From assembly GCF_002005225.1 (NCBI RefSeq), contig NZ_CP019724.1, positions 4,156,501 through 4,220,500 on the forward strand: 64,000 bases of DNA. The letters are read 5' to 3'. The notes beneath the pieces were generated by a model, which was not told the DNA's origin, did no database searches, and saw nothing but the letters and a program-made list of their open reading frames with translations. This document shows, piece by piece, positions 1 to 64,000 of this stretch. Every line of letters starts with the position of its first letter. Position 1 is the first letter of the stretch. This DNA is from Streptomyces pactum (GTDB lineage Bacteria > Actinomycetota > Actinomycetes > Streptomycetales > Streptomycetaceae). A program made the position numbers and the translations under genes.

Positions 1-1898
<1,898 letters not shown>

Positions 1899-1976
1899 GT
1901 TCTGGCTTCCCTCCTAGCGTCGGCCGTCGGCGGTCCGGCCGTGTCTCCCAGTGCTGACTCAGACAACGTACACAAA

Positions 1977-1997
1977 GTTGAGTCTATTCCACTCAAG
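1977..1997. promoter_or_regulatory. HAIR operator for HspR upstream of clpB
   Basis: GTTGAGT-N7-ACTCAAG matches the HAIR consensus (CTTGAGT-N7-ACTCAAG) at 13 of 14 positions. It lies about 80 bp upstream of the clpB start. HspR encoded at 7330-7785 is the expected ligand. Repression of clpB under non-stress conditions follows from the known family role. Confidence 0.9.
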
Positions 1998-2132
1998 GGA
2001 GAAACGGACGGCTCCCTCCGGGCGGGACACCAGGGTCTCCGGACCTTCCTCGCGTAACCGGCTTCGCCGCGCGAGAAGCTTTTCGGCCAGGCCGGGAGCA
2101 GGCCGATACTCCGAAATGTCGCCGAAAACGAC

Positions 2133-2169
2133 AGCGGCGTCACCGTGTTCAGGTCACGGTGACGCCGCT
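2133..2169 (-). terminator. 15-bp perfect hairpin, terminator of the Rieske-like gene
   Basis: AGCGGCGTCACCGTG pairs perfectly with CACGGTGACGCCGCT across a 7-nt loop. It follows the minus-strand gene ending at 2216 and precedes the clpB promoter, so it probably insulates clpB from the upstream transcript. It lacks a long T tract, as is common in Streptomyces. The 317-bp space 1899-2215 holds only this hairpin and the clpB promoter/HAIR site. Confidence 0.75.
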
Positions 2170-2215
2170 GCCGGGGGGAAGCACCTGAGCGATCTGTTAC
2201 GACGGGGGAATCGCG

Positions 2216-2551
2216 TCAGGCACTGCGGGGGGTGGCCGAGATGGTCCTCACTTCAGGGATCTCCGGCTGCGCGAGCCGGTGGTCCCTCTGGTCCAGGTTC
2301 ACAAAGATCATTCCGTACCGGATGGCGCACCGCACAGGCTGCGGCGCCCCCCGAGGCCGCCGCAGACACCGGTACGCCCGTACGTCGCCGTCCTCGTCCA
2401 GCGTGACGACGACCGGCTCGCCGAAGACGGTCACCATCAGGGAGTCACCGGGGTGGGGGATCGCGGTGACCAGGTCGATGAAGTGCCAGCCGGAGCGGTA
2501 GGCGGTGGCCATCTCGCGACGGAAGGAGCGGTCGTCGGGTGGAGTGGTCAT
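2216..2551 (-). CDS. Small Rieske-like protein lacking [2Fe-2S] ligands
   Basis: The 111-residue product resembles the N-terminal Rieske domain of ring-hydroxylating oxygenases: a WHFIDLVTAIPHPGDSLMV opening, then GEPVVVTLDEDGDVRAY and a closing GMIFVNLD. The CxH and CxxH cluster motifs are absent: where they should be I read CLRRPRGAPQPVRC, as if the middle of the domain had been deleted. It therefore probably binds no cluster and acts as a binding or regulatory fold, or is a shortened relic. It starts (ATG) 5 nt after the stop of the secreted-peptide gene, so the two are likely co-transcribed and coupled. A GTG at 2566 overlapping that stop is an alternative start. Confidence 0.55.
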   Translation of the reverse strand: MTTPPDDRSFRREMATAYRSGWHFIDLVTAIPHPGDSLMVTVFGEPVVVTLDEDGDVRAYRCLRRPRGAPQPVRCAIRYGMIFVNLDQRDHRLAQPEIPEVRTISATPRSA

Positions 2552-2556
2552 GTCGA

Positions 2557-2745
2557 TCAGTCCCACTTGCTGTCCGCCGGGAGATTGACTACCTCGTCGC
2601 CGACCACGACGGCGGGCGCAATCTCGACCCCAACAACCGCACCGTGCGCGTCGCTCTTCGCACCGGAGAGGCCAGCCAGAGCTCCGAAGGCCACAACGGC
2701 GGAGACGGCGACGACAAGCACCGAGCGAAGCATTTTCTTACGCAT
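2557..2745 (-). CDS. 62-residue secreted peptide precursor
   Basis: Not a family I can name. The start MRKKMLRSVLVVAVSAVV is a textbook signal peptide: basic n-region, a hydrophobic core to about residue 26, then Gly/Ala/Ser positions suited to signal peptidase I. The mature part is about 30 residues, valine-rich, and ends in PADSKWD. There are no Cys residues, so it is not a disulfide peptide or a lipoprotein. It is divergent from the LuxR-type regulator gene at 2878 and upstream of the Rieske-like gene. An exported signal or a modified peptide is plausible, but this rests on context. ATG at 2745 was chosen for the signal-peptide structure; AGGA lies about 12 nt upstream, a weak ribosome site. 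Confidence 0.6.
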   Translation of the reverse strand: MRKKMLRSVLVVAVSAVVAFGALAGLSGAKSDAHGAVVGVEIAPAVVVGDEVVNLPADSKWD

Positions 2746-2877
2746 AGTCGGCTTCGTCCTCACTTGAAGATCCCCTCTAGCCCCCGTCGGATAAGACGAT
2801 GGCTCATTCAGGCACGTCATGGCCACACAATCGGTGCATCATGTTCCTGCACGTTCAGGACCCTGGGGGGTGGAGAT

Positions 2878-3891
2878 TTGATATCAAATGGGACTAACGC
2901 GACACATCCCCATGCGGTCACCGAGCTCTGTGAGGACGGAAGGCGCCTCTACGCGGATGCTCTGCGAAGAGGACGCATACCGCGGACGGATGCCGAGTCT
3001 GCTCCGTGTCTGACGGAGTTCGCGCTGCTTCGTCCCGACCCTGACGACGCGAAATGGTTGCTTCCCGCACCTCCGGCGATCGCCCTGGCCCAGCGACTCA
3101 ACCCGATCGAGCGTGAGATCACCGAGCATCGACGGCTGTCGATCGCACTCTCCGAAGTCTTCGAGCCGTTCATGGCTCTCGGCGTCCAGAACACCGCCCC
3201 GACCCACTCCATCAGCGTGCTGGAGGGTCTGGACCGCATCAACGCGGCTCTCGACCTGGCCACCTCCCAGTGCCGGACCGAGATGCTCACCGTTCAGCCG
3301 AGCAGCAGCGCCCGCAGCGCCGAGAACCGCCTCCTGGAAGCGCTGGAGCGCGACAAGCCGCTGATCGAGCGGGGGGTGCGCATCCGGACCCTCTACCAGC
3401 ACACCGCGCGGTACAACCCCGAACGACTCGCCTACGTGGACCAGTTCGCGAACGGCAAGGTCGAGTACCGCACCATCGACGAACTCGTCGAGCGCCTCAT
3501 CATCTGTGACGAGGCCGTCGCCTTCATCCCCATCCGTGAGGACCGGCAGGTCGCCCTGGAGATCCGTCACCCGGGTCTTGTCCGCTATCTGATCAAAGTG
3601 TTCGAGTTCATCTGGAGCCGAGCGGTCCCGCTCACCGCCGGCGCCCCCTACGAGACCGCCCCCGACGGTATAACCGGCATCCAGCACTCCATAGCCAAGC
3701 TCCTCGTGGAGGGCCACGTCGACGAGGCCATCGCTCGCCGCCTCGGCATGAACGTGCGCACCTGCCGCGCTCACATCGCGAAACTGGCGACCGCCCTGGG
3801 CAGCGGAAGCCGCGCTCAGCTCGGCTATCTCATAGCCCAGTCGGGGATCCTGGAGCAGGATCACCGGGGCCCGAGAGGGCGAAGCCACTGA
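2878..3891 (+). CDS. LuxR-type HTH regulator, paralog 1 of 3
   Basis: The 337-residue product has a C-terminal LuxR-like HTH (residues about 270-325: GITGIQHSIAKLLVEGHVDE then AIARRLGMNVRTCRAHIAKL). The upper 230 residues resemble the TrmB/PLD-like sensor region seen in many Streptomyces regulators (RIRTLYQHTARYNPERLAYV, ERLIICDEAVAFIPI). No ATG fits in frame. TTG at 2878 gives an N-terminus that aligns with paralog 2, with a G-run about 7 nt upstream. The gene is divergent from the secreted-peptide gene and overlaps paralog 2 (stop TGA / start ATG share bases), so the two are co-translated. The ligand is unknown; the peptide next door is the obvious candidate. Confidence 0.85.
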   Translation: MISNGTNATHPHAVTELCEDGRRLYADALRRGRIPRTDAESAPCLTEFALLRPDPDDAKWLLPAPPAIALAQRLNPIEREITEHRRLSIALSEVFEPFMALGVQNTAPTHSISVLEGLDRINAALDLATSQCRTEMLTVQPSSSARSAENRLLEALERDKPLIERGVRIRTLYQHTARYNPERLAYVDQFANGKVEYRTIDELVERLIICDEAVAFIPIREDRQVALEIRHPGLVRYLIKVFEFIWSRAVPLTAGAPYETAPDGITGIQHSIAKLLVEGHVDEAIARRLGMNVRTCRAHIAKLATALGSGSRAQLGYLIAQSGILEQDHRGPRGRSH

Positions 3892-4886
3892 TGACCGACG
3901 AGACGCACCGGCACGGAGACGAGGAGCTGTGCGAGGCGGGTCTCGACCTGTACGCCCGCGCACTGCGCAAAGGTCATGTGACCGGCGCCGCAGCGGCAAC
4001 GACGCCTTGCCTGATCGACATCGGTCTCCTGCACCCGGCCGTCGACGATCTGAACCGGCTGGAGCCGGTCGCACCGACCGTCGCCCTGCAACGGCTGCTT
4101 CGCGTGTCGGAGGACCGCATCGCCAACGAGCGGCGGCGCGGCCAACGCCTCGCCGATGTCTTCGAGCCCCTCATGCGCATCGGCACCCATGCTGCGGCGA
4201 GCGAGGGCGCCGCGGCGCTCAGGATCCTCAGCAGCAAAGAGCGTACGAGCCAAGCCATCGCCGAAGCCATGGCGGAGGCCAGGGACGAACTGCTCGCCAT
4301 CCAACCGTACGATCCACACCTCACCAGGCGCCCCGACATCCACGAAGCCGCCATGGAGCGAGACCAGGCCTTCCTCGACCGCGGTGCCCGCATCCGCGCT
4401 CTCTACCAGCACACCGTCCGCCACGCCCCATATGCGCGTGCCCGCTACGAGCAACTGACCGGTGACGTGGAGGCCCGTACCCTCGACGAGATCACCGAGC
4501 GCCTCATCATCGTGGACCGCACCGTCGCCTTCATCCCCGCCAGCGCCGACCGCACCCTCGCCCTCGAAGTCCGCCACCCCGCCCTGGTCGCCTATTTCAT
4601 CAACACCTTCGACCGCCTCTGGCACCTGGCCACCCCCATGCACCCGCAGGCGGTCCGGCAACCCACGCTCAACGGCATCACCCCCCGCCAACGCGCCATA
4701 GCCGCCCTCCTCATCGAGGGCCACACCGACAACGTCATCGCCGAACGCCTCGGCATGAACGTCCGCACCGCCCGCGTTCACATCGCCAAACTCGCCGCCA
4801 CCCTCGGCAGCGAGAGCCGGGCGCAACTCGGCTACCTCATCGGGCAGTCGGGGATTCTCGACCAGAAGCCTGATCGGGCAGACTGA
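3891..4886 (+). CDS. LuxR-type HTH regulator, paralog 2 of 3
   Basis: The 331-residue product is similar in sequence to paralog 1 along its whole length: ALRKGHVTG near the N-terminus, RIRALYQHTVRHAPYARARY and ERLIIVDRTVAFIPASADRT in the sensor region, and an HTH with AERLGMNVRTARVHIAKLAA. ATG at 3891 overlaps the stop of paralog 1. Its 3' end overlaps the 3' end of convergent paralog 3 by 50 bp, so both strands code there. Co-production of two near-identical regulators suggests heterodimers or different ligands. Target genes are unknown. Confidence 0.88.
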   Translation: MTDETHRHGDEELCEAGLDLYARALRKGHVTGAAAATTPCLIDIGLLHPAVDDLNRLEPVAPTVALQRLLRVSEDRIANERRRGQRLADVFEPLMRIGTHAAASEGAAALRILSSKERTSQAIAEAMAEARDELLAIQPYDPHLTRRPDIHEAAMERDQAFLDRGARIRALYQHTVRHAPYARARYEQLTGDVEARTLDEITERLIIVDRTVAFIPASADRTLALEVRHPALVAYFINTFDRLWHLATPMHPQAVRQPTLNGITPRQRAIAALLIEGHTDNVIAERLGMNVRTARVHIAKLAATLGSESRAQLGYLIGQSGILDQKPDRAD

Positions 4887-5883
4887 TCGTGGCGGGCAGG
4901 CGCGGGGCGCCGTCCAGGCCGGCCTGGGCGATGCGCACCCCCAACTGGGTACGGCTCGCCGCCCCCAGCGTCTCGGACAGGCGGGCGATGTGTGCCCGCG
5001 CCGTGCGGACGCTTATGCCCAGGCGCTCCGCGATCACCGCGTCCTGGTGGCCCTCGGCCAGCAGGGCCGCGATGGACTGCTCGCGGTGGGAGATGCCCTT
5101 GATGCCGGTGTCGGGGAGGGGCGCGGTCAGCGGGATGGCCAGGCGCCACAGGCGTTCGAAGACCGTGACCAGGTAGGCGATCAGGGCGGGGTGGCGCAGT
5201 TCGAGGGCCATCGTGCGGTCGGTGTTGGCGGGGATGAAGGCGACCGTGCGGTCGAAGAGGATGAGGCGGTCGATGACCTCGTCGAGGGTGCGGGCCTCCA
5301 CCGCGTCGCCCATGAGTTCCAGGTAGTTGAGCAGGCCCTGACCGTGCCGGGCGACGTGCGTGTACAGGTCCCGCATCCGCACCCCGCGCCCGCGCAGCGC
5401 CAGCGCCCGGTGCAGGCCCTCCGACAGCTCCGGCTCGCGCCGGATGCCGCCGGGCTGGACGGTGAGCACCTCCGTCGTGCACGCCTGCGTCGCCTCGTCC
5501 ATGGCCGCCTGGATGCGCGCCAGCCCGTCGAGGACCCGGATCGCCGTACCCTCCGTGCCGGCCGAGGTCTGGAGCTGGCGGCCGAGGCCCGCGTACCGCT
5601 CGAACGCCTCCACCGCCGAGCCCACCCGCCGCTGACTGGCGTTGACCTCGTCGTGGACCCCGCGCAGCAGCCGGGTCATGACCTCCTGCGGTGAGGTCGG
5701 CACCAGCCAGTCCATGTCGTCGGGGTCCGGGTGCAGCAGGGCCAGTTCGAGGAGGCAGGGGACCGGCTCGGCGTCCCGGCGGGGTACCCGGCCGCGTCGT
5801 ACGGCCCGGGAGTACACGCGGTCCCCGGCCGCGCACAGCCGGTCGGCACCGTGAGGATGCTCATCCGCCCCGTGCCCGGCCAT
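4837..5883 (-). CDS. LuxR-type HTH regulator, paralog 3 of 3 (convergent)
   Basis: The 348-residue product is the third copy, more diverged: MAGHGADEHPHGADRLCAAG, then RAVRRGRVPRRDAEPVPCLL, a sensor region with RDLYTHVARHGQGLLNYLEL and DRLILFDRTVAFIPANTDRT, and an HTH with AERLGISVRTARAHIARLSE. I chose ATG at 5883, which has a GGGGGTGGG run about 9 nt upstream; a longer reading from 5955 adds a non-conserved, Arg-rich extension. It is antisense to paralog 2 at the 3' ends (50 bp), so the transcripts could interfere. Function as a transcription factor follows from the HTH; its regulon is unknown. Confidence 0.88.
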   Translation of the reverse strand: MAGHGADEHPHGADRLCAAGDRVYSRAVRRGRVPRRDAEPVPCLLELALLHPDPDDMDWLVPTSPQEVMTRLLRGVHDEVNASQRRVGSAVEAFERYAGLGRQLQTSAGTEGTAIRVLDGLARIQAAMDEATQACTTEVLTVQPGGIRREPELSEGLHRALALRGRGVRMRDLYTHVARHGQGLLNYLELMGDAVEARTLDEVIDRLILFDRTVAFIPANTDRTMALELRHPALIAYLVTVFERLWRLAIPLTAPLPDTGIKGISHREQSIAALLAEGHQDAVIAERLGISVRTARAHIARLSETLGAASRTQLGVRIAQAGLDGAPRLPATISLPDQASGRESPTAR

Positions 5884-6034
5884 CGCCCATCCCACCCCCG
5901 GTTCCGGCTCTTTCCGCAGCGCAACTATGCGCGGCCGGGACCGGGTCCGCAACACGGCTCCACGCGGCGCGGCGACCGGAAAGCACCGGTTGCCTCCGGT
6001 ATGTCCGGGCAGTGCACCGGGGCCGGGGGACCGG

Positions 6035-7153
6035 CTACTTCAGCCCGATCTCCGCGCAGTCCGCCGCGTACTTGGCGGTGCAGATGTCGGAGACCTTGTA
6101 GAAGCCGTCGGCGACGACGGTCTGCTCGATGTTGTCCTGCGTCAGGGCGACGACCGGGACGAGCTGCGCGGGGATGCCCTTGTGGGTGGGGCTGTCGACC
6201 TTGTCGCGGGCGAGCGCCTCGAACTGGATGTCCCGGCCCTGGACCCGCGCCACGGCCATCTCCGCGGCGTTCTCGGCCTCCTGCGGGTAGGACTTGTACA
6301 CGCTCATGTACTGCTCGCCGGTGACGATCCGCTGCACCGCGGAGAGTTCCGCGTCCTGGCCGGTGATGGGCGGCAGGTCGGTGACGCCCGCGTCCTCCAG
6401 GGCCTTGATGACGCCGCCCGCCATGCCGTCGTTGGCGGAGTAGACGCCCGCGATGTTGTTCTTGCCGATCTTCTCGATCGCCTCGGCCATGTTCGCCTCG
6501 GCGTTGTCCGGCTTCCAGTCCTTGGTGTCGAAGGACTGGGCGATCGTCACCTTGCCGTTCAGCTCGGACATGGCGCCCGCCTTGAACTGCTTGGCGTTCG
6601 GGTCGGTGGGCGAGCCGTTCATCATGACGATCTTGTCGGAGGTGTCCGCGCCGTCGCCGAGCGCTTCGACGAGGGAACGGCCCTGCACCTCGCCGACCAG
6701 CTCGTTGTCGAAGGAGATGTAGGCGTCGATCGGACCCTCGGCCAGCCGGTCGTAGGCGATGACGGGGATACCGGCGTCCTTGGCCTTCTGCACGCTGTCA
6801 CCGATGGACTTCGCGTCGACCGCGTCCAGGACGATCACGTCGACCCTGTCGTCGATCATCTGCTGCATCTGGTCGGCCTGCTTCGAGGCGTTCGCCTCGG
6901 CGTTGGCGTACTTGACGTCGCCCTGGTCGCGCGTGAGGTCGGCGACCTTCGCCTTGAAGTACGGGTAGTCGAACTGCTCGTAGCGCGTGTTCGCCTTCTC
7001 CGGGAGCAGCAGGGCCACGGTGATGTCGTTGCCCTTGGTGGGACTCGCCTCGTCACTGCTCTCGGACGCGCCCAGCACACCACAGGAGGCCAGCGAGAAG
7101 GTCATCATGGACGCGGCCACGGATATGGCGATACGACGGGCACGGCTGTTCAC
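6035..7153 (-). CDS. Sugar-binding lipoprotein of an ABC transporter (XylF/ChvE-like), orphan
   Basis: The 372-residue product has a lipoprotein signal peptide ending in the lipobox LASC (Cys about residue 25) and a periplasmic-binding-protein type I fold: NDITVALLLPEKANTRYEQF, QADQMQQMIDDRVDVIVLDA, AGIPVIAYDRL, TGQDAELSAVQRIVTGEQYM. This is the pattern of xylose/multiple-sugar binding proteins. GTG at 7153 is preceded by GGAAGG at 8 nt. No ABC ATPase or permease gene is adjacent, which is unusual: such genes normally sit downstream. The partner components may be elsewhere, or may have been lost from this locus. Confidence 0.9.
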   Translation of the reverse strand: MNSRARRIAISVAASMMTFSLASCGVLGASESSDEASPTKGNDITVALLLPEKANTRYEQFDYPYFKAKVADLTRDQGDVKYANAEANASKQADQMQQMIDDRVDVIVLDAVDAKSIGDSVQKAKDAGIPVIAYDRLAEGPIDAYISFDNELVGEVQGRSLVEALGDGADTSDKIVMMNGSPTDPNAKQFKAGAMSELNGKVTIAQSFDTKDWKPDNAEANMAEAIEKIGKNNIAGVYSANDGMAGGVIKALEDAGVTDLPPITGQDAELSAVQRIVTGEQYMSVYKSYPQEAENAAEMAVARVQGRDIQFEALARDKVDSPTHKGIPAQLVPVVALTQDNIEQTVVADGFYKVSDICTAKYAADCAEIGLK

Positions 7154-7329
7154 TGCGCTTACCTTCCGACACACGGGTGTTGTGGTGACCCAGGTGAGGG
7201 AAGCCAACGCTGTCTTCACGAAATCGTCAAGAAGTACTAGACCAATGAGACAGCAACGTTGCGAACAGGCCCGGAGAACCGGTCGGGACTCCGGGCCCGT
7301 CGTCGCGCCGTTCCGCCTGGTGCGGACCG

Positions 7330-7785
7330 TCAGTCCGCGGACTGGCCGTGCCGCTTGGGCCGCCACACCACCAGGGCGCTGGTCTGCTGTACCTCCTGGT
7401 ACGGGACCAGGTCGCGGCGGTACGAGGCGTGTACCGCCGCCTCCCGCTGGCGCATCGCCGTGGCCGCCCCTTCGAGGGCGTCCTGCAGCTCCGCCAGACG
7501 GGCCTGGAGCGCGGCGACCTGGTTCTCCAGTTCGATGATGCGCTTGATGCCGGCCAGGTTGATGCCCTCGTCCTGCGACAACTGCTGCACCGTGCGGAGC
7601 AGTTCGATGTCCCGGGCCGAGTAGCGCCGGCCGCGGCCAGCCGTGCGGTCCGGGGAGACCAGGCCGAGGCGGTCGTACTGGCGCAGCGTCTGCGGGTGCA
7701 GGCCGGAGAGCTGGGCCGCCACCGAGATGACGTAGACCGGGGTGTCCTCGGTCAGTTCATACGGATTGCGTCGACGACCGTCCAT
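7330..7785 (-). CDS. hspR: HspR, MerR-family heat-shock repressor
   Basis: The 151-residue repressor of the dnaK operon and clpB binds HAIR sequences, with DnaK as co-repressor (known for the family). It has a MerR HTH near the N-terminus (YVISVAAQLSGLHPQTLRQY then DRLGLVSPDRTAGRGRRYSA), a helix-rich middle (LENQVAALQARLAELQDALE) and a C-terminal hydrophobic tail QTSALVVWRP. ATG at 7785 is served by GGGAG inside the 3' end of dnaJ; a TTG at 7794 overlapping the dnaJ stop is less likely. It is the last gene of dnaK-grpE-dnaJ-hspR, giving negative feedback. Confidence 0.97.
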   Translation of the reverse strand: MDGRRRNPYELTEDTPVYVISVAAQLSGLHPQTLRQYDRLGLVSPDRTAGRGRRYSARDIELLRTVQQLSQDEGINLAGIKRIIELENQVAALQARLAELQDALEGAATAMRQREAAVHASYRRDLVPYQEVQQTSALVVWRPKRHGQSAD

Positions 7786-7790
7786 CTCCG

Positions 7791-8987
7791 TCAAGCTCCC
7801 TTCGCGGCCTGGAACAACTCCGCTCGCGGATCCTCGTCCGCGGTCGCCTCGCGATACGCCTCCAGCGCATCACGAGCCTTCCCCGTCAGGTCCTTCGGAA
7901 CACTCACCTCGACGGTGACCAGGAGGTCGCCGCGGGTGCCGTCCTTGCGGACCGCGCCCTTGCCCCTGGCACGCATGGTGCGGCCTCCCGGAGTGCCCGC
8001 CGGCAGCTTCAGCGTGACGGGCGGACCGCCCAGCGTCGGCACCCGGACCTCGCCGCCGAGGGCGGCCTCGGCGTAGGTGACCGGGACGGTGACGGTGAGG
8101 TTGTCGCCCTTGCGGCCGAAGACGGGGTGTTCCTTGACGTGCACGACCACGTACAGGTCGCCCGCCGGTCCGCCCCGCTCGCCCGGCGTGCCCTTGCCGC
8201 GCAGCCGGATGCGCTGCCCGTCAAGGACCCCGGCCGGGATGCGGACCTGCATCGTCCGGGACGACTTGGCCCGCCCGGAGCCCTTGCAGACGTCGCAGGG
8301 GTCCTCCGCGATCAGGCCGCGGCCCTTGCAGTCCGGGCACGGGTCGGTGAGCGAGAAGCCACCGCCCGAGCCCCGGGCGACCTGGCCGGTGCCGACGCAG
8401 GTCGGGCACACGCGCGGCGTGCCGTTCTTGTCACCGGTGCCCGAACAGGCCTTGCAGGGGGCCTGCGAGGACATCCGCAGCGGGACCGTCGCGCCCTCGA
8501 TGGCCTCCGTGAAACTCAGGGTGACCTCGGACTCGATGTCCTGGCCGCGCCGCGGCTGGGTCCGCGTGCCGGTGCCGGGACCGCCGGCGCCGGTGCGGTT
8601 GAACAGGCCCCCGAAGACGTCGCCGAGGCCGCCGCCGAAGCCGCCGGCGCCGCCCTGTCCCCCGCCCTGGGCGCCGCCTCCGAAGAGGTCGCCCAGGTCG
8701 AAGTTGAAGGTGCCGCCGCCCGCGCCCGGCCCCGGACGGAAACCGCCGTTGCCGAAGAGGCTGCGGGCCTCGTCGTACTCCTTGCGCTTCTTCGGGTCAC
8801 CGAGAATGTCGTTGGCTTCGGAGATCTCCTTGAAGCGCTCCTCCGCCCTGACGTTTCCCTTGTTGGCGTCCGGGTGGTACTCGCGGGCGAGTTTCCGGTA
8901 CGCCTTCTTGATCTCGGCCTCGGTGGCGTCCTTGGGGACGCCGAGGACCTTGTAGTAGTCCTTCTCGATGAAGTCCTTGGTGCTCAT
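7791..8987 (-). CDS. dnaJ: DnaJ co-chaperone
   Basis: The 398-residue type I J-protein stimulates DnaK ATPase and delivers substrates. The J domain is residues 1-75 with HPD at 38-40. A Gly/Phe-rich stretch follows (about 80-140, GGGAQGGGQGGAGGFGGG). The zinc domain has four repeats (CKACSGTG, CPTCVGTG, CPDCKGRG, CDVCKGSG), and the C-terminal substrate domain starts near IPAGVLDGQRIRLRGKG. ATG at 8987 has AGGAGGGA about 10 nt upstream. It lies 33 bp after grpE in the dnaK operon. Confidence 0.98.
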   Translation of the reverse strand: MSTKDFIEKDYYKVLGVPKDATEAEIKKAYRKLAREYHPDANKGNVRAEERFKEISEANDILGDPKKRKEYDEARSLFGNGGFRPGPGAGGGTFNFDLGDLFGGGAQGGGQGGAGGFGGGLGDVFGGLFNRTGAGGPGTGTRTQPRRGQDIESEVTLSFTEAIEGATVPLRMSSQAPCKACSGTGDKNGTPRVCPTCVGTGQVARGSGGGFSLTDPCPDCKGRGLIAEDPCDVCKGSGRAKSSRTMQVRIPAGVLDGQRIRLRGKGTPGERGGPAGDLYVVVHVKEHPVFGRKGDNLTVTVPVTYAEAALGGEVRVPTLGGPPVTLKLPAGTPGGRTMRARGKGAVRKDGTRGDLLVTVEVSVPKDLTGKARDALEAYREATADEDPRAELFQAAKGA

Positions 8988-9020
8988 CCCCGACGTCCCT
9001 CCTCTCTCGTCACTTCGAGC

Positions 9021-11609
<2,589 letters not shown>

Positions 11610-11613
11610 CAGA

Positions 11614-11634
11614 GGTGAGTCGGGCAGGCTCAAC
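11614..11634. promoter_or_regulatory. HAIR-like operator 2 of dnaK
   Basis: GGTGAGT-N7-GCTCAAC has the HAIR geometry (7-7-7) with 4 of 14 mismatches. It is centred 52 bp from operator 1, about five helical turns, so HspR dimers would sit on the same DNA face. Weaker than the other two sites; HspR binding here is an inference. Confidence 0.6.
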
Positions 11635-11636
11635 TC

Positions 11637-12809
11637 TTATCCGTTCCTTACACGCAACGACGCGCTGACCTGCGCTTTCTCACCGCGCCTGGCTTGACGA
11701 ACCGGAAAAATCGCCGCCCGGGACGACGCGCGAGACGGGACGTCCGTCACGTCGCGGGACTCCGGGGACCGCCCCTGCGGTTCCGCGCGCGGCCCGTGAA
11801 GTGACGTCCGGGTGCGGGGGTCCGTTCCCGCCCGCCGGGGCTCGTACACCCGTACCCGCAGCAGCCCCAGCACTCCGACGGCCGTCACACCCGCCACCCA
11901 CAGCACCGCCGTCCCCCCGGCCAGGCCGGTGTGCGCGAGGACGCCCACGAGCACCCCGGAGAACGAGGCCGCGCCCAGGACCACCACCGCGCCCTGCGGA
12001 GTGAGCCCGAGCCGCCGCAGCCGGTGGGCGAGATGGTCGGGCCCGCCGCGCAGCGGGGGCCGCCCGGCCAGCCGACGCGAGAGGAGTACGAGGACGGCGT
12101 CGGCGCTCGCCAGGGCGGTCAGCGCGAACAGCACCCCCACGCCGGCCCCGGGCTCGTGCCCCGCCCGGGTGAACACGGCCGCCCCGGCGAGCAGGAAGCC
12201 CGCGAAGAGCGACCCGCACGCCCCGAGGGCGATCCGCGCGGGGTGCCAGTTGTGCAGCAGGAAGCCGGTCAGCGCGGCGGCCAGCGCGCTCAGCAGCACC
12301 GCCAGCCCGTCCATCAGCTCGGCCGCGGCGCAGGCACCGACGCCGAAGGCGGTCACCACGCCCACCGTGCCGGCCACCCCGTCGGCGTGGTCCAGCCCCC
12401 TGAAGGCGACGGTGACCAGCGCGATCCAGGCCACGGCGAGCGCCCCGGCCACCGGCCCGGTCACGCCGTACGGCACCACGCACGCCGCCGCGACGGCCGT
12501 GCCGACCAGGAGCCAGCGCCGCCGCAGCCGCCAGACGTCGGCGGCCAGACCGAGCGCGCCGACGGCGGTCCCGGCCACGAGCAGCCGGCCGACCACCGAA
12601 CCCACCGGCACGACGCCGGTCCAGTCCCCGGCCCACGCGGCCAGCCCGGTGACGAGGACGACGGCCACACCGCCGAGCAGGGGGACGGGGCGCTGCCGTC
12701 GCCGGTCGACGAGGGCGAGGCGCAGGGCCGGCGCCCTCAACAACGCGGTGAGCAGGGCGGCGAGGAGAAAGGAGGCGGTGGCTGCAGCGATCCCGTAGAG
12801 CACGGGCAT
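11637..12809 (-). CDS. MraY/WecA-family undecaprenyl-phosphate sugar-1-phosphate transferase
   Basis: The 390-residue polytopic membrane protein has about ten hydrophobic helices. Family marks are RRRQRPVPLLGGVAVVL near the first cytoplasmic loop and the catalytic-type loop GLDHADGVAGTVGV. The reaction would be transfer of a sugar-1-phosphate from UDP-sugar to the lipid carrier at the inner face of the membrane, starting a cell-wall polymer. The C-terminal 65 residues are hydrophilic, Arg/Ser-rich and not part of the family core. ATG at 12809. The stop codon touches the outer dnaK HAIR element. Which sugar it uses cannot be told from the sequence. Confidence 0.82.
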   Translation of the reverse strand: MPVLYGIAAATASFLLAALLTALLRAPALRLALVDRRRQRPVPLLGGVAVVLVTGLAAWAGDWTGVVPVGSVVGRLLVAGTAVGALGLAADVWRLRRRWLLVGTAVAAACVVPYGVTGPVAGALAVAWIALVTVAFRGLDHADGVAGTVGVVTAFGVGACAAAELMDGLAVLLSALAAALTGFLLHNWHPARIALGACGSLFAGFLLAGAAVFTRAGHEPGAGVGVLFALTALASADAVLVLLSRRLAGRPPLRGGPDHLAHRLRRLGLTPQGAVVVLGAASFSGVLVGVLAHTGLAGGTAVLWVAGVTAVGVLGLLRVRVYEPRRAGTDPRTRTSLHGPRAEPQGRSPESRDVTDVPSRASSRAAIFPVRQARRGEKAQVSASLRVRNG

Positions 12810-13137
12810 AACCTATGCCTCGAACAGGCCGAATATCATGATTTGCGACGAATGGCGCGCCCAACTCGGCGGGACACCCACCCGGCGACCGGGTCCGGCG
12901 GCCAGGGGTGCCGTCAGGCCGTGCGGTCACCGCCAGGCCGCGCCGTCAGGGGCCACCGTCAGCCCCGGCGGCCGGCGTCACCCCCTGGCCCGCCGGTCAG
13001 GGTTGCCTCAGCGACGCAGATCACCGCACGTCCGGCTACAGTGCGGCGGAGGATGGGGGTAGTCTCAGACGGACTGCATAAGTTACCGCTTAGTAATACC
13101 GCCCCCCTCGAAACCTCGCAGGCCCGAGGAGCCCCAA
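12810..13137. other. Intergenic region with divergent promoters
   Basis: 328 bp between divergent genes with no open frame I would defend. The right part turns A+T-richer just before the Fe-S oxidoreductase gene (GCATAAGTTACCGCTTAG near 13076-13093), a likely promoter or operator. The left part precedes the transferase gene. Nothing else seen. Confidence 0.5.
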
Positions 13138-15420
13138 ATGCAACTCGCCGCGATCATCGTGTCGCTGGTCCTGATCGTGGTCGGCGTCGCACTGTTCGGC
13201 CGCGCCGTCCTGCAGATCTACAACTCCATGCGGCTGGGCCAGCCGGTACCGGCCGGCACGCGGACCAATGACCCCGCTCAGCGCACCCTCACCGTGGTCA
13301 GGGAATTCCTCGGCCACACCCGGATGAACCGCTGGGGCATCGTCGGGGTGGCGCACTGGTTCGTGGCGGTGGGCTTCTTCTCCCTGCTGCTGACGATCGT
13401 CAACGCGATCGGCCAGCTCTTCCAGGCCGACTGGATCCTGCCGGTCATCGGCGACTGGGCCCCGTACAACGTCTTCGTCGAGTTCATCGGCACGATGACG
13501 GTGCTCGGCATCCTGGTCCTGATCGCGATCCGCCAGGTGAGCAAGCCGAACAAGCCGGGCCGCAAGTCCCGCTTCGCCGGCTCCAACTTCGGCCAGGCGT
13601 ACTTCGTCGAGGCCGTCATCCTCATCGTCGGCGTCTGCATCTTCATGCTGCACGCCCTCGAGGGCGCCCTGCACCACGTGGACGGCTACGAGGCGTCGTT
13701 CTTCATCTCGTACCCGGTCGTCTCCGCGCTCGGAGACCTGGACCTCGCAACGCTCCAGAACCTCGTCTACTTCTTCGCCGGTCTGAAGATCGCGACCTCC
13801 TTCATCTGGATGATCACGGTCGCGCTGAAGACCGACATGGGCGTGGCCTGGCACCGCTTCCTGGCGTTCCCGAACATCTGGTTCAAGCGCGACGCGAAGG
13901 GCGGCACCGCGCTGGGCGAGCTGCTGCCGATGACGTCGGGCGGCAAGCCGATCGACTTCACCGACCCCGGCGACGACGACGTCTTCGGCGTCTCCCAGGT
14001 CGAGCACTTCTCCTGGAAGGGCCTGCTGGACTTCTCCACCTGCACCGAGTGCGGGCGCTGCCAGTCGCAGTGCCCGGCCTGGAACACGGGCAAGCCGCTC
14101 TCCCCCAAGCTCCTGATCATGTCCCTGCGCGACCACGCGCACGCCAAGGCCCCCTACCTGCTGGCCGGCGGCGGCAAGACCGTGGAGGGCGAGGAGAAGG
14201 CGTCCGCCGAGCAGCTCGAGGACGTCCCCGCGGCCGCCCTCGCGGAGGCCGAGCGCCCGCTGATCGGCACCGTCGAGGAGAACGGCGTCATCGACCCGGA
14301 CGTCCTGTGGTCCTGCACCACCTGCGGCGCCTGCGTCGAGCAGTGCCCGGTCGACATCGAGCACGTCGACCACATCGTCGACATGCGCCGCTACCAGGTC
14401 ATGATCGAGTCGGCGTTCCCGTCCGAGGCCGGCACGATGCTCAAGAACCTGGAGAAGAAGGGCAACCCCTGGGGCCTGGCGAAGAAGCAGCGCCTGGAGT
14501 GGCTCAAGGAACTCGACTTCGAGGTCCCGGTCGTCGGCAAGGACATCGAGGACCTCACCGAGGTCGAGTACCTCTACTGGGTCGGCTGCGCCGGCGCCCT
14601 GGAGGACCGCGCCAAGAAGACCACCAAGGCCTTCGCCGAGCTGCTGCACATCGCCGGCGTCAAGTTCGCGATCATGGGCGGCGACGAGAAGTGCACCGGT
14701 GACTCCGCCCGCCGCCTCGGCAACGAGCCCCTCTTCCAGGAGCTCGGCATGGAGAACGTCATGTCCCTCAACGCCGCCTTCGGCGAGGAGACGGACGACG
14801 ACGGCAAGGTCACCGAAGAGTCCCGCAAGCCGAAGTCGGCGAAGAAGATCGTCGCCACCTGCCCGCACTGCCTCAACACCCTGGGCAACGAGTACCCGCA
14901 GCTCGGCGGCGACTACGAGGTCATCCACCACACCCAACTGCTCCAGCACCTGGTGGACGAGGGCAAACTGCTCCCGGTCACCCCGGTCGAGGGCATCATC
15001 ACGTACCACGACCCGTGCTACCTGGGCCGCCACAACAAGATCTACACGCCTCCGCGCGAGATCATCGCCGCCGTCCCGGGCGTCCGGAACGAGGAGATGC
15101 ACCGCCACAAGGAGCGCGGCTTCTGCTGCGGCGCCGGTGGCGCGCGGATGTGGATGGAGGAGCGGATCGGCAAGCGCATCAACAACGAGCGCGTCGACGA
15201 GGCCCTCTCGGTCAACCCGGACATCGTCTCCACCGCCTGCCCGTTCTGCCTCGTCATGCTCACGGACTCCGTGAACGGCAAGAAGAACGACGGCAAGGCC
15301 AAGGAGTCCATCCAGGTCGTCGACGTCGCCCAGCTCCTGCTGGACTCCGTCAAGACCCCGGCCGACCCGGCGGGCGAGCCGGAGACGGAGAACGAGCCGA
15401 CGCCGGAGCCGGTGAAGTAA
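13138..15420 (+). CDS. Membrane-bound Fe-S oxidoreductase (HdrD/GlpC-like, CCG domains)
   Basis: The 760-residue protein has an N-terminal membrane part (about residues 1-235, six hydrophobic helices, cytochrome b/NarI-like) followed by two ferredoxin [4Fe-4S] motifs (CTECGRCQSQCP at about 302; CTTCGACVEQCP at about 392). Two cysteine-rich CCG domains follow (CPHCLNT near 580 with HDPCYLGRHN near 622; GFCCGAGGARMW near 662 with CPFCLVML near 702). This architecture passes electrons between the quinone pool and a soluble partner, as in heterodisulfide-reductase-like and lactate/glycerol-3-phosphate systems. No flavoprotein partner is adjacent, so the donor is unknown. The last 20 residues are an acidic Pro/Glu tail. 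Confidence 0.9.
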   Translation: MQLAAIIVSLVLIVVGVALFGRAVLQIYNSMRLGQPVPAGTRTNDPAQRTLTVVREFLGHTRMNRWGIVGVAHWFVAVGFFSLLLTIVNAIGQLFQADWILPVIGDWAPYNVFVEFIGTMTVLGILVLIAIRQVSKPNKPGRKSRFAGSNFGQAYFVEAVILIVGVCIFMLHALEGALHHVDGYEASFFISYPVVSALGDLDLATLQNLVYFFAGLKIATSFIWMITVALKTDMGVAWHRFLAFPNIWFKRDAKGGTALGELLPMTSGGKPIDFTDPGDDDVFGVSQVEHFSWKGLLDFSTCTECGRCQSQCPAWNTGKPLSPKLLIMSLRDHAHAKAPYLLAGGGKTVEGEEKASAEQLEDVPAAALAEAERPLIGTVEENGVIDPDVLWSCTTCGACVEQCPVDIEHVDHIVDMRRYQVMIESAFPSEAGTMLKNLEKKGNPWGLAKKQRLEWLKELDFEVPVVGKDIEDLTEVEYLYWVGCAGALEDRAKKTTKAFAELLHIAGVKFAIMGGDEKCTGDSARRLGNEPLFQELGMENVMSLNAAFGEETDDDGKVTEESRKPKSAKKIVATCPHCLNTLGNEYPQLGGDYEVIHHTQLLQHLVDEGKLLPVTPVEGIITYHDPCYLGRHNKIYTPPREIIAAVPGVRNEEMHRHKERGFCCGAGGARMWMEERIGKRINNERVDEALSVNPDIVSTACPFCLVMLTDSVNGKKNDGKAKESIQVVDVAQLLLDSVKTPADPAGEPETENEPTPEPVK

Positions 15421-16038
15421 CCGGACCCGTCCCGCCCCGGCGGCCCGAGGTACGGCGGCCCCTGACCCGAGCGGGTCGGGTGCCGCCGCCGTTCCCGGGG
15501 CCGGGCCCGCGAGGCCCACGGGGCCAGGTCCGGGGGCCCACGGCGCCGGGGCCGCGAAGCCCACGGGGCCGGGGCCGCGAAGCCCGGCACCGGCGGCTGG
15601 GACGCCATGGGGCGCCTCCTCACCGTCGGCACTCCAACGGTGGCGACGCTCCGACCTGCTGGCCATCGCCATCGCCAACGCCAACGCCAACGCCAACGCC
15701 AACGAGAGCTTCGTGCTCGACGGCTGGTCGGACGACCCCGGTTGGCTGATGGCCTGCTTGGGTCGGGGCGACGGCCGCCTCGAGGACGCCAGGCGCGTCG
15801 ACGGGAGCTGGTGGGGTTTCACCGACTTCTGCTGACGGCGAATACCGCCGGGCCGACCGGCTCGGGCCACCCGGCCGGGCCACCCGGCCCACGGCTGGTC
15901 GGGTTCCGAGCGCCCCCGCGGCCCCCTAGGGGGCACCCGGGGCAACCCCCGTAAGGGATGTCACAGGTCGGCCGCAAAGGCGGCCCCGAAAGGCCCGGCC
16001 CCGCACGTCACTCTGCGGGACCAGGTACGTTCGAAGGC
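15421..16038. other. Low-complexity intergenic region with a coding-like tail
   Basis: 618 bp. The left half has imperfect direct repeats of GGGGCCGCGAAGCCC. The reading frame ending at TGA 15833-15835 gives an alanine/asparagine stretch followed by ESFVLDGWSDDPGWLMACLG and ending WWGFTDFC, which looks like real protein, but I find no start codon with a ribosome site upstream. It may be the surviving 3' end of a lost gene. Promoter elements for the Yip1 gene must lie in the last 80 bp. Confidence 0.45.
15662..15703. repeat. Hexamer microsatellite (2x GCCATC, 5x GCCAAC)
   Basis: Seven perfect in-register hexamers, reading Ala-Ile twice then Ala-Asn five times in the frame that stays open to 15835. 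A multiple of three, so copy-number change would not shift the frame. Such clean microsatellites are uncommon in Streptomyces. Confidence 0.9.
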
Positions 16039-16986
16039 GTGGCTGGATTCAGGATCGGACGCGGCCGGGACAACGGCGCTCCTCACGCGCGACCGCAACA
16101 CCCTCCGTACGGACAGCAGGCGCCCCAGGGACCACCGTACGGCGGTCCGGCGACGCCTCAGCAGCCGTACCCGCAACAGCCGTACGGGGGCGGCGCCCCC
16201 GGCCCCGGCGGCTCACCGTGGCCGCAGCCGCACCATGGCGGCGGGCACGGCGGCGGGCACGGCGAGCCGGAGTACTTCGGCGACGGCGGCTACGGCCAAG
16301 CCGGCCACCACGGAGGCCAGGCCCCGCACGACCCGTACGCGGCCAACAACCCCGGGCACACCCAGGCGTTCACCGTCGGCGACGACCCCTACAACCAGGG
16401 CGAGACCTACCGCGCCGGCTCCGCCCCGCCCCCCGGCCCGGTCGGCCCCCGCCTGCACTGGAAGGCCCTGCTGAGGGGCGTCGTCCTCGCCCCCAACCAG
16501 ACCTTCCTCCAGATGCGGGACTACGCGATGTGGGCCCCGGCGCTCATCGTGACGTTCTTCTACGGCCTGCTGGCGGTCTTCGGCTTCGACGGCGCCCGCG
16601 AGGAGGCGATCAACGCCACCCTCTCGAACGCCATCCCGATCGTCCTGACCACTGCCGTCGCGATGGTGCTGAGCGCGTTCGTCCTGGGCGTGGTCACCCA
16701 CACCCTCGCCCGCCAGCTCGGCGGCGACGGCGCATGGCAGCCCACGGTCGGCCTCTCCATGCTGATCATGTCGCTCACGGACGCCCCGCGGCTGGTCTTC
16801 GCCATGTTCCTCGGCGGCGACGCGTCCTTCGTCCAGGTCCTCGGCTGGGCCACCTGGGTCGCGGCGGGCGCCCTGCTGACCCTGATGGTCGGCCGCTCCC
16901 ACGACCTGCCCTGGCCGAAGGCGCTCGGCGCGGCGGCGATCCAGTTGATCGCCCTGCTGTCGATCGTGAAGCTGGGCACGTTCTAG
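16039..16986 (+). CDS. Yip1-domain membrane protein
   Basis: The 315-residue protein has a Pro/Gly/Gln/Tyr-rich disordered N-terminus (about 1-120: repeats of QQPYPQQPYGG) and a C-terminal Yip1 domain with four to five membrane helices (LHWKALLRGVVLAPNQTFLQ, TFFYGLLAVFGF, VLTTAVAMVLSAFVLGVVTH, LIALLSIVKL). Cytoplasmic membrane; the role of bacterial Yip1 proteins is unknown. GTG at 16039 (VAGFRIGRGRD) is preferred because the sequence becomes protein-like there; ATG at 15958 would add 27 residues. A strong hairpin follows the stop. Confidence 0.75.
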   Translation: MAGFRIGRGRDNGAPHARPQHPPYGQQAPQGPPYGGPATPQQPYPQQPYGGGAPGPGGSPWPQPHHGGGHGGGHGEPEYFGDGGYGQAGHHGGQAPHDPYAANNPGHTQAFTVGDDPYNQGETYRAGSAPPPGPVGPRLHWKALLRGVVLAPNQTFLQMRDYAMWAPALIVTFFYGLLAVFGFDGAREEAINATLSNAIPIVLTTAVAMVLSAFVLGVVTHTLARQLGGDGAWQPTVGLSMLIMSLTDAPRLVFAMFLGGDASFVQVLGWATWVAAGALLTLMVGRSHDLPWPKALGAAAIQLIALLSIVKLGTF

Positions 16987-16993
16987 GCGCCTC

Positions 16994-17025
16994 GCCCCCA
17001 CCCGCTGGGTCCAGGGGGTGGGGGC
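16994..17025 (+). terminator. Hairpin terminator after the Yip1 gene
   Basis: GCCCCCACCC (16994-17003) pairs with GGGTGGGGGC (17016-17025), 8 bp after the stop codon. Stem of 10 bp, all but two pairs G:C, loop of 12 nt. Confidence 0.75.
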
Positions 17026-17254
17026 CGGTGTTCTCCGATCCCTCTCACCGGCACCGAGAGCTTGCCGAGCGGCTCCGGCCCGGACCCCCCGGGCCGGTCG
17101 CACCCCGGTGTGGCCGCGCCCACCCCGCAGTGACCAACCCCCCCCGTCAGTGACCGGTAACCAAAGGCCGCTTTTCGCAATAAACTGGTACACGAGCGTC
17201 TCGCCGATGCTCGGTGGCGCCTGACGACGGCAGAGCACCAGTGGAGGTGCGGTC

Positions 17255-18337
17255 ATGTCGACTTCCGAAGCCGCCCGGACACCCCAGGACGCCGACCGGC
17301 AGGAGCAGTTCGCCGCCGAGGTGACCGACGTGCTCAACAAAGGCGCTCTGGCCCTGCTCGTCAGCGTCGGCCACCAGTGCGGACTGTTCGACACCCTGGC
17401 CGCCCTGCCGCCGGCGTCCGGCGCGGACATCGCCAAGGCTGCGGACCTGGACGAGCGGTACGTCAGGGAGTGGCTGGGCGGCATGGTGGTCGGCGGATTC
17501 GTCGAGTACCGGCCGGAGGAAGGCACATACGCCCTGCCGCCGGAGCACGCCGCTTCGCTCACCACGGCCGCGGGCCCGGACAACCTGGCCGGCATGATGA
17601 TGTACATCGGGCTGATGGGCGAGGTCGAGCAGCGGGTGGTGCGCTGCTTCCGAGAGGGCGGCGGCGTACCGTACTCGGCCTATCCGCGGTTCCAGGCACT
17701 ACAGGCCGAGGAGACCGCCCGGGTCTACGACCAGGCCCTGGTCGACACCATCGTGCCGCTCGCGCCGGGGCTCCCCGAGCGCCTGCGCGCCGGCATCGAC
17801 GTCCTGGACGTGGGCACGGGGCAGGGGCACGCCCCCCTGGTGCTGGCGAAGGCCTTCCCGGCCTCCCGCTTCCTGGGCATCGACCAGTCCGAAGCCGCCG
17901 TCGAAACCGCACGCGCCGAGGCGGCCCGCGTCGGCCTCGGCAACGTCCGGTACCGCGCGGCGGACTCGACGCGGACCAGCGGTGAGTACGACCTCATCAC
18001 CGCCTTCGACGTGATCCACGACCTCGCGCGACCGGCCGAGACGCTCACGGCGATCGCGCGCGCCCTGCGCGCCGACGGCACCTTCCTCATGGGCGACATC
18101 GCCGCCTCCAGCAGACTGGAGGAGAACATCGGGCACCCGTTCGGGCCGGCGCTCTTCGGCTTCTCCGTCTTCTACTGTATGACCACCTCGCTCAGCACCG
18201 GCGGGGCCGGTCTGGGCACGGTGTGGGGCCGGGAGACGGCGGTGCGGATGCTGAACGAGGCCGGGTTCCAGGACATCGACGTCAAGCCCGTGGAGGGCGA
18301 TCCCGTCAACGTCTACTACGTCGCGAACAAGGGCTGA
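17255..18337 (+). CDS. SAM-dependent methyltransferase with N-terminal winged helix
   Basis: The 360-residue protein begins with a winged-helix domain of the small-molecule O-methyltransferase type (residues about 20-95: LLVSVGHQCGLFDTLAALPP, LDERYVREWLGGMVVGGFVE). A Rossmann methyltransferase domain follows: GIDVLDVGTGQGHAPLVLAK (motif I, about 183), FLGIDQSEAAVETARA (motif II), DLITAFDVIHDLARP (motif post-II) and a C-terminal segment ending NVYYVANKG. Cytoplasmic. The substrate is unknown; relatives act on small aromatic molecules, and some are annotated only as methyltransferase-domain regulators. GGAGG lies 8 nt before ATG 17255. Monocistronic. Confidence 0.88.
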   Translation: MSTSEAARTPQDADRQEQFAAEVTDVLNKGALALLVSVGHQCGLFDTLAALPPASGADIAKAADLDERYVREWLGGMVVGGFVEYRPEEGTYALPPEHAASLTTAAGPDNLAGMMMYIGLMGEVEQRVVRCFREGGGVPYSAYPRFQALQAEETARVYDQALVDTIVPLAPGLPERLRAGIDVLDVGTGQGHAPLVLAKAFPASRFLGIDQSEAAVETARAEAARVGLGNVRYRAADSTRTSGEYDLITAFDVIHDLARPAETLTAIARALRADGTFLMGDIAASSRLEENIGHPFGPALFGFSVFYCMTTSLSTGGAGLGTVWGRETAVRMLNEAGFQDIDVKPVEGDPVNVYYVANKG

Positions 18338-18364
18338 AGCCGCTACCGTCGGCCCCCCCCCGGC

Positions 18365-19192
18365 TCATCCGGCCCCCATCCGGTCCATCGCCGGACCGGG
18401 CGCCTCCAGACCGGGCAGCAGCCAGCCGTGGAACGGGGCGAGTCCCGCCAGGACGAGGAAGACGGCACCGACCGCCCAGCTCAGCCAGACTCCCCCGCGC
18501 CACAGCTTCTCCAGGAGGATCACGGCGGCGAGTCCCGCCATCGCCGCCACGTTCATGACGCCGAGGGGGATCAGGACGACCATCAGCCCCCAGCAGCACC
18601 CGACGCAGTAGAGCCCGTGGTGCGCGCCCACCCGCAGGTCCTTGGCCCACGGACGGAACCGGGCATACCGCACCAGTTGGGACACCGGATTGCGGCAGTG
18701 CCGCAGGCAGACCTGCTTCAGCGGCCCGAACTGCTGCACCGCCGCGAGCACGAACACGCCCGCCGCGATCCATCGCCCCGCCCCCGGCCGGGTGTCCACC
18801 AGGTCTCCGGTCACCACGAGAAGGCCGTAGGCGACCAGCCCGAACCCGGTCCAGACGAGCAGATAGCCGGTGACGAAGGCGCCGATCCGCGCGGCACGTT
18901 CACCGCCCGTCGACGTACGCCCGATCGCCCGCGCCCAGGTGATGGCCACGGGGGCCACCGACGGCAGCATCATCGCCGCCATCATCACCACCCACAGCGC
19001 CAGGAAGAGCGGCAACGCCAACCCCATGGTGCCGGGCCCCATCCCCATGTCGCGCGACTGGGCGATCGTGAGCACCCAGGCCAGGGCGGCGATCAGCACC
19101 ATCAGAGCCCAGCCGGCGACCAGTTCACGTCTCGGCAGCGGGAAGTCCGGCCGGGTGGTGGACGGCTCCGTGGCGATCCGGAGATGCGGCAT
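18365..19192 (-). CDS. DUF2182 integral membrane protein
   Basis: The 275-residue protein has about seven membrane helices (VAGWALMVLIAALAWVLTIA, LALPLFLALWVVMMAAMMLP, AAMAGLAAVILLEKLW) and the DUF2182 marks WVVMMAAMMLPS and GLYCVGCCWGLM. ATG at 19192 has GGAGG at 6 nt. It lies 127 bp downstream of a DUF1326 gene on the same strand. These two families occur together in many genomes, so they probably form one membrane system; proposals include metal or sugar-related transport, none of which can be tested from sequence. Two Cys-rich patches (CLRHC, CVGCC) could bind metal. Confidence 0.88.
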   Translation of the reverse strand: MPHLRIATEPSTTRPDFPLPRRELVAGWALMVLIAALAWVLTIAQSRDMGMGPGTMGLALPLFLALWVVMMAAMMLPSVAPVAITWARAIGRTSTGGERAARIGAFVTGYLLVWTGFGLVAYGLLVVTGDLVDTRPGAGRWIAAGVFVLAAVQQFGPLKQVCLRHCRNPVSQLVRYARFRPWAKDLRVGAHHGLYCVGCCWGLMVVLIPLGVMNVAAMAGLAAVILLEKLWRGGVWLSWAVGAVFLVLAGLAPFHGWLLPGLEAPGPAMDRMGAG

Positions 19193-19319
19193 CGTTGACC
19201 TCCCCACTCCGCCCGCGGCGGTCGTCGCCGCCGGGGTACTTCGCGGCATGCCGGCGCGTTCGGGCAGGTGAGCGCGTACTGGGGGTCACAGGCCGAGGAC
19301 CGGGAAACACTCCCGGTCG

Positions 19320-19973
19320 CTAGCCGGGTCCCGCCCAGTCGAAGGTGATGTGCTTGCTGGACTGGCCTTCCCTGCTCCACCGGAAACCGAAGGCGTCGGC
19401 GCGGTCGGCCACCGAGCGGCCCCAGGTCGCCACCTGTCCGGGGCCGGTCTCGGACCCGGGCAGATTCGTCGTCTGGACCCGCGCGCCCTCCGGCGTGGTC
19501 GGTCCGGTGAGGGCCACTGCGCTCGCCTCGACCCGCTCCGGTACGCGGGCCCGCCACGCGCCGAGGTCGTCGTCGGCCTCGAACTCGATGGGAGCGAAGT
19601 CCATGCCCCGCATCTCGGGCCCGAGCACACCGACCAGTTCCGCGGGCCAGCCGCCCGCCTGGCCACCGAAGATCATCTGCAAGGCCGCACGCTGCTCACC
19701 GTCGGCCCTCTCGTCGAGGAACACCGCCGCGTAGGCATCGGAGTGCTCGGCCCACACATTGCCGACGAAGGAACCCAGCATCACGACATTGAGGCCGTCG
19801 AGGGGGACGTCTCCGTAGCGCCCCTCACGGATGTGCCACACCAGCACCCCGTCGCACTCCCCATAGGTGGGCGGCTGCGCGAACGAGCACGGACAGGGAA
19901 TGTCACACCTACAGGTGTCGAACCAGTCACCGGACGCGTGCCACTTCGGTACGGCCGGCGTCGTCTCGGACAT
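19320..19973 (-). CDS. DUF1326 protein
   Basis: The 217-residue soluble protein starts MSETTPAVPKWHASGDWFDT followed by the family signature CRCDIPCPCSFAQPPTYGEC, i.e. four cysteines at short spacing that look like a metal or redox site. The C-terminal half is beta-rich (ARVQTTNLPGSETGPGQVAT, FGFRWSREGQSSKHITFDW). ATG at 19973 has GAGG close upstream. Operon partner of the DUF2182 gene. Function unknown; the shared neighbourhood suggests it delivers a ligand to, or senses it for, the membrane protein. Confidence 0.88.
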   Translation of the reverse strand: MSETTPAVPKWHASGDWFDTCRCDIPCPCSFAQPPTYGECDGVLVWHIREGRYGDVPLDGLNVVMLGSFVGNVWAEHSDAYAAVFLDERADGEQRAALQMIFGGQAGGWPAELVGVLGPEMRGMDFAPIEFEADDDLGAWRARVPERVEASAVALTGPTTPEGARVQTTNLPGSETGPGQVATWGRSVADRADAFGFRWSREGQSSKHITFDWAGPG

Positions 19974-20193
19974 GTCCTCACCCTCTTCCGGGTCCGCGCC
20001 GAGCGGGTACCGGTGCATTCCGAGGGGAGTCCCGTCCGACGGCGCCACCCTCTGAGGGTCACCGCCGCCGGGCGCCCCATCCGCTCGGCGACATGCGGGC
20101 CTCACGCACCATTTTCCCACCAACGCCGGCCGCTGTCCGCTGTCCGCCGTACACGAAAGCGAAAGTGCCCCGGCCCGTCCGTGCCGACCTGGC

Positions 20194-20703
20194 TCAGAGG
20201 GCTTCTCGGGAGGGCGTGACCGGCGTGCCGGACTTGCGGCAGGGAGGCAGAACGGACCACGGGAAGTTGATCCACTCGTCGGTGCGCTTCCATACGTATT
20301 CGCACTTCACGAGCGAGTGGGGCTTCTCATAGATCACGGCGCTGCGGACCTCGGCGACGGTGTCGAGGCAGAAGTCCCGCACCAGCTTGAGCGTCTTGCC
20401 GGTGTCGGCGACGTCGTCCGTGATGAGGACCTTCTTGCGGGAGAAGTCGATGACATTGGGCACGGGCGCGAGCATGACCGGCATCTCGAGCGTGGTCCCG
20501 ACACCGGTGTAGAACTCCACGTTCACGAGGTGGATGTTCTTGCAGTCGAGGGCGTAGGCCAGCCCGCCCGCCACGAAGACCCCGCCCCGCGCGATGGAGA
20601 GCACTATGTCGGGCTCGTACCCGTCGTCGGCGACGGCCTGCGCGAGTTCGCGCACGGCGACGCCGAACTGCTCGTAGGTCAGATTCTCCCGAACATCACT
20701 CAT
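20194..20703 (-). CDS. Phosphoribosyltransferase
   Basis: The 169-residue type I PRTase carries the PRPP-binding loop VLITDDVADTGKTLKL (about residues 91-106) and an upstream SIARGGVFVAGGLAY segment. The fold fits purine or xanthine/guanine phosphoribosyltransferases that salvage bases with PRPP; the exact base is not readable. It lies 13 bp downstream of dcd, so the pair probably forms a small nucleotide-metabolism operon. The final residues (CRKSGTPVTPSREAL) form a non-conserved tail. ATG at 20703. Confidence 0.88.
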   Translation of the reverse strand: MSDVRENLTYEQFGVAVRELAQAVADDGYEPDIVLSIARGGVFVAGGLAYALDCKNIHLVNVEFYTGVGTTLEMPVMLAPVPNVIDFSRKKVLITDDVADTGKTLKLVRDFCLDTVAEVRSAVIYEKPHSLVKCEYVWKRTDEWINFPWSVLPPCRKSGTPVTPSREAL

Positions 20704-20716
20704 GCGCGCGTCCTGC

Positions 20717-21292
20717 TCATACCTGGGTCCGATGGAAGTTGAGGAAGGACCGGGAGGCGGTCGGCCCCCGCTGGCCCTGGTAACGGGACCCGTAGCGCTC
20801 GCTCCCGTAGGGGTGCTCGGCCGGCGACGTGAGCCGGAACATACAGAGCTGCCCGATCTTCATCCCCGGCCACAGCTTGATGGGCAAGGTCGCGAGGTTG
20901 CTGAGCTCGAGCGTCACGTGCCCGGAGAACCCGGGGTCGATGAACCCGGCGGTGGAGTGCGTGACGAGCCCGAGCCGCCCCAGCGAACTCTTCCCCTCGA
21001 GCCGCGAGGCGAGATCGTCGGGCAACGAGACGACCTCGTACGTACTGGCCAGCACGAACTCACCGGGGTGCAGGATGAACGGCTCGTCCCCCTCCGGCTC
21101 CACGAGCCGGGTCAGATCCGCCTGCTCGACGGAGGGGTCGATGTGCGGGTACCGGTGATTCTCGAACACCCGGAAGTAGCGGTCGAGGCGCACGTCGATA
21201 CTCGACGGCTGCACCATGGAGTCGTCGAAGGGATCGATGCGGACCCGACCGGAATCGATCTCGGCCCGGATGTCCTTGTCTGAGAGAAGCAC
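20717..21292 (-). CDS. dcd: dCTP deaminase
   Basis: The 191-residue homotrimeric enzyme converts dCTP to dUTP in dTMP synthesis. Family marks: [40 protein letters not shown], the catalytic segment [20 protein letters not shown] then [14 protein letters not shown], and a C-terminal lid [12 protein letters not shown]. Full length. It has the usual Streptomyces context beside tRNA-Gly. In some actinobacteria Dcd is bifunctional (also dUTPase); that cannot be decided here. Confidence 0.97.
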
Positions 21293-21355
21293 GCACCGAG
21301 GATACGCAAGGCGCGCGGAGCAGCGACAACCACCGCCACTCCGCGCGCCCGGCCC

Positions 21356-21440
21356 TACTGTTTCCTACGTCGTACTGTTTCCTGCGTCCTACTGGGTCCT
21401 ACGTCCCACTGGGTCCTACGTCCCACTGGGCTCCACCTCC
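21356..21440. repeat. Degenerate 17-bp tandem repeat, five copies
   Basis: Units such as TACTGTTTCCTACGTCG, TACTGGGTCCTACGTCC and CACTGGGTCCTACGTCC follow each other in register with a 17-bp period. It lies between dcd and the zinc-ribbon gene, upstream of dcd on the minus strand. No coding frame fits. It could be a protein-binding array or a replication-slippage relic. Confidence 0.85.
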
Positions 21441-21470
21441 TGCTGGGGGTCTCCCCGGGCGGAAGGCCGC

Positions 21471-21629
21471 CTACCGCTTCTCCGAACCCACCGGCACGGC
21501 GCTCCGCAGCCGCGCACACCGCGGACATCGGACGAGCCGGCCGGGGCCGAGTCGATCGGCCTGCTGCATCGGGAACGAGGCGGCGGTGAACACGTGCCCA
21601 TCGGCACAGCGGAGGACGGTGCGATCCAT
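21471..21629 (-). CDS. 52-residue zinc-ribbon-like protein
   Basis: Short frame: MDRTVLRCADGHVFTAASFP, a middle MQQADRLGPGRLVR, then CPRCARLRSAVPVGSEKR. Cys8 and His12 with CPRC make a four-ligand zinc-ribbon-like set. ATG at 21629 has AAGGA about 5 nt upstream. As far as I recall, similar short proteins are common in Streptomyces, with unknown function. It reads in the same direction as dcd (stop 21471 lies 178 bp before the dcd start). Probably a small nucleic-acid or protein-binding factor; this is inference from the ribbon alone. Confidence 0.75.
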   Translation of the reverse strand: MDRTVLRCADGHVFTAASFPMQQADRLGPGRLVRCPRCARLRSAVPVGSEKR

Positions 21630-21901
21630 CAAGTCCTTCAAGTCCCTTCCCCAAGAGCCGCGTCTGGCTTACTACCCTGACGACAAAAGCCACAGTACGG
21701 GATGAAAGAGACGACTCTCCAAGCGGCACTCCGGCCCCTCCCGGCACCACTCCCACGCGTCCACCGTACGCCTCAACTCCGGCCCCCCGCAGCCGCATCA
21801 CCCCGCCGCAACGCACGCAGGCCCCGCGGCGCGAACACCGGGGGCCAGCGATGAGGTAGAGTAACCGAGCGTCCAGGCACCGACCTCGGTCGGAGTCTTA
21901 C

Positions 21902-21975
21902 GCGGGTGTAGTTTAATGGTAGAACATCAGCTTCCCAAGCTGAGAGCGCGAGTTCGATTCTCGTCACCCGCTCCA
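21902..21975 (+). tRNA. tRNA-Gly (anticodon CCC), CCA encoded
   Basis: Complete cloverleaf: acceptor GCGGGTG pairs with CACCCGC, D arm with TGGTAGA, anticodon loop TTCCCAA (anticodon CCC reads GGG), T arm GCGAGTTCGATTCTCGT, discriminator T then CCA. Its 3' part (21930-21975) recurs four times downstream, so it is the integration target of mobile islands. A terminator hairpin follows. Confidence 0.96.
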
Positions 21976-21980
21976 TGCGA

Positions 21981-22007
21981 AACCCCCAGGTCATCGACCC
22001 GGGGGTT
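21981..22007 (+). terminator. Terminator of tRNA-Gly
   Basis: AACCCCC and GGGGGTT pair around an inner AGGTC-ATC-GACC hairpin and are followed by CTTTGTT. The same hairpin, with compensated changes, follows each of the four downstream tRNA-Gly fragments. Confidence 0.8.
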
Positions 22008-22054
22008 CTTTGTTGTCTGGACCGGTGAGCGGATGCCGCACCACAACCGCACCA

Positions 22055-22198
22055 TTAGCCCGCCGGTGGCTCCTCCCTGTGGTGCGCACGGTCGCCGGTG
22101 TGGTGCTTCGCACGCTCGGCGCGCACGAGGTCGTCGAGCCCGGCGGCGACCTCCCGTTGCCGGTCCTCGTCGGAGTGCTGGTAGCCGTTCTCGCGCAC
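22055..22198 (-). pseudogene. 47-residue gene remnant beside the att site (copy 1)
   Basis: The frame reads VRENGYQHSDEDRQREVAAG, LDDLVRAERAKHHTGDRAHH, REEPPAG then TAA. The last 31 residues recur at 29724-29819 with mostly silent or conservative differences, so this was real coding sequence. It ends next to the att core, where islands of this kind usually carry the integrase 3' end; whether this is an integrase tail I cannot tell. A GTG at 22198 could make it a small free gene, but the ribosome site is poor. Confidence 0.5.
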
Positions 22199-22217
22199 GC
22201 GTGCTTTCCCACACGGT

Positions 22218-22258
22218 GTGCCCCTGGACGAGGGTGATCCAGCCTCGTCCAGGGGCAC
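22218..22258 (-). terminator. 16-bp perfect hairpin, terminator of the ABC exporter operon
   Basis: GTGCCCCTGGACGAGG pairs perfectly with CCTCGTCCAGGGGCAC over a 9-nt loop, 17 bp past the permease stop. Strong enough to terminate without a T tract. Confidence 0.85.
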
Positions 22259-22275
22259 GGTCAGGCAGCGGAGGC

Positions 22276-25139
22276 TCAGTGCGCTTCGCGGCGGGCCAGC
22301 GCCCCGCGCGAGCGGGTCACCAGCGCGGCCAGAAGGGCGGCGCCGAGGGGCACGGCGACCAGGAGGGCGGCGAGTGTCTCCCAGGGGACGACGATCGGCA
22401 CGTGCGGCGGGGCGTCGCCGGCGCCGCCCCACCCCTGGTCGAGAGCCTCCTGATAGAAGCGCATCTGCTCGCGCTCCTCGGTGAGCCGCAGCCCGACCGC
22501 GGGCAGGACACCGGCCGCCGCGCCGAGGACCACACCCATCGCGGCGACCACACCGCACTGGAAGCCGCTGAGCATGCGGCGCACCCGGGGCGGGGCGCCG
22601 ACCGCGGCGAGCGTCTTGAGATCCGCCTCCGCGTCGGCCTGGGCGAGACCGGTGGCGATGCCGGCCGCACCGATGGTGACCAGGCCGGCGAAGACGGTCA
22701 GTGCGAGCAGGACGAGCCCGTTCCCGTCGACCCAGCCCTGCTCCACGGTCAGCTCGACGTTGCTGCCGAGCTTGGCGATCTCGGCGTCGAGCCTCTGCCG
22801 CTGCTCGGTGCTGGGCATCCGGTCGGTGCTGAAGAAGGCGCCGAGGGGGACGGTGGTCAGTCCGGCGGCCTTGGCGGCGGCGGGGCTGAGCACGCTCTCC
22901 ACTCCGTAGGAATCGGGCGAGCCGGACACCTGGTAGGCGGGGAAGGACTTCAGCTCGCCCGGGACCGGCTTGTTCTGCTCGGCGGCGCGGTCGGCGGCCT
23001 CCGGGTCGGTGATCAGCTTGATGCCGACGGTGCTGTTCCTGTCGACCTGGGGCCTGTGGAAGCTGACGAGCTTTCCGTCGGCGAGGGCCTTGGCCGCACC
23101 CGGGTCGTCGATGCCGAGGACCTTCAGGAGCGGGGCGTCGGCGACGAGGAGACCCTCCTCGACGTAGATGCCGTTGCCGTCGGGCGAGAGACAGCGCCAG
23201 TCCTTGGCGAGCGCGCGCCGCTGCTCCTTGCTGTACTTCTCCGCGGGGTCGGAGCCGTCGGGGGAGGTGGCCCACAGCGGGCACTCGTTGGCCGGCGGGA
23301 TGACGACGTCGAAGCGGCCACAGCCCTCTCCCTCGCCGTACGGGGCGCAGCCGGGCTTTCCGACGGCGATCCGGAACACGTCGGCGCGGACGTCGACGGG
23401 CAGCGTCCGCTGCACGGCGTCGCGGACGGCGGGGACGTCCCGGCCGCCCTCCTCGGTGACGAGCGCGGCGACGGCCCCGTGCGGCAGGCTGGCCCGGTAC
23501 TCGGCCTGACTCTGGGCGTCGCGGCTCGCGGCGTACGTCGAGACGGCGACGGTGCCCGCGACGGCGGCCAGGACGGCGGCGACAGCGGGTGCCGTACGGC
23601 CCCGGTTGCGGACGGCGTCCCGCAGGGCGAGGCGCGGCGAGAGCGGCAGCCAGCGGCCGGCCCGGCCGAACAGGCCGACCAGGGCGGGCGTCATGGCGAC
23701 CACACCCAGCTCGGCGATGGCCGAGCCACCCGCGACCAGGACGAACTGGTCGGAGACGACCGAGCCGTACAGGGCGATGGCCGCGCCGAGCAGGAAGGCG
23801 CCGAGGCCGATCAGCGGCAGCACGCGGTTGCTGCGGCGCACGCCGCGACGGCCGGTGAGGGAGGCCAGGACGGTCTGCCGGGAGGCGGTGACGGCCGGGA
23901 TGACCGCGGAGAGCAGGCCGGTGAGGACGGCGAGCGCGGCGATGGCGAGCAGTTCCAGCGGCCTGACGGTGAAGCCGCCGAACCGCTGCCCCATGTAGTC
24001 CTCGAGGAGCGGCCGGAGGGCGAAGGTCAGGACCAGGGCGAGGACGATGCCGACCAGGGCCGCCGCGACGCCGATGACCAGGCCGCCGCTCAGCACGATG
24101 GCCCGGATGTGGCTGCGGGCACCGCCGTTGGCGCCGACCAGGCCGAGCTGGCGGCGGGAACGACGGGCGCCGACGGCGAAGGCGGGACCCGCGAGCAGGC
24201 AGATCTCCAGCATCGCCAAGCCGACGACCGTGCCCACGGCGGCGAGCGCGGCGGCGTCGGCGGCCCCGCTGCTCTCGTAGTTGGCCCAGCCTTCCTTCTG
24301 GTAGAGCGGCACCTCGGAGTCGGCGGGCGGGTCGAGGGCCACGGCGCGCGAGGTGACCAGGACACCCTTGGCGTTGATCGCCTGGACCGTGTTCCACGTG
24401 AAACCACCGGCCTTCTTCACCAGGTAGGTGGTGGAGACGTCGGGCTTCGGCACTCCGGCCTTCTCGACCGCCTTGGCGTACGGCGCGAGGAAGGCCCCCG
24501 GCAGGGCGTTGACCTGCTGTGCCGTGAGGTCGCTGGGCAGCTCGTACGAGCCGCTGATCACATAGGTGCGGTCGAAGCCGCGGGCGGTGAGGGTGGAGCC
24601 GACGGACAGCCCGCTGCTCTCCAGGAACCGGGTGGTCGCGGCGATCTCGTCGTTCTTCTCGGGGAAGCGGCCCTCCTGCAACCGCATGATGCCCCGGGCG
24701 ACGGGGTCGGTGGCGGCCAGCTCACGGACCTCGGTCTGGAGCAGACCGTGAGTGGTGGTCAGCTTGGCGGTGCCGCTGCTGTCGGTCAGCACCGTCGAAC
24801 CGGCCGGGATGGTCTTGGTGACATCGGTCGGGCCGTCGGGCCAGGGCGTGCCCGGCGACTCGTAGTCCCCGGCCGGGGTGTGCTGCTCGCCCTCGGGGTC
24901 CTGCAGGATGGCCACGCCGCCCGTCCGGGCGTCGGAGAAGCGAGCGTCGGCGGCACCCAGGGTGCGCTCCATCCGCTGCGCGGGGGTGAGTTCGGCGCTG
25001 CGCAGGGTCAGGTCCAGGGCGCTCACGCCCAGGATCGGCAGCGCGATCATGGCGAGGACGAGGATGCTGCGGCCCTTGGAGCGCCAGGCGTCACGGCGGG
25101 CGATGCGGACCGCGGCCCGCCAGGAGTGGAACCAGGTCG

Positions 25140-25143
<4 letters not shown>
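22276..25143 (-). CDS. FtsX/MacB-like ABC transporter permease
   Basis: The 955-residue protein has a signal-anchor helix (SKGRSILVLAMIALPILGVS) and two large extracellular loops (about 45-300 and 540-790), which separate two FtsX-type membrane blocks (about 310-540: AALAAVGTVVGLAMLEICLL, ELLAIAALAVLTGLLSAVIP; about 800-950: VLLALTVFAGLVTIGAAGI, TLAALLVAVPLGAALLAALV). The layout is that of LolC/FtsX-type permeases in two-gene Streptomyces exporters, often for peptides, antibiotics or lipids. The upstream ATPase gene overlaps by 4 bp. Substrate unknown; the PadR regulator nearby suggests an inducible drug or envelope response. Confidence 0.9.
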
Positions 25144-25880
<737 letters not shown>

Positions 25881-25946
25881 GGTTTCCCCTCGGGCGTACG
25901 CCGGCGAGCGGCCGGACGTCGGTGCGACGGACGGTCGTTGGCAGCG

Positions 25947-25958
25947 CCGTACGTACGG
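25947..25958. promoter_or_regulatory. 12-bp palindrome upstream of the ABC operon
   Basis: CCGTACGTACGG, a perfect palindrome 67 bp before the ATPase start and flanked by a CCATA motif. A possible regulator site. It does not resemble the TACCGAGTA repeats at the PadR gene. Confidence 0.4.
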
Positions 25959-26084
25959 TATGGGTCTGGTCGGGTGGTTCGGAGTCTTCAGGTGCTACGA
26001 GTGGGTCGGGTGGAGCCGGTGGACTCGGTCGGCCCTGTGGGTCCGGTCGTTCGGGCGCTCAGGGCCGGTCGTGAAGGTCGGACG

Positions 26085-26741
26085 TCACGGACGGTGGCGA
26101 GCGGCCTCCTCTGCCCCGGCCGCCGCCCGTGCCCCCGTCCCCGCCGCTCCCGCTACCGCCCCCGGCGAGGCCGGCTCCGGCCCCGCCGCCTGGGCGGTCG
26201 ACGAGAGACGGATCAGCCGGGACTCGCAGTGGTCGAGCCAGCGCGCCTCGGCCTCGGTCTGGAAGATCAGCTGCTCCAGGACGAGGAGCCAGGCGATGTC
26301 GTCCCGCTCCCGGTCCCCGTTCTTCTCCACGGCGGTGAGGGCCTGCGCCTTCAGCCGGGTGTAGTCCTGCATGGCCTTCACGGTGTGCCGGCGCTGGGAC
26401 TGGATGACGTCACGGATGTCGACCCCGGGCGCCCCGACGGCCATGGCCAGCTTGATGGCCAGCTCGTCACGGGCCGGGCTGGTGCGGTCGACGGGGTGCT
26501 CGAACCATCTGCGAAGTTCGACGCGACCGCTGTCGGTGATCGCGTAGAGCGGGTGGCCGGCCTCGTCCTCACCGTCCTGCACGACCATGCCGTCGCGTTC
26601 GAGCCGGCTGAGCGTCGTATAGACCTGACCCACGTTGAGCGGCCAGGCGGAGCCGGTGCGGGACTCGAACTCCGTACGGAGCTGTGAGCCGTAGCGCGGG
26701 CCGCGTTCGAGGAGGGCGAGAAGCCCGTGGCGGATGGACAT
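26085..26741 (-). CDS. PadR-family transcriptional regulator
   Basis: The 218-residue protein has an N-terminal PadR winged helix (MSIRHGLLALLERGPRYGSQ, NVGQVYTTLSRLERDGMVVQ, HPLYAITDSGRVELRRWF) and a C-terminal helical dimerisation domain (about 110-185, ERDDIAWLLVLEQLIFQTEA). The last 30 residues are Ala/Gly/Pro low complexity. PadR regulators bind drug-like ligands and repress exporters; the ABC genes 205 bp downstream on the same strand are the likely target. ATG at 26741 has no ribosome site and lies directly against a double repeat, so the transcript may be leaderless. Confidence 0.92.
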   Translation of the reverse strand: MSIRHGLLALLERGPRYGSQLRTEFESRTGSAWPLNVGQVYTTLSRLERDGMVVQDGEDEAGHPLYAITDSGRVELRRWFEHPVDRTSPARDELAIKLAMAVGAPGVDIRDVIQSQRRHTVKAMQDYTRLKAQALTAVEKNGDRERDDIAWLLVLEQLIFQTEAEARWLDHCESRLIRLSSTAQAAGPEPASPGAVAGAAGTGARAAAGAEEAARHRP

Positions 26742-26764
26742 ACCGAGTATGTATACCGAGTAAG
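26741..26764. promoter_or_regulatory. TACCGAGTA direct repeat at the PadR start codon
   Basis: Two copies of TACCGAGTA (26741-26749 and 26754-26762) separated by TGTA; the first overlaps the start codon. The segment also contains a -10-like TATACAT. Probable autoregulatory operator of the PadR protein. Confidence 0.6.
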
Positions 26765-26837
26765 TCCGCGTGGGCAAGCGTCCTGAGGCGGACGCCGGAG
26801 GTCCGACTCAAGGGGGACCCGGGCCGTCGCGAGCCGC

Positions 26838-27613
26838 TCAGCGACGGCGCATCCGCACCCCGAGGAAGCCGATGCCGAGGCCCACCAGAGCCAGCCCCAC
26901 GCCCAGTGCGAACACGGGAATCCGCCGGTCGGAGAGGCCGAGGGGGGCCTCGGTGCCGGCCCCGTGAGCGGCCGCCGACTGCTCCGCGGGCAAGCTCTCG
27001 GCGGCCGGGGCGTCCGTCTTGGGTACCGCATCGACCCCCTCGTCCGACTCCTCGGCGGGCTCCTCCTCTGTTGCCGTTGTAGTACGAGCGGGCTTCACCG
27101 GGCTCGTGGAGGACGGCGAGTCGGAGGGGTCGGCCGGTCGGCCGGGGCCGCTCCCGGCCCTCCCCCGTCGGCGCCCCCGAGGGAGGCGGAGTCGCTGGGC
27201 GCGGGCGCGTCGGGCGGCCCCGACGGCTCGGGGGCCGCCGGACGGGCGGGTCCGGCGGGTCCGGAGGAAGGCGACGCCGACGGGGCGGACGGGCGATCGG
27301 GCGGGGTGGGTGCGGCGTTCGTGGCCGCGGAACCGTTCGGAGCGGGGGCGTGAGCGGGCGGTGCGGGGGAGACCGTCGCCGTGGCCTGGCGCGAGGGGGC
27401 CGGCGGGCGCGGGACGGACGGGGTGGTGGGCGGCCCAGAGGGGTGCCTCACGGCGGCGGCCTCCGGCCCGAAGGCGGCGGCCTCCGGCCCGAAGGCGCCG
27501 GCGCTCCGCACGGCGCGGAGCGCGCCCTCGCCCTCGTGTGCATCGCCCTCGTGCGCATCGAGGCCCGAGGAGTCCTCGACTCGCAGCAGGATGCTTGATG
27601 CGCGCCACTGCAT
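26838..27613 (-). pseudogene. Frameshifted cell-surface protein gene
   Basis: One frame from ATG 27613 gives MQWRASSILLRVEDSSGLDA and a long Pro/Ala/Ser linker to about 27140. Another frame then gives TSPVKPARTTTATEEEPAEE and ends with a membrane helix (VFALGVGLALVGLGIGFLGV) and RMRRR. Neither is complete alone; joined they make a typical wall-spanning, membrane-anchored surface protein of about 255 residues. The break falls in GC-rich sequence near 27130-27190, so it is either a true frameshift or a sequencing error. Inside is a 21-bp direct repeat (about 27462-27503). Role unknown. Confidence 0.5.
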
Positions 27614-27853
27614 CCGAATGACGCCATGTGTGCAGTCGTGACGGCCTCACTCGGCTGCCGTTCGAGTCGGAGCCACTCCCGGCCTCTGGCAGCTAACCGG
27701 AGGCCCTGATCTCCCCCCTCCCTGCGTCGTGCCCGTAGCGTGCCCCTCAGAGCGGACAACCCCGGTCAACAACGGTGCAACCAGTCCCTCACACCTGCCG
27801 CCTGGCAACGAATCTGCCCAGGTCAGCTGTCCTATGGCCGCGCAAGCGCCGTC

Positions 27854-27899
27854 GCTTCCCAAGCTGAGAGCGCGAGTTCGATTCTCGTCACCCGCTCCA
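27854..27899 (+). repeat. att copy 2 (tRNA-Gly 3' fragment)
   Basis: 46 of 46 bases identical to 21930-21975 (anticodon loop to CCA). The 5' half of a tRNA is missing, so it is not a gene. It is preceded by GCAAGCGCCGTC, which also precedes the copies at 29600 and (with one change) 35493. A hairpin (27904-27930) follows. Confidence 0.9.
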
Positions 27900-28175
27900 G
27901 GAGAAACCCCAGGTCAGCGACTTGGGGTTTGTTCTTTGTCGCTGACTTTTCGGTGCTTTTCGCACCCTCGCGTACTCGAAGATTGGGCACGCGGAGGGCA
28001 CGGACGCCTAGTTGAGGCTGGCCAGTCATTACTTCTCACGCTAGTTCATGCCTGCTGACCTGTGGTTTCGTTTCAAGCTTTGCAGGAACGAACAGGAAAA
28101 GCCCTCAGCCTGCCGTTCCCGAGAAACGCTGCCGAACGGTGCGTCGCCTCACCGCGCGCAAAGCTTTCGGGCCGA
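27900..28175. other. Non-coding left part of island II
   Basis: 276 bp. It holds the att-linked hairpin AAACCCC...GGGGTTT (27904-27930) with a following TTGTTCTTTG, then sequence clearly lower in GC than the surroundings. No supported reading frame. Confidence 0.5.
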
Positions 28176-28526
28176 CTACGCCGCTGCGCTGCCCTGATCA
28201 CCACTTGCCGGCATCCGCAGTGTGTGATCACCGAAGTCGGCAATCAAGTCCAACCTGCCGCCGAGCGCTTCGACGTAACGTGCGATGACATCGAGAGTGG
28301 CGACCTCGCCGTGCTCGATCTGGGACACGCGAGCAATGCTCACGCCCATACGGGCAGCCACGTCCCTCTGGGCCAGCCCATACTGCTTGCGCGCCTCAGC
28401 GAGTTGATGGCCACGGGCTTCCGCCAGCAGTCGACGTGAACCGGCTTCCACCTCAGCGGGAGCCACACCGGCCGAGTACAGCTCCTGCTCCAGGGCCTCC
28501 CAGTCCTGCGGGGTCTTCTTGGGCAT
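28176..28526 (-). CDS. XRE-family antitoxin (HigA-like)
   Basis: The 116-residue protein has a helix-turn-helix (GLAQRDVAARMGVSIARVSQ then IEHGEVATLDVIARYVEALG, about residues 49-88) after a helical N-terminal region that can mask the toxin. It starts 9 bp after the toxin stop, giving the toxin-first order typical of HigBA. Such antitoxins bind the operon palindrome and repress transcription. Composition is less GC-rich than neighbouring genes, which fits horizontal acquisition in island II. Confidence 0.85.
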   Translation of the reverse strand: MPKKTPQDWEALEQELYSAGVAPAEVEAGSRRLLAEARGHQLAEARKQYGLAQRDVAARMGVSIARVSQIEHGEVATLDVIARYVEALGGRLDLIADFGDHTLRMPASGDQGSAAA

Positions 28527-28535
28527 GCTTACTCC

Positions 28536-28898
28536 TCAGTCCTCCGTGTCACCGGTGTAGTCGCGGTAGAGCTGTTCAGCCAGAGGAATGCTGTCGCGGT
28601 ACCAACGCTCCCAGTTTCCTGCCTTGTCGCCCCCGAGGAGCAGCAGGGCTGAACGAGTCGGATCAAAGGCGAAGATGATCCGCATCTCGGACCGCCCACC
28701 TGACCCCGGCCTCAGCTCCTTGAGGTGATGCAGTTCCGATCCCTTCAGCCGGTCCACGAGGGGACGCCCCAGGGTGGGACCTGTGTCACGCAGAGCGGCA
28801 ACGGCCTGGGCGACCTGAGAGGCAGAACCGAGATCCTCCTTGATCAGCCGCCTGAACCACTCCGCGTACTCATCGGTGACCTTGATCGCCCAGCTCAA
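28536..28898 (-). CDS. RelE/HigB-like toxin
   Basis: The 120-residue product has the mark of phage-derived Gp49-like/HigB toxins: DEYAEWFRRLIKEDLGSASQ, GPTLGRPLVDRLKGSELHHL, then KELRPGSGGRSEMRIIFAFD and LLLLGGDKAGNWERWY. It would cleave mRNA on the ribosome (family knowledge). TTG at 28898 has AGGGGAG at 6 nt and gives MSWAIKVTDEY; ATG at 28922 is an alternative that adds 8 residues but lacks a ribosome site. A perfect palindrome lies at 28930. Confidence 0.83.
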   Translation of the reverse strand: MSWAIKVTDEYAEWFRRLIKEDLGSASQVAQAVAALRDTGPTLGRPLVDRLKGSELHHLKELRPGSGGRSEMRIIFAFDPTRSALLLLGGDKAGNWERWYRDSIPLAEQLYRDYTGDTED

Positions 28899-28929
28899 GA
28901 CGGCTCCCCTCGACACCAGCATCACGAGT

Positions 28930-28945
28930 TTAAGGTTTTCCTTAA
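28930..28945. promoter_or_regulatory. Perfect palindrome upstream of the toxin-antitoxin operon
   Basis: TTAAGGTTTTCCTTAA: TTAAGG pairs with CCTTAA across TTTT. It lies about 32 bp before the toxin start, an expected place for the HigA-type operator. AT-rich in an otherwise GC-rich setting, so it is unlikely to be chance. Confidence 0.7.
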
Positions 28946-29599
28946 CTGACGGCAAGCCGACCGTTCCGACGTTGATCCCACCAACAGGGCTCTCATGAAC
29001 CACCACTCCTGGTGGGAGGTCCTGAATCCCTCACCACACTCAGAAGCTCACGCCACGCGCGAACAACGGCACCCACGTCCATCAGGAGCGCTCTCACCTG
29101 GTGGAGCAGCACTCGGATCACCAACAGTCCCACGACGGCGCTGCATCCTGCGGTGATCCACTCCATCGGGCTGCCTCCTCACCTCGGGCAGCAGGGTCCT
29201 CAGATTGAGGACTGAGGTCTTTGCCTGGAGAGGTAAATCTCTCGATCCTGAGTCGCGGTGTCTCGCCGCGCTCGCCACCTTGGGTACCAGGCTTCCCGTC
29301 GTGGAGATCGAAGTCTGCGGCGTAAAGCCGGCTTTTTTTGATCTTCCGAACCAGGGCAGAGGATCGGCATCCATGTGCGGTCGCGACGACTTCCCTCAGC
29401 CGGCCTACGCGTCGACGAGCCCCGAGCACAGAGAAGGCGACGCGGGCACGACACTCCTCCACCTCGCGACCTCGTGCCCACAGCGTGCCCGTAAGTGCGG
29501 GCAACCACGGTCAACAGCAGTGCGAACCGACCCTCATGACCACGCTGAGGATAGGACATCTGCCCAGTTCAGAGACCTAGAGCCCGTTCAAGCGCCGTC
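28946..29599. other. Non-coding right part of island II
   Basis: About 650 bp with no reading frame I can support, although several short overlapping frames are open. It holds poly-T (29333-29339) and, near the right end, GGTCAACAGCAGTGC (29511-29525), which resembles GGTCAACAACGGTGC at 27765-27779 in the same position relative to the att core. This may be the integrase arm region of the island. Confidence 0.5.
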
Positions 29600-29645
29600 G
29601 CTTCCCAAGCTGAGAGCGCGAGTTCGATTCTCGTCACCCGCCCCA
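29600..29645 (+). repeat. att copy 3 (tRNA-Gly 3' fragment)
   Basis: 45 of 46 bases identical to the tRNA 3' part (CTCCA reads CCCCA). Unlike copies 2, 4 and 5, similarity to the tRNA locus continues through the terminator hairpin (29651-29677) and about 140 bp more, in all 220 bp matching 21930-22150. Confidence 0.9.
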
Positions 29646-29723
29646 TGCGAAACCCCCAGGTCATCGACCCGGGGGTTCTTTTTTGTCTAGACGGTAGGCG
29701 ACTGCCGCATCACAACCGCACCA

Positions 29724-29819
29724 TTAGCCCGCCGACGGCTCCTCCATGTGGTGCGCACGGTCGTCGGTGTGGTGCTTCGCACGCTCGGCGCGTACGAGGT
29801 CGTGGAGCCTGGCGGCGAC
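29724..29819 (-). pseudogene. Gene remnant beside the att site (copy 2)
   Basis: The frame VAARLHDLVRAERAKHHTDD then RAHHMEEPSAG, TAA, is the counterpart of the remnant at 22055-22198. Here similarity stops at 29819 and continues into unrelated sequence, so it is a truncated tail. The protein-level conservation (three or four changes in 31 residues) shows that both copies once were under coding selection. Confidence 0.5.
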
Positions 29820-30215
29820 GCAAGCAGCTCATCAAGCCCCGGCTGCGCTCCGCCCGCGCTGCGCCGACGCGCGCCCACATGTGGATAGGGCCGGAAGCCA
29901 TGAGGCGGTCACCGCATAGACGGGGCGCGGTCAAAGACGATGCCTCCGGCGGGGATCGGTCGGCACCGGGATGGAGGGGGCGCCGTCGCCGACCGCGGGA
30001 ACGTTGTGGCGTGCGCGGGTTGCTCCCTTCCCGACCACCGCCGACCCAGGCGAAGCCGAGCAGACGCGGCCCAGGGCGTCTGGGTCGTTCGTACAGTGGC
30101 GCGCTCCACCTGGACGCCAGGAACCACGCCCGCTCCACGGTGTGTGGGTCGACGGCGGACGGGAGGGAAGCTGGGGGTGAGGGGTGGGAATCTCCGGATT
30201 GTCAGGCGCGCGCTG
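29820..30215. other. Intergenic stretch in island III
   Basis: About 400 bp between the remnant and the small membrane-protein gene. Very GC-rich, several overlapping open frames, none with a start, a ribosome site and protein-like composition together. Nothing recognised. Confidence 0.4.
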
Positions 30216-30530
30216 TCAACCGGCAGCCTGTGAAGAGACCAGCGCCGCCCCGAACCCGAGGACGACCAACTGCACAACGCCGGGGACGCGCCACCCCAGG
30301 GCGAGGAGGCCACCGCCTGTCAGTACTGCACCGCCCCCCAGAAGCCACAATGCCTGCGACGCCGCCTGTGACGCACTCGACGGTGCGACGCCGTCGCTTT
30401 CGTAGCCGTCGGCCCATCCCGCCATCCCAACGCCGTACACCGACCAAGCGATAAGCATGAAGTCGATGACAAGCAGCAGCACGCTGACCCCGATCTGCTG
30501 ACCGGTTGACGGCTCACTCGCCCGTCTCAT
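30216..30530 (-). CDS. Small membrane protein, 104 residues
   Basis: Two to three membrane helices: IGVSVLLLVIDFMLIAWSVY (about 12-32), ALWLLGGGAVLTGGGLLALG (about 67-86) and VPGVVQLVVLGFGAALVSS (88-103), with a polar loop between the first two. It starts MRRASEPSTGQQ at ATG 30530; no strong ribosome site. It resembles short Streptomyces membrane proteins of unknown function. It ends 190 bp before the truncated PIN gene, on the same strand. Confidence 0.6.
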   Translation of the reverse strand: MRRASEPSTGQQIGVSVLLLVIDFMLIAWSVYGVGMAGWADGYESDGVAPSSASQAASQALWLLGGGAVLTGGGLLALGWRVPGVVQLVVLGFGAALVSSQAAG

Positions 30531-30719
30531 GCCCACTGCCGTCCCGTCTGCAGGTGACGCTCTGCCAAGTCCATGCGGCCAGCATGGTGTTGCAGCGGGC
30601 ACTGCAACATGAGTACGGGTACTCAGATGCGCCGTTCCCGTCGGCACCAAGCCGGATCTGTCGCCCGTGCCCCAGTCGTGCCCGATCAAGCGGGGAACCG
30701 GGGGAAACACCAAGGCACG

Positions 30720-31040
30720 TCAGACGACGTCGTGGATGTTGTGCTCGGTCAGGTCGGACGCGTACCGGGCGACAGTGCTGTAGTCGGCATCGTCGTGGAG
30801 GACGGTCAGGCCGTGGTGGGCGGCAGTGGCTGCGATGACAAGGTCCACTGCCGAGGCACTGCGGTGCTCCCCGGCCTGAGCCATACGGTGTTGCACCGCG
30901 CTGATCCAACGCTCTGCGTTCTTCGGCACCGTCGCATCGGGATGGAGGTCGGAGAACATTTCCGCGATCTCGTCGTACTCGCGGCGGTTCCGGCGTTGTA
31001 CAGGAACTCGGTACGTCGCACGTAGCAGGATGCGAATACG
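30720..31040 (-). pseudogene. VapC-like PIN toxin, N-terminus missing
   Basis: The open frame reads RVPVQRRNRREYDEIAEMF, then EHRSASAVDLVIAATAAHHG and LTVLHDDADYSTVARYAS: the second half of a PIN-domain ribonuclease, including the conserved DLVIAATA and LHDDADY acidic residues. A stop at 31041-31043 closes the frame upstream, so the first 30-40 residues with the first catalytic Asp (usually xDTS) are absent. No VapB antitoxin is adjacent. A non-functional relic, or the tail of a gene cut by island insertion. Confidence 0.7.
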
Positions 31041-31043
31041 TCA

Positions 31044-31377
31044 CCAACATTGGCCGGTCCACATGTCGGCTCCCGTGTACGCACTCGTGACGGGCCCTCC
31101 AGTCAGACCCGAGACGATGCGGTCCGTCCGGTGCAGGCGTTGGGCGCTGTGCGGCCCGACTGCTGATCGGGCCCGTGCCCACAGCGTGCCCGTAAGAGTG
31201 GACGACCGACCTGACCGGGGGCTTTCGGGCATGCCGCCAGGAGGCCCCCCGGAGCCCACGGGAAGAGGGCCGTGCGCGCCACCCTCTCCGCGTACCCGGC
31301 GTGGTGGCGGCGCGGCGCACGCGCGGCACGGTGTGGGCCCGGGGGTCCTCACGGACGAGACGGCGTGCTCGGGACGG
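31044..31377. other. Intergenic region with an orphan island-end motif
   Basis: About 330 bp without a supported gene. GTGCCCACAGCGTGCCCGTA at 31175-31194 matches 29478-29497, which is 103 bp before att copy 3. Here no att core follows, suggesting another island boundary whose core was deleted. Confidence 0.5.
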
Positions 31378-34300
31378 TCACGGTGCCGGCGTCCGGCCGG
31401 TGTCCGGGGCGGGCGTCCCGGCGGGGGTGACCTGCTCGGTCCAGATCGTCTTGCCGGTCGCCGTGTAGCGCGTACCCCAGCGCTGGGCGAGATGGGAGAC
31501 GATCAGCAGCCCCCGGCCGCCTTCGTCGGTGGTCCGGGCATGGCGCAGCCGCGGGGACGTACTGCTGGAGTCCGAGACCTCGCAGATCAGTCCGCGGTCC
31601 AGGATCAGGCGGAGCAGGACCGGTCCGGACGCGTGGCGGACGGCGTTGGTGACCAGTTCGCTGACGATGAGCTCGGTGGTGAACGCCAGCGCGTCCAGGC
31701 CCCACTCGGCCAGCCTCCGTTCGGCGAAGGCACGGGCCTGCGCCACGGCGGCCGGGTCCCTGGGCAGGTCCCAGGAGGCGACCCGGTCGGGACTCAGGAC
31801 CCTGGTCCGGGCGAGCAGCAGGGCCGAGTCGTCCGGCGGGGGCGCCGCGAGCAGGGTGTCGACCGCACTGCGGCCCGCCTCCTCCAGCGTCTGTCCGCCC
31901 CGCGCCAGGGCGGTACCGAGGAGGGAGAGCCCAACATCGATGTCCCGGTCGCGTCTCTCGACTAGGCCGTCGGTGCAGAGGGCGATGAGACTGCCCTCGG
32001 GCAGCTCCAGCTCGACGGACTCGAAGGGAAGGTATCCCAGCCCGAGGGGCGGTCCGGCGGGCAGGTCCAGAAGATCGGTACGTCCGTCCGGACGGACGAC
32101 CAGGGGCGGGAGGTGGCCGGCCCGGGCCAGCGTGCAGCACCTGCTGACCGGGTCGTACACGGCGTACAGGCAGGTGGCTCCCAGGAACGCGTCTCCCACT
32201 GTCCCGCCGTCGGCCTGCTCCTGCTCGTCGCCGTCGTCTCCCCCGATGAGACCGATGACCAGGTCGTCCAGGTGGGCCAGCACCTCGTCCGGGGCGAGGT
32301 CCAGGTTGGCGAGCGTGCGGACCGCGGTGCGCAGGCGCCCCATGGCGATCGCCGCGTTCATGCCGTGGCCGACGACGTCACCGATGACGAGCGCGACCCG
32401 GGCCCCGGAGAGCGGGATCGCGTCGAACCAGTCGCCGCCCACACCGCTGGGCGCGTCCGCCGGGAGGTACCAGGACATGACGTCCAGGGCCGAGCCGCCC
32501 GTCAGCCTGTTCGGGAGCAGCGAGCTCTGCATGGAACGGGCCGCGGTGCGCTCCCGGTGGTAGCGGCGCGCGTTGTCGATGCTCACCGCCGCGCGGGCGA
32601 CGAGCTCCTCGGCGAGGCGTACGTCGTCCTCCTCGAAGGCCCACGCCGCACGGGACCGGGCGAACGTCGCGACGCCCAGGGTGACACCGCGGGCCCGCAC
32701 GGGTACCACCATCAGCGAGCGGAGGCCGAACGCCAGGACTGAGTCGCCCAGGGACCGGTCCTCGGTCACCCAGGCGCTGGTGGCGGGGTCCAGGACAGGC
32801 TCCACCAGGGTCCTGCTCTCCAGCAGGCACCGGGTCACGGGCGCCGAGGGCGCACGCCGTACCGTTTCTCCCACGGCCAGGGTCACCTCCGGCCAGTCCT
32901 CGCGCACCGACCGCCGCGCCGCGCGACGGATGACCGGGGTCAGGCCCACGGGTCCGGGAGCCGGTTCCTCCCCCCGCATGACCGCGTCCAGCAGGTCGAC
33001 CGCGACCAGGTCGGCGAGGGACGGCACGGCCACGTCGGCCAGCTCCTGCGCGGTCCGGGTCACATCCAGGGTGCCGCCGATGCGGGCACCGGCGTCGTTC
33101 AGCAGGGCCAGGCGCTCCTGGGCCCGCCACCGCTCGGTGACGTCGATGATCATGTACCAGACGCCCACCTGCCGGTCCTGGCGGTCCCTCATGGCGAAGA
33201 AGGACACGGAGTACGCCCGCTCCTGGAGGGGGTCGGTCGGGCCCGGGCCTCGGAACTCGTGGTCCATCACCGGGCGCCCGGTCTCGAGGACCGTCCGCAT
33301 GCGCTCCTCGAACTCCTCGGCGTTCGCCGTGGGCAGCACCTCGCGCACCCGCTTCCCCAGCCGCCGCGCGAGCGGGACCATGCGGTCCAGCGGCTGGTTC
33401 ACCCAGACGTAGCGCAGGTCGGTGTCCAGAACGGCGATGCCTACCGGTGCGTGGGTGAGGAAGGGGTCCATCATCAGCTGGTTCACCCCGCTGCCCGGCA
33501 TCCGCCAGAAGGCCCGCCTCGGGGGGCGGCCGACGAACCTGCCGAAGAGCAGTGCGGCGAGTGTGGCGGCCAGCACGCCCGGGACCATCTCGTAGACGTC
33601 CGACTCGAGCGGACCCAGCAAGGGATTGATCCTGTCCCAGAGCAGCACGGTCACCGCACCCGCCACGATCCCGGCCATGGCGCCCGCCCAGCTCATGCGC
33701 GGCCAGTACAGCGAGAGCAGCACGACCGGGCCGAAGGCGGCTCCGAAGCCCGCCCATGCGTAGGCGACGATGCTCAGCAGCCCGTCGGCTCTCAGGGCGA
33801 TCACACAGGCGATCAGGATCACCACGACGACGGCGCCGCGCCCCACCCACACCAACACCCGGTCCGGGGCCCGACGGTTGAACAGGGCGTGGTAGAAGTC
33901 CTCCGTGAGCGCGACGGACGACACGAGGAGCTGACTGTCCGCGGTCGACATGATCGCTGCCAGTACGGCGATCAGCATCAACCCGGCGACCCAGGGGTTG
34001 AGCAGGGTCCGGCTCAGGACGATGTACACGGTGTTCGGCTCGGCCAGCGGGGTGCCGAGCCGCGCGATCCCGACGAGGCCGATGAGGGTGGCGGCGCTCA
34101 GTACGACGGTGACCCACAGCGTGCCGATCCGGCGGGCCGCGGGGATGGCACGGACGCTGCGGATGCCCATGAAGCGGGCCAGGATGTGCGGTTGGCCGAA
34201 GTAGCCCAGACCCCAGGCGAGCAGCGAGACGACGGCGACGGCGCCGAGCGGCCCGCCCGCGGACCACCGGCCGTCCGCGTAGTGGACGTCGGTCCCCAGG

Positions 34301-34986
34301 TCGAGCAGCCCCGGTGTCCTGCGGGTGAGGGCGTCGCCGAGTTCTCCGAAGCCGCCGAGGGCCACGACACCGGTCAGCGGGAGCACCACCAGGGCCAGCA
34401 GCATCAGCGTGCCCTGCAGGACGTGCGTGTGGCTCACGGCGAGGAAGCCGCCCAGACACGAGTAGATGACGATCAGCAGGGCGGTCAGGGACACTCCGAG
34501 CCCGAAGGGGAGGTCGAACACGTTGTTGACGAGCACTCCGCCGGCCACCAGCCCACTGGCGACATACACCGTGAAGAAGACCAGGGTGACCGCGGCCGAG
34601 GCCGTCCGGAGCACCCGGGTCCGGTCCTCGAACCGCTCCTCCAGATACGCCGACAGGCTTACGGCGTTCTCGGCGCGTTCGGTGTACGTGCGGAGTCTCG
34701 GCGCGACGAAGAGCCAGTTGAGGTAGGTACCGGCCACCAGACCGACAGCGATCCAGCCGGCGCCGAGTCCGGCCGCGTACACCGCTCCCGGAAGCGAGAG
34801 GAACAGCCAGCCGGACATGTCGCTGGCCCCCGCGGACAGGGCGGCGACGAGCCCGCTGAGCCTGCGGCCCCCCAGGGCGAAGTCGGTGAACGTGTGCGTG
34901 CGGGCGTAGGCCCAGACACCCGTTCCGATCATGGCGGCCACATACACGAGGAACATGGCCACAATCGGCGCGCTCAAGTCGAACAT
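31378..34986 (-). CDS. PutP-type Na+/solute symporter fused to PAS, GAF, SpoIIE phosphatase and HATPase domains
   Basis: 1202 residues in one frame. Residues 1-490: sodium/solute symporter with PutP marks ALSAGASDMSGWLFLSLPGA (Asp56 equals the PutP sodium-site Asp55) and MSTADSQLLVSSVALTEDF. 505-620: PAS domain (IAVLDTDLRYVWVNQPLDRM, IIDVTERW). 630-810: GAF. 815-1060: SpoIIE/PP2C phosphatase with metal motifs GGDWFDAI, VIGDVVGHG, CTDGLVE, PDDSALLL. 1075-1190: anti-sigma-type HATPase (N box ELIVSELVTNAVRHA; GGRGLLIV). It would sense a transported solute and control an anti-anti-sigma pathway by dephosphorylation and phosphorylation. ATG 34986 has GAGGG at 4 nt. Confidence 0.93.
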   Translation of the reverse strand: MFDLSAPIVAMFLVYVAAMIGTGVWAYARTHTFTDFALGGRRLSGLVAALSAGASDMSGWLFLSLPGAVYAAGLGAGWIAVGLVAGTYLNWLFVAPRLRTYTERAENAVSLSAYLEERFEDRTRVLRTASAAVTLVFFTVYVASGLVAGGVLVNNVFDLPFGLGVSLTALLIVIYSCLGGFLAVSHTHVLQGTLMLLALVVLPLTGVVALGGFGELGDALTRRTPGLLDLGTDVHYADGRWSAGGPLGAVAVVSLLAWGLGYFGQPHILARFMGIRSVRAIPAARRIGTLWVTVVLSAATLIGLVGIARLGTPLAEPNTVYIVLSRTLLNPWVAGLMLIAVLAAIMSTADSQLLVSSVALTEDFYHALFNRRAPDRVLVWVGRGAVVVVILIACVIALRADGLLSIVAYAWAGFGAAFGPVVLLSLYWPRMSWAGAMAGIVAGAVTVLLWDRINPLLGPLESDVYEMVPGVLAATLAALLFGRFVGRPPRRAFWRMPGSGVNQLMMDPFLTHAPVGIAVLDTDLRYVWVNQPLDRMVPLARRLGKRVREVLPTANAEEFEERMRTVLETGRPVMDHEFRGPGPTDPLQERAYSVSFFAMRDRQDRQVGVWYMIIDVTERWRAQERLALLNDAGARIGGTLDVTRTAQELADVAVPSLADLVAVDLLDAVMRGEEPAPGPVGLTPVIRRAARRSVREDWPEVTLAVGETVRRAPSAPVTRCLLESRTLVEPVLDPATSAWVTEDRSLGDSVLAFGLRSLMVVPVRARGVTLGVATFARSRAAWAFEEDDVRLAEELVARAAVSIDNARRYHRERTAARSMQSSLLPNRLTGGSALDVMSWYLPADAPSGVGGDWFDAIPLSGARVALVIGDVVGHGMNAAIAMGRLRTAVRTLANLDLAPDEVLAHLDDLVIGLIGGDDGDEQEQADGGTVGDAFLGATCLYAVYDPVSRCCTLARAGHLPPLVVRPDGRTDLLDLPAGPPLGLGYLPFESVELELPEGSLIALCTDGLVERRDRDIDVGLSLLGTALARGGQTLEEAGRSAVDTLLAAPPPDDSALLLARTRVLSPDRVASWDLPRDPAAVAQARAFAERRLAEWGLDALAFTTELIVSELVTNAVRHASGPVLLRLILDRGLICEVSDSSSTSPRLRHARTTDEGGRGLLIVSHLAQRWGTRYTATGKTIWTEQVTPAGTPAPDTGRTPAP

Positions 34987-35492
34987 ACGGCCCTCGCCTG
35001 CATGGCTCGTAAGCGCCGGCACGACCCGTGCGCACTCGGCAGTGGTACACCGCGTGACAAACCTACACATCCAGGTCGGCAGAGGCGACCTGGCGAGGTG
35101 CCGGCCGGCAGGGCTTCACAGGCAGGCCCGCCGACTTCCGCCCGCCGACTTCCGCGGCTTCTCCCTCCTGGTTCTCACCCGGACGCCCCGGCCCGCGCCA
35201 GGATCCGCCGGGCCTGCCCGGGCTACCGGTACGGCCTGCGGCGGTCTCGGCCTTGTGTGCTGCTGCAACAGCGGAGTCGGCGCCGGCTTTCATCGGGCGC
35301 GTCCGACGGCCACCCGCCGCCGCAGAGAGCGATCGACCACCTCGGTGAGCGGCGCACTCTCGGCGTGCCCGCAAAGCCGGTCAAGCACAGTCAAGCACGG
35401 TCAACAAGGGTGCGCCCACGCATCACCGCCGTGGCGGCCCACAGCGGCCCGTCTCCGCAGGTCATGCGCGCTCGGGGTCCGCAAGCGCCATC
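34987..35492. other. Promoter side of the fusion gene and right end of island III
   Basis: About 500 bp, no supported gene. At 35383-35415 there are three GTCAA-type steps (GGTCAAGCACAGTCAAGCAC, GGTCAACAAGGGTGC), the arm-like motif seen before the other att copies. Confidence 0.5.
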
Positions 35493-35538
35493 GCTTCCCA
35501 AGCCGAGGGCGCGAGTTCGATGCCCGTCACCCGCTCCA
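35493..35538 (+). repeat. att copy 4 (tRNA-Gly 3' fragment)
   Basis: 42 of 46 bases match the tRNA 3' part; it is preceded by GCAAGCGCCATC. The changes (CCGAGGGC, GATGCCCGT) break the T-arm pairing, so it has drifted. Hairpin at 35544-35570. The following 35571-35816 holds no gene I can support. Confidence 0.88.
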
Positions 35539-35816
35539 ACGCGAACCCCCAGGTCATTGACCCGGGGGTTGGTGCTTCCCGGCGTGTCACCTCGCCGCGA
35601 CGGTGACGACGAGGAGGCCATGTCGATGAGCATGGCGGTGGAGGCGGGACCAGCCGGTGTCGGCGGTGATCCGCGGGTTCGGGACGGGGAACGCGTGGTG
35701 ACGATTCCCCAGACCGGTGATCTGTGGCGCACAGGGCGGGCAGCGCGGCGCGAGGCCGTGACCGGTCCCCCGTTCCGGTCACGGCCTCGCTGATGTGGAG
35801 GTTGGTCGTCGGCGGG

Positions 35817-36266
35817 TCAGCAGCATCCGGCAGCGTCGGCCGGTTCCTCGGCATCGGCGTCCGCGTCGGCGGGGTGGGCGCTCTGCTTGGTCAGGGTGTC
35901 GGCGTCGGTCTTGACCACGTAGACCTCCCAGGGCTCCTGGCCGGGGCCGCGGACCCAGACCTTGTCCTGCAGGGCGTAGCAGCAGGCCGTGTCGTTCTCC
36001 TCGGCCGTCGCCAGTCCCGCTTCGCCGAGCCGGGTGGTGGCCGCGTGGACGGCTCCGGAGCTCTCGACTTCGACCCCGAGGTGGTCCATGCGTGTCGCCG
36101 CGTCCGCCTCGCCCTCGATCAGAACGAGCTTGAGCGGGGGTTCGGCGATGGCGAAGTTGGCGTAGCCGTCGCGGAGCTTGGCGGGCTCGACGCCGAAGAG
36201 CTTCGTGTAGAAGGCGATGGATGCGGAGAGATCCGGGACCCGTAGGGCGAGTTGCACGCGCGACAT
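35817..36266 (-). CDS. arsI: ArsI/CadI-type metalloenzyme (C-As lyase family)
   Basis: 149 residues, VOC fold. Residues match the ArsI active site: Gln5, His62 and Glu114 as metal ligands and the vicinal pair Cys95-Cys96 (NDTACCYALQDK) that holds trivalent arsenicals. ArsI cleaves the C-As bond of methylarsenite and aromatic arsenicals; relatives named CadI are induced by cadmium. The last residues add another Cys pair (AAGCC). ATG 36266 has AGGAGG at 8 nt. It follows a flavoprotein gene by 29 bp in an operon of three. Confidence 0.88.
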   Translation of the reverse strand: MSRVQLALRVPDLSASIAFYTKLFGVEPAKLRDGYANFAIAEPPLKLVLIEGEADAATRMDHLGVEVESSGAVHAATTRLGEAGLATAEENDTACCYALQDKVWVRGPGQEPWEVYVVKTDADTLTKQSAHPADADADAEEPADAAGCC

Positions 36267-36295
36267 GGTGAACCTCCTGGGGTGGGAGTGATGTT

Positions 36296-37651
36296 TCAGC
36301 AGCCGCCGGAGGCGGCCGGGGCGCCGGTGCCGATCTGCAACGTGGCCGGGGCCGCGCAGCAGCCGCCGCCCTCGTCGCCCTGCGCGGCGTCGGGCTCGTC
36401 GAACAGGCCGGCACCGCCGCACACGCCGGTCTCCGGCAGGGTCAGCTCCACGCGCTCGGCCGCCGCGTGGTCGCCGGCCAGGGCGGCCGTGATGGAGCGG
36501 ACCTGCTCGTAGCCGGTCATGGCGAGGAACGTGGGGGCGCGGCCGTAGGACTTCATGCCGACCAGGTAGACGTCCTGCTCAGGGTGGGACAACTCCTTCA
36601 CGCCGTGCGGGTAGACCGTGCCGCAGGAGTGGACGTTCGGGTCGATCAGCGGGGCGAGTGCGGTCGGGGCCTGGAGGCGGTCATCGAGGCCGAGGCGGAG
36701 TTCGGCGAGGAAGGAGAGGTCGGGGCGGAAGCCGGTCAGGACGACGATCTCGTCGACCGGGTCCGGGCGGCGGCCGTCCTCGGCGACGAGGACCAGCCGG
36801 TCGCCGGTCCGTTCGACGGCCTCCGTGCGGAATCCGGTGACGGCGCTCGCGTGTCCGTCCTCCACCGCCGCCTTGGCTCGCAGGCCGAGGGCGCCGCGAG
36901 CCGGGAGCTGGTCGGCCTCGCCGCCGCCGTACGTGGCGTCGCCGATGCCCCGGCGCAGGATCCAGACCGCCTGCGTGTCCGCCTCTTCCGCGGCCAGGTC
37001 GGCGAGGAGCGCGAGGGCGGTGAAGGCGGAGGCGCCGGAGCCGACGACCGCCGTGCGCTTGCCGGCGTAGCGGGCCCGGACGGCCGGGTCCTTCAGGTCC
37101 GGGACACGGTAGGAGATGCGGTCGGTCGCCTTCTTCTCACCGAGGGCGGGGATGCCGTTGGCCCCCATCGGGCCGGGCACGGACCAGGTGCCGGAGGCGT
37201 CGATGACGGCGCGGGCGGTGATCCGCTCCTCGCCGCCGTCCGCCGTCTCGATGTGCACGGTGAAGGGCTGCTCCTCGCGGCCGGAGTCGACGATCCGGTC
37301 GCGGCCGGCGCGGGCCACGCCGGTGACCGTCGCTCCGTAGCGGACCTTGTCGCCGAGGGTGTCGGCGAGCGGCTGGAGGTAGCGCTCGGCCCAGTCACCG
37401 CCGGTCGGGTAGGTCGTGCCTTCGGGGCGGGCCCAGCCGGTGGGGGCGAGCAGCTTCTCGGCGGCGGGGTCGGTGACCTCGGCCCACGTCGAGAACAGGC
37501 GGACGTGCGCCCACCCGCGCACGGCGGTGGCGGCCGATGCGCCGGCCTCCAGCACCAGGGGCTCGATGCCACGCTCCACGAGGTGCGCGGCTGCGGCCAG
37601 GCCGACCGGGCCGGCTCCGACGACCACGACGGGCAGATTCTGCTTCTCCAT
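36296..37651 (-). CDS. FAD/NAD(P)-dependent oxidoreductase with Cys-rich tail
   Basis: The 451-residue flavoprotein has FAD motif VVVVGAGPVGLAAAAHL (residues 8-24), a second nucleotide motif KRTAVVGSGASAFTALALL, and TGFRPDL near the end of the FAD domain. The C-terminus carries six Cys in 40 residues (VCGGAGLF, GGGCC, ASGGC), an unusual thiol tail that could bind arsenite or another metal. Relatives near arsI are proposed to work on arsenicals; the reaction is not established. ATG 37651 has GGAAG at 7 nt. Middle gene of the divergent operon. Confidence 0.82.
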   Translation of the reverse strand: MEKQNLPVVVVGAGPVGLAAAAHLVERGIEPLVLEAGASAATAVRGWAHVRLFSTWAEVTDPAAEKLLAPTGWARPEGTTYPTGGDWAERYLQPLADTLGDKVRYGATVTGVARAGRDRIVDSGREEQPFTVHIETADGGEERITARAVIDASGTWSVPGPMGANGIPALGEKKATDRISYRVPDLKDPAVRARYAGKRTAVVGSGASAFTALALLADLAAEEADTQAVWILRRGIGDATYGGGEADQLPARGALGLRAKAAVEDGHASAVTGFRTEAVERTGDRLVLVAEDGRRPDPVDEIVVLTGFRPDLSFLAELRLGLDDRLQAPTALAPLIDPNVHSCGTVYPHGVKELSHPEQDVYLVGMKSYGRAPTFLAMTGYEQVRSITAALAGDHAAAERVELTLPETGVCGGAGLFDEPDAAQGDEGGGCCAAPATLQIGTGAPAASGGC

Positions 37652-37707
37652 GGCGGTGCTTCCTTCGATTCGTTGCTCGGATGGGCGGAGTCCGAGCGGT
37701 GGACGGC

Positions 37708-37875
37708 TCAGCGGAGGGGGGCGTGGTGTGCCGACGCGAGCTGTGCACTGCGGTGCTGAGCCCGGGCCCAACAGGCGCCGTCACACACCTGTGCGCAGAT
37801 GTCGCAGAAGTGGACGCCGGCCAGGTGCCGGTCGGCAGAGCCGGTGAAGACGCTGCGGATCCGGGCGGCGGCCAT
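37708..37875 (-). CDS. 55-residue Cys-rich protein, first gene of the arsI operon
   Basis: MAAARIRSVFTGSADRHLAG, VHFCDICAQVCDGACWARAQ, HRSAQLASAHHAPLR. Four cysteines in 12 residues (CDICAQVCDGAC) suggest a soft-metal site. ATG 37875 has AAGGAG at 6 nt, an excellent ribosome site, and the stop is 56 bp before the flavoprotein. A TTGA-N6-TCAA operator lies 14 bp upstream. A metallochaperone or sensor for As(III)/Cd(II) is an inference from cysteines and context. Confidence 0.72.
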   Translation of the reverse strand: MAAARIRSVFTGSADRHLAGVHFCDICAQVCDGACWARAQHRSAQLASAHHAPLR

Positions 37876-37889
37876 TTCCGCTCCTTGCT

Positions 37890-37903
37890 TTGATATCCGT
37901 CAA
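37890..37903. promoter_or_regulatory. ArsR-type operator of the arsI operon
   Basis: TTGATATCCGTCAA: TTGA-N6-TCAA, the same pattern as the site in front of the divergent arsR gene (38168-38181). A third, imperfect copy (TCGATGAACGTCAA) lies at 37933-37946 and overlaps a larger inverted repeat TTCGATGA...TCATCGAA (37932-37963). Confidence 0.65.
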
Positions 37904-37977
37904 TGGCTTGCGCCGCCAGCATGACACCTGCTTCGATGAACGTCAAGATAGACAGTCATCGAAACGGGAGCGGAGTC

Positions 37978-38160
37978 ATGGAGCAGGTAGACGTCGCCGT
38001 GATCGAGGACGGTTCCTGCGCACGCCGCCGACGCAGCCGGTGTTCGACGACGGCCACTACCGTGCCGCCGTCGCGGCCGGCTCCCCGGGAAGTCGGCAGG
38101 GACGCCGCCCGCGTCGCCGGCCGGCTCGCCGCCCGCCTTCGCGCCCACTGACCCTGGGCA
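37978..38160 (+). pseudogene. Degenerate coding-like segment between the ars operators
   Basis: ATG at 37978 opens MEQVDVAVIEDGSCA, which then becomes Arg-rich without protein character. Another frame reads QPVFDDGHYRAAVAAGSP and a third DAARVAGRLAARLRAH then a stop. The alternating frames suggest a small gene broken by indels. I do not recognise its family. It could also be an Arg-rich leader of no function. Confidence 0.3.
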
Positions 38161-38167
38161 CCCTGGT

Positions 38168-38181
38168 TTGACGTGTGTCAA
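38168..38181. promoter_or_regulatory. ArsR-type operator of the divergent arsR gene
   Basis: TTGACGTGTGTCAA, a perfect TTGAC-N4-GTCAA inverted repeat 10 bp before the arsR start codon. Confidence 0.75.
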
Positions 38182-38190
38182 CATAGACGT

Positions 38191-38559
38191 ATGTCGAACG
38201 TCAAGGCACTGCCGCTCCTGGACCCCGAGGCCCCCGACGCCACGGTGGTGCCGTGCTGCCCGCCGCTGAGCGAGCGTCCCTTCACCGCCGAGGAGGCCGA
38301 GCGGACGGCGCGCATGTTCAAGGCGCTCGGGGACCCCGTACGGCTGCGTCTCTTCTCGGCCGTCGCCTCGCACGAGGGCGGCGAGGCATGCGTGTGCGAC
38401 ATCTCCGACGTCGGCGTCTCCCAGCCGACCGTCTCCCACCACCTGAAGAAGCTCAAGGAGGCCGGCCTGCTGACCTCCGAGCGGCGCGGCACCTGGGTCT
38501 ACTACCGGGTCGAACCGTCGGTGCTGGCGGCCATGGGACAGTTGCTGACCGTCCGGTAG
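38191..38559 (+). CDS. arsR: ArsR/SmtB-family metal-responsive repressor 1
   Basis: The 122-residue protein has a winged HTH (MFKALGDPVRLRLFSAVASH, ISDVGVSQPTVSHHLKKLKE, GLLTSERRGTWVYYRVEPS). Sensing thiols: PCCPPL near residue 29 and ACVCDIS near 70, the CxC type of As(III)/Cd(II) sensors. ATG 38191 has no ribosome site and lies 9 bp from the operator, so the mRNA may be leaderless. It is divergent from the arsI operon, whose operators it should occupy. Confidence 0.92.
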   Translation: MSNVKALPLLDPEAPDATVVPCCPPLSERPFTAEEAERTARMFKALGDPVRLRLFSAVASHEGGEACVCDISDVGVSQPTVSHHLKKLKEAGLLTSERRGTWVYYRVEPSVLAAMGQLLTVR

Positions 38560-38837
38560 CCCGCTCTGGGCGTAGTTCCGGCCGCCCGCCCGCGACGGAT
38601 CGCCCCCTGGGCGACAAGAGCGCGTCAGCAGACGTTCGCCTCCGCGCCACCAACACCGGCGCCACATGGGCAAGCATCCATGTCTTGGCGGGTGGGGTGA
38701 GCGCGACGGCCAGGCCGCGGCACCGCAGTCGACCTGCCACCCGTTTGTCTTGTGAAGGGGGCTCCGCTGCCGGAGTCCGTTACCGCCGACGTGCGCAAGG
38801 TCGTCAGCACGTTGAGCCGATGACGCGTGCATCAACC
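38560..38837. other. Intergenic region between arsR and arsO
   Basis: 278 bp. The only coding-like string is a short frame from GTG 38753 (MKGAPLPESVTADVRKVVST, LSR then stop at 38822), which could be a gene tail. Otherwise nothing seen. Confidence 0.4.
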
Positions 38838-39896
38838 TCAGGCGTCGAGGAGCCCGGCGATCTCACGGGCGGCGTCGCGGGCCGGTCGTCCGACTCCGAT
38901 GAGGGTGGCGGAGGCGGGTCCGGTCCAGTCGCCGTAGCCGAGGAGGTGCAGGCGTGGCTCGTCCGCGGCCCGCGTACCCACGGTGGTGATGTGCCCGCGC
39001 CCGCCGCGCAGACCGAGGGGCGCCAGGTGCGAGAGAGCCGGGCGGAAGCCGGCGCACCAGATGACCGCGTCGGCGGGCGCCCGCGTGCCGTCGGCCCAGA
39101 CGGCTCCCTCGCGGTCGAGGCGTTCGAACATGGGTGACGCCTTGAGCCGACCAGCGTCGCGAGCCTCACGGACCGGCGGTACGGCGACGATGTCGCCGAG
39201 CGAGGCGACGCCTCCCGTGTCGGTGCGGCCGGCGTCGAGAGCCCGGCGGCGGGCGGTGGCCGCGTCGAAGAGGGCGCGGCCGTCGATGTCGTCGGCGAGG
39301 TAGCGGGGCGGGCGCTGGGTGACCCAGGTCAGCTCGGTGTCGTACGCGAGGTCGGCGGCGATCTGGGCGCCCGAGTTGCCGCCACCGACGACGATGACGC
39401 GGCGGCCCGCGAGGTCCTGCGGCCGCCGGTAGGAGACCGTGTGCAGTTGCCGCCCCTCGAAGTCCCCGCGGCCGGGGACGGCGGGGAGGAAGGGGCGCCA
39501 CCAGGTGCCGGTCGCGCTGATCACCGCGCGGGCGTGCCAGGTGCCGGAGTCGGTCTCCACCCGCAGCAGCCGGCCGTCCTCGTGTACGCCGAGGACCCGG
39601 ACCGGCCGCTGGACCGGCAGCTCGTACCGCTTCTCGTAGTCGCTCAGGTACGTCACCACGTGCCCGGCGTCCGGGTACTCCTCGCCGGGCTGCGGCGGCA
39701 TGAAGCGGCCCGGGAGGGAGGAGAAGGCGGCCGGGGAGAACAGGTGGAGGGAGGCCCAGACGTGCTGCCAGGCCCCGCCCGGGGTGGCCTGGGCGTCGAG
39801 GACGACGAAGTCCAGGCCCCGGCGGCGCAGGTGGTAGCCGGCGGCGAGCCCTGCCTGGCCGCCGCCGATCACCACCACGTCGGTGTGCTGTGTCAT
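38838..39896 (-). CDS. arsO: ArsO-like flavin-dependent monooxygenase
   Basis: The 352-residue protein has FAD motif TDVVVIGGGQAGLAAGYHLR, NADPH motif GRRVIVVGGGNSGAQIAADL and an FMO-like WASLHLFSPAAFSSLPG segment. In ars operons such enzymes are called ArsO; the proposed reaction is NADPH-dependent oxidation of arsenicals, not firmly established. ATG 39896 overlaps the stop of the 69-residue gene by 4 bp, so the order acr3 - small gene - arsO is coupled. Confidence 0.85.
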   Translation of the reverse strand: MTQHTDVVVIGGGQAGLAAGYHLRRRGLDFVVLDAQATPGGAWQHVWASLHLFSPAAFSSLPGRFMPPQPGEEYPDAGHVVTYLSDYEKRYELPVQRPVRVLGVHEDGRLLRVETDSGTWHARAVISATGTWWRPFLPAVPGRGDFEGRQLHTVSYRRPQDLAGRRVIVVGGGNSGAQIAADLAYDTELTWVTQRPPRYLADDIDGRALFDAATARRRALDAGRTDTGGVASLGDIVAVPPVREARDAGRLKASPMFERLDREGAVWADGTRAPADAVIWCAGFRPALSHLAPLGLRGGRGHITTVGTRAADEPRLHLLGYGDWTGPASATLIGVGRPARDAAREIAGLLDA

Positions 39897-40102
39897 GCCG
39901 CCTGTGCCGCCTGTGCCGCCGCGCAATCGGTGCACCGGACGGTGCGGGCCGTGACCTCACCGGGTCGTCCGAGGAGGGGACCCTCCCGCACGACGCGGTC
40001 GGCGACGTGCGTGTGCTCGTGGCGGACGACGGCTCCGCAGTCGTGGCGGACACCGACGGCCGTGCCGGCCGCTCCCTGTGCGCGGTGGTCCAAGCGGTGC
40101 AT
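39893..40102 (-). CDS. 69-residue Cys/His protein between acr3 and arsO
   Basis: MHRLDHRAQGAAGTAVGVRH, DCGAVVRHEHTHVADRVVRE, a middle GPLLGRPGEV and TARTVRCTDCAAAQAAQAA. It has Cys42-type DCG, a HEHTH cluster and a C-terminal CTDC, a plausible metal-binding set. The start ATG shares bases with the acr3 stop (TGATG) and its stop TGA lies inside the arsO start (ATGA); this double overlap is strong evidence for translation. No family recognised. Confidence 0.68.
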   Translation of the reverse strand: MHRLDHRAQGAAGTAVGVRHDCGAVVRHEHTHVADRVVREGPLLGRPGEVTARTVRCTDCAAAQAAQAA

Positions 40103-41211
40103 CAGTAGTCCCTGCCGGCGGTGGTGACAGCGGACGGGGCGAACTTCTTGCGCCAGGCCAGGGACACGTAGACCAGGCCGATCAGGACGGGGACCTCGAT
40201 CAGCGGTCCCACGACGCCGGACAGGGCCTGGCCGGAGGTGACGCCGAAGGTGGCGATGGCGACGGCGATGGCCAGCTCGAAGTTGTTGCCGGCGGCGGTG
40301 AAGGAGAGGGTGGCCGTGCGGTCGTAGGCGAGGCCGATGGCCTTGCCCAGCAGGAAGGTGCCGGCCCACATCACGGCGAAGTACACCAGCAGCGGCAGCG
40401 CGATGCGTACGACGTCGAGGGGCTGGGAGGTGATGGTCTTGCCCTGGAGGGCGAAGAGGATGACGATCGTGAACAGCAGGCCGTAGAGCGCCCAGGGGCC
40501 GATCTTCGGCAGGAAGTCGGCCTCGTACTTCTCGCGGCCGAGCTTCTTCTCGCCGATGCGGCGGGTGAGGAACCCGGCCAGCAGCGGGACGCCGAGGAAG
40601 ATGACGACGTTCAGGGCGATCTTCCACATGGAGATGTCGAGGTGTTCGCCGTCGCCCAGGCCGAGCCAGCCGGGCAGCAGGTCGAGGTAGAACCAGCCGA
40701 GCAGGCCGAACGCCAGCACCTGGAAGACCGAGTTCAGCGCGACCAGGACGGCCGCCGCCTCGCGATCACCGCAGGCGAGGTCGTTCCAGATGATGACCAT
40801 GGCGATGCAGCGGGCCAGGCCGACGATGATCAGGCCGGTGCGGTACTCGGGCAGGTCCGGCAGGAAGATCCACGCGAGCGCGAACATCACCGCCGGGCCG
40901 ACGATCCAGTTGATCACCAGCGACGAGGCCATGAGCCTGCGGTCGCCCGTGACGGCGTCGAGCTTGTCGTAGCGGACCTTGGCCAGGACCGGATACATCA
41001 TGATCAGCAGGCCGATGGCGATCGGCAGGGAGATGCCGCCGATCTCGACCTTGGCGAGGGCGTCGTCGAGGCCCGGGACGGCTCGACCCAGGCCGAGGCC
41101 GACGGCCATGGCGATGAGGATCCATACGGCGAGGAAGCGGTCGAGCGTCGACAGCTTCGCGACGACGGAGGACTCCTCGACGGTCGTCGCGGGTGCCTCG
41201 GTGCGGGTCAC
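40102..41211 (-). CDS. acr3: ACR3-type arsenite efflux permease
   Basis: 369 residues, ten membrane helices (AVWILIAMAVGLGLGRAVPG, LPIAIGLLIMMYPVLAKVRY, FTAAGNNFELAIAVAIATFG, LSGVVGPLIEVPVLIGLVYV). The segment GLARCIAMVIIWNDLACGDR contains the conserved Cys needed for arsenite transport. It exports As(OH)3 driven by the proton gradient. GTG 41211 overlaps the arsR2 stop by 4 bp (GTGA). It is second in the operon arsR2-acr3-small-arsO. Confidence 0.97.
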   Translation of the reverse strand: MTRTEAPATTVEESSVVAKLSTLDRFLAVWILIAMAVGLGLGRAVPGLDDALAKVEIGGISLPIAIGLLIMMYPVLAKVRYDKLDAVTGDRRLMASSLVINWIVGPAVMFALAWIFLPDLPEYRTGLIIVGLARCIAMVIIWNDLACGDREAAAVLVALNSVFQVLAFGLLGWFYLDLLPGWLGLGDGEHLDISMWKIALNVVIFLGVPLLAGFLTRRIGEKKLGREKYEADFLPKIGPWALYGLLFTIVILFALQGKTITSQPLDVVRIALPLLVYFAVMWAGTFLLGKAIGLAYDRTATLSFTAAGNNFELAIAVAIATFGVTSGQALSGVVGPLIEVPVLIGLVYVSLAWRKKFAPSAVTTAGRDY

Positions 41212-41516
41212 GGACAGGCCCTCTTGTTCTCGGCGGCGGTACGGGCGGACTCGGCCAGGTCGGCGAACTGGCCGGCGAGCGAGGCGATGACGTCCGGGCG
41301 GACCTTGTAGTACGTGTAACGGCCGCACGGCTCCGTCTCCACGACACCTGCCTCGCGCAGCACCTTCAGGTGGTTGGACAGGTTGGTCTGCCGGGCGCCG
41401 GTCTCCTCCACGAGGTGGGTGGTGCACAGCGTCTCTTTGGCGAGCAGGGTCACGATCCGCAGCCTGAGCGGGTCCGCCAGGACCCGGATCAGGTCAGCCT
41501 CGACTGACGTCATCAT
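41208..41516 (-). CDS. arsR: ArsR-family repressor 2
   Basis: The 102-residue winged-helix repressor reads RVLADPLRLRIVTLLAKETL, CTTHLVEETGARQTNLSNHL, KVLREAGVVETEPCGRYTYY. Cys31 with Cys66 (EPCGRY) are candidate As(III) ligands, a different arrangement from repressor 1. ATG 41516 (or the next codon, 41513) has no ribosome site. CTGAT-N8-ATCAG at 41520-41537 overlaps the start region. First gene of the acr3 operon, divergent from arsC. Confidence 0.93.
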   Translation of the reverse strand: MMTSVEADLIRVLADPLRLRIVTLLAKETLCTTHLVEETGARQTNLSNHLKVLREAGVVETEPCGRYTYYKVRPDVIASLAGQFADLAESARTAAENKRACP

Positions 41517-41519
41517 GTA

Positions 41520-41537
41520 CTGATACTCTCACATCAG
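41520..41537. promoter_or_regulatory. Inverted repeat between arsR2 and arsC
   Basis: CTGAT-ACTCTCAC-ATCAG. It lies between the divergent start codons of arsR2 and arsC and may control both. Confidence 0.55.
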
Positions 41538-41608
41538 TGGCGGCTGACACCACCGGGTGCTGAAGTCACCGGTGCCTGATGCCGTCGCGAGACAAGAGAG
41601 ACCTCCTG

Positions 41609-42022
41609 ATGTCCGACAAGCCCTCCGTGCTGTTCGTCTGTGTCCACAACGCCGGCCGCTCGCAGATGGCCGCCGCGTGGCTGACCCACCTGGCCGGGGA
41701 CCGCGTCGAGGTCCGTTCCGCCGGCTCGAACCCGGGCGAGAAGGTCAATCCGGCCGCCGTCGAGGCGATGCGCGAGGTCGGCGTCGACATCTCCGCCGAG
41801 GTACCCAAGATGCTGACCGTGGACGCGGTCAAGGAGTCCGACGTCTGCATCACCATGGGCTGCGGCGACACCTGCCCGGTCTTCCCCGGCAAGCGGTACC
41901 TGGACTGGCAGCTCGAAGACCCGGCCGGCCAGGGCGTCGAGGCCGTCCGCCCGATCCGCGACGAGATCAAGGTGCTGGTCGAGGGCCTGATCAAGGAGAT
42001 CGCCCCGGAGCCGCGTTCATGA
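41609..42022 (+). CDS. arsC: Arsenate reductase, low-molecular-weight phosphatase type
   Basis: The 137-residue protein has P-loop CVHNAGR (Cys11, Arg17) and two redox cysteines Cys85 and Cys89 (MGCGDTCP), the triad of thioredoxin-linked ArsC. It reduces arsenate to arsenite for export by ACR3. ATG 41609 is taken because the family begins there; an upstream ATG 41579 adds 10 residues. The stop overlaps the start of a truncated thioredoxin-reductase gene by 4 bp. Confidence 0.95.
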
Positions 42023-42144
42023 GCGGCACCACGGACGTCCGCGACGTCATCGTCATCGGCTCGGGCCCGGCCGGCTACACCGCCGCGCTCTACACCGCCC
42101 GCGCCCAGCTCCGCCCGCTCGTCTTCGGCGGAGCCGTCTTCGCC
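42019..42144 (+). pseudogene. Thioredoxin reductase (arsT/trxB) 5' fragment
   Basis: ATG 42019 overlaps the arsC stop. The product matches the reductase N-terminus ([36 protein letters not shown]) and breaks off after about 42 residues at GGAVFASA, where the family continues EGAVTAGGAL. The rest of the roughly 320-residue enzyme is gone. It probably supplied electrons to ArsC before being cut by an insertion or deletion. Confidence 0.88.
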
Positions 42145-42495
42145 TCCGCCCGCGCTCCGACTCCGCACCCACTGCGGTGTGACCGGTCTGGACGTGCTGG
42201 TGGGGGAGCTGCAGTGACCACCACCAGCGAGCGAGGGGGCATCTCCGATGTAATCCGGCACGCCTACGGTCCAGTTCGGTCGTTCGCGTCGAAACGCCGC
42301 CGTGCGGGCCGAGCGGCCGTGCCGGGAACAGTCTGCCCGGGCGGCGCTGTTGCATCGACCGAGGCGCCGGCGCCGCGCGTGCGGGGGACACGGAGACCAC
42401 AGGGTCGTCCGTTCCTCCAGGATCCGGGCCGCGGAATCGCGGTACGCCCGCCGCTCTACTCGGACCAAGACGTATCTCTGCAGGAGGACTGCTTC
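42145..42495. other. Rearranged junction downstream of the trxB fragment
   Basis: 350 bp. A frame ends [13 protein letters not shown] then TGA at 42215-42217, which has the look of a protein C-terminus. GTG overlapping that stop would start [19 protein letters not shown] but becomes Arg/Gly-rich. Probably the scar of an insertion; nothing else recognised. Confidence 0.4.
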
Positions 42496-43329
42496 ATGAC
42501 TGACCGGCCCTTGACGCTCATGGCCGTACACGCCCACCCCGACGACGAGGCCACCGGAACCGGAGGTGTCCTCGCGCGGTACGCCGCGGAGGGCATCCGC
42601 ACGGTGCTCGTGACGTGTACCGACGGCGGTTGCGGTGACGGAGCGGGGGGTGTCAAGCCGGGCGAGCCCGGGCACGATCCGGCGGCGGTCGCCTTGATGC
42701 GGCGTCAGGAACTCCGAGCGAGCTGTGACGTCCTCAAGGTCAGCGATCTGGAGATGCTGGACTATGCCGACTCCGGGATGGTGGGCTGGCCGAGCAACGA
42801 CGCACCCGGATCCTTCTGGCAGACCCCCGTGGCGGAAGGCGCGGCCCGACTCGCGGAACTGATGCGGCACTACCGACCTGATGTGGTCGTCACCTACGAC
42901 GAGAACGGCTTCTACGGCCACCCCGACCACATCCAAGCCCACCGCATCACGATGGCGGCGCTGGAGATGACCGCGCTGACACCGAAGGTGTACTGGACCA
43001 CGATGCCCCGCTCGATGATGCAACGGTTCGGCGAGATCATGCGCGAGTTCCACCCGGACATGCCGGAGCCGGATCCCGCCGAAACCGCCGCGATGGCCGA
43101 GATCGGCCTACCCGACGATGAGGTCACCACGTGGGTGGACACCACCGCGTTCAGCGGTCAGAAGTTCGACGCGTTGGCCGCGCATGCCAGTCAGGGCGAG
43201 AACATCTTCTTCCTCAGGATGGGCAAGGAGAGGTTCGGCGAGTTCATGGGCATGGAGACCTTCGTACGTGTCCAGGACTCCACCGGCGCGGCCCTGCCCG
43301 AGAACGATCTCTTCGCCGGACTGCGCTGA
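42496..43329 (+). CDS. PIG-L family deacetylase (mycothiol S-conjugate amidase-like)
   Basis: The 277-residue zinc hydrolase has [20 protein letters not shown] (zinc ligands in HPDDE) and [14 protein letters not shown] (second histidine pair). The family removes N-acetyl groups from GlcNAc derivatives; members of this size are MshB or Mca, which act on mycothiol precursors or on mycothiol conjugates. Mca-type activity fits a detoxification island, but it could act on another sugar. ATG 42496 has GGAGG at 8 nt. Monocistronic. Full length. Confidence 0.85.
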
Positions 43330-43583
43330 TCCGCCCGTAGGACCGGCCGGGAGAGCGCGTCAACCGCACGGCGCGATCGAGCGGGTCGCGTACAGCGCTT
43401 CGGCGGTACTCCCCGCAAGGACTTCCCGCGCCTCCGAGTCGGCGGCGTGCCGCACCCCACCGCGCAGTATCGACGCGGGTCCACGCGGATCAGGAGCCCT
43501 GCCCACCCTGGCACTGGGACGACTTCGAGGTGCGCCTGGGTGGTTCGCCCGAATGTGCGATCGCAGCCCACGCAGGTGCCGTC
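43330..43583. other. Intergenic right end of island IV
   Basis: 254 bp with no supported gene. It ends with GCAGGTGCCGTC, the diverged counterpart of GCAAGCGCCGTC before the other att copies. Confidence 0.4.
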
Positions 43584-43628
43584 GCTTCCCGAGCCGAGAG
43601 CGCGAGTCGATTCTCGTCACCCGCTCCA
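43584..43628 (+). repeat. att copy 5 (outermost tRNA-Gly 3' fragment)
   Basis: 45 bases, like the tRNA 3' part but with one T deleted in the T arm (GAGTCGATTC) and two other changes. The following hairpin AAGAGGGCCCAGG/CCTGGGCCCTCTT (43631-43663) has a 13-bp stem. The last copy I can find to the right. Confidence 0.85.
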
Positions 43629-43643
43629 CGAAGAGGGCCCAGG

Positions 43644-44354
43644 TCATCGGCCTGGGCCCTCTTGCTGCCCCTGGGCGCTCGCGGTCTCGTCCGGGTGGAG
43701 GGCGTCGAGGATGAGGGTGATGCCGAAGGTGAACTCGTCCGCGTAGTCGTAGCCGGGCTTGAAGGTGTACTCGGTGGCCAGTTCGGTGAGGTGGGGGTAG
43801 GCGTCGGCGGGCATGTCGCGCAGGATGGTGCCCGCGACCTCGTGCAGCTCCGCCGCGCCGGTGAACGGCAGGCTCAGCTCCTGGAGCACGAAGCCGTAGA
43901 GGTAGCTGTCGATCAGCGAGATGGCGTGCGCGGCCATGGGGACGGAGAAGCCTCCGGCGCGCAGCGCTCCGATCACGGCGTCGTGGTGGCGCAGGGTCGC
44001 GGGGCCGGGCTGGGAGCGGGAGTCCATCAGGCCGATGGCCCACGGGTGGCGCCGGAGGACGGCACGGGCGGAGACCGCGCGGTGGCGCATGGCACTTTTC
44101 CAGTCCGTGTCGCGCGGCGGCAGGTCGATCTCGCCGAACACCGCGTCCACCATGCCGTCGAGGATGTCCTCCCTGCCTGCCACGTGGTGATAGAGCGACA
44201 TCGCCTCGACTCCCAGGGGTTCGGCGATGGCCCGCATGGTGAGCGCGGCCGACCCCTTCTCGTCCGCCACCGCCACCGCCGTACGAATCACGCGCTCGCG
44301 ACTGAGCGGGGTGCGCGCCGACGCCCCGCGCCGGCTCCTGCCTCCCTCGCGCAT
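43644..44354 (-). CDS. TetR-family repressor (TetR_C type)
   Basis: The 236-residue protein has an N-terminal HTH (RVIRTAVAVADEKGSAALTM, RAIAEPLGVEAMSLYHHVAG) and a C-terminal ligand domain of the tetracycline-repressor group (HPWAIGLMDSRSQPGPATLR, SLIDSYLYGFVLQE). Its last residues (GQQEGPGR) and stop are encoded by the att-linked hairpin, so the 3' end was probably re-made at integration. ATG 44354 has AGGAGG about 6 nt upstream. Twin operators lie 28-65 bp upstream, shared with the divergent reductase gene. Confidence 0.92.
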   Translation of the reverse strand: MREGGRSRRGASARTPLSRERVIRTAVAVADEKGSAALTMRAIAEPLGVEAMSLYHHVAGREDILDGMVDAVFGEIDLPPRDTDWKSAMRHRAVSARAVLRRHPWAIGLMDSRSQPGPATLRHHDAVIGALRAGGFSVPMAAHAISLIDSYLYGFVLQELSLPFTGAAELHEVAGTILRDMPADAYPHLTELATEYTFKPGYDYADEFTFGITLILDALHPDETASAQGQQEGPGR

Positions 44355-44381
44355 CCGTCCCTCCTTTCGTTCCCTTGACTG

Positions 44382-44396
44382 CCTTACAGCATAAGG
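44382..44396. promoter_or_regulatory. TetR operator 1
   Basis: CCTTACAGCATAAGG: CCTTA and TAAGG pair around a 5-nt centre. Located in the divergent promoter region. Confidence 0.82.
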
Positions 44397-44404
44397 CTAG
44401 CTTG

Positions 44405-44419
44405 CCTTACAACATAAGG
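44405..44419. promoter_or_regulatory. TetR operator 2
   Basis: CCTTACAACATAAGG, one base different from operator 1 and 23 bp further on (about two helical turns). It lies just upstream of the ribosome site of the reductase gene. Confidence 0.82.
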
Positions 44420-44446
44420 TCGCCAGGTCGGCGGAGGGAACACGGC

Positions 44447-45163
<717 letters not shown>

Positions 45164-45403
45164 GGGTGTCCCGGAGGTACCGGGTGGCGCTGCCCCCTGC
45201 GTGCCACCGGCCGACGGCCGGTTCACGTCGTCCTTCTCGCGTCCCGGGTGTGATCCAGGTGACCCGCACCGCACGTGGCGCCGAGGACGGCCAGACCGCT
45301 TACGGGACGAGCGACGCACCGGGCAGGCCGCGACTCGCCGCCGGACCTCGCGCCGGGGCGCGCATCGCGCCGCCTCCGCCCGATGGCGCGGTGCCGGAGC
45401 GGG

Positions 45404-46528
45404 TCACGCTCGCGGGGTTCCACCGCTGGAGAGCTCTCGGGTCCAGTAGGCCAGGGCACGTTCCGCTCCCGGCAGGGCCCGGTGACTGGACGACTTCGTG
45501 CGGAGGCCGTCGACCAGGGCGGACAGCAGGACCGCGGCCCGCTCGGGGGATCCGGCGACACCGGTCATGACGGCGTGATTGCGGCGGACGTCGATGCTGA
45601 AGTCGTCGAGGGGGCCCAGCAGATCGACCGCGTCCCCGGCCAGGTCGGTCAGGACGCCCACCAGTTGCGGCAGCCTCGCGGGGTCGGGCGCGGGGGTGGC
45701 CGGTGACTGCTCGGTGAGTTTCTTGAGCCGCTGGGCGAAGGCCGCCCGGGCGTGCAGTCCCGCCGGTGTTCGCTGGGTGCCGTGGGCCGGGTTGACCGCG
45801 AGCGCGAGGTGGCCCGATCCGTCGACGGTCTGCTGGTGGGGCGCGGGGTATCCGGCGGGGAGGAGTCCCGTCGGCGGTGCCGGGGTGGTGGGCAGGACCA
45901 CCGCCAGCCGGTCATAGAGGGTGGAGAGGCCGAGATACGGGAGCCCGTCGGGGACGCCCTCGTCGAGGATCCTGAGCAGTTCGCCGGTGAAGCCGGTAAG
46001 CGTTCCCTCGGGCGGGAACAGGGCCTTCTGGGTGCGGCCGCACGCGGTGAGCAGGTGGATGCCGTGGCTTTCCGGTCCGAGGGCGCGGCCGGAGAAGCAG
46101 CAGTCGAGAATCGCGGCCTTGTGCCTCGCCGGCGATTCACGCATCAGGGCGGCGACGTCGGCGAACGGCAGGGACGGGCTGGGATCGCCCCCGCTGCCGT
46201 ACTGGCTGGAGGGGGTGAGCGCCAGACAGAGACGGTCCTCCCGGCCGAGCAGTCCGTGGCCGCAGTAGAAGAAGAGCAGCAGGTCGACGTCCGCTTCCCG
46301 GACCATACGGCGCAGGGGGTCGAGCACTTGACGGGTGTCGGCGGGCTCCGGGACCACCTTGATCCGGCGCGGGTCGAGGACCCCCCGGTCGCCGCCGAGG
46401 GCGGCCCCGAGGGCCTGGGCCGTGGTCACGGCCTGGGGCATGGGGGTCAGCGAGCTGGGAGGGACGTGTCGGCCGGTGCCCATGAGCAGAGCGGACGCGG
46501 TGGCGGGTCGCCACACGGTCCAGGTCAT
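45404..46528 (-). CDS. Caspase-like peptidase (C14 domain)
   Basis: 374 residues. Caspase-fold domain at about 10-210 with the catalytic dyad His91 (FFYCGHGLLG) and Cys144 (AILDCCFSGRALG), and an S1-side segment LLTACGRTQKALF. The C-terminal 160 residues are a Pro/Ala/Leu-rich helical region (LKKLTEQSPATPAPD, DDFSIDVRRNHAVMTG) without a known fold. No signal peptide. ATG 46528 overlaps the stop of the EACC1-like gene by 4 bp. A bacterial caspase coupled to a conserved adaptor points to a cell-death or defence effector. Confidence 0.88.
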   Translation of the reverse strand: MTWTVWRPATASALLMGTGRHVPPSSLTPMPQAVTTAQALGAALGGDRGVLDPRRIKVVPEPADTRQVLDPLRRMVREADVDLLLFFYCGHGLLGREDRLCLALTPSSQYGSGGDPSPSLPFADVAALMRESPARHKAAILDCCFSGRALGPESHGIHLLTACGRTQKALFPPEGTLTGFTGELLRILDEGVPDGLPYLGLSTLYDRLAVVLPTTPAPPTGLLPAGYPAPHQQTVDGSGHLALAVNPAHGTQRTPAGLHARAAFAQRLKKLTEQSPATPAPDPARLPQLVGVLTDLAGDAVDLLGPLDDFSIDVRRNHAVMTGVAGSPERAAVLLSALVDGLRTKSSSHRALPGAERALAYWTRELSSGGTPRA

Positions 46529-46962
46529 TCGTCCCGTCCGGGCGGGGCGACGGCGAAGACGGACAGTCGGGCCATGACCGCGGCCAGTTGCTCCTCGTCG
46601 TCGACCGCGCCGCTCACGCGGGTGCCGTCGGGCCGCACGGCCTCGAACTCGATGCGCCGGTGGGCCGGTTGCCGTTGCTGAAGCCAGAGGAAGAACGCGT
46701 TGGTGGCCGCGGCGATCACCGCCGCGGAGGCGTTGACGATGTCCACGGCGACGGCGACATCGCCCTGTTCGCCCGGGGCGGGTGGCTCGGTGCGCAGGCT
46801 CGCCCTGCCGCCCAGTTGGTCGGAGTCGTTGATCCACTCGGCCAGGTCCCGGCTCAGGGAGTCGACCTGTGCCTGCGACTCCGCGAGCGACTCCGCTTGT
46901 GAATGCGAAAAGGTGAAGGTCAGAGCGCTTTCCGGCGCCTGGCGCGCAGGTGTTTCGGGCAT
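46525..46962 (-). CDS. EACC1-like effector-associated protein
   Basis: 145 residues. A helical N-terminal half (SALTFTFSHSQAESLAESQA) is followed by a hydrophobic helix (VAVDIVNASAAVIAAATNAF, FLWLQQRQ) and a short beta unit (IEFEAVRPDGTRVSGAVDDE). This is the pattern of EACC1, a small component found next to caspases, TIR and other effectors in predicted actinobacterial conflict systems. ATG 46962 has AGGAG 10 nt upstream. It overlaps the caspase gene. The family match is by recall, not by search. Confidence 0.65.
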   Translation of the reverse strand: MPETPARQAPESALTFTFSHSQAESLAESQAQVDSLSRDLAEWINDSDQLGGRASLRTEPPAPGEQGDVAVAVDIVNASAAVIAAATNAFFLWLQQRQPAHRRIEFEAVRPDGTRVSGAVDDEEQLAAVMARLSVFAVAPPGRDE

Positions 46963-47017
46963 GTCCGGTGGCTCCTGTTCGTCGGTCGCGTCATCACGGG
47001 GCCGGGAGTTCGGCGGG

Positions 47018-48241
47018 TCAGGCACCGGGGCTGAAGTCGCTCCAGCCGACGTCGGTGCTGCCGGCAGGTGCTCCGTGGCGGGCGGTGCGCGGCACTTCTC
47101 GTCGCGGGGCGAAGAGTTCGGGCTCACCGGGCTCCGCGTGGGGCAGGCGGAAGACGGCGGCCGCCTCGTCGGCGTCCACGAGATCGGCGAGGGCCGTCAC
47201 CGTACCCGGGTCGCTCAGCCACAACTGCCCCGCGGACGGCGCCCGGAGAAACGCGGGAACCTCCTGCCAGTAGGCGTCCCGCTGCCAGTCCCGGTTGACG
47301 CCCAGCAGATTGCCGCAGGCCACCCGGTGGTCCTCCGGGCCCTGCGGGCGTACGACGACCGCGCCGGAGCCCGTCGGCGCCACGGTGTGGCCGATGAGAC
47401 CGGTCAGGACGTCGGACAGGGGGGCCTCGCCCTCGGCGGCGACCGAGACGCGCGCCCGGTGCAACCGCCCGGTGTAACGTCGCGCGGCCGCGTCGTACAG
47501 GCCGTGTGCCTCCCGGGCGAAGGGGTCCCCCGGCACGGGGACCCCGTACAACGGGTCGGGCGGTCCGGGCGCGGCGAGTGTCGCGAACGCCTGCGCCCTC
47601 ATCGTCAGAGCCTCGGCGAGTCCGGCCGGAGCGGAGCACGCTTCGAGGCACACGCTGACCACCGTCCGCCGCGGCTCCGCGGCCAGTCGGGCCCATACCC
47701 GGTCCCAGGAAGGATCAGGAGCGTCGAATCGGGAGACCGCTGTCGCGACGCGTTCCGCTCCCCAGAGACGGGTCAAAGGCCGGCAGGTGATGCGTTTGCG
47801 GATCTCGGCGATCGCGCCCCACCGCGGTACGAACGGGGCGAGCAGCCGAGCGATCTCCGCGGTGTCCTCGACCCGGGTCCCCGTCACGTGCGCCGGGAGC
47901 TGTGCCAGGGCGGGAAGCGTGTCCAGCGCGGCCCGGACCGCGGCTGCCGGGTCGGCGCCGTACATCTGGGCGATGACGACGGCTTCCGTCCGTCCGCTCA
48001 CCGGGTCGCTGATGAACCGCAGGTCCCAGCGGGCGGTGGTGCGATCGGTCCAGAGAGCCGCGAGCCAGGCCCGCTCGGCGGCGATCCGGTCAGCTCTGCG
48101 CCGGGCTTCGGAGAACTCCGGGTACAGGCCGCCCGGCAGCGGGGCGGGACTCAGCGCGAAGGCGACGTAGGCCCAGCTCTCCCCGCTGGGGGCGGTGCGC
48201 AGCAGCACACCCCGCGCGCCCTCCGGAGCGGCTTCGGCCAT
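47018..48241 (-). CDS. 407-residue protein of the caspase operon, unknown
   Basis: No family I can name. Soluble, alpha/beta: RGVLLRTAPSGESWAYVAFA, RRTVVSVCLEACSAPAGLAE and ADEAAAVFRLPHAEPG. The last motif and the order of elements recall the N-terminal part of HerA/VirB4-like ATPases just before their Walker A, but no Walker motif follows; this is a weak similarity. ATG 48241 starts MAEAAPEGARG. It sits between a membrane protein and the EACC1-like gene, 55 bp before the latter. Confidence 0.6.
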   Translation of the reverse strand: MAEAAPEGARGVLLRTAPSGESWAYVAFALSPAPLPGGLYPEFSEARRRADRIAAERAWLAALWTDRTTARWDLRFISDPVSGRTEAVVIAQMYGADPAAAVRAALDTLPALAQLPAHVTGTRVEDTAEIARLLAPFVPRWGAIAEIRKRITCRPLTRLWGAERVATAVSRFDAPDPSWDRVWARLAAEPRRTVVSVCLEACSAPAGLAEALTMRAQAFATLAAPGPPDPLYGVPVPGDPFAREAHGLYDAAARRYTGRLHRARVSVAAEGEAPLSDVLTGLIGHTVAPTGSGAVVVRPQGPEDHRVACGNLLGVNRDWQRDAYWQEVPAFLRAPSAGQLWLSDPGTVTALADLVDADEAAAVFRLPHAEPGEPELFAPRREVPRTARHGAPAGSTDVGWSDFSPGA

Positions 48242-48367
48242 CTGCTCTTCCCTTCTCGATCCCGCTCCCACCGCTCTCCCCCGTCCCGTCGGTCCCTCCC
48301 CGGACTTGAATGACCGTCCCTCGGGCCGCACCGCACGCGGCGGTACGAGCCGACGAGCCGGTACGCC

Positions 48368-49249
48368 TCACGGTCCGGGAGGCGCACCGCCTGCCCGGGG
48401 GCCGGCTGTGGGCGGCCCCCAGGCGGGCGTGGAGTCGAGGCCCGGCGCCGGCGCGGACCTCGCCTGTTCGGCCCGCACCGGCGGCAGTCCCTGGGGGAAG
48501 GCGTAGTTGACGGGCACCACGAGCTGGTCCACCGCCGTGGCCAGTCCCTCCCGGGACGCCGCGTGCACCGCCTCCCGCATGGCCCGCACACCCTCGGTCC
48601 GCATCATGATCCGCTCGGGGCTCACGCGGCCCATGACCGACGCGAGCAGGTCCGACACGAATCCGCCGATCAAGACGTACCCGCGGCGCGAACGCCACAT
48701 CTGCCACCCGAGGTAGAGGCTCGTGCCGTACGCGAAGACCGAGACGTAGACCTGGCACTTGCCCTCCGAGAGCACCAGGCGATTGCGCACCTGCTCCCGG
48801 CCCAGTCCGGTGGCGATGACCCGCTCGGCGCGGTCGACGGGGATGGAGCGATGGGCGAGCGTGCCCGCGATGGCCACGTACGCCGAGTCGAGGGAACCAC
48901 TCCGGTCCGCCAGCAGGACCCGCCACTCGGCGATCGGTTCGACCAGGCGCATCCCGAGGAGAGTCACCCAGAAGGCGACGCCCGAGGCGATGTACGCCAG
49001 CGCGGTCATGACGGCGAATCCCTCGCCGCTGCCTCCGACCAGAAGGATGAACCCGAAGAAGAGGAGCGGCAGGAACGCCAGGAAGGAGGCGAGGAGGGCG
49101 TAGACGAAAAGCTGGAGCAGTTGCCGCCAGCCGACCGAGTCGTCGAGTTCGGTCTCCACCGGCGTGTGCCGCAGGTTCTTGTCGATGTACGCGGCGTTGG
49201 CGTCGCCGCCTCTCCATCCCGGCAGGCTGGTGTACCCGTTGTCGTTCAC
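48368..49249 (-). CDS. Membrane protein, first gene of the caspase operon
   Basis: 293 residues from GTG 49249 (VNDNGYTSLPGW, GGGGG at about 6 nt). Two adjacent membrane hairpins at about 45-105 (QLLQLFVYALLASFLAFLPL, LLFFGFILLVGGSG, MTALAYIASGVAFWVTLLGM) are followed by a cytoplasmic domain with AERVIATGLGREQVRNRLVL, another hydrophobic element (GYVLIGGFVSDLLASVMGRV) and a Pro/Gly-rich tail. Family unknown. Probably anchors or senses for the downstream genes. The next gene starts 126 bp later. Confidence 0.65.
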   Translation of the reverse strand: MNDNGYTSLPGWRGGDANAAYIDKNLRHTPVETELDDSVGWRQLLQLFVYALLASFLAFLPLLFFGFILLVGGSGEGFAVMTALAYIASGVAFWVTLLGMRLVEPIAEWRVLLADRSGSLDSAYVAIAGTLAHRSIPVDRAERVIATGLGREQVRNRLVLSEGKCQVYVSVFAYGTSLYLGWQMWRSRRGYVLIGGFVSDLLASVMGRVSPERIMMRTEGVRAMREAVHAASREGLATAVDQLVVPVNYAFPQGLPPVRAEQARSAPAPGLDSTPAWGPPTAGPRAGGAPPGP

Positions 49250-49459
49250 ATGTCCCCCTGGATGTGCTGTCCCGGATTCGGGGTGGCGGTTATCACCCAC
49301 CGTAGGTGGATGGTCACACGTCTTTGGGGGTTTCGGTACCGCACCGACCCAAGTTAGTTGGAAGCGTGCGGTTTTGAGCGGCAGACATTTAGGATGCCTT
49401 CGATGAACGTCGCCGCTCAGCAGACGTAGACGTACACCTTGGCTGTGTCGAGGTAGCGG

Positions 49460-50035
49460 TCACTCCGCCGATCTGGGGTTTTTGCGCTGGTTGACAGTGA
49501 AGCGCGCCTTCTTCTGCCGATTCCCGCACGTGTTCATCTCACACCACTTGCGAGTGCGGCTTCGACTGGTGTCGAAGAAGGCGGCTCGACAGGTCGGTGA
49601 CGCGCACAAGGCCAGCTTTCCGTCTCGTTCGCCCGCGATGACGCTGATCGCGTCGGCGGCGATCACGCCGAGGGCATCTTCCACGGAGGAAGCCGAGCCG
49701 AGCCGCCATCGCCGCTTGCCCTCGGGCGTCAGGAGCGCCGCGGCCCGGCCCCGAGCGCTGCAGTCATTGATGACCTGCACAGCAGACGCGGGGAGCGCGT
49801 CCTGGACCGCGGCCGCGGTCGCGGCGGCGTGGATCGACTCCCTCAGCTCCCGGGCGAGGTCGAGCTGGGCGGGGGTGCAGGAGTCCACGGCGAGGCCGTT
49901 CACCGCCAGCCAGTCGATGAGCCGGTGCGGCGTGGGGATGCGCTCCACAGCGTTGCCATGCCGCTCCGACAGAGTCCCCGTGAAGCTGGTCGCCAGCACA
50001 TTACCGAGGCGGAACGCAGGAAACCCAGCACGCAT
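49460..50035 (-). CDS. CGNR zinc-finger regulator (ABATE domain)
   Basis: 191 residues: a helical ABATE-type ligand domain (about 1-130, LIDWLAVNGLAVDSCTPAQL, ELRESIHAAATAAA) and a C-terminal CGNR zinc finger (CASPTCRAAFFDTSRSRTRK, WCEMNTCGNRQKK), which binds DNA. ATG 50035. Divergent from the epoxide hydrolase gene, with three phased repeats between, so it probably represses that gene and itself. 49250-49459 upstream holds nothing else. Confidence 0.9.
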   Translation of the reverse strand: MRAGFPAFRLGNVLATSFTGTLSERHGNAVERIPTPHRLIDWLAVNGLAVDSCTPAQLDLARELRESIHAAATAAAVQDALPASAVQVINDCSARGRAAALLTPEGKRRWRLGSASSVEDALGVIAADAISVIAGERDGKLALCASPTCRAAFFDTSRSRTRKWCEMNTCGNRQKKARFTVNQRKNPRSAE

Positions 50036-50045
50036 GGAACCACCT

Positions 50046-50117
50046 TAGCCGGTTGCAGCGCGACTTGGAGGCCTGCTAGAACCGTCTTAGCCGGTTCGCG
50101 ATGGGTCGTAGCCGGTT
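50046..50117. promoter_or_regulatory. Three phased TTAGCCGGTT repeats
   Basis: TTAGCCGGTT at 50046-50055 and 50088-50097, and GTAGCCGGTT at 50108-50117. Spacing 42 and 20 bp, four and two helical turns, so all lie on the same DNA face. The flanks share CGCGATGG after repeats 2 and 3. Likely operator array of the CGNR protein. Confidence 0.7.
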
Positions 50118-50138
50118 CCGCGATGGCCAGGAGGTCTC

Positions 50139-51311
50139 ATGCCCCGTCCAACCAGCGACGTGCAAGCATTCGAAGCCCACGCGTCTGACGCCGACCTCGA
50201 CGATCTGCGCGCACGACTGGCCGCGGCGCGGCTGCCGGAGGCCGAGACGGTCTGTCGCGCCGCGCCCGACCCTCGCCGATGGGAACAGGGCGTTCCTCTC
50301 GCCGACCTCGTCGATGTCGTGAACTACTGGCGCACCGGGTACAACTGGCGGTCGTTCGAAGAGCGCCTCAACCGTGTCGGCCAGTTCCGCACGACCATTG
50401 ACGACCTGGGCATCCACTTCCTGCACCGCCGGTCCGCGCGCACGGATGCCACTCCGCTGATCATGACGCACGGCTGGCCGGGCAGCATTGCCGAGTTCAT
50501 CGACGTAGTGGACGAGCTGGCGGATCCGAAGGACGCGGACGCGCCGGCGTTCCACGTCGTGGCCCCGTCGCTACCGGGCTTCGGTTACAGCGACAAGCCG
50601 GCCACCACCGGGTGGGGGACCGAGAAGATCGCGGCCGCATGGGTCGAACTGATGGGAAGGCTCGGCTACGACGAGTTCGCGGCCCACGGCGGCGACTGGG
50701 GCGGCAATATCACCACGGTTCTCGGCGGCAGGTTCCCGGCGCACGTTCTCGGCATCCACTCGACGTTCGCGGAGGCGCCGCCCGGGTTGACGACGGACGG
50801 GCTGACGGCGGTCGAACGCGGGTGGACCGAGGAGACCCGCGATTTCTGGCGCCGGCGCGCGGCCTACGCGAAGCAGCAGGCGACCCGACCGCAGACCATC
50901 GGCTACTCGCTCGTCGACTCACCGGTCGGGCTTCTCGCCTGGATCCTCGACAAGTTCGCCGAGTGGTCGGACACCGAAGACAGTCCGTTCGAGACGATTT
51001 CCAGGGACCGCGTTCTCGACGACGTCACTCTGTACTGGCTGACGCGGACCGGCGCATCGTCGGCCCGCATCTACTACGAAAGCCACAACTCGGTGGACCC
51101 CGACCTCCGGGTCGACGTCCCGTCGGCGATCAGTATGTATCCCCGTGACATCGAGAAGTGTCCGCGCCCCTGGGCACAGGAGCGGTACCGGCAGATCGTC
51201 CGATGGCGGGAGCCCGAGTCCGGGGGACATTTCCCGTCGCTGGAGGTTCCCGAGTATTTCGTCGAAGATCTGCGGGAGGGCCTCGCGGCGGTACTGGCCG
51301 CCCATCGGTGA
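50139..51311 (+). CDS. Epoxide hydrolase (EHN alpha/beta hydrolase)
   Basis: 390 residues with the N-terminal EHN domain (DLDDLRARLAAARLPEAETV, GYNWRSFEERLNRVGQF) and an alpha/beta-hydrolase core: HGWPGS oxyanion loop, nucleophile Asp in HGGDWGGNITT (about 184), two Tyr candidates for ring activation, His in GGHFPSLEVPEYF (about 362). It opens epoxides to diols in the cytoplasm. ATG 50139 has AGGAGG at 4 nt. Probably induced through the divergent CGNR regulator. Full length. Confidence 0.93.
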   Translation: MPRPTSDVQAFEAHASDADLDDLRARLAAARLPEAETVCRAAPDPRRWEQGVPLADLVDVVNYWRTGYNWRSFEERLNRVGQFRTTIDDLGIHFLHRRSARTDATPLIMTHGWPGSIAEFIDVVDELADPKDADAPAFHVVAPSLPGFGYSDKPATTGWGTEKIAAAWVELMGRLGYDEFAAHGGDWGGNITTVLGGRFPAHVLGIHSTFAEAPPGLTTDGLTAVERGWTEETRDFWRRRAAYAKQQATRPQTIGYSLVDSPVGLLAWILDKFAEWSDTEDSPFETISRDRVLDDVTLYWLTRTGASSARIYYESHNSVDPDLRVDVPSAISMYPRDIEKCPRPWAQERYRQIVRWREPESGGHFPSLEVPEYFVEDLREGLAAVLAAHR

Positions 51312-51687
51312 ACGCGGCTCGACGGCCCGGCACTCGACCACCGCCTGCTCCGGCTCGAGGCGTCGCCCGGCTCCCTCCCTCGGGAGTCTCGTCGGCAGCC
51401 CTGCACGCCGGAGCAGTACGGCCCTTACGTGGCTGCCGCCGTTCAGCTACCGCCACCCCATGGCCTGGCCGGCTCGGCGCCCACATCGTCCTCGGAGGCG
51501 GCCCGCCCGCGGTCACACCCCACTCGGGGCCGGGCCGGTTCGCGGCGAGGCGATCACGCGCCGGACCCGGCGGGGATGCACGCGAACGCCACGGCTCACC
51601 GGCCATGACGGCAATCGGTGAGAGTCCTTCGTCCCGGATCCGGACGCGTGCGCGCGAACGCGTCGGCACTCGTTGCCGCCAGAGCCC
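51312..51687. other. Intergenic region, convergent genes
   Basis: 376 bp between the convergent epoxide hydrolase and VOC genes. Several open frames but none with a credible start and composition. Nothing seen. Confidence 0.4.
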
Positions 51688-52065
51688 TCAGAGTCTGTCG
51701 AGGCGGGCCCTGAGCAGGCAGAACTCATTGCCTTCGGGGTCCGCGAGGACGTGCCACGACTCCTCGCCGCTCTGGCCGACGTCGGCCGGGCGCGCCCCGA
51801 GCCCCAGGAGACGTTCGAGCTCGGCGTCCTGATCGCGGTCGGTGGCGTTGACGTCGATGTGCAGCCGGGCCTTCCCGGTCTCCGGCTCGTCCCTGCGGCT
51901 GAGGATGATCGTCGGCTGCAGGCCGCCGAATCCCTCGCGCGGACCGATCTCGACGCAGTCCTCCTCGCGATCGAGCACGACGAAGTCCAGGACCTCGCAC
52001 CAGAACCGCGCCAGCACCTCGGGGTCGCGGCAACCGAGCACGAGCTCACTGATACGGCATGCCAT
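51688..52065 (-). CDS. VOC-superfamily (glyoxalase-like) protein
   Basis: The 125-residue protein has two beta-alpha-beta-beta-beta modules: RISELVLGCRDPEVLARFWC, LHIDVNATDRDQDAELERLL, and a closing ESWHVLADPEGNEFCLLR. His69-type and Glu C-terminal positions could hold a metal. Such proteins are lyases, dioxygenases or binding/resistance proteins (e.g. bleomycin-binding); none can be assigned. ATG 52065. Monocistronic. Confidence 0.85.
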   Translation of the reverse strand: MACRISELVLGCRDPEVLARFWCEVLDFVVLDREEDCVEIGPREGFGGLQPTIILSRRDEPETGKARLHIDVNATDRDQDAELERLLGLGARPADVGQSGEESWHVLADPEGNEFCLLRARLDRL

Positions 52066-52345
52066 GGACGAAACCTGCTTTCAGCGTGGGGACTGCCGGG
52101 GGCCGCGCGGATCCCGTGGGCTCCGCGACGAGACGACCCCGCGACCGTAGCTGGCGCGGCGGGCGGGGGCGAGGCAATTTCCGTCCCGCGAGGCACTCCG
52201 GCGGGCCGCCCGGTTGTCCGCGAACTTCCCCGGATTCGTCCGTGATCGGTAACGGACGCAGCCCGTGGGCGCCTTTCTCCGTCCTGCCAGGTGATCCCGA
52301 CGGTGTTCCAGGGCCGGCGGGCGACTACGCGAAGGCGGGGCGGAC

Positions 52346-53119
52346 ATGGCACGGCACGGTGGTGGGCGGGGCTGGTACGGCAAGGTGGTCGGGGCGGCGC
52401 TCGGGGTGACGGTGCTCGCCGTCGGTGCCTCGGTGTGGACCGCGCAGGCCGACGCCGTGGGCGGTTCGTCGCCGAAGGCCTCCGCTTCCGCCACGCCGGG
52501 CGGTGACGTCAGGCCGGTCGACGTGACCATCGCGCACGCCTCGGACAAGGGGCCGCGCGGTGTCAACATCACCATCGACGACGGTCCCGACCCCGCGTGG
52601 ACCCCCCAAGTGCTCGACCTGCTGCGTGAGTACGGGGTGAAGGCCACCTTCTGCGTGACGGGGACGCAGGCGCAGGCCCACCCCGGCCTCGTGAAGGACG
52701 TGGTCGCGGCCGGGCACCGGCTGTGCGACCACACGGTGTCGCACGACACCGCCATGGACAAGAAGTCCGAGGCCTACCAGTCGAAGGAGATCCTCGACGC
52801 CGAGCGCATGATCACCGAGGCGTCCGGGGGCGTACGGCCCCTGTACTACCGGGCACCCGGCGGGGCCTTCACCCCCTACAGCCGCCAACTGGCCGCCTCC
52901 CGGGGCATGCGCCCGCTGGGCTGGAACGTGGACACCAAGGACTTCGAGCGGCCGGGCACGGACGCCATCGTCGAGACCGTCCGGCGGGAACTGCCCAACG
53001 GGCCGACCATCCTCTTCCACGACGCGGGAGGAGACCGCTCCCAGACCGTCGAGGCCCTGCGCCGCGTCCTGCCCTGGCTCGAGGAGCAGGGCTACTCCTT
53101 CGGCTTCCCGGTGCGCTGA
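52346..53119 (+). CDS. Secreted polysaccharide deacetylase (NodB, CE4)
   Basis: The 257-residue protein has a signal peptide or anchor (GKVVGAALGVTVLAVGASVW, cut near AQADA) and a CE4 domain: NITIDDGPDPAWTPQVLDLL (catalytic Asp pair, DDGPD), HRLCDHTVSHDTAM (His-His zinc triad), RAPGGAF and GWNVDTKDFERPG. It removes acetyl groups from peptidoglycan, chitin or xylan outside the cell. ATG 52346. Convergent with the following oxidoreductase gene, 43 bp apart. Confidence 0.93.
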   Translation: MARHGGGRGWYGKVVGAALGVTVLAVGASVWTAQADAVGGSSPKASASATPGGDVRPVDVTIAHASDKGPRGVNITIDDGPDPAWTPQVLDLLREYGVKATFCVTGTQAQAHPGLVKDVVAAGHRLCDHTVSHDTAMDKKSEAYQSKEILDAERMITEASGGVRPLYYRAPGGAFTPYSRQLAASRGMRPLGWNVDTKDFERPGTDAIVETVRRELPNGPTILFHDAGGDRSQTVEALRRVLPWLEEQGYSFGFPVR

Positions 53120-53162
53120 GCCCCGGCCCGCCCCGGCCCGCCCCGGCTGCGGCGGCCGGTGT

Positions 53163-54368
53163 TCAGGCCGGCGTCCCGGTCGCCGGGGCCGGCTCCGGTG
53201 TGCGGCGCGCGACCGGGCGGCGCCGGGTCGGCAGGCCCAGGGTCGGGTTGACGACGCCCCAGGCCGCGGCCTTGCAGACGACTTCCTTGTAGCCGGCGGC
53301 GAGCCGTCCGGTCAGGGCCGCCCGGACGGCGCGGTCGTCGGCGGTGACGTACTGGATCAGGCCCTCCCTGCGGCCCAGCGAGATGCACTGGTTGAAGTAG
53401 CGGAGCGGCGCGTTCGGGAGCTTGCCGCCGGTCAGGCGGGCGGCGATCGCGTCGGCGGCCTGCCACGCGGTGGGGGTGCCCGAGGCGCACGACATCCGCA
53501 GCGGCTTGCCCCCGGGGCCCGCCACCAGGGCCGCGTCGCCGATGGCGTAAACGTCCGGGTGGGACACCGAGCGCATGGTCCCGTCGACCACGATCTGTCC
53601 CGTGCCGGTGACGTCCAGGCTGGTGGCCCGCGCGATGGGGTGGACGGCGAAGCCGGTGGTCCACACGGTCACCGCGGCCGGGACGGTGGTGCCGTCGGCG
53701 GTGGTGACGTGGTCCGCCCCGACGGCGGTGACGTCGGCGTTCTCGTGCGCGGTGACGCCGAGGGCGGCGAAGACCTTCCGCAGGTGCCGGCGGCCCTTGG
53801 GCGACAGCCAGTCACCGAGGCCGCCCCGGGCCGTGAGCGCGACGTCGAGGTCCGGGCGGGCCTCGGCGATCTCGGTGGCGGCCTCCAGGCCGGTGAGGCC
53901 GCCGCCGACCACGACCACGGGCTGCCCGGCGTCCAGACGGGCCAGGCGCTCGCGCAGCCGGAGCGCTCCCGGACGGCCGGAGATCTCGTGGGCGTGCTCG
54001 ACGGTGCCGGGGACGTCCTGGTGGTTCCAGGAGCTGCCGAGGGCGTAGACGAGGGTGTCGTACTCGAGCTCCCCGGACTCGGCCGGGCCGTTCACGCCGG
54101 TGACGGCGACCGTCCTGCGGTCGACGTCGACGCCGGTCACCCTCGCGAGCCTGAGTACGACGCCGGTGCCCGCGAACATCTCGTCGAGCGACCGGTGCCT
54201 GAGGTCCTGGCCGACCGCGACCTGGTGCATCCTGACGCGCTCGACGAAGTCGGGCTCGGCGTTGACGAGGGTGATGGCGGCGTCTTCGCGGCGCAGCCGC
54301 CTGGCGAGGCGCCCGGCGGCGACGGCTCCGGTGTATCCGGCTCCCAGGACGACGATACGGTGCTGCAT
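53163..54368 (-). CDS. NDH-2-like NAD(P)/FAD oxidoreductase
   Basis: The 401-residue flavoprotein has MQHRIVVLGAGYTGAVAAGR (FAD), VVVVGGGLTGLEAATEIAEA (NADH), VWTTGFAVHPIARATSLDVT and the FAD-binding DVYAIGDAALVAGPGGKPLR. Type 2 NADH dehydrogenases and related quinone or thiol oxidoreductases share this pattern; no clear membrane tail. ATG 54368 has AAGGAG at 7 nt. It lies downstream of an ECF41-type sigma gene, and such sigma factors usually control an adjacent oxidoreductase, carboxymuconolactone decarboxylase or epimerase. Confidence 0.88.
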   Translation of the reverse strand: MQHRIVVLGAGYTGAVAAGRLARRLRREDAAITLVNAEPDFVERVRMHQVAVGQDLRHRSLDEMFAGTGVVLRLARVTGVDVDRRTVAVTGVNGPAESGELEYDTLVYALGSSWNHQDVPGTVEHAHEISGRPGALRLRERLARLDAGQPVVVVGGGLTGLEAATEIAEARPDLDVALTARGGLGDWLSPKGRRHLRKVFAALGVTAHENADVTAVGADHVTTADGTTVPAAVTVWTTGFAVHPIARATSLDVTGTGQIVVDGTMRSVSHPDVYAIGDAALVAGPGGKPLRMSCASGTPTAWQAADAIAARLTGGKLPNAPLRYFNQCISLGRREGLIQYVTADDRAVRAALTGRLAAGYKEVVCKAAAWGVVNPTLGLPTRRRPVARRTPEPAPATGTPA

Positions 54369-54388
54369 TTCCTGCTCCTTGTCTCCGG

Positions 54389-54470
54389 TTTCTCCGGGGG
54401 TCCGGGGCCTCGGGGTCTCCGGGGTCTCCGGGGTCTCCGGGGTCCGGGGTCTCCGGTGGTCCGGTGTGTC
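54389..54470. repeat. GGGGTCTCC 9-bp tandem repeat in the leader of the oxidoreductase gene
   Basis: Units GGGGTCTCC at 54412-54438 (three perfect), a shortened GGGGTCC and another GGGGTCTCC to 54454, with degenerate flanks. It lies 21-100 bp upstream of the oxidoreductase start. Strong secondary structure in mRNA is possible. Confidence 0.75.
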
Positions 54471-54542
54471 CGGCCGCCGAAGCCCTCCGGCGGGATTCGT
54501 CCCTTGAACCGGGCAGCCCGTCGTTTCCTGACAGGGGCAGGA

Positions 54543-54558
54543 TGTGAAGCACGTCACA
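54543..54558. promoter_or_regulatory. TGTGA-N6-TCACA inverted repeat
   Basis: TGTGAAGCACGTCACA, between the sigma gene (ends 54565) and the oxidoreductase. A CRP-like shape, but the actual regulator is unknown. Confidence 0.45.
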
Positions 54559-54564
54559 TGGGGG

Positions 54565-55509
54565 TCAGAAGGCGTGGAACAGGGGTTCGCCGTGATCGGT
54601 GGACGCCCAGCGCCGGGTGGCGCGTTCCAGCTTGTCGGGGTTGACCTGGTTGCGGAACCCGGCGATGCCCTCGGGCGTGACCTCCAGGCACATGACGCCG
54701 ATGACCCGGCCGTCCACGACCGCCACGACGGCGGGGTCGCCGTTGGCGGTGGCGGCGTAGATCTCCGGGGAGCCACCGGCCAGGGCGCGCTTGGCCTTGC
54801 CGGGCTTGAACAGTCCGCGCAGGAACGTCGCCACCGCGCGGGCGCCCTCGAACGCCTTGGCCCGGGCCGGGACCTTGCCGCCGCCGTCGCCGATCGACAC
54901 GGCGTCCTGGGTGAGCAGACGTACGAGCGGTTCGGTGCGGCCGCTGGTGGCCGCCGCGAGGAACTCGTCGACGATCCGCCGGGCGGCGGCCTCGTCGACC
55001 TCGGTGCGGGCCCGGCCCTCGGCGACGTGCTTGCCGGCGCGGTGGAAGATCTGCTGACTGGCGGCCTCGGTGATGTCGAGGATGCCGGCGATCTCCCGGT
55101 GCGGGTAGCCGAACGCCTCGCGCAGGACGTACACCGCCCGCTCGCCCGGCGAGAGCCGCTCCAGCAGGGCGAGGACCGCGAAGGAGACCGATTCGCGCTG
55201 CTCGGCCGTGTCGGCCGGGCCGAGCATCGGGTCTCCGGCGAGCAGCGGCTCGGGCAGCCACTGGCCCACGTAGGTCTCGCGCCGCGCGCGGGCCGAAGTG
55301 AGCTGGTTGAGGCACAGGTTGGTGAGAACCTTCGTCAGCCAGGCCTCGGGAACCTCGACGCGGGCGACGTCGGTGGCCTGCCAGCGCAGGAACGTCTCCT
55401 GCACGGCGTCCTCGGCCTCGCTCGCGGAGCCGAGGAGGCGGTAGGCGATGGCCTCCAGGCGGGGCCTGGAGGCCTCGAACCGTTCCACGTCGTTCATGGT
55501 CAGGGCCAT
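54565..55509 (-). CDS. ECF41-type sigma factor (SigJ-like) with SnoaL C-terminus
   Basis: 314 residues. Sigma2 (RLEAIAYRLLGSASEAEDAV), sigma4 (LSPGERAVYVLREAFGYPHR, EIAGILDITEAASQQIFHRA) and a C-terminal SnoaL-like domain with the ECF41 marks WLPEPLLAGD, SIGDGGGKVPA and VNPDKLERA. In this group the extension, not an anti-sigma factor, controls activity. ATG 55509 (MALTMNDVERFEASRPRL). The target is likely the oxidoreductase gene just downstream. Confidence 0.94.
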   Translation of the reverse strand: MALTMNDVERFEASRPRLEAIAYRLLGSASEAEDAVQETFLRWQATDVARVEVPEAWLTKVLTNLCLNQLTSARARRETYVGQWLPEPLLAGDPMLGPADTAEQRESVSFAVLALLERLSPGERAVYVLREAFGYPHREIAGILDITEAASQQIFHRAGKHVAEGRARTEVDEAAARRIVDEFLAAATSGRTEPLVRLLTQDAVSIGDGGGKVPARAKAFEGARAVATFLRGLFKPGKAKRALAGGSPEIYAATANGDPAVVAVVDGRVIGVMCLEVTPEGIAGFRNQVNPDKLERATRRWASTDHGEPLFHAF

Positions 55510-55656
55510 GGCCCGGATCCTAGCCGCCGCGGTGAGCACGGGCCGTGGCGCGGGCGGGCCCGGGCGGGTGACCGGGCGCCCCGGCGGTTCCGTCCGCCGA
55601 GAGGGCGCCCGGACGGCGGCAAGGGCCCCGGCTCGCGGCCCAGGCCCTTGCCGGGA

Positions 55657-56877
55657 TCAGAAGGCGCCGTTCAGGCCCCACCAGTCGGTGCCTGTAACGA
55701 CCCCTCGTTCCAGGGCGCCGGTGCCGCGGCCCGCGTACACGAGCTGGCAGCCGGTGCCTCGGCACTCGGGGCTGACGTAGCCGCCGTTGGTGGTGGTGAC
55801 GAGGTCGGCGCGGCCGTCGCCGGTGACGTCGCCCACGCCCAGGAGGTCGTCCATGACGTTCCAGCCGCCGGTGCCGATGAGGGTGCGGCCGCCGAGGGCG
55901 CCGGTGCGGCCGGGGTAGAGGTAGAGCTTGCCGGTGGCGGCCTCGCGGGCGTAGAGGTCGGGGTGGCCGTCGCCGTTGGTGTCGCCCATGCCGACGAGGG
56001 CGTTCATGCCGTTCCAGCCGCCGGTGCCGATCAGCTTGCGGGAGCCGAGGGCGCCGGTGGAGGTGCCGGGGTAGAGGTACAGCCTGCCGGTGGACTTCTC
56101 GGCGGCGATCAGGTCGGAGCGGCCGTCGCCGGTCAGGTCGCCGTAGGCGGTGATCTCGCGCATGCCGTTCCAGCCGCCGGTGCCGATCAGCTCGCGGCTG
56201 CCGAGGGCGCCGCTGCCGGTGCCGGGGTAGAGCCAGAGCCTGCCGGTGGACGCCTCGCGGGCGATGGCGTCCTCGCGGCCGTCACCGGTGAAGTCACCGT
56301 GCCGGGTCAAGGCGCTCATCGCGTTCCAGCCGCCGGTGCCCACCAGCCGCCCGGTGTTGTCACCGCCGAGGAACCACAGTCGGCCCGCCTTGTCCCGCAC
56401 GAGGATGTCGGCCCGGCGGTCGGCGTTCAGGTCGCCGAAGCCCGCCGCCCGGGGCGCGGTCGACGCGTACCACTGCGGGTGGGCCGGCAAGGAGCACTCC
56501 CGCGCGGTGCTGACGAACTTCAGCGAACTGACGGCGCCGCCCGCGTTGCCCCACTCGGTGGCCGCCGGGTCGGGGTTCCACACGACGGCACCCGAGGCCT
56601 GGTCGTAGTTCGGGTCGTCGTGGAGGCAGGCGAACTCCGACGTGCGGTTCACGACCGCCCGGAACGTGTTGTCCCACCCTCCGAGCGTCGCCTTGTCGGT
56701 CTTCGTCTGGAACATGGTGCCCGTGCCGTCGTACGTCTTCCAGGCGCAGAAGTAGCCCTTCGGGCAGTCGCTGATCGCGGCCTGTGCGGGTGACGCTCCC
56801 GTGCCGAGGAACCCGATCGAGACGAGCCCCAGCGTCGTGGCCAGCGTGGCCAGGCGCCGACGCAGTGGTGTGTGCAT
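55657..56877 (-). CDS. Secreted I36-type inhibitor domain with FG-GAP repeats
   Basis: 406 residues. Sec signal peptide (MHTPLRRRLATLATTLGLVS, cleaved near AQAA). About 35-125: peptidase-inhibitor I36/crystallin-like domain (CPKGYFCAWKTYDGTGTMFQ, CLHDDPNY). About 145-400: at least five FG-GAP/VCBS repeats of the form GDFTGDGREDAIAREAST, GRLWLYPGTGSGALG, GTGGWN, with Asp-rich calcium-binding loops. It may inhibit proteases or bind surfaces outside the cell; I36 with a propeller is less common than I36 alone. ATG 56877 has GGAGGG about 7 nt upstream. Confidence 0.85.
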   Translation of the reverse strand: MHTPLRRRLATLATTLGLVSIGFLGTGASPAQAAISDCPKGYFCAWKTYDGTGTMFQTKTDKATLGGWDNTFRAVVNRTSEFACLHDDPNYDQASGAVVWNPDPAATEWGNAGGAVSSLKFVSTARECSLPAHPQWYASTAPRAAGFGDLNADRRADILVRDKAGRLWFLGGDNTGRLVGTGGWNAMSALTRHGDFTGDGREDAIAREASTGRLWLYPGTGSGALGSRELIGTGGWNGMREITAYGDLTGDGRSDLIAAEKSTGRLYLYPGTSTGALGSRKLIGTGGWNGMNALVGMGDTNGDGHPDLYAREAATGKLYLYPGRTGALGGRTLIGTGGWNVMDDLLGVGDVTGDGRADLVTTTNGGYVSPECRGTGCQLVYAGRGTGALERGVVTGTDWWGLNGAF

Positions 56878-57122
56878 GCCTTTCCCTCCCTGAAACGGCA
56901 CGGAGAACACTCAACGCGCCGCGCGAGGAAGATATCCCTCCGTCGTGATCACTCCGCCACGCGGGTCGCCTCGGGCCGACGCCCTCCGCGTCCGTGACCG
57001 GGTCCGCCGACCACTGCGGACGGTGTCGACGGTGTCGACGGCGGCGCCACGGGGGCCCTCAGCCTGTCGGCCGCCCGGCCAGGCGCCCGGTCGGCGCCAG
57101 GCACCCCGCCCGGTCGACGCCC

Positions 57123-58493
57123 TCAGGCCGGTTCGAGTCGCGGTTCCCTTTGCTGCGCCGGTATCGCGGCCTTCGGTTCCCACCGTTTGACGGTCCGTAC
57201 GTAGCCGTGGACCACTGACGCCATCGACAGAAGGAGGAGTGGCCCGAAAATCCAGGGCCGTTCGGCCATTTCCGTCGGAAGGTAACGCGTGGCCACCAAA
57301 AGCGCGGCGAATACCAGGGCTCCGTGAACGACCAACCGGATTCCCGGCCGGTCCCAGCCGCGGTCGAACGAGCGCAATGCCGCCTCGATCGTCAAAGCGA
57401 ACACCACGCCGGCAATGAGATCAATACCGTAGTGATAGCCGAATCCCAGCGTCGCGCTGAGCGTAGCGATAAGCCAAAACGTTCCTGCGAAACGCAGGAC
57501 ACGGGGGGCCTTGCGGGAATGGACGAAGATCACGGTAGCCCACGCCGTGTGCAGGCTGGGCATGCAGTTGCGGGGCGTGACCTCGTCGTAGGTCCACGGA
57601 TGCGGGGTGCCGATCGAGGGTGGCGTGTCCGGCCACAGGTTGGCCATCGCCCATTCCTCGCCGCCGGTGCCGAACGCGCCCGTGCCGTAGGTGAAGACCG
57701 GGCCGACCACAGGGAAGACCATGTAGACGGCCGGCCCGAGGAGGCCGATCAGCAGAAAGGTGCGGACCAAGTGGTGGCCCGGGAAGCGGCGTTCCGCCGC
57801 CACGTGGCGCATCTGGTACAGCGCGACGACGACCGCGGCCACCGCGAGTTGCGCGTAGACCAGGTCGAGAACGTGGGCGCCGGCCGGGCCCGCGGCCTTG
57901 ACGGCCTGCCCCACCAGCCACGACGGGTTGCCCAGCGCGTGATCGGCGACCGCAACGTACGGGTCGAGCACCTCCGGGCGGGTCTTCGAGGTGATCAGCA
58001 GCCAGGTGTCGCCCGTCTTCCGGCCGGTCACCAGGAGCAGACCCAGCCCGACGCCCTTCAGCAACAGGACACGTTCCGGGCCGGTGCGGCGCGTGACGGC
58101 GATGACCGCACAGCCCAGAATCACCCACAACGCGCCGTTGCCGAAGGAGTGGCCTTCGGACACCCCGGCGTCGACCGCCCACCGCACCAGTGAGATGGCG
58201 ACGTCGATGCCGATCGCGACACCGGCCGCGACGATCCGTTGGCGCCAGGTGAGCACCACCATCGTCAGGGCCATACTGGCGTACAACAACGGCCCCGAGG
58301 CGGGGGCGAACACCAACTCCTGCGCCTGGTTGGTGATCGGCCCGGGCAGGCCGTAGCGACGCGCGGCGATCTCCAGGGTTATGAGGAACCCGAGGGCCAC
58401 CGCGCCCGCCACGGCCCAGAGTCTCGCCCGTGGTCGGCGCCACACGGAGAACGTGCTTCTGCTACCTATTCGCGCAATCACCCGCAATGGCAT
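57123..58493 (-). CDS. PAP2-family membrane phosphatase (inositol phosphotransferase-like)
   Basis: The 456-residue polytopic protein has about ten membrane helices; the C-terminal PAP2 signature is CMPSLHTAWATVIFVHSRKA with the partner motif GYHYGIDLIAG (catalytic His pair). The N-terminal half (ITLEIAARRYGLPGPITNQA) has no known catalytic motif. It would dephosphorylate or transfer a lipid phosphate at the outer membrane face, as in Aur1/Ipt1-like enzymes. ATG 58493 (MPLRVIARIG); a TTG 9 nt upstream is possible. Confidence 0.82.
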   Translation of the reverse strand: MPLRVIARIGSRSTFSVWRRPRARLWAVAGAVALGFLITLEIAARRYGLPGPITNQAQELVFAPASGPLLYASMALTMVVLTWRQRIVAAGVAIGIDVAISLVRWAVDAGVSEGHSFGNGALWVILGCAVIAVTRRTGPERVLLLKGVGLGLLLVTGRKTGDTWLLITSKTRPEVLDPYVAVADHALGNPSWLVGQAVKAAGPAGAHVLDLVYAQLAVAAVVVALYQMRHVAAERRFPGHHLVRTFLLIGLLGPAVYMVFPVVGPVFTYGTGAFGTGGEEWAMANLWPDTPPSIGTPHPWTYDEVTPRNCMPSLHTAWATVIFVHSRKAPRVLRFAGTFWLIATLSATLGFGYHYGIDLIAGVVFALTIEAALRSFDRGWDRPGIRLVVHGALVFAALLVATRYLPTEMAERPWIFGPLLLLSMASVVHGYVRTVKRWEPKAAIPAQQREPRLEPA

Positions 58494-58592
58494 TTTTGTC
58501 AATCTTTAGTCGATTTGCCGCTTTGTCCCTCACGAAGAGCAGCCCGTCGGCAGAGAAAGACGGAAAGAGTACATCGCGGGTTGCGTTCTCGT

Positions 58593-59306
58593 TCAGGCGG
58601 GCCCGGACAACCGAGGCGGCCGGACCTCGGGGCCGCACTCCAGGCCATTCGCGTCCGGCCGGGCCGCCAGAACCGCGGAGACCACCTCGGCGGACGAGGC
58701 CATGACGTCGGCCACGAAGCGGCGGCGCCCGGTGCCGAGTCGGCGCAGCCCCCGGCCGTGGTCGGCGGCGACGACGAGCGTGGCCGCGAGAAGCAGCAGC
58801 CGCCACCCGGCCATCACCGGGCGGCGCGCGAGGCGGGGCAGCTCCGCCAGCGAGGCGTGCAGGCGCTCGCAGTGGAACGGGACGTGGCGCCGCTCGTCGG
58901 ACAGGATCCGTCCCGCCACCTCCGAGGTGAGCGCGTCACCGGCGCCGTCGCGCAGGGCCCGGTAGTAGCGCAGCGCGACGACCTCCGCGATCATCAGCAC
59001 CAGCAGTTCGAGGCGCAGGCCCATGAGGCGCCGCAACCGTACGAAGACGGTGTCGCTCCAGTGACTCGTCAGCCTCGGTATGCCGCCCGCGGCCAGCAGC
59101 CGGGCCACGGGGTCGCCGGCCTGGTCCGCCTTGCCGACGAGGTTCGCGCCGTCGCCGTTCTCGCCGACCTGGAAACGCTGGATGCCGGCCCACACCGCCG
59201 CGGGCAGCGCCGCCCCCCGCCCCCAGTCGGGGTCGCCCTGCGCCCGCCTGCGCTCCCGCTCGTCCTCGAACCGCCGCGTCCATTCGGCGAACCCGCCCGT
59301 AGGCAC
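58593..59306 (-). CDS. Ferritin-like diiron protein
   Basis: 237 residues from GTG 59306 (VPTGGFAEWTRRFEDERERR; GAGAGGGG about 6 nt upstream). The four-helix ferritin-like core carries the iron motif AEVVALRYYRALRDGAGD and RILSDERRHVPFHCERL (ExxH-type). It resembles small actinobacterial rubrerythrin-like or fatty-acid-desaturase-like proteins; substrate unknown. Arg-rich helical ends suggest membrane or nucleic-acid contact. Confidence 0.72.
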   Translation of the reverse strand: MPTGGFAEWTRRFEDERERRRAQGDPDWGRGAALPAAVWAGIQRFQVGENGDGANLVGKADQAGDPVARLLAAGGIPRLTSHWSDTVFVRLRRLMGLRLELLVLMIAEVVALRYYRALRDGAGDALTSEVAGRILSDERRHVPFHCERLHASLAELPRLARRPVMAGWRLLLLAATLVVAADHGRGLRRLGTGRRRFVADVMASSAEVVSAVLAARPDANGLECGPEVRPPRLSGPA

Positions 59307-59981
<675 letters not shown>

Positions 59982-60000
59982 CGCTGACGCATACTTCGCG

Positions 60001-60034
60001 GCTGGGGCCCGCACCTCAGGGTGCGGGCCCCAGC
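60001..60034 (+). terminator. 15-bp perfect terminator after the cold-shock gene
   Basis: GCTGGGGCCCGCACC pairs with GGTGCGGGCCCCAGC around a TCAG loop, 19 bp after the stop codon. Confidence 0.9.
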
Positions 60035-60238
60035 TCGCCGCGTTTCCGGGCGCAGAGCGCCCCGCGGGGGTCCGGATTTCCTCCCCGCGCATTCAGTTTT
60101 CCCGGTTCCATCAATTCTCCCGGTCCACTCGGCGGCATCCGCCGCGACCGACCGGGTCCGGCTCGTTCTTGCGATTCCCTGCGCCGTTCCCTTGCTGCGG
60201 GTCTCCCTTGATACGTGCCATATCAAGGAAGGTTCCCC

Positions 60239-61762
60239 ATGAACCGCGTACGCACCAATGACCGACGCCGCTCGGGCGGCGGCCCCCGCCGCTCCCAGAC
60301 CGCCGGGCGCCGACCGGCCGCCCCCCAGGGCGAGTTCGCGCTGCCGAAGACGGTCACCCCCGCGCTGCCCGCCGTCGACTCGTTCGCCGAGCTCGACATG
60401 CCGGCGCGGCTGCTGGCCGCCCTCGCCGGCGAGGGCGTGAGCGTGCCGTTCCCGATCCAGGCGGCGACCCTGCCGAACTCCCTGGCCGGCCGCGACGTAC
60501 TCGGCCGCGGCCGCACGGGTTCGGGCAAGACGCTCGCCTTCGGCCTCGCCCTGCTGGCCCGCACGGCCGGCCGGCGCGCCGAGCCGCGCCGCCCGCTCGC
60601 CCTCGTCCTCGTCCCCACCCGTGAACTGGCCCAGCAGGTCACCGACGCGCTCACCCCGTACGCCCGTTCCCTGGGCCTGCGGTCGGCCACCGTGGTCGGC
60701 GGCATGTCGATCGGCCGGCAGGCCGGCGCGCTGCGGTCCGGCGCCGAGGTCGTCGTCGCCACACCCGGGCGGCTCAAGGACCTCATCGACCGGGGCGACT
60801 GCCACCTCGGCGACGTCACCATCACCGTCCTGGACGAGGCCGACCAGATGACCGACATGGGCTTCATGCCCCAGGTCACCGCCCTGCTCGACCAGGTCGC
60901 TCCCGACGGGCAGCGGATGCTGTTCTCGGCCACCCTGGACCGCAACGTCGACCGGCTGGTGCGCCGTTACCTGACGGACCCGGTGGTCCACTCCGTCGAC
61001 CCGTCGGCCGGTGCCGTCACCACGATGGAGCACCACGTGCTGCACGTGCACGACACGGACAAGCACCGCACGACCACCGAGATCGCGGCGCGCGACGGCC
61101 GGGTGATCATGTTTCTGGACACCAAGCACGCCGTGGACCGGCTGGTGAAGCACCTGCTGAACAACGGCGTCCGCGCCGCGGGCCTGCACGGCGGCAAGTC
61201 CCAGCCGCAGCGCACCCGGACCCTCGCCCAGTTCAAGGACGGGCACGTGACGGCGCTGGTGGCGACCAACGTCGCGGCCCGCGGCATCCACGTCGACAAC
61301 CTCGACCTGGTCGTCAACGTCGACCCGCCCAGCGACCACAAGGACTACCTGCACCGGGGCGGCCGCACCGCCCGCGCCGGCGAGTCCGGCAGCGTCGTCA
61401 CCCTGGTGACCCCGGGGCAGCGGCGCGACATGACCCGGCTGATGGCCTCGGCCGGTATCACCCCGCAGGTCACCCCGGTCCGTTCGGGCGAGGCGGAGCT
61501 GTCCCGTATCACCGGGGCACAGGCCCCGTCCGGTGTCCCGGTCGTCATCACCGTGCCGGTCGTGGAGCGCCCGCGCCGCGCGGCGTCCGGCGGGGGTTCC
61601 TCGTCCCGTGGCCGCCGCAGCCGCGGTGCCCAGGGCCGCACCGGCCAGGGCGCCACCCAGCAGAGCCGCACCGGCCAGGGCCGCGGCGCCCAGGGCCGGC
61701 CCGCGGGCGAAGCCCCGCGGCGCAGGCCGCGGCGCCAGTCCGCCGGTGGCTCGGCCGCGTAG
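60239..61762 (+). CDS. DEAD-box RNA helicase
   Basis: The 507-residue protein has Q-motif region FAELDMPARLLAALAGEGVS, VPFPIQAAT; Walker A GRGRTGSGKT; PTREL; VLDEADQMTDMGF (DEAD); SAT; and the helicase C-domain RGIHVDNLDLVVNVDPPSDH, HRGGRTARAG. The C-terminal 90 residues are Arg/Gly/Gln-rich (GRTGQGATQQSRTGQGRGAQ), an RNA-binding tail. It unwinds RNA structures, probably in cold adaptation, given the neighbour. AAGG lies 6 nt before ATG 60239. Confidence 0.95.
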   Translation: MNRVRTNDRRRSGGGPRRSQTAGRRPAAPQGEFALPKTVTPALPAVDSFAELDMPARLLAALAGEGVSVPFPIQAATLPNSLAGRDVLGRGRTGSGKTLAFGLALLARTAGRRAEPRRPLALVLVPTRELAQQVTDALTPYARSLGLRSATVVGGMSIGRQAGALRSGAEVVVATPGRLKDLIDRGDCHLGDVTITVLDEADQMTDMGFMPQVTALLDQVAPDGQRMLFSATLDRNVDRLVRRYLTDPVVHSVDPSAGAVTTMEHHVLHVHDTDKHRTTTEIAARDGRVIMFLDTKHAVDRLVKHLLNNGVRAAGLHGGKSQPQRTRTLAQFKDGHVTALVATNVAARGIHVDNLDLVVNVDPPSDHKDYLHRGGRTARAGESGSVVTLVTPGQRRDMTRLMASAGITPQVTPVRSGEAELSRITGAQAPSGVPVVITVPVVERPRRAASGGGSSSRGRRSRGAQGRTGQGATQQSRTGQGRGAQGRPAGEAPRRRPRRQSAGGSAA

Positions 61763-61828
61763 GGTCCTCCCTCCGGACCACCGCGAACGGCAAACCCACC
61801 CGCCCCATCTCCCCCTTGTGGAGGCATC

Positions 61829-62155
61829 ATGCGCTGTGTCATCGCCCGGTACCCGTTCGACCTCACCAAGGGCGGGGTGCTTGATTCGATGAAGGGGGTC
61901 ACGCCCGAGCCCGTCACGGGTGAGTCCGTGACCATCGGCCGCCGCCGCTACCCCGTCAAGCAGGTGGGCGAGGTCATCACCCGGCAGGACCGCCGCGACT
62001 TCTCCAGCGGCGAGGTCACCCGGGCCATGGCCCGCCTGGGCTTCACCTGCCACCCGGACCCCGAGGCCGCACCCGCGCCCGCGCCGGCGCCCGCCGCCAC
62101 GCCGGTCGAGACCGCGTCGGCGCTGCTGGGCGGCACGCCTCCGCCGGACGCGTGA
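61829..62155 (+). CDS. Small conserved protein, 108 residues, unknown
   Basis: MRCVIARYPFDLTKGGVLDS, MKGVTPEPVTGESVTIGRRR, YPVKQVGEVITRQDRRDFSS, GEVTRAMARLGFTCHPDPE and an Ala/Pro-rich tail. No family I can name. It follows the helicase by 66 bp and reads in the same direction; as far as I recall, related genes accompany cold-shock/helicase genes in other Streptomyces. GGAGG lies 8 nt upstream. A DNA- or RNA-binding role is only a guess from the basic centre. Confidence 0.7.
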   Translation: MRCVIARYPFDLTKGGVLDSMKGVTPEPVTGESVTIGRRRYPVKQVGEVITRQDRRDFSSGEVTRAMARLGFTCHPDPEAAPAPAPAPAATPVETASALLGGTPPPDA

Positions 62156-62293
62156 CGAGGACTTCTTCCACCCGGGCGTGACGAGGGCGTACGCCCACGC
62201 GTGACGGAGGCCGTACGCCTCCCGTGACGGTGGGCGTGCGCCCTCTGCGGTGTCACGCGTCCCGCCTCCCGCCGGCCCGCCACGCCGCAGCCG

Positions 62294-62647
62294 TCAGGAC
62301 AGTCCCGCGGCCCGGCCCTCCTCGTCCCACCGGACCTCCAGCACGCGCTGCACGGCCTCGCGGTCGACGGGGCCGAACACGTGCGGGAACAAGGTGCCCT
62401 CGGCGACCCCGGGCGGCGGCCCGGGTACGGCCGCCTCCCACACACACCTCGCGGTGAGCCGGTCCTCGTCGAGGAGCAGCGCCAGCAGCGGCCGGGGCGC
62501 GGTGCGGTAGAAGGCGTTGACGACGGTGAGCGTGGTCTCCTCGTCGGGCGAGCAGTGGACGAACCCGTCCTCCGCGAGGGAGGCGGGCGCGTAGGGACGG
62601 TCGGGATCGGCGTCCCACTCGGCGAGCGGCACCACGTGATAGATCAT
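62294..62647 (-). CDS. DUF952 protein
   Basis: The 117-residue protein has DUF952 marks MIYHVVPLAEWDADPDRPYA, EDGFVHCSPDEET and GTLFPHVFGPVDREAVQRVL. ADP-ribosyltransferase-like fold; most members are uncharacterised. ATG 62647 overlaps the stop of the membrane-protein gene by 4 bp, so it belongs to the sigma operon. Catalysis is not shown for the family. Confidence 0.87.
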   Translation of the reverse strand: MIYHVVPLAEWDADPDRPYAPASLAEDGFVHCSPDEETTLTVVNAFYRTAPRPLLALLLDEDRLTARCVWEAAVPGPPPGVAEGTLFPHVFGPVDREAVQRVLEVRWDEEGRAAGLS

Positions 62648-63195
62648 CGTCCGGTTGTAGCAGCCGCACCGCCGTACTCCGAGGGCGTGGGCACGGAGCC
62701 GGGCAGGTCCGACGGCTCCATCCCGGACGCGCTCGACGGCGCCTGGCGGGAAGCGGGCGGGGTGCTCGGCGCGGCCGACGGTACCGAGTCCGGTGCGGAG
62801 TCCGGTGCGGAGTGCGGCGGCGAGCCGGGCGCGGAGGACACGGACGGCTCGGGCACCGGCCCCCGCGAGGCCTCGCGCGGCGGGACCGGGCTCGGTGAGG
62901 CCGCCGGCGTGGGGCCGGCGGGAGCCGGGGCCAGCGGAGCCGTCGGGCCCGCGGGGGGCACGGGGGCCGACCGGTGCAACGGCAGCGCGACGAGGGCGGC
63001 GGCGGCAGCGGTCGCCGCGGCGCCGACCGCGGCGCGGAGCAGGCGCCGGCGGGACGCCGCCCGGCGGATCGACTCGTAACGGCCCGGGGGCGGACCCAGA
63101 AAGCCGCCTCCCGGACGCAGCACGACCAGCAGCGGATCGTCGTCGTCCCGCTCGAAGTCCGGATCGTCCTGGCCGTCCTCAAGGCGTGTGGTCAA
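62644..63195 (-). CDS. Membrane-anchored partner of the ECF sigma factor
   Basis: 183 residues: an acidic N-terminus (MTTRLEDGQDDPDFERDDDD), one membrane helix (RRLLRAAVGAAATAAAAALV, ALPLHR at about 50-75) and a Pro/Ser/Ala-rich outer part without Cys. There is no zinc anti-sigma motif, but the 17-bp overlap with the sigma gene and the topology make an anti-sigma-like regulator likely. Starts ATG 63195. The outer part may span the wall. Confidence 0.72.
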   Translation of the reverse strand: MTTRLEDGQDDPDFERDDDDPLLVVLRPGGGFLGPPPGRYESIRRAASRRRLLRAAVGAAATAAAAALVALPLHRSAPVPPAGPTAPLAPAPAGPTPAASPSPVPPREASRGPVPEPSVSSAPGSPPHSAPDSAPDSVPSAAPSTPPASRQAPSSASGMEPSDLPGSVPTPSEYGGAAATTGR

Positions 63196-63670
63196 GGCTT
63201 CTCCTCAGATGGACGCGGAGCAGTTCGCGGGCCGCGTGGAGATCGGCCTTGACGGTTCCCTCCTTGCGCCCGGTCAGCGCGGACACCTCCCGGATCGGCA
63301 TGTCAGCGTAGTAGTGGAGCAGGATCGGCACGCGCAGTCGCTCCGGCAGGGACTGCACCAGCAGCCGCACCGAGGGGTCGGCCTGCTCCGCGTGCGGACG
63401 CACGGCGACCTCCGCGGTGACCCGCCGCACCGCCCGGCGTTCTCGCTCCAGTTGGCGCCAGTGGTCGCGGACGAGGTTGGCGGCGGTGACGTAGAGGAAG
63501 CCGCGGGGCTCCTCAACGGACGTCCAGCGGGCCCAGAGCCGGGTGAACGCCTCCGAGGCGATCTCGTGGGCCGTCTCGTCGTCGTCGACGAGCCGGCGGC
63601 ACCAGCCGGCGAGGCGCGGATACAGGGCGGCGAACAGCTCGGACGCCGCCCTGTCACGGGACCGTTTCAA
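63179..63670 (-). CDS. ECF-family RNA polymerase sigma factor
   Basis: The 163-residue protein has sigma2 (ELFAALYPRLAGWCRRLVDD, DETAHEIASEAFTRLWARW) and sigma4 (LPERLRVPILLHYYADMPIR, EVSALTGRKEGTVKADLHAA). ATG 63670. It heads the operon sigma - membrane partner - DUF952. It lies 41 bp downstream of a class F sortase gene on the same strand, so a wall-related regulon is plausible. Confidence 0.93.
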   Translation of the reverse strand: MKRSRDRAASELFAALYPRLAGWCRRLVDDDETAHEIASEAFTRLWARWTSVEEPRGFLYVTAANLVRDHWRQLERERRAVRRVTAEVAVRPHAEQADPSVRLLVQSLPERLRVPILLHYYADMPIREVSALTGRKEGTVKADLHAARELLRVHLRRSLDHTP

Positions 63671-63711
63671 CGCTCTCCATGGTCGTGGGGGTGTGCGGTG
63701 CGGTCGATCGG

Positions 63712-64000
63712 TCAGGAGGCCGCGGGGCTCGACCCGTTCGGGACCGCGCCCGTGGTCGCCCCCTCGCTCTCCCCTGTGTTCGCCCCCGTGTCGGCCCCCG
63801 TGTCGGCCCCCGTGGTCGCGCTCAGCTTCGCGAAGGCGATCACGTTGTCCCGGTACTCCTCGCCGACCCGCGGGCCGCCGCAGGTGATGAGCCGCAGCTC
63901 CGGGCCGGCCACGTCCCCGTAGACGTCGTCCGTCGGGAAGTCGGCCTTCGCCACCGTCCGTACGGCGGTGACCGTGAACCGTGCCGCCGTGCCGTTCTCC
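63712..64000 (-). CDS. Class F sortase, C-terminal part (5' end outside window)
   Basis: About 96 residues visible: ENGTAARFTVTAVRTVAKAD, then LRLITCGGPRVGEEYRDNVI, AFAKLS. TCGG holds the catalytic Cys and the Arg near REYRDN-type position follows 8 residues later, as in actinobacterial class F sortases. The tail adds Thr/Gly/Asp repeats (GADTGADTGANTGESEG), probably a flexible extension. It may anchor surface proteins; no substrate with a sorting signal is seen nearby. Confidence 0.88.
   Translation of the reverse strand, partial: ENGTAARFTVTAVRTVAKADFPTDDVYGDVAGPELRLITCGGPRVGEEYRDNVIAFAKLSATTGADTGADTGANTGESEGATTGAVPNGSSPAAS

Follow-up and report, generated by a model that had tools for sequence, protein, structure and literature searches.

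Four adjacent genes in a Streptomyces pactum genome may well form an operon for a membrane-anchored, modular suicide or defence device, built on a motor-less scaffold similar to the N-terminal domain of VirB4 and having an EACC1-caspase pair as its output. The genes are located in a stretch of 64,000 nucleotides (the window), which is part of an 8.55-Mb single-contig genome. The EACC1-caspase pair is already known. What appears to be new, judged from open-licence papers, is its coupling to a recurrent two-gene core, consisting of a membrane protein gene (memb) and a gene for a VirB4-N-like protein of 407 residues (p407), and elsewhere this core carries a TIR domain or an ATPase.

Results

A conserved four-gene operon

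All four genes lie on the minus strand. The gene memb (48368..49249) has a GTG start and encodes 293 aa; it is followed by p407 (47018..48241; 407 aa), the gene for the EACC1 adaptor (46525..46962; 145 aa) and the gene for the EACC1-associated caspase (45404..46528; 374 aa). A first-pass annotation, made from the letters and their open reading frames, had given this order, and the coordinates agree with it: the spacing is 126 bp between memb and p407 and 55 bp between p407 and the EACC1 gene, and the EACC1 and caspase genes overlap by 4 bp.

The GC content by codon position of all four reading frames follows the pattern of real genes. The closest copies are on three Streptomyces contigs, with protein identities of 72-87%. 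In comparisons with three to four close relatives, dN/dS was 0.25-0.35 for memb, 0.36-0.47 for p407, 0.28-0.37 for the EACC1 gene, and 0.31-0.66 for the caspase gene; purifying selection thus acts on all four genes (dN/dS 0.25-0.66).

A ribosome-binding site, GGGGGAC (49252..49258, minus strand), precedes the GTG start of memb. In an alignment of four loci, the window among them, the GTG or ATG start and an invariant GGGGGAC were retained in all four. The same alignment revealed a conserved block of the type GTGTGACC...CGGTGGGTRAT (49292..49319, minus strand), located 43-70 bp upstream of the memb start, which looks promoter-like by eye only. The conservation of the start, the GGGGGAC and the upstream block is weak evidence, because the four loci are close relatives.

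The EACC1-caspase pair corresponds to System 4

The first-pass annotation had called the 145-residue protein EACC1-like and had named a profile search beforehand as the test of this assignment. In that search the protein matched the Pfam model PF19953 with 51.9 bits (cut-off 23.6). By hydropathy it contains a single hydrophobic segment at residues 69-87, with a Kyte-Doolittle mean of 1.89. The identification of the last gene product as a caspase was borne out as well, as residues 12-212 exceeded the curated cut-off of NF047832 ("caspase, EACC1-associated type"; 158.2 bits against 140). The PADLOC caspase model also matched the window caspase (29.3 bits), whereas the general caspase model of Pfam, Peptidase_C14, remained under its cut-off (14.2 against 21.4 bits), as it did for the caspase of another locus of this type, L061 (18.7 bits). 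His91 and Cys144, reported as intact in the first pass, are both present in the window caspase, and this catalytic dyad is conserved in all eight aligned caspases from loci with an EACC1-caspase pair.

With EACC1 and caspase above their curated cut-offs, the pair is therefore System 4 of Kaur, Burroughs, Iyer and Aravind (eLife 2020; PMC7159879). In the parts of that paper available to us, System 4 is a two-gene system in which a membrane sensor helix is predicted to activate the caspase, and the caspase proteins often, although not universally, bear a further effector domain. The window pair is similar in having a 5' gene whose EACC1 product contains one TM-like helix, an adjacent 3' gene with an N-terminal caspase domain, and an actinobacterial host. 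It differs from System 4 in following a conserved pair of memb and VirB4-N-like genes, which is absent from the text of section 33 of the paper, and in that the C-terminus of the window caspase has no recognised variable effector domain. For residues 213-374, Pfam and NCBIfam gave no recognised domain apart from a TetR_C_6 match below its cut-off (15.5 against 27 bits); this part of the protein is alignable across the eight caspases.

Hydropathy of memb and predicted fold of p407

The hydropathy profile of memb shows two hydrophobic segments within residues 53-98 and a third, weaker one at residues 192-210. The protein also contains a conserved part with the motif RAMREAVHxAxREG and a tail rich in Pro and Ala. 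Database searches with the two core proteins gave little: memb had nothing over the cut-off in Pfam and nothing at E<10 in NCBIfam or PADLOC, and p407 had nothing at E<10 in any of the three. In PHROGs, P0003 had no match, and the matches of the memb proteins and P0009 were at chance level at most. Sequence searches of the PDB with the p407 and memb profiles returned nothing below an E-value of 0.02.

The AlphaFold model of p407 has the fold of a VirB4-type N-terminal domain, as found in TrwK of R388 (PDB 7o43, 8rtb), a likeness that comes from one predicted model and one aligner. The link to VirB4 is structural only, since hhalign gave a probability of 0.1% for the p407 profile against the single TrwK sequence. 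The window p407 resembles the VirB4 ATPases in its predicted N-terminal fold, but has neither their ATPase nor a sequence-level match to them; it ends at residue 407, without the C-terminal RecA/HerA ATPase domain that is present in seven relatives. The likeness to ESX/type VII core subunits (EccE; 6umm, 6sgz, 7b9f) was much weaker than that to VirB4, and the model aligned only in part. An hhalign comparison of memb to one VirB3 sequence gave no match. Inspection by eye of the neighbourhood of the window locus, in which few of the neighbouring reading frames were profiled, recognised no other type IV secretion genes.

The first-pass annotation had suggested that memb and p407 may act as sensor and relay. 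For p407 this can be refined: its model looks like the N-terminal domain of VirB4, which would make it a scaffold-type domain without its motor.

Distribution of the core genes

A search with the single p407 sequence had matches in 6 of 246 genomes of the genus, including the window. With a p407 profile, and counting the window's genome each time, strong matches were found at genus level in at least 12 of 392 genomes, at class level in at least 9 of 394 (3 from the genus and 6 from a second family, f18), and at phylum level in at least 2 of 396. In these profile searches the best 4 candidates per genome were scored; across these and the memb searches described below, scoring took in between 4 and 13 top candidates from each genome, which makes the counts lower bounds. 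Matches regarded as weak were left out. These comprised 11 of the 23 matching genomes of the genus, with partial p407 matches at E-values of 4.8e-5 to 9.7e-4; one genome of the class (G531); and 7 of the 9 matching genomes of the phylum search, in which one genome (G000) also gave one weak extra match. In two of the weak genus loci (L071 and L072) BLAST comparisons with memb, p407, EACC1, caspase and ATPase found nothing. Three loci were taken from named contigs, one of which is a genus genome already counted.

The resulting 21 intact p407 loci are the rows of alignment A4. The gene memb is located directly upstream of p407 in 20 of the 21; in the remaining one (L019) the contig ends before that point, and the arrangement therefore holds in 20 of 20 testable loci. 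A search with memb had matches in at least 8 of 199 genomes of the genus, three of which (L099, L100 and L101) have no p407 within 16-17 kb. In the class, memb was found in at least 8 of 325 genomes, all eight of which also contain p407, in one case (G598) only as broken pieces.

A search of plasmids gave no copy of memb or p407, and a search of phages with one memb relative as query gave no copy either. Among viral contigs no copy of memb or p407 was found beyond one match to memb (L108), which covers 42 residues amid phage-like genes and was taken as a chance match. Caspase relatives occur in 28 plasmid records and relatives of the ATPase domain in 43, in neither case with a record covering 80% of the query.

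Three architectures of p407 loci

The 21 loci fall into three architectures. In eight (the window, L011, L018, L019, L020, L059, L061 and L062) p407 is unfused, and EACC1 and the caspase are encoded behind it as genes of their own. In seven (L012, L013, L014, L015, L057, L058 and L060) it is fused to a HerA/VirB4-like ATPase, and in six (L063-L068), all from family f18, to a TIR domain. All eight unfused p407 genes are followed by the EACC1-caspase pair, a count to be read with the fact that the EACC1 and caspase search models were built partly from these loci. L018 and L061 match both models, though neither was used in building them; for L059 and L062 it is the EACC1 match that is independent. 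The four genes occur together in seven of the eight loci, the eighth being cut by a contig end. The order is still kept in L011, where caspase identity has fallen to about 43%; in L061 the caspase was found by profile.

The first pass had proposed to look for the four-gene set in other genomes and next to other effectors. The set does recur in other genomes, so that the absence of co-occurrence, named in the first pass as a refuting outcome, was not observed. The expectation regarding other effectors can be extended, as the pair of memb and p407 recurs with a TIR domain or a HerA/VirB4-like ATPase replacing the caspase.

Pfam DUF87 was over its cut-off in 4 of 4 scanned p407-ATPase fusions, and the alignment shows the P-loop and EEAHR motifs in all seven. 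The PADLOC models HerA and mad8 match the ATPase domain of one such relative, a likeness to HerA defence systems; these models do not, however, cover the N-terminal p407 domain or memb. TIR_2 was over its Pfam cut-off in 5 of 5 scanned p407-TIR fusions, and the sixth was aligned only. The SEWAEFE motif is kept in L064 and L065 and missing from 4 of the 6 TIR domains.

In two scanned loci an EAD1-TIR gene is convergent with the p407-TIR gene (L066:6353-7297 and L067:6409-7287). Together with the TIR_2 domain on p407, this resembles the actinobacterial TIR and EAD1 conflict proteins of Kaur et al.; the TIR domain described here is, in contrast, fused to p407, a domain absent from the examined text of PMC7159879.

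In the phylogeny of p407 the ATPase forms group as one clade (100/100), while the caspase forms fall into two groups, as do the TIR forms. A single origin of the caspase form, or of the TIR form, was not rejected (AU-test, p 0.13 each). A twofold gain of the caspase is thus not shown, and outputs may have been exchanged only a few times, perhaps about twice, an uncertain estimate.

Toxin-like genes downstream of the ATPase form

Five of eight ATPase loci (the seven intact ones and a decayed copy, L070) have a gene downstream of the ATPase whose product starts with an acidic leader (L058:4141-5655, L013:10906-12819, L014:4795-6237, L015:10483-11763 and L070:8428-10407). The products begin with MSDR, Asp, Glu, Pro and Ala abound in their first 300 residues, and their C-termini differ. 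The gene starts within the ATPase frame, sharing its last 4 bp in L013, L014, L015 and L058, and its last 20 bp in L070. The L013 product ends in a calpain-type protease (PF00648, 35 bits), and a DUF6406 gene is next; in L058 a DUF6086 gene follows; the proteins of L014 and L015 have short tails only. The acidic-leader genes look like candidate polymorphic toxins, with the DUF6086 (L058) and DUF6406 (L013) genes as candidate immunity genes. The MSDR leader motif was found neither in the ATPase loci L012, L057 and L060, nor in 13 relative caspase and TIR loci, nor in positions 40001-56000 of the window.

Discussion

The effector types and the patchy spread of the operon fit a role in defence or programmed death, which is probably what it serves; the first pass had named phage defence or programmed death as possible. 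The function, trigger and targets that we infer would be as follows. The membrane protein memb would hold p407, the scaffold similar to the N-terminal domain of VirB4, at the membrane. In VirB4-like proteins an ATPase is attached to this domain; in the window protein that motor would have been lost and an effector would have taken over. A trigger, for which phage entry, incoming DNA or toxin, and envelope damage are candidates, may be sensed at the membrane and would change or assemble the p407 scaffold. The EACC1 protein, via its one TM-like helix, could then couple the scaffold to the caspase in a putative complex, and the clustered caspases would cleave themselves and proteins of the cell, so that the hyphal compartment is killed or arrested. 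TIR and caspase domains both act by induced proximity, and an oligomerising scaffold is therefore a plausible switch.

Several observations speak against such a suicide or defence device: memb occurs without p407 in three of eight genomes of one search, the searches found no phage or plasmid copy of memb or p407, the link to VirB4 is structural only, outputs may have been exchanged no more than about twice, four of six TIR domains have no SEWAEFE, and the caspase is below the cut-off of the general Pfam caspase model. A wider reading is possible though doubtful, in which the loci would represent a new class of immune or death platforms on a two-gene, VirB3/VirB4-like export core. The form with the motor would handle substrates similar to polymorphic toxins. 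The motor-less forms, with TIR or EACC1-caspase as interchangeable killers, would be membrane decoys or sensors that cause death when an invader attacks or exploits that export route, or a route of DNA or toxin transfer.

It is unlikely that memb and p407 are instead accessories to export, forming a small translocator of toxin-like substrates that EACC1 and the caspase process or guard, instead of killing their own cell. Five of the eight ATPase loci do run into acidic-leader toxin-like genes that overlap the ATPase frame, and an exported alarmone synthetase is encoded beside TrwB-, TrwK- and TrwI-like genes in another Streptomyces (PMC12691689, in the portion available to us). However, the caspase and TIR forms have no motor, the MSDR leader is absent from 13 relative loci of these forms and from the examined part of the window, and a TIR fusion is more easily explained as an output domain. 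The toxin-like genes that accompany the ATPase form also weigh against a role in developmental programmed death or in the regulation of sporulation in hyphae, as do the TIR and ATPase alternatives and a spread (strong matches in at least 12 of 392 genus genomes) that is patchy, unlike that of a core developmental gene. We regard this role as quite unlikely, even though most organisms with EACC1 systems are multicellular (650 of 671; Kaur et al. 2020, Table 1, PMC7159879) and cmdABCDEF, a VirB4-like membrane operon, affects Streptomyces sporulation (PMC2782261, in the accessible text). According to the same text cmd is a different, six-gene cluster, and the idea of equating it with the ATPase form was rejected.

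Least credible is a plain EACC1-caspase system of two genes that happens to have two unrelated neighbours upstream. The available description by Kaur et al. of a two-gene system (PMC7159879) would agree with it, and p407 and the caspase share no direct domain link. The four genes, however, stay together in seven of eight loci, including the divergent L011 as well as L061, and the EACC1-caspase pair accompanies all p407 genes that lack an ATPase or TIR fusion (8 of 8).

If the reading as a suicide or defence device is true, bacterial caspases and TIR domains are tied to one shared, unnamed membrane scaffold shaped like a domain of a secretion motor, which suggests that secretion machinery was converted to a death switch. 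The scaffold would also be a concrete, testable candidate for the activator of the EACC1-caspase pair, which is a prediction only in the available text of Kaur et al. (PMC7159879). In the open-licence literature we found no account of the memb and p407 gene pair. As p407 and memb have no profile in Pfam, NCBIfam, PADLOC or PHROGs, new profiles could mine more effectors.

Isolated and partial copies

Two partial copies of the core were kept outside the 21 intact loci. In G598 (L069) memb is present and p407 consists only of broken pieces. In G374 a decayed second copy of memb and the p407-ATPase gene (L070:6193-8447), with memb cut at position 105 and an internal gap in p407, lies beside its own acidic-leader gene; this genome also contains an intact copy.

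Two further EACC1- or caspase-like matches occur in the genome of the window. One (L017:1656-5208, in C1:4270000-4280000) is a second EACC1-like gene, which scores 22 bits, below the cut-off, and adjoins a reading frame of 1084 aa with a caspase-like match; the two resemble an ordinary System 4 pair. The other (L016:6950-7165, in C1:4995000-5008000) is a weak caspase-like match with 35% identity over 88 aa.

Two of the stand-alone memb genes (L099:6926-7798 and L100:7561-8547) are located between a dnaK-grpE-dnaJ-hspR-like cluster and clpB, with the genes named by eye. Both adjoin LuxR-type regulators, a hint of a stress role for the memb family.
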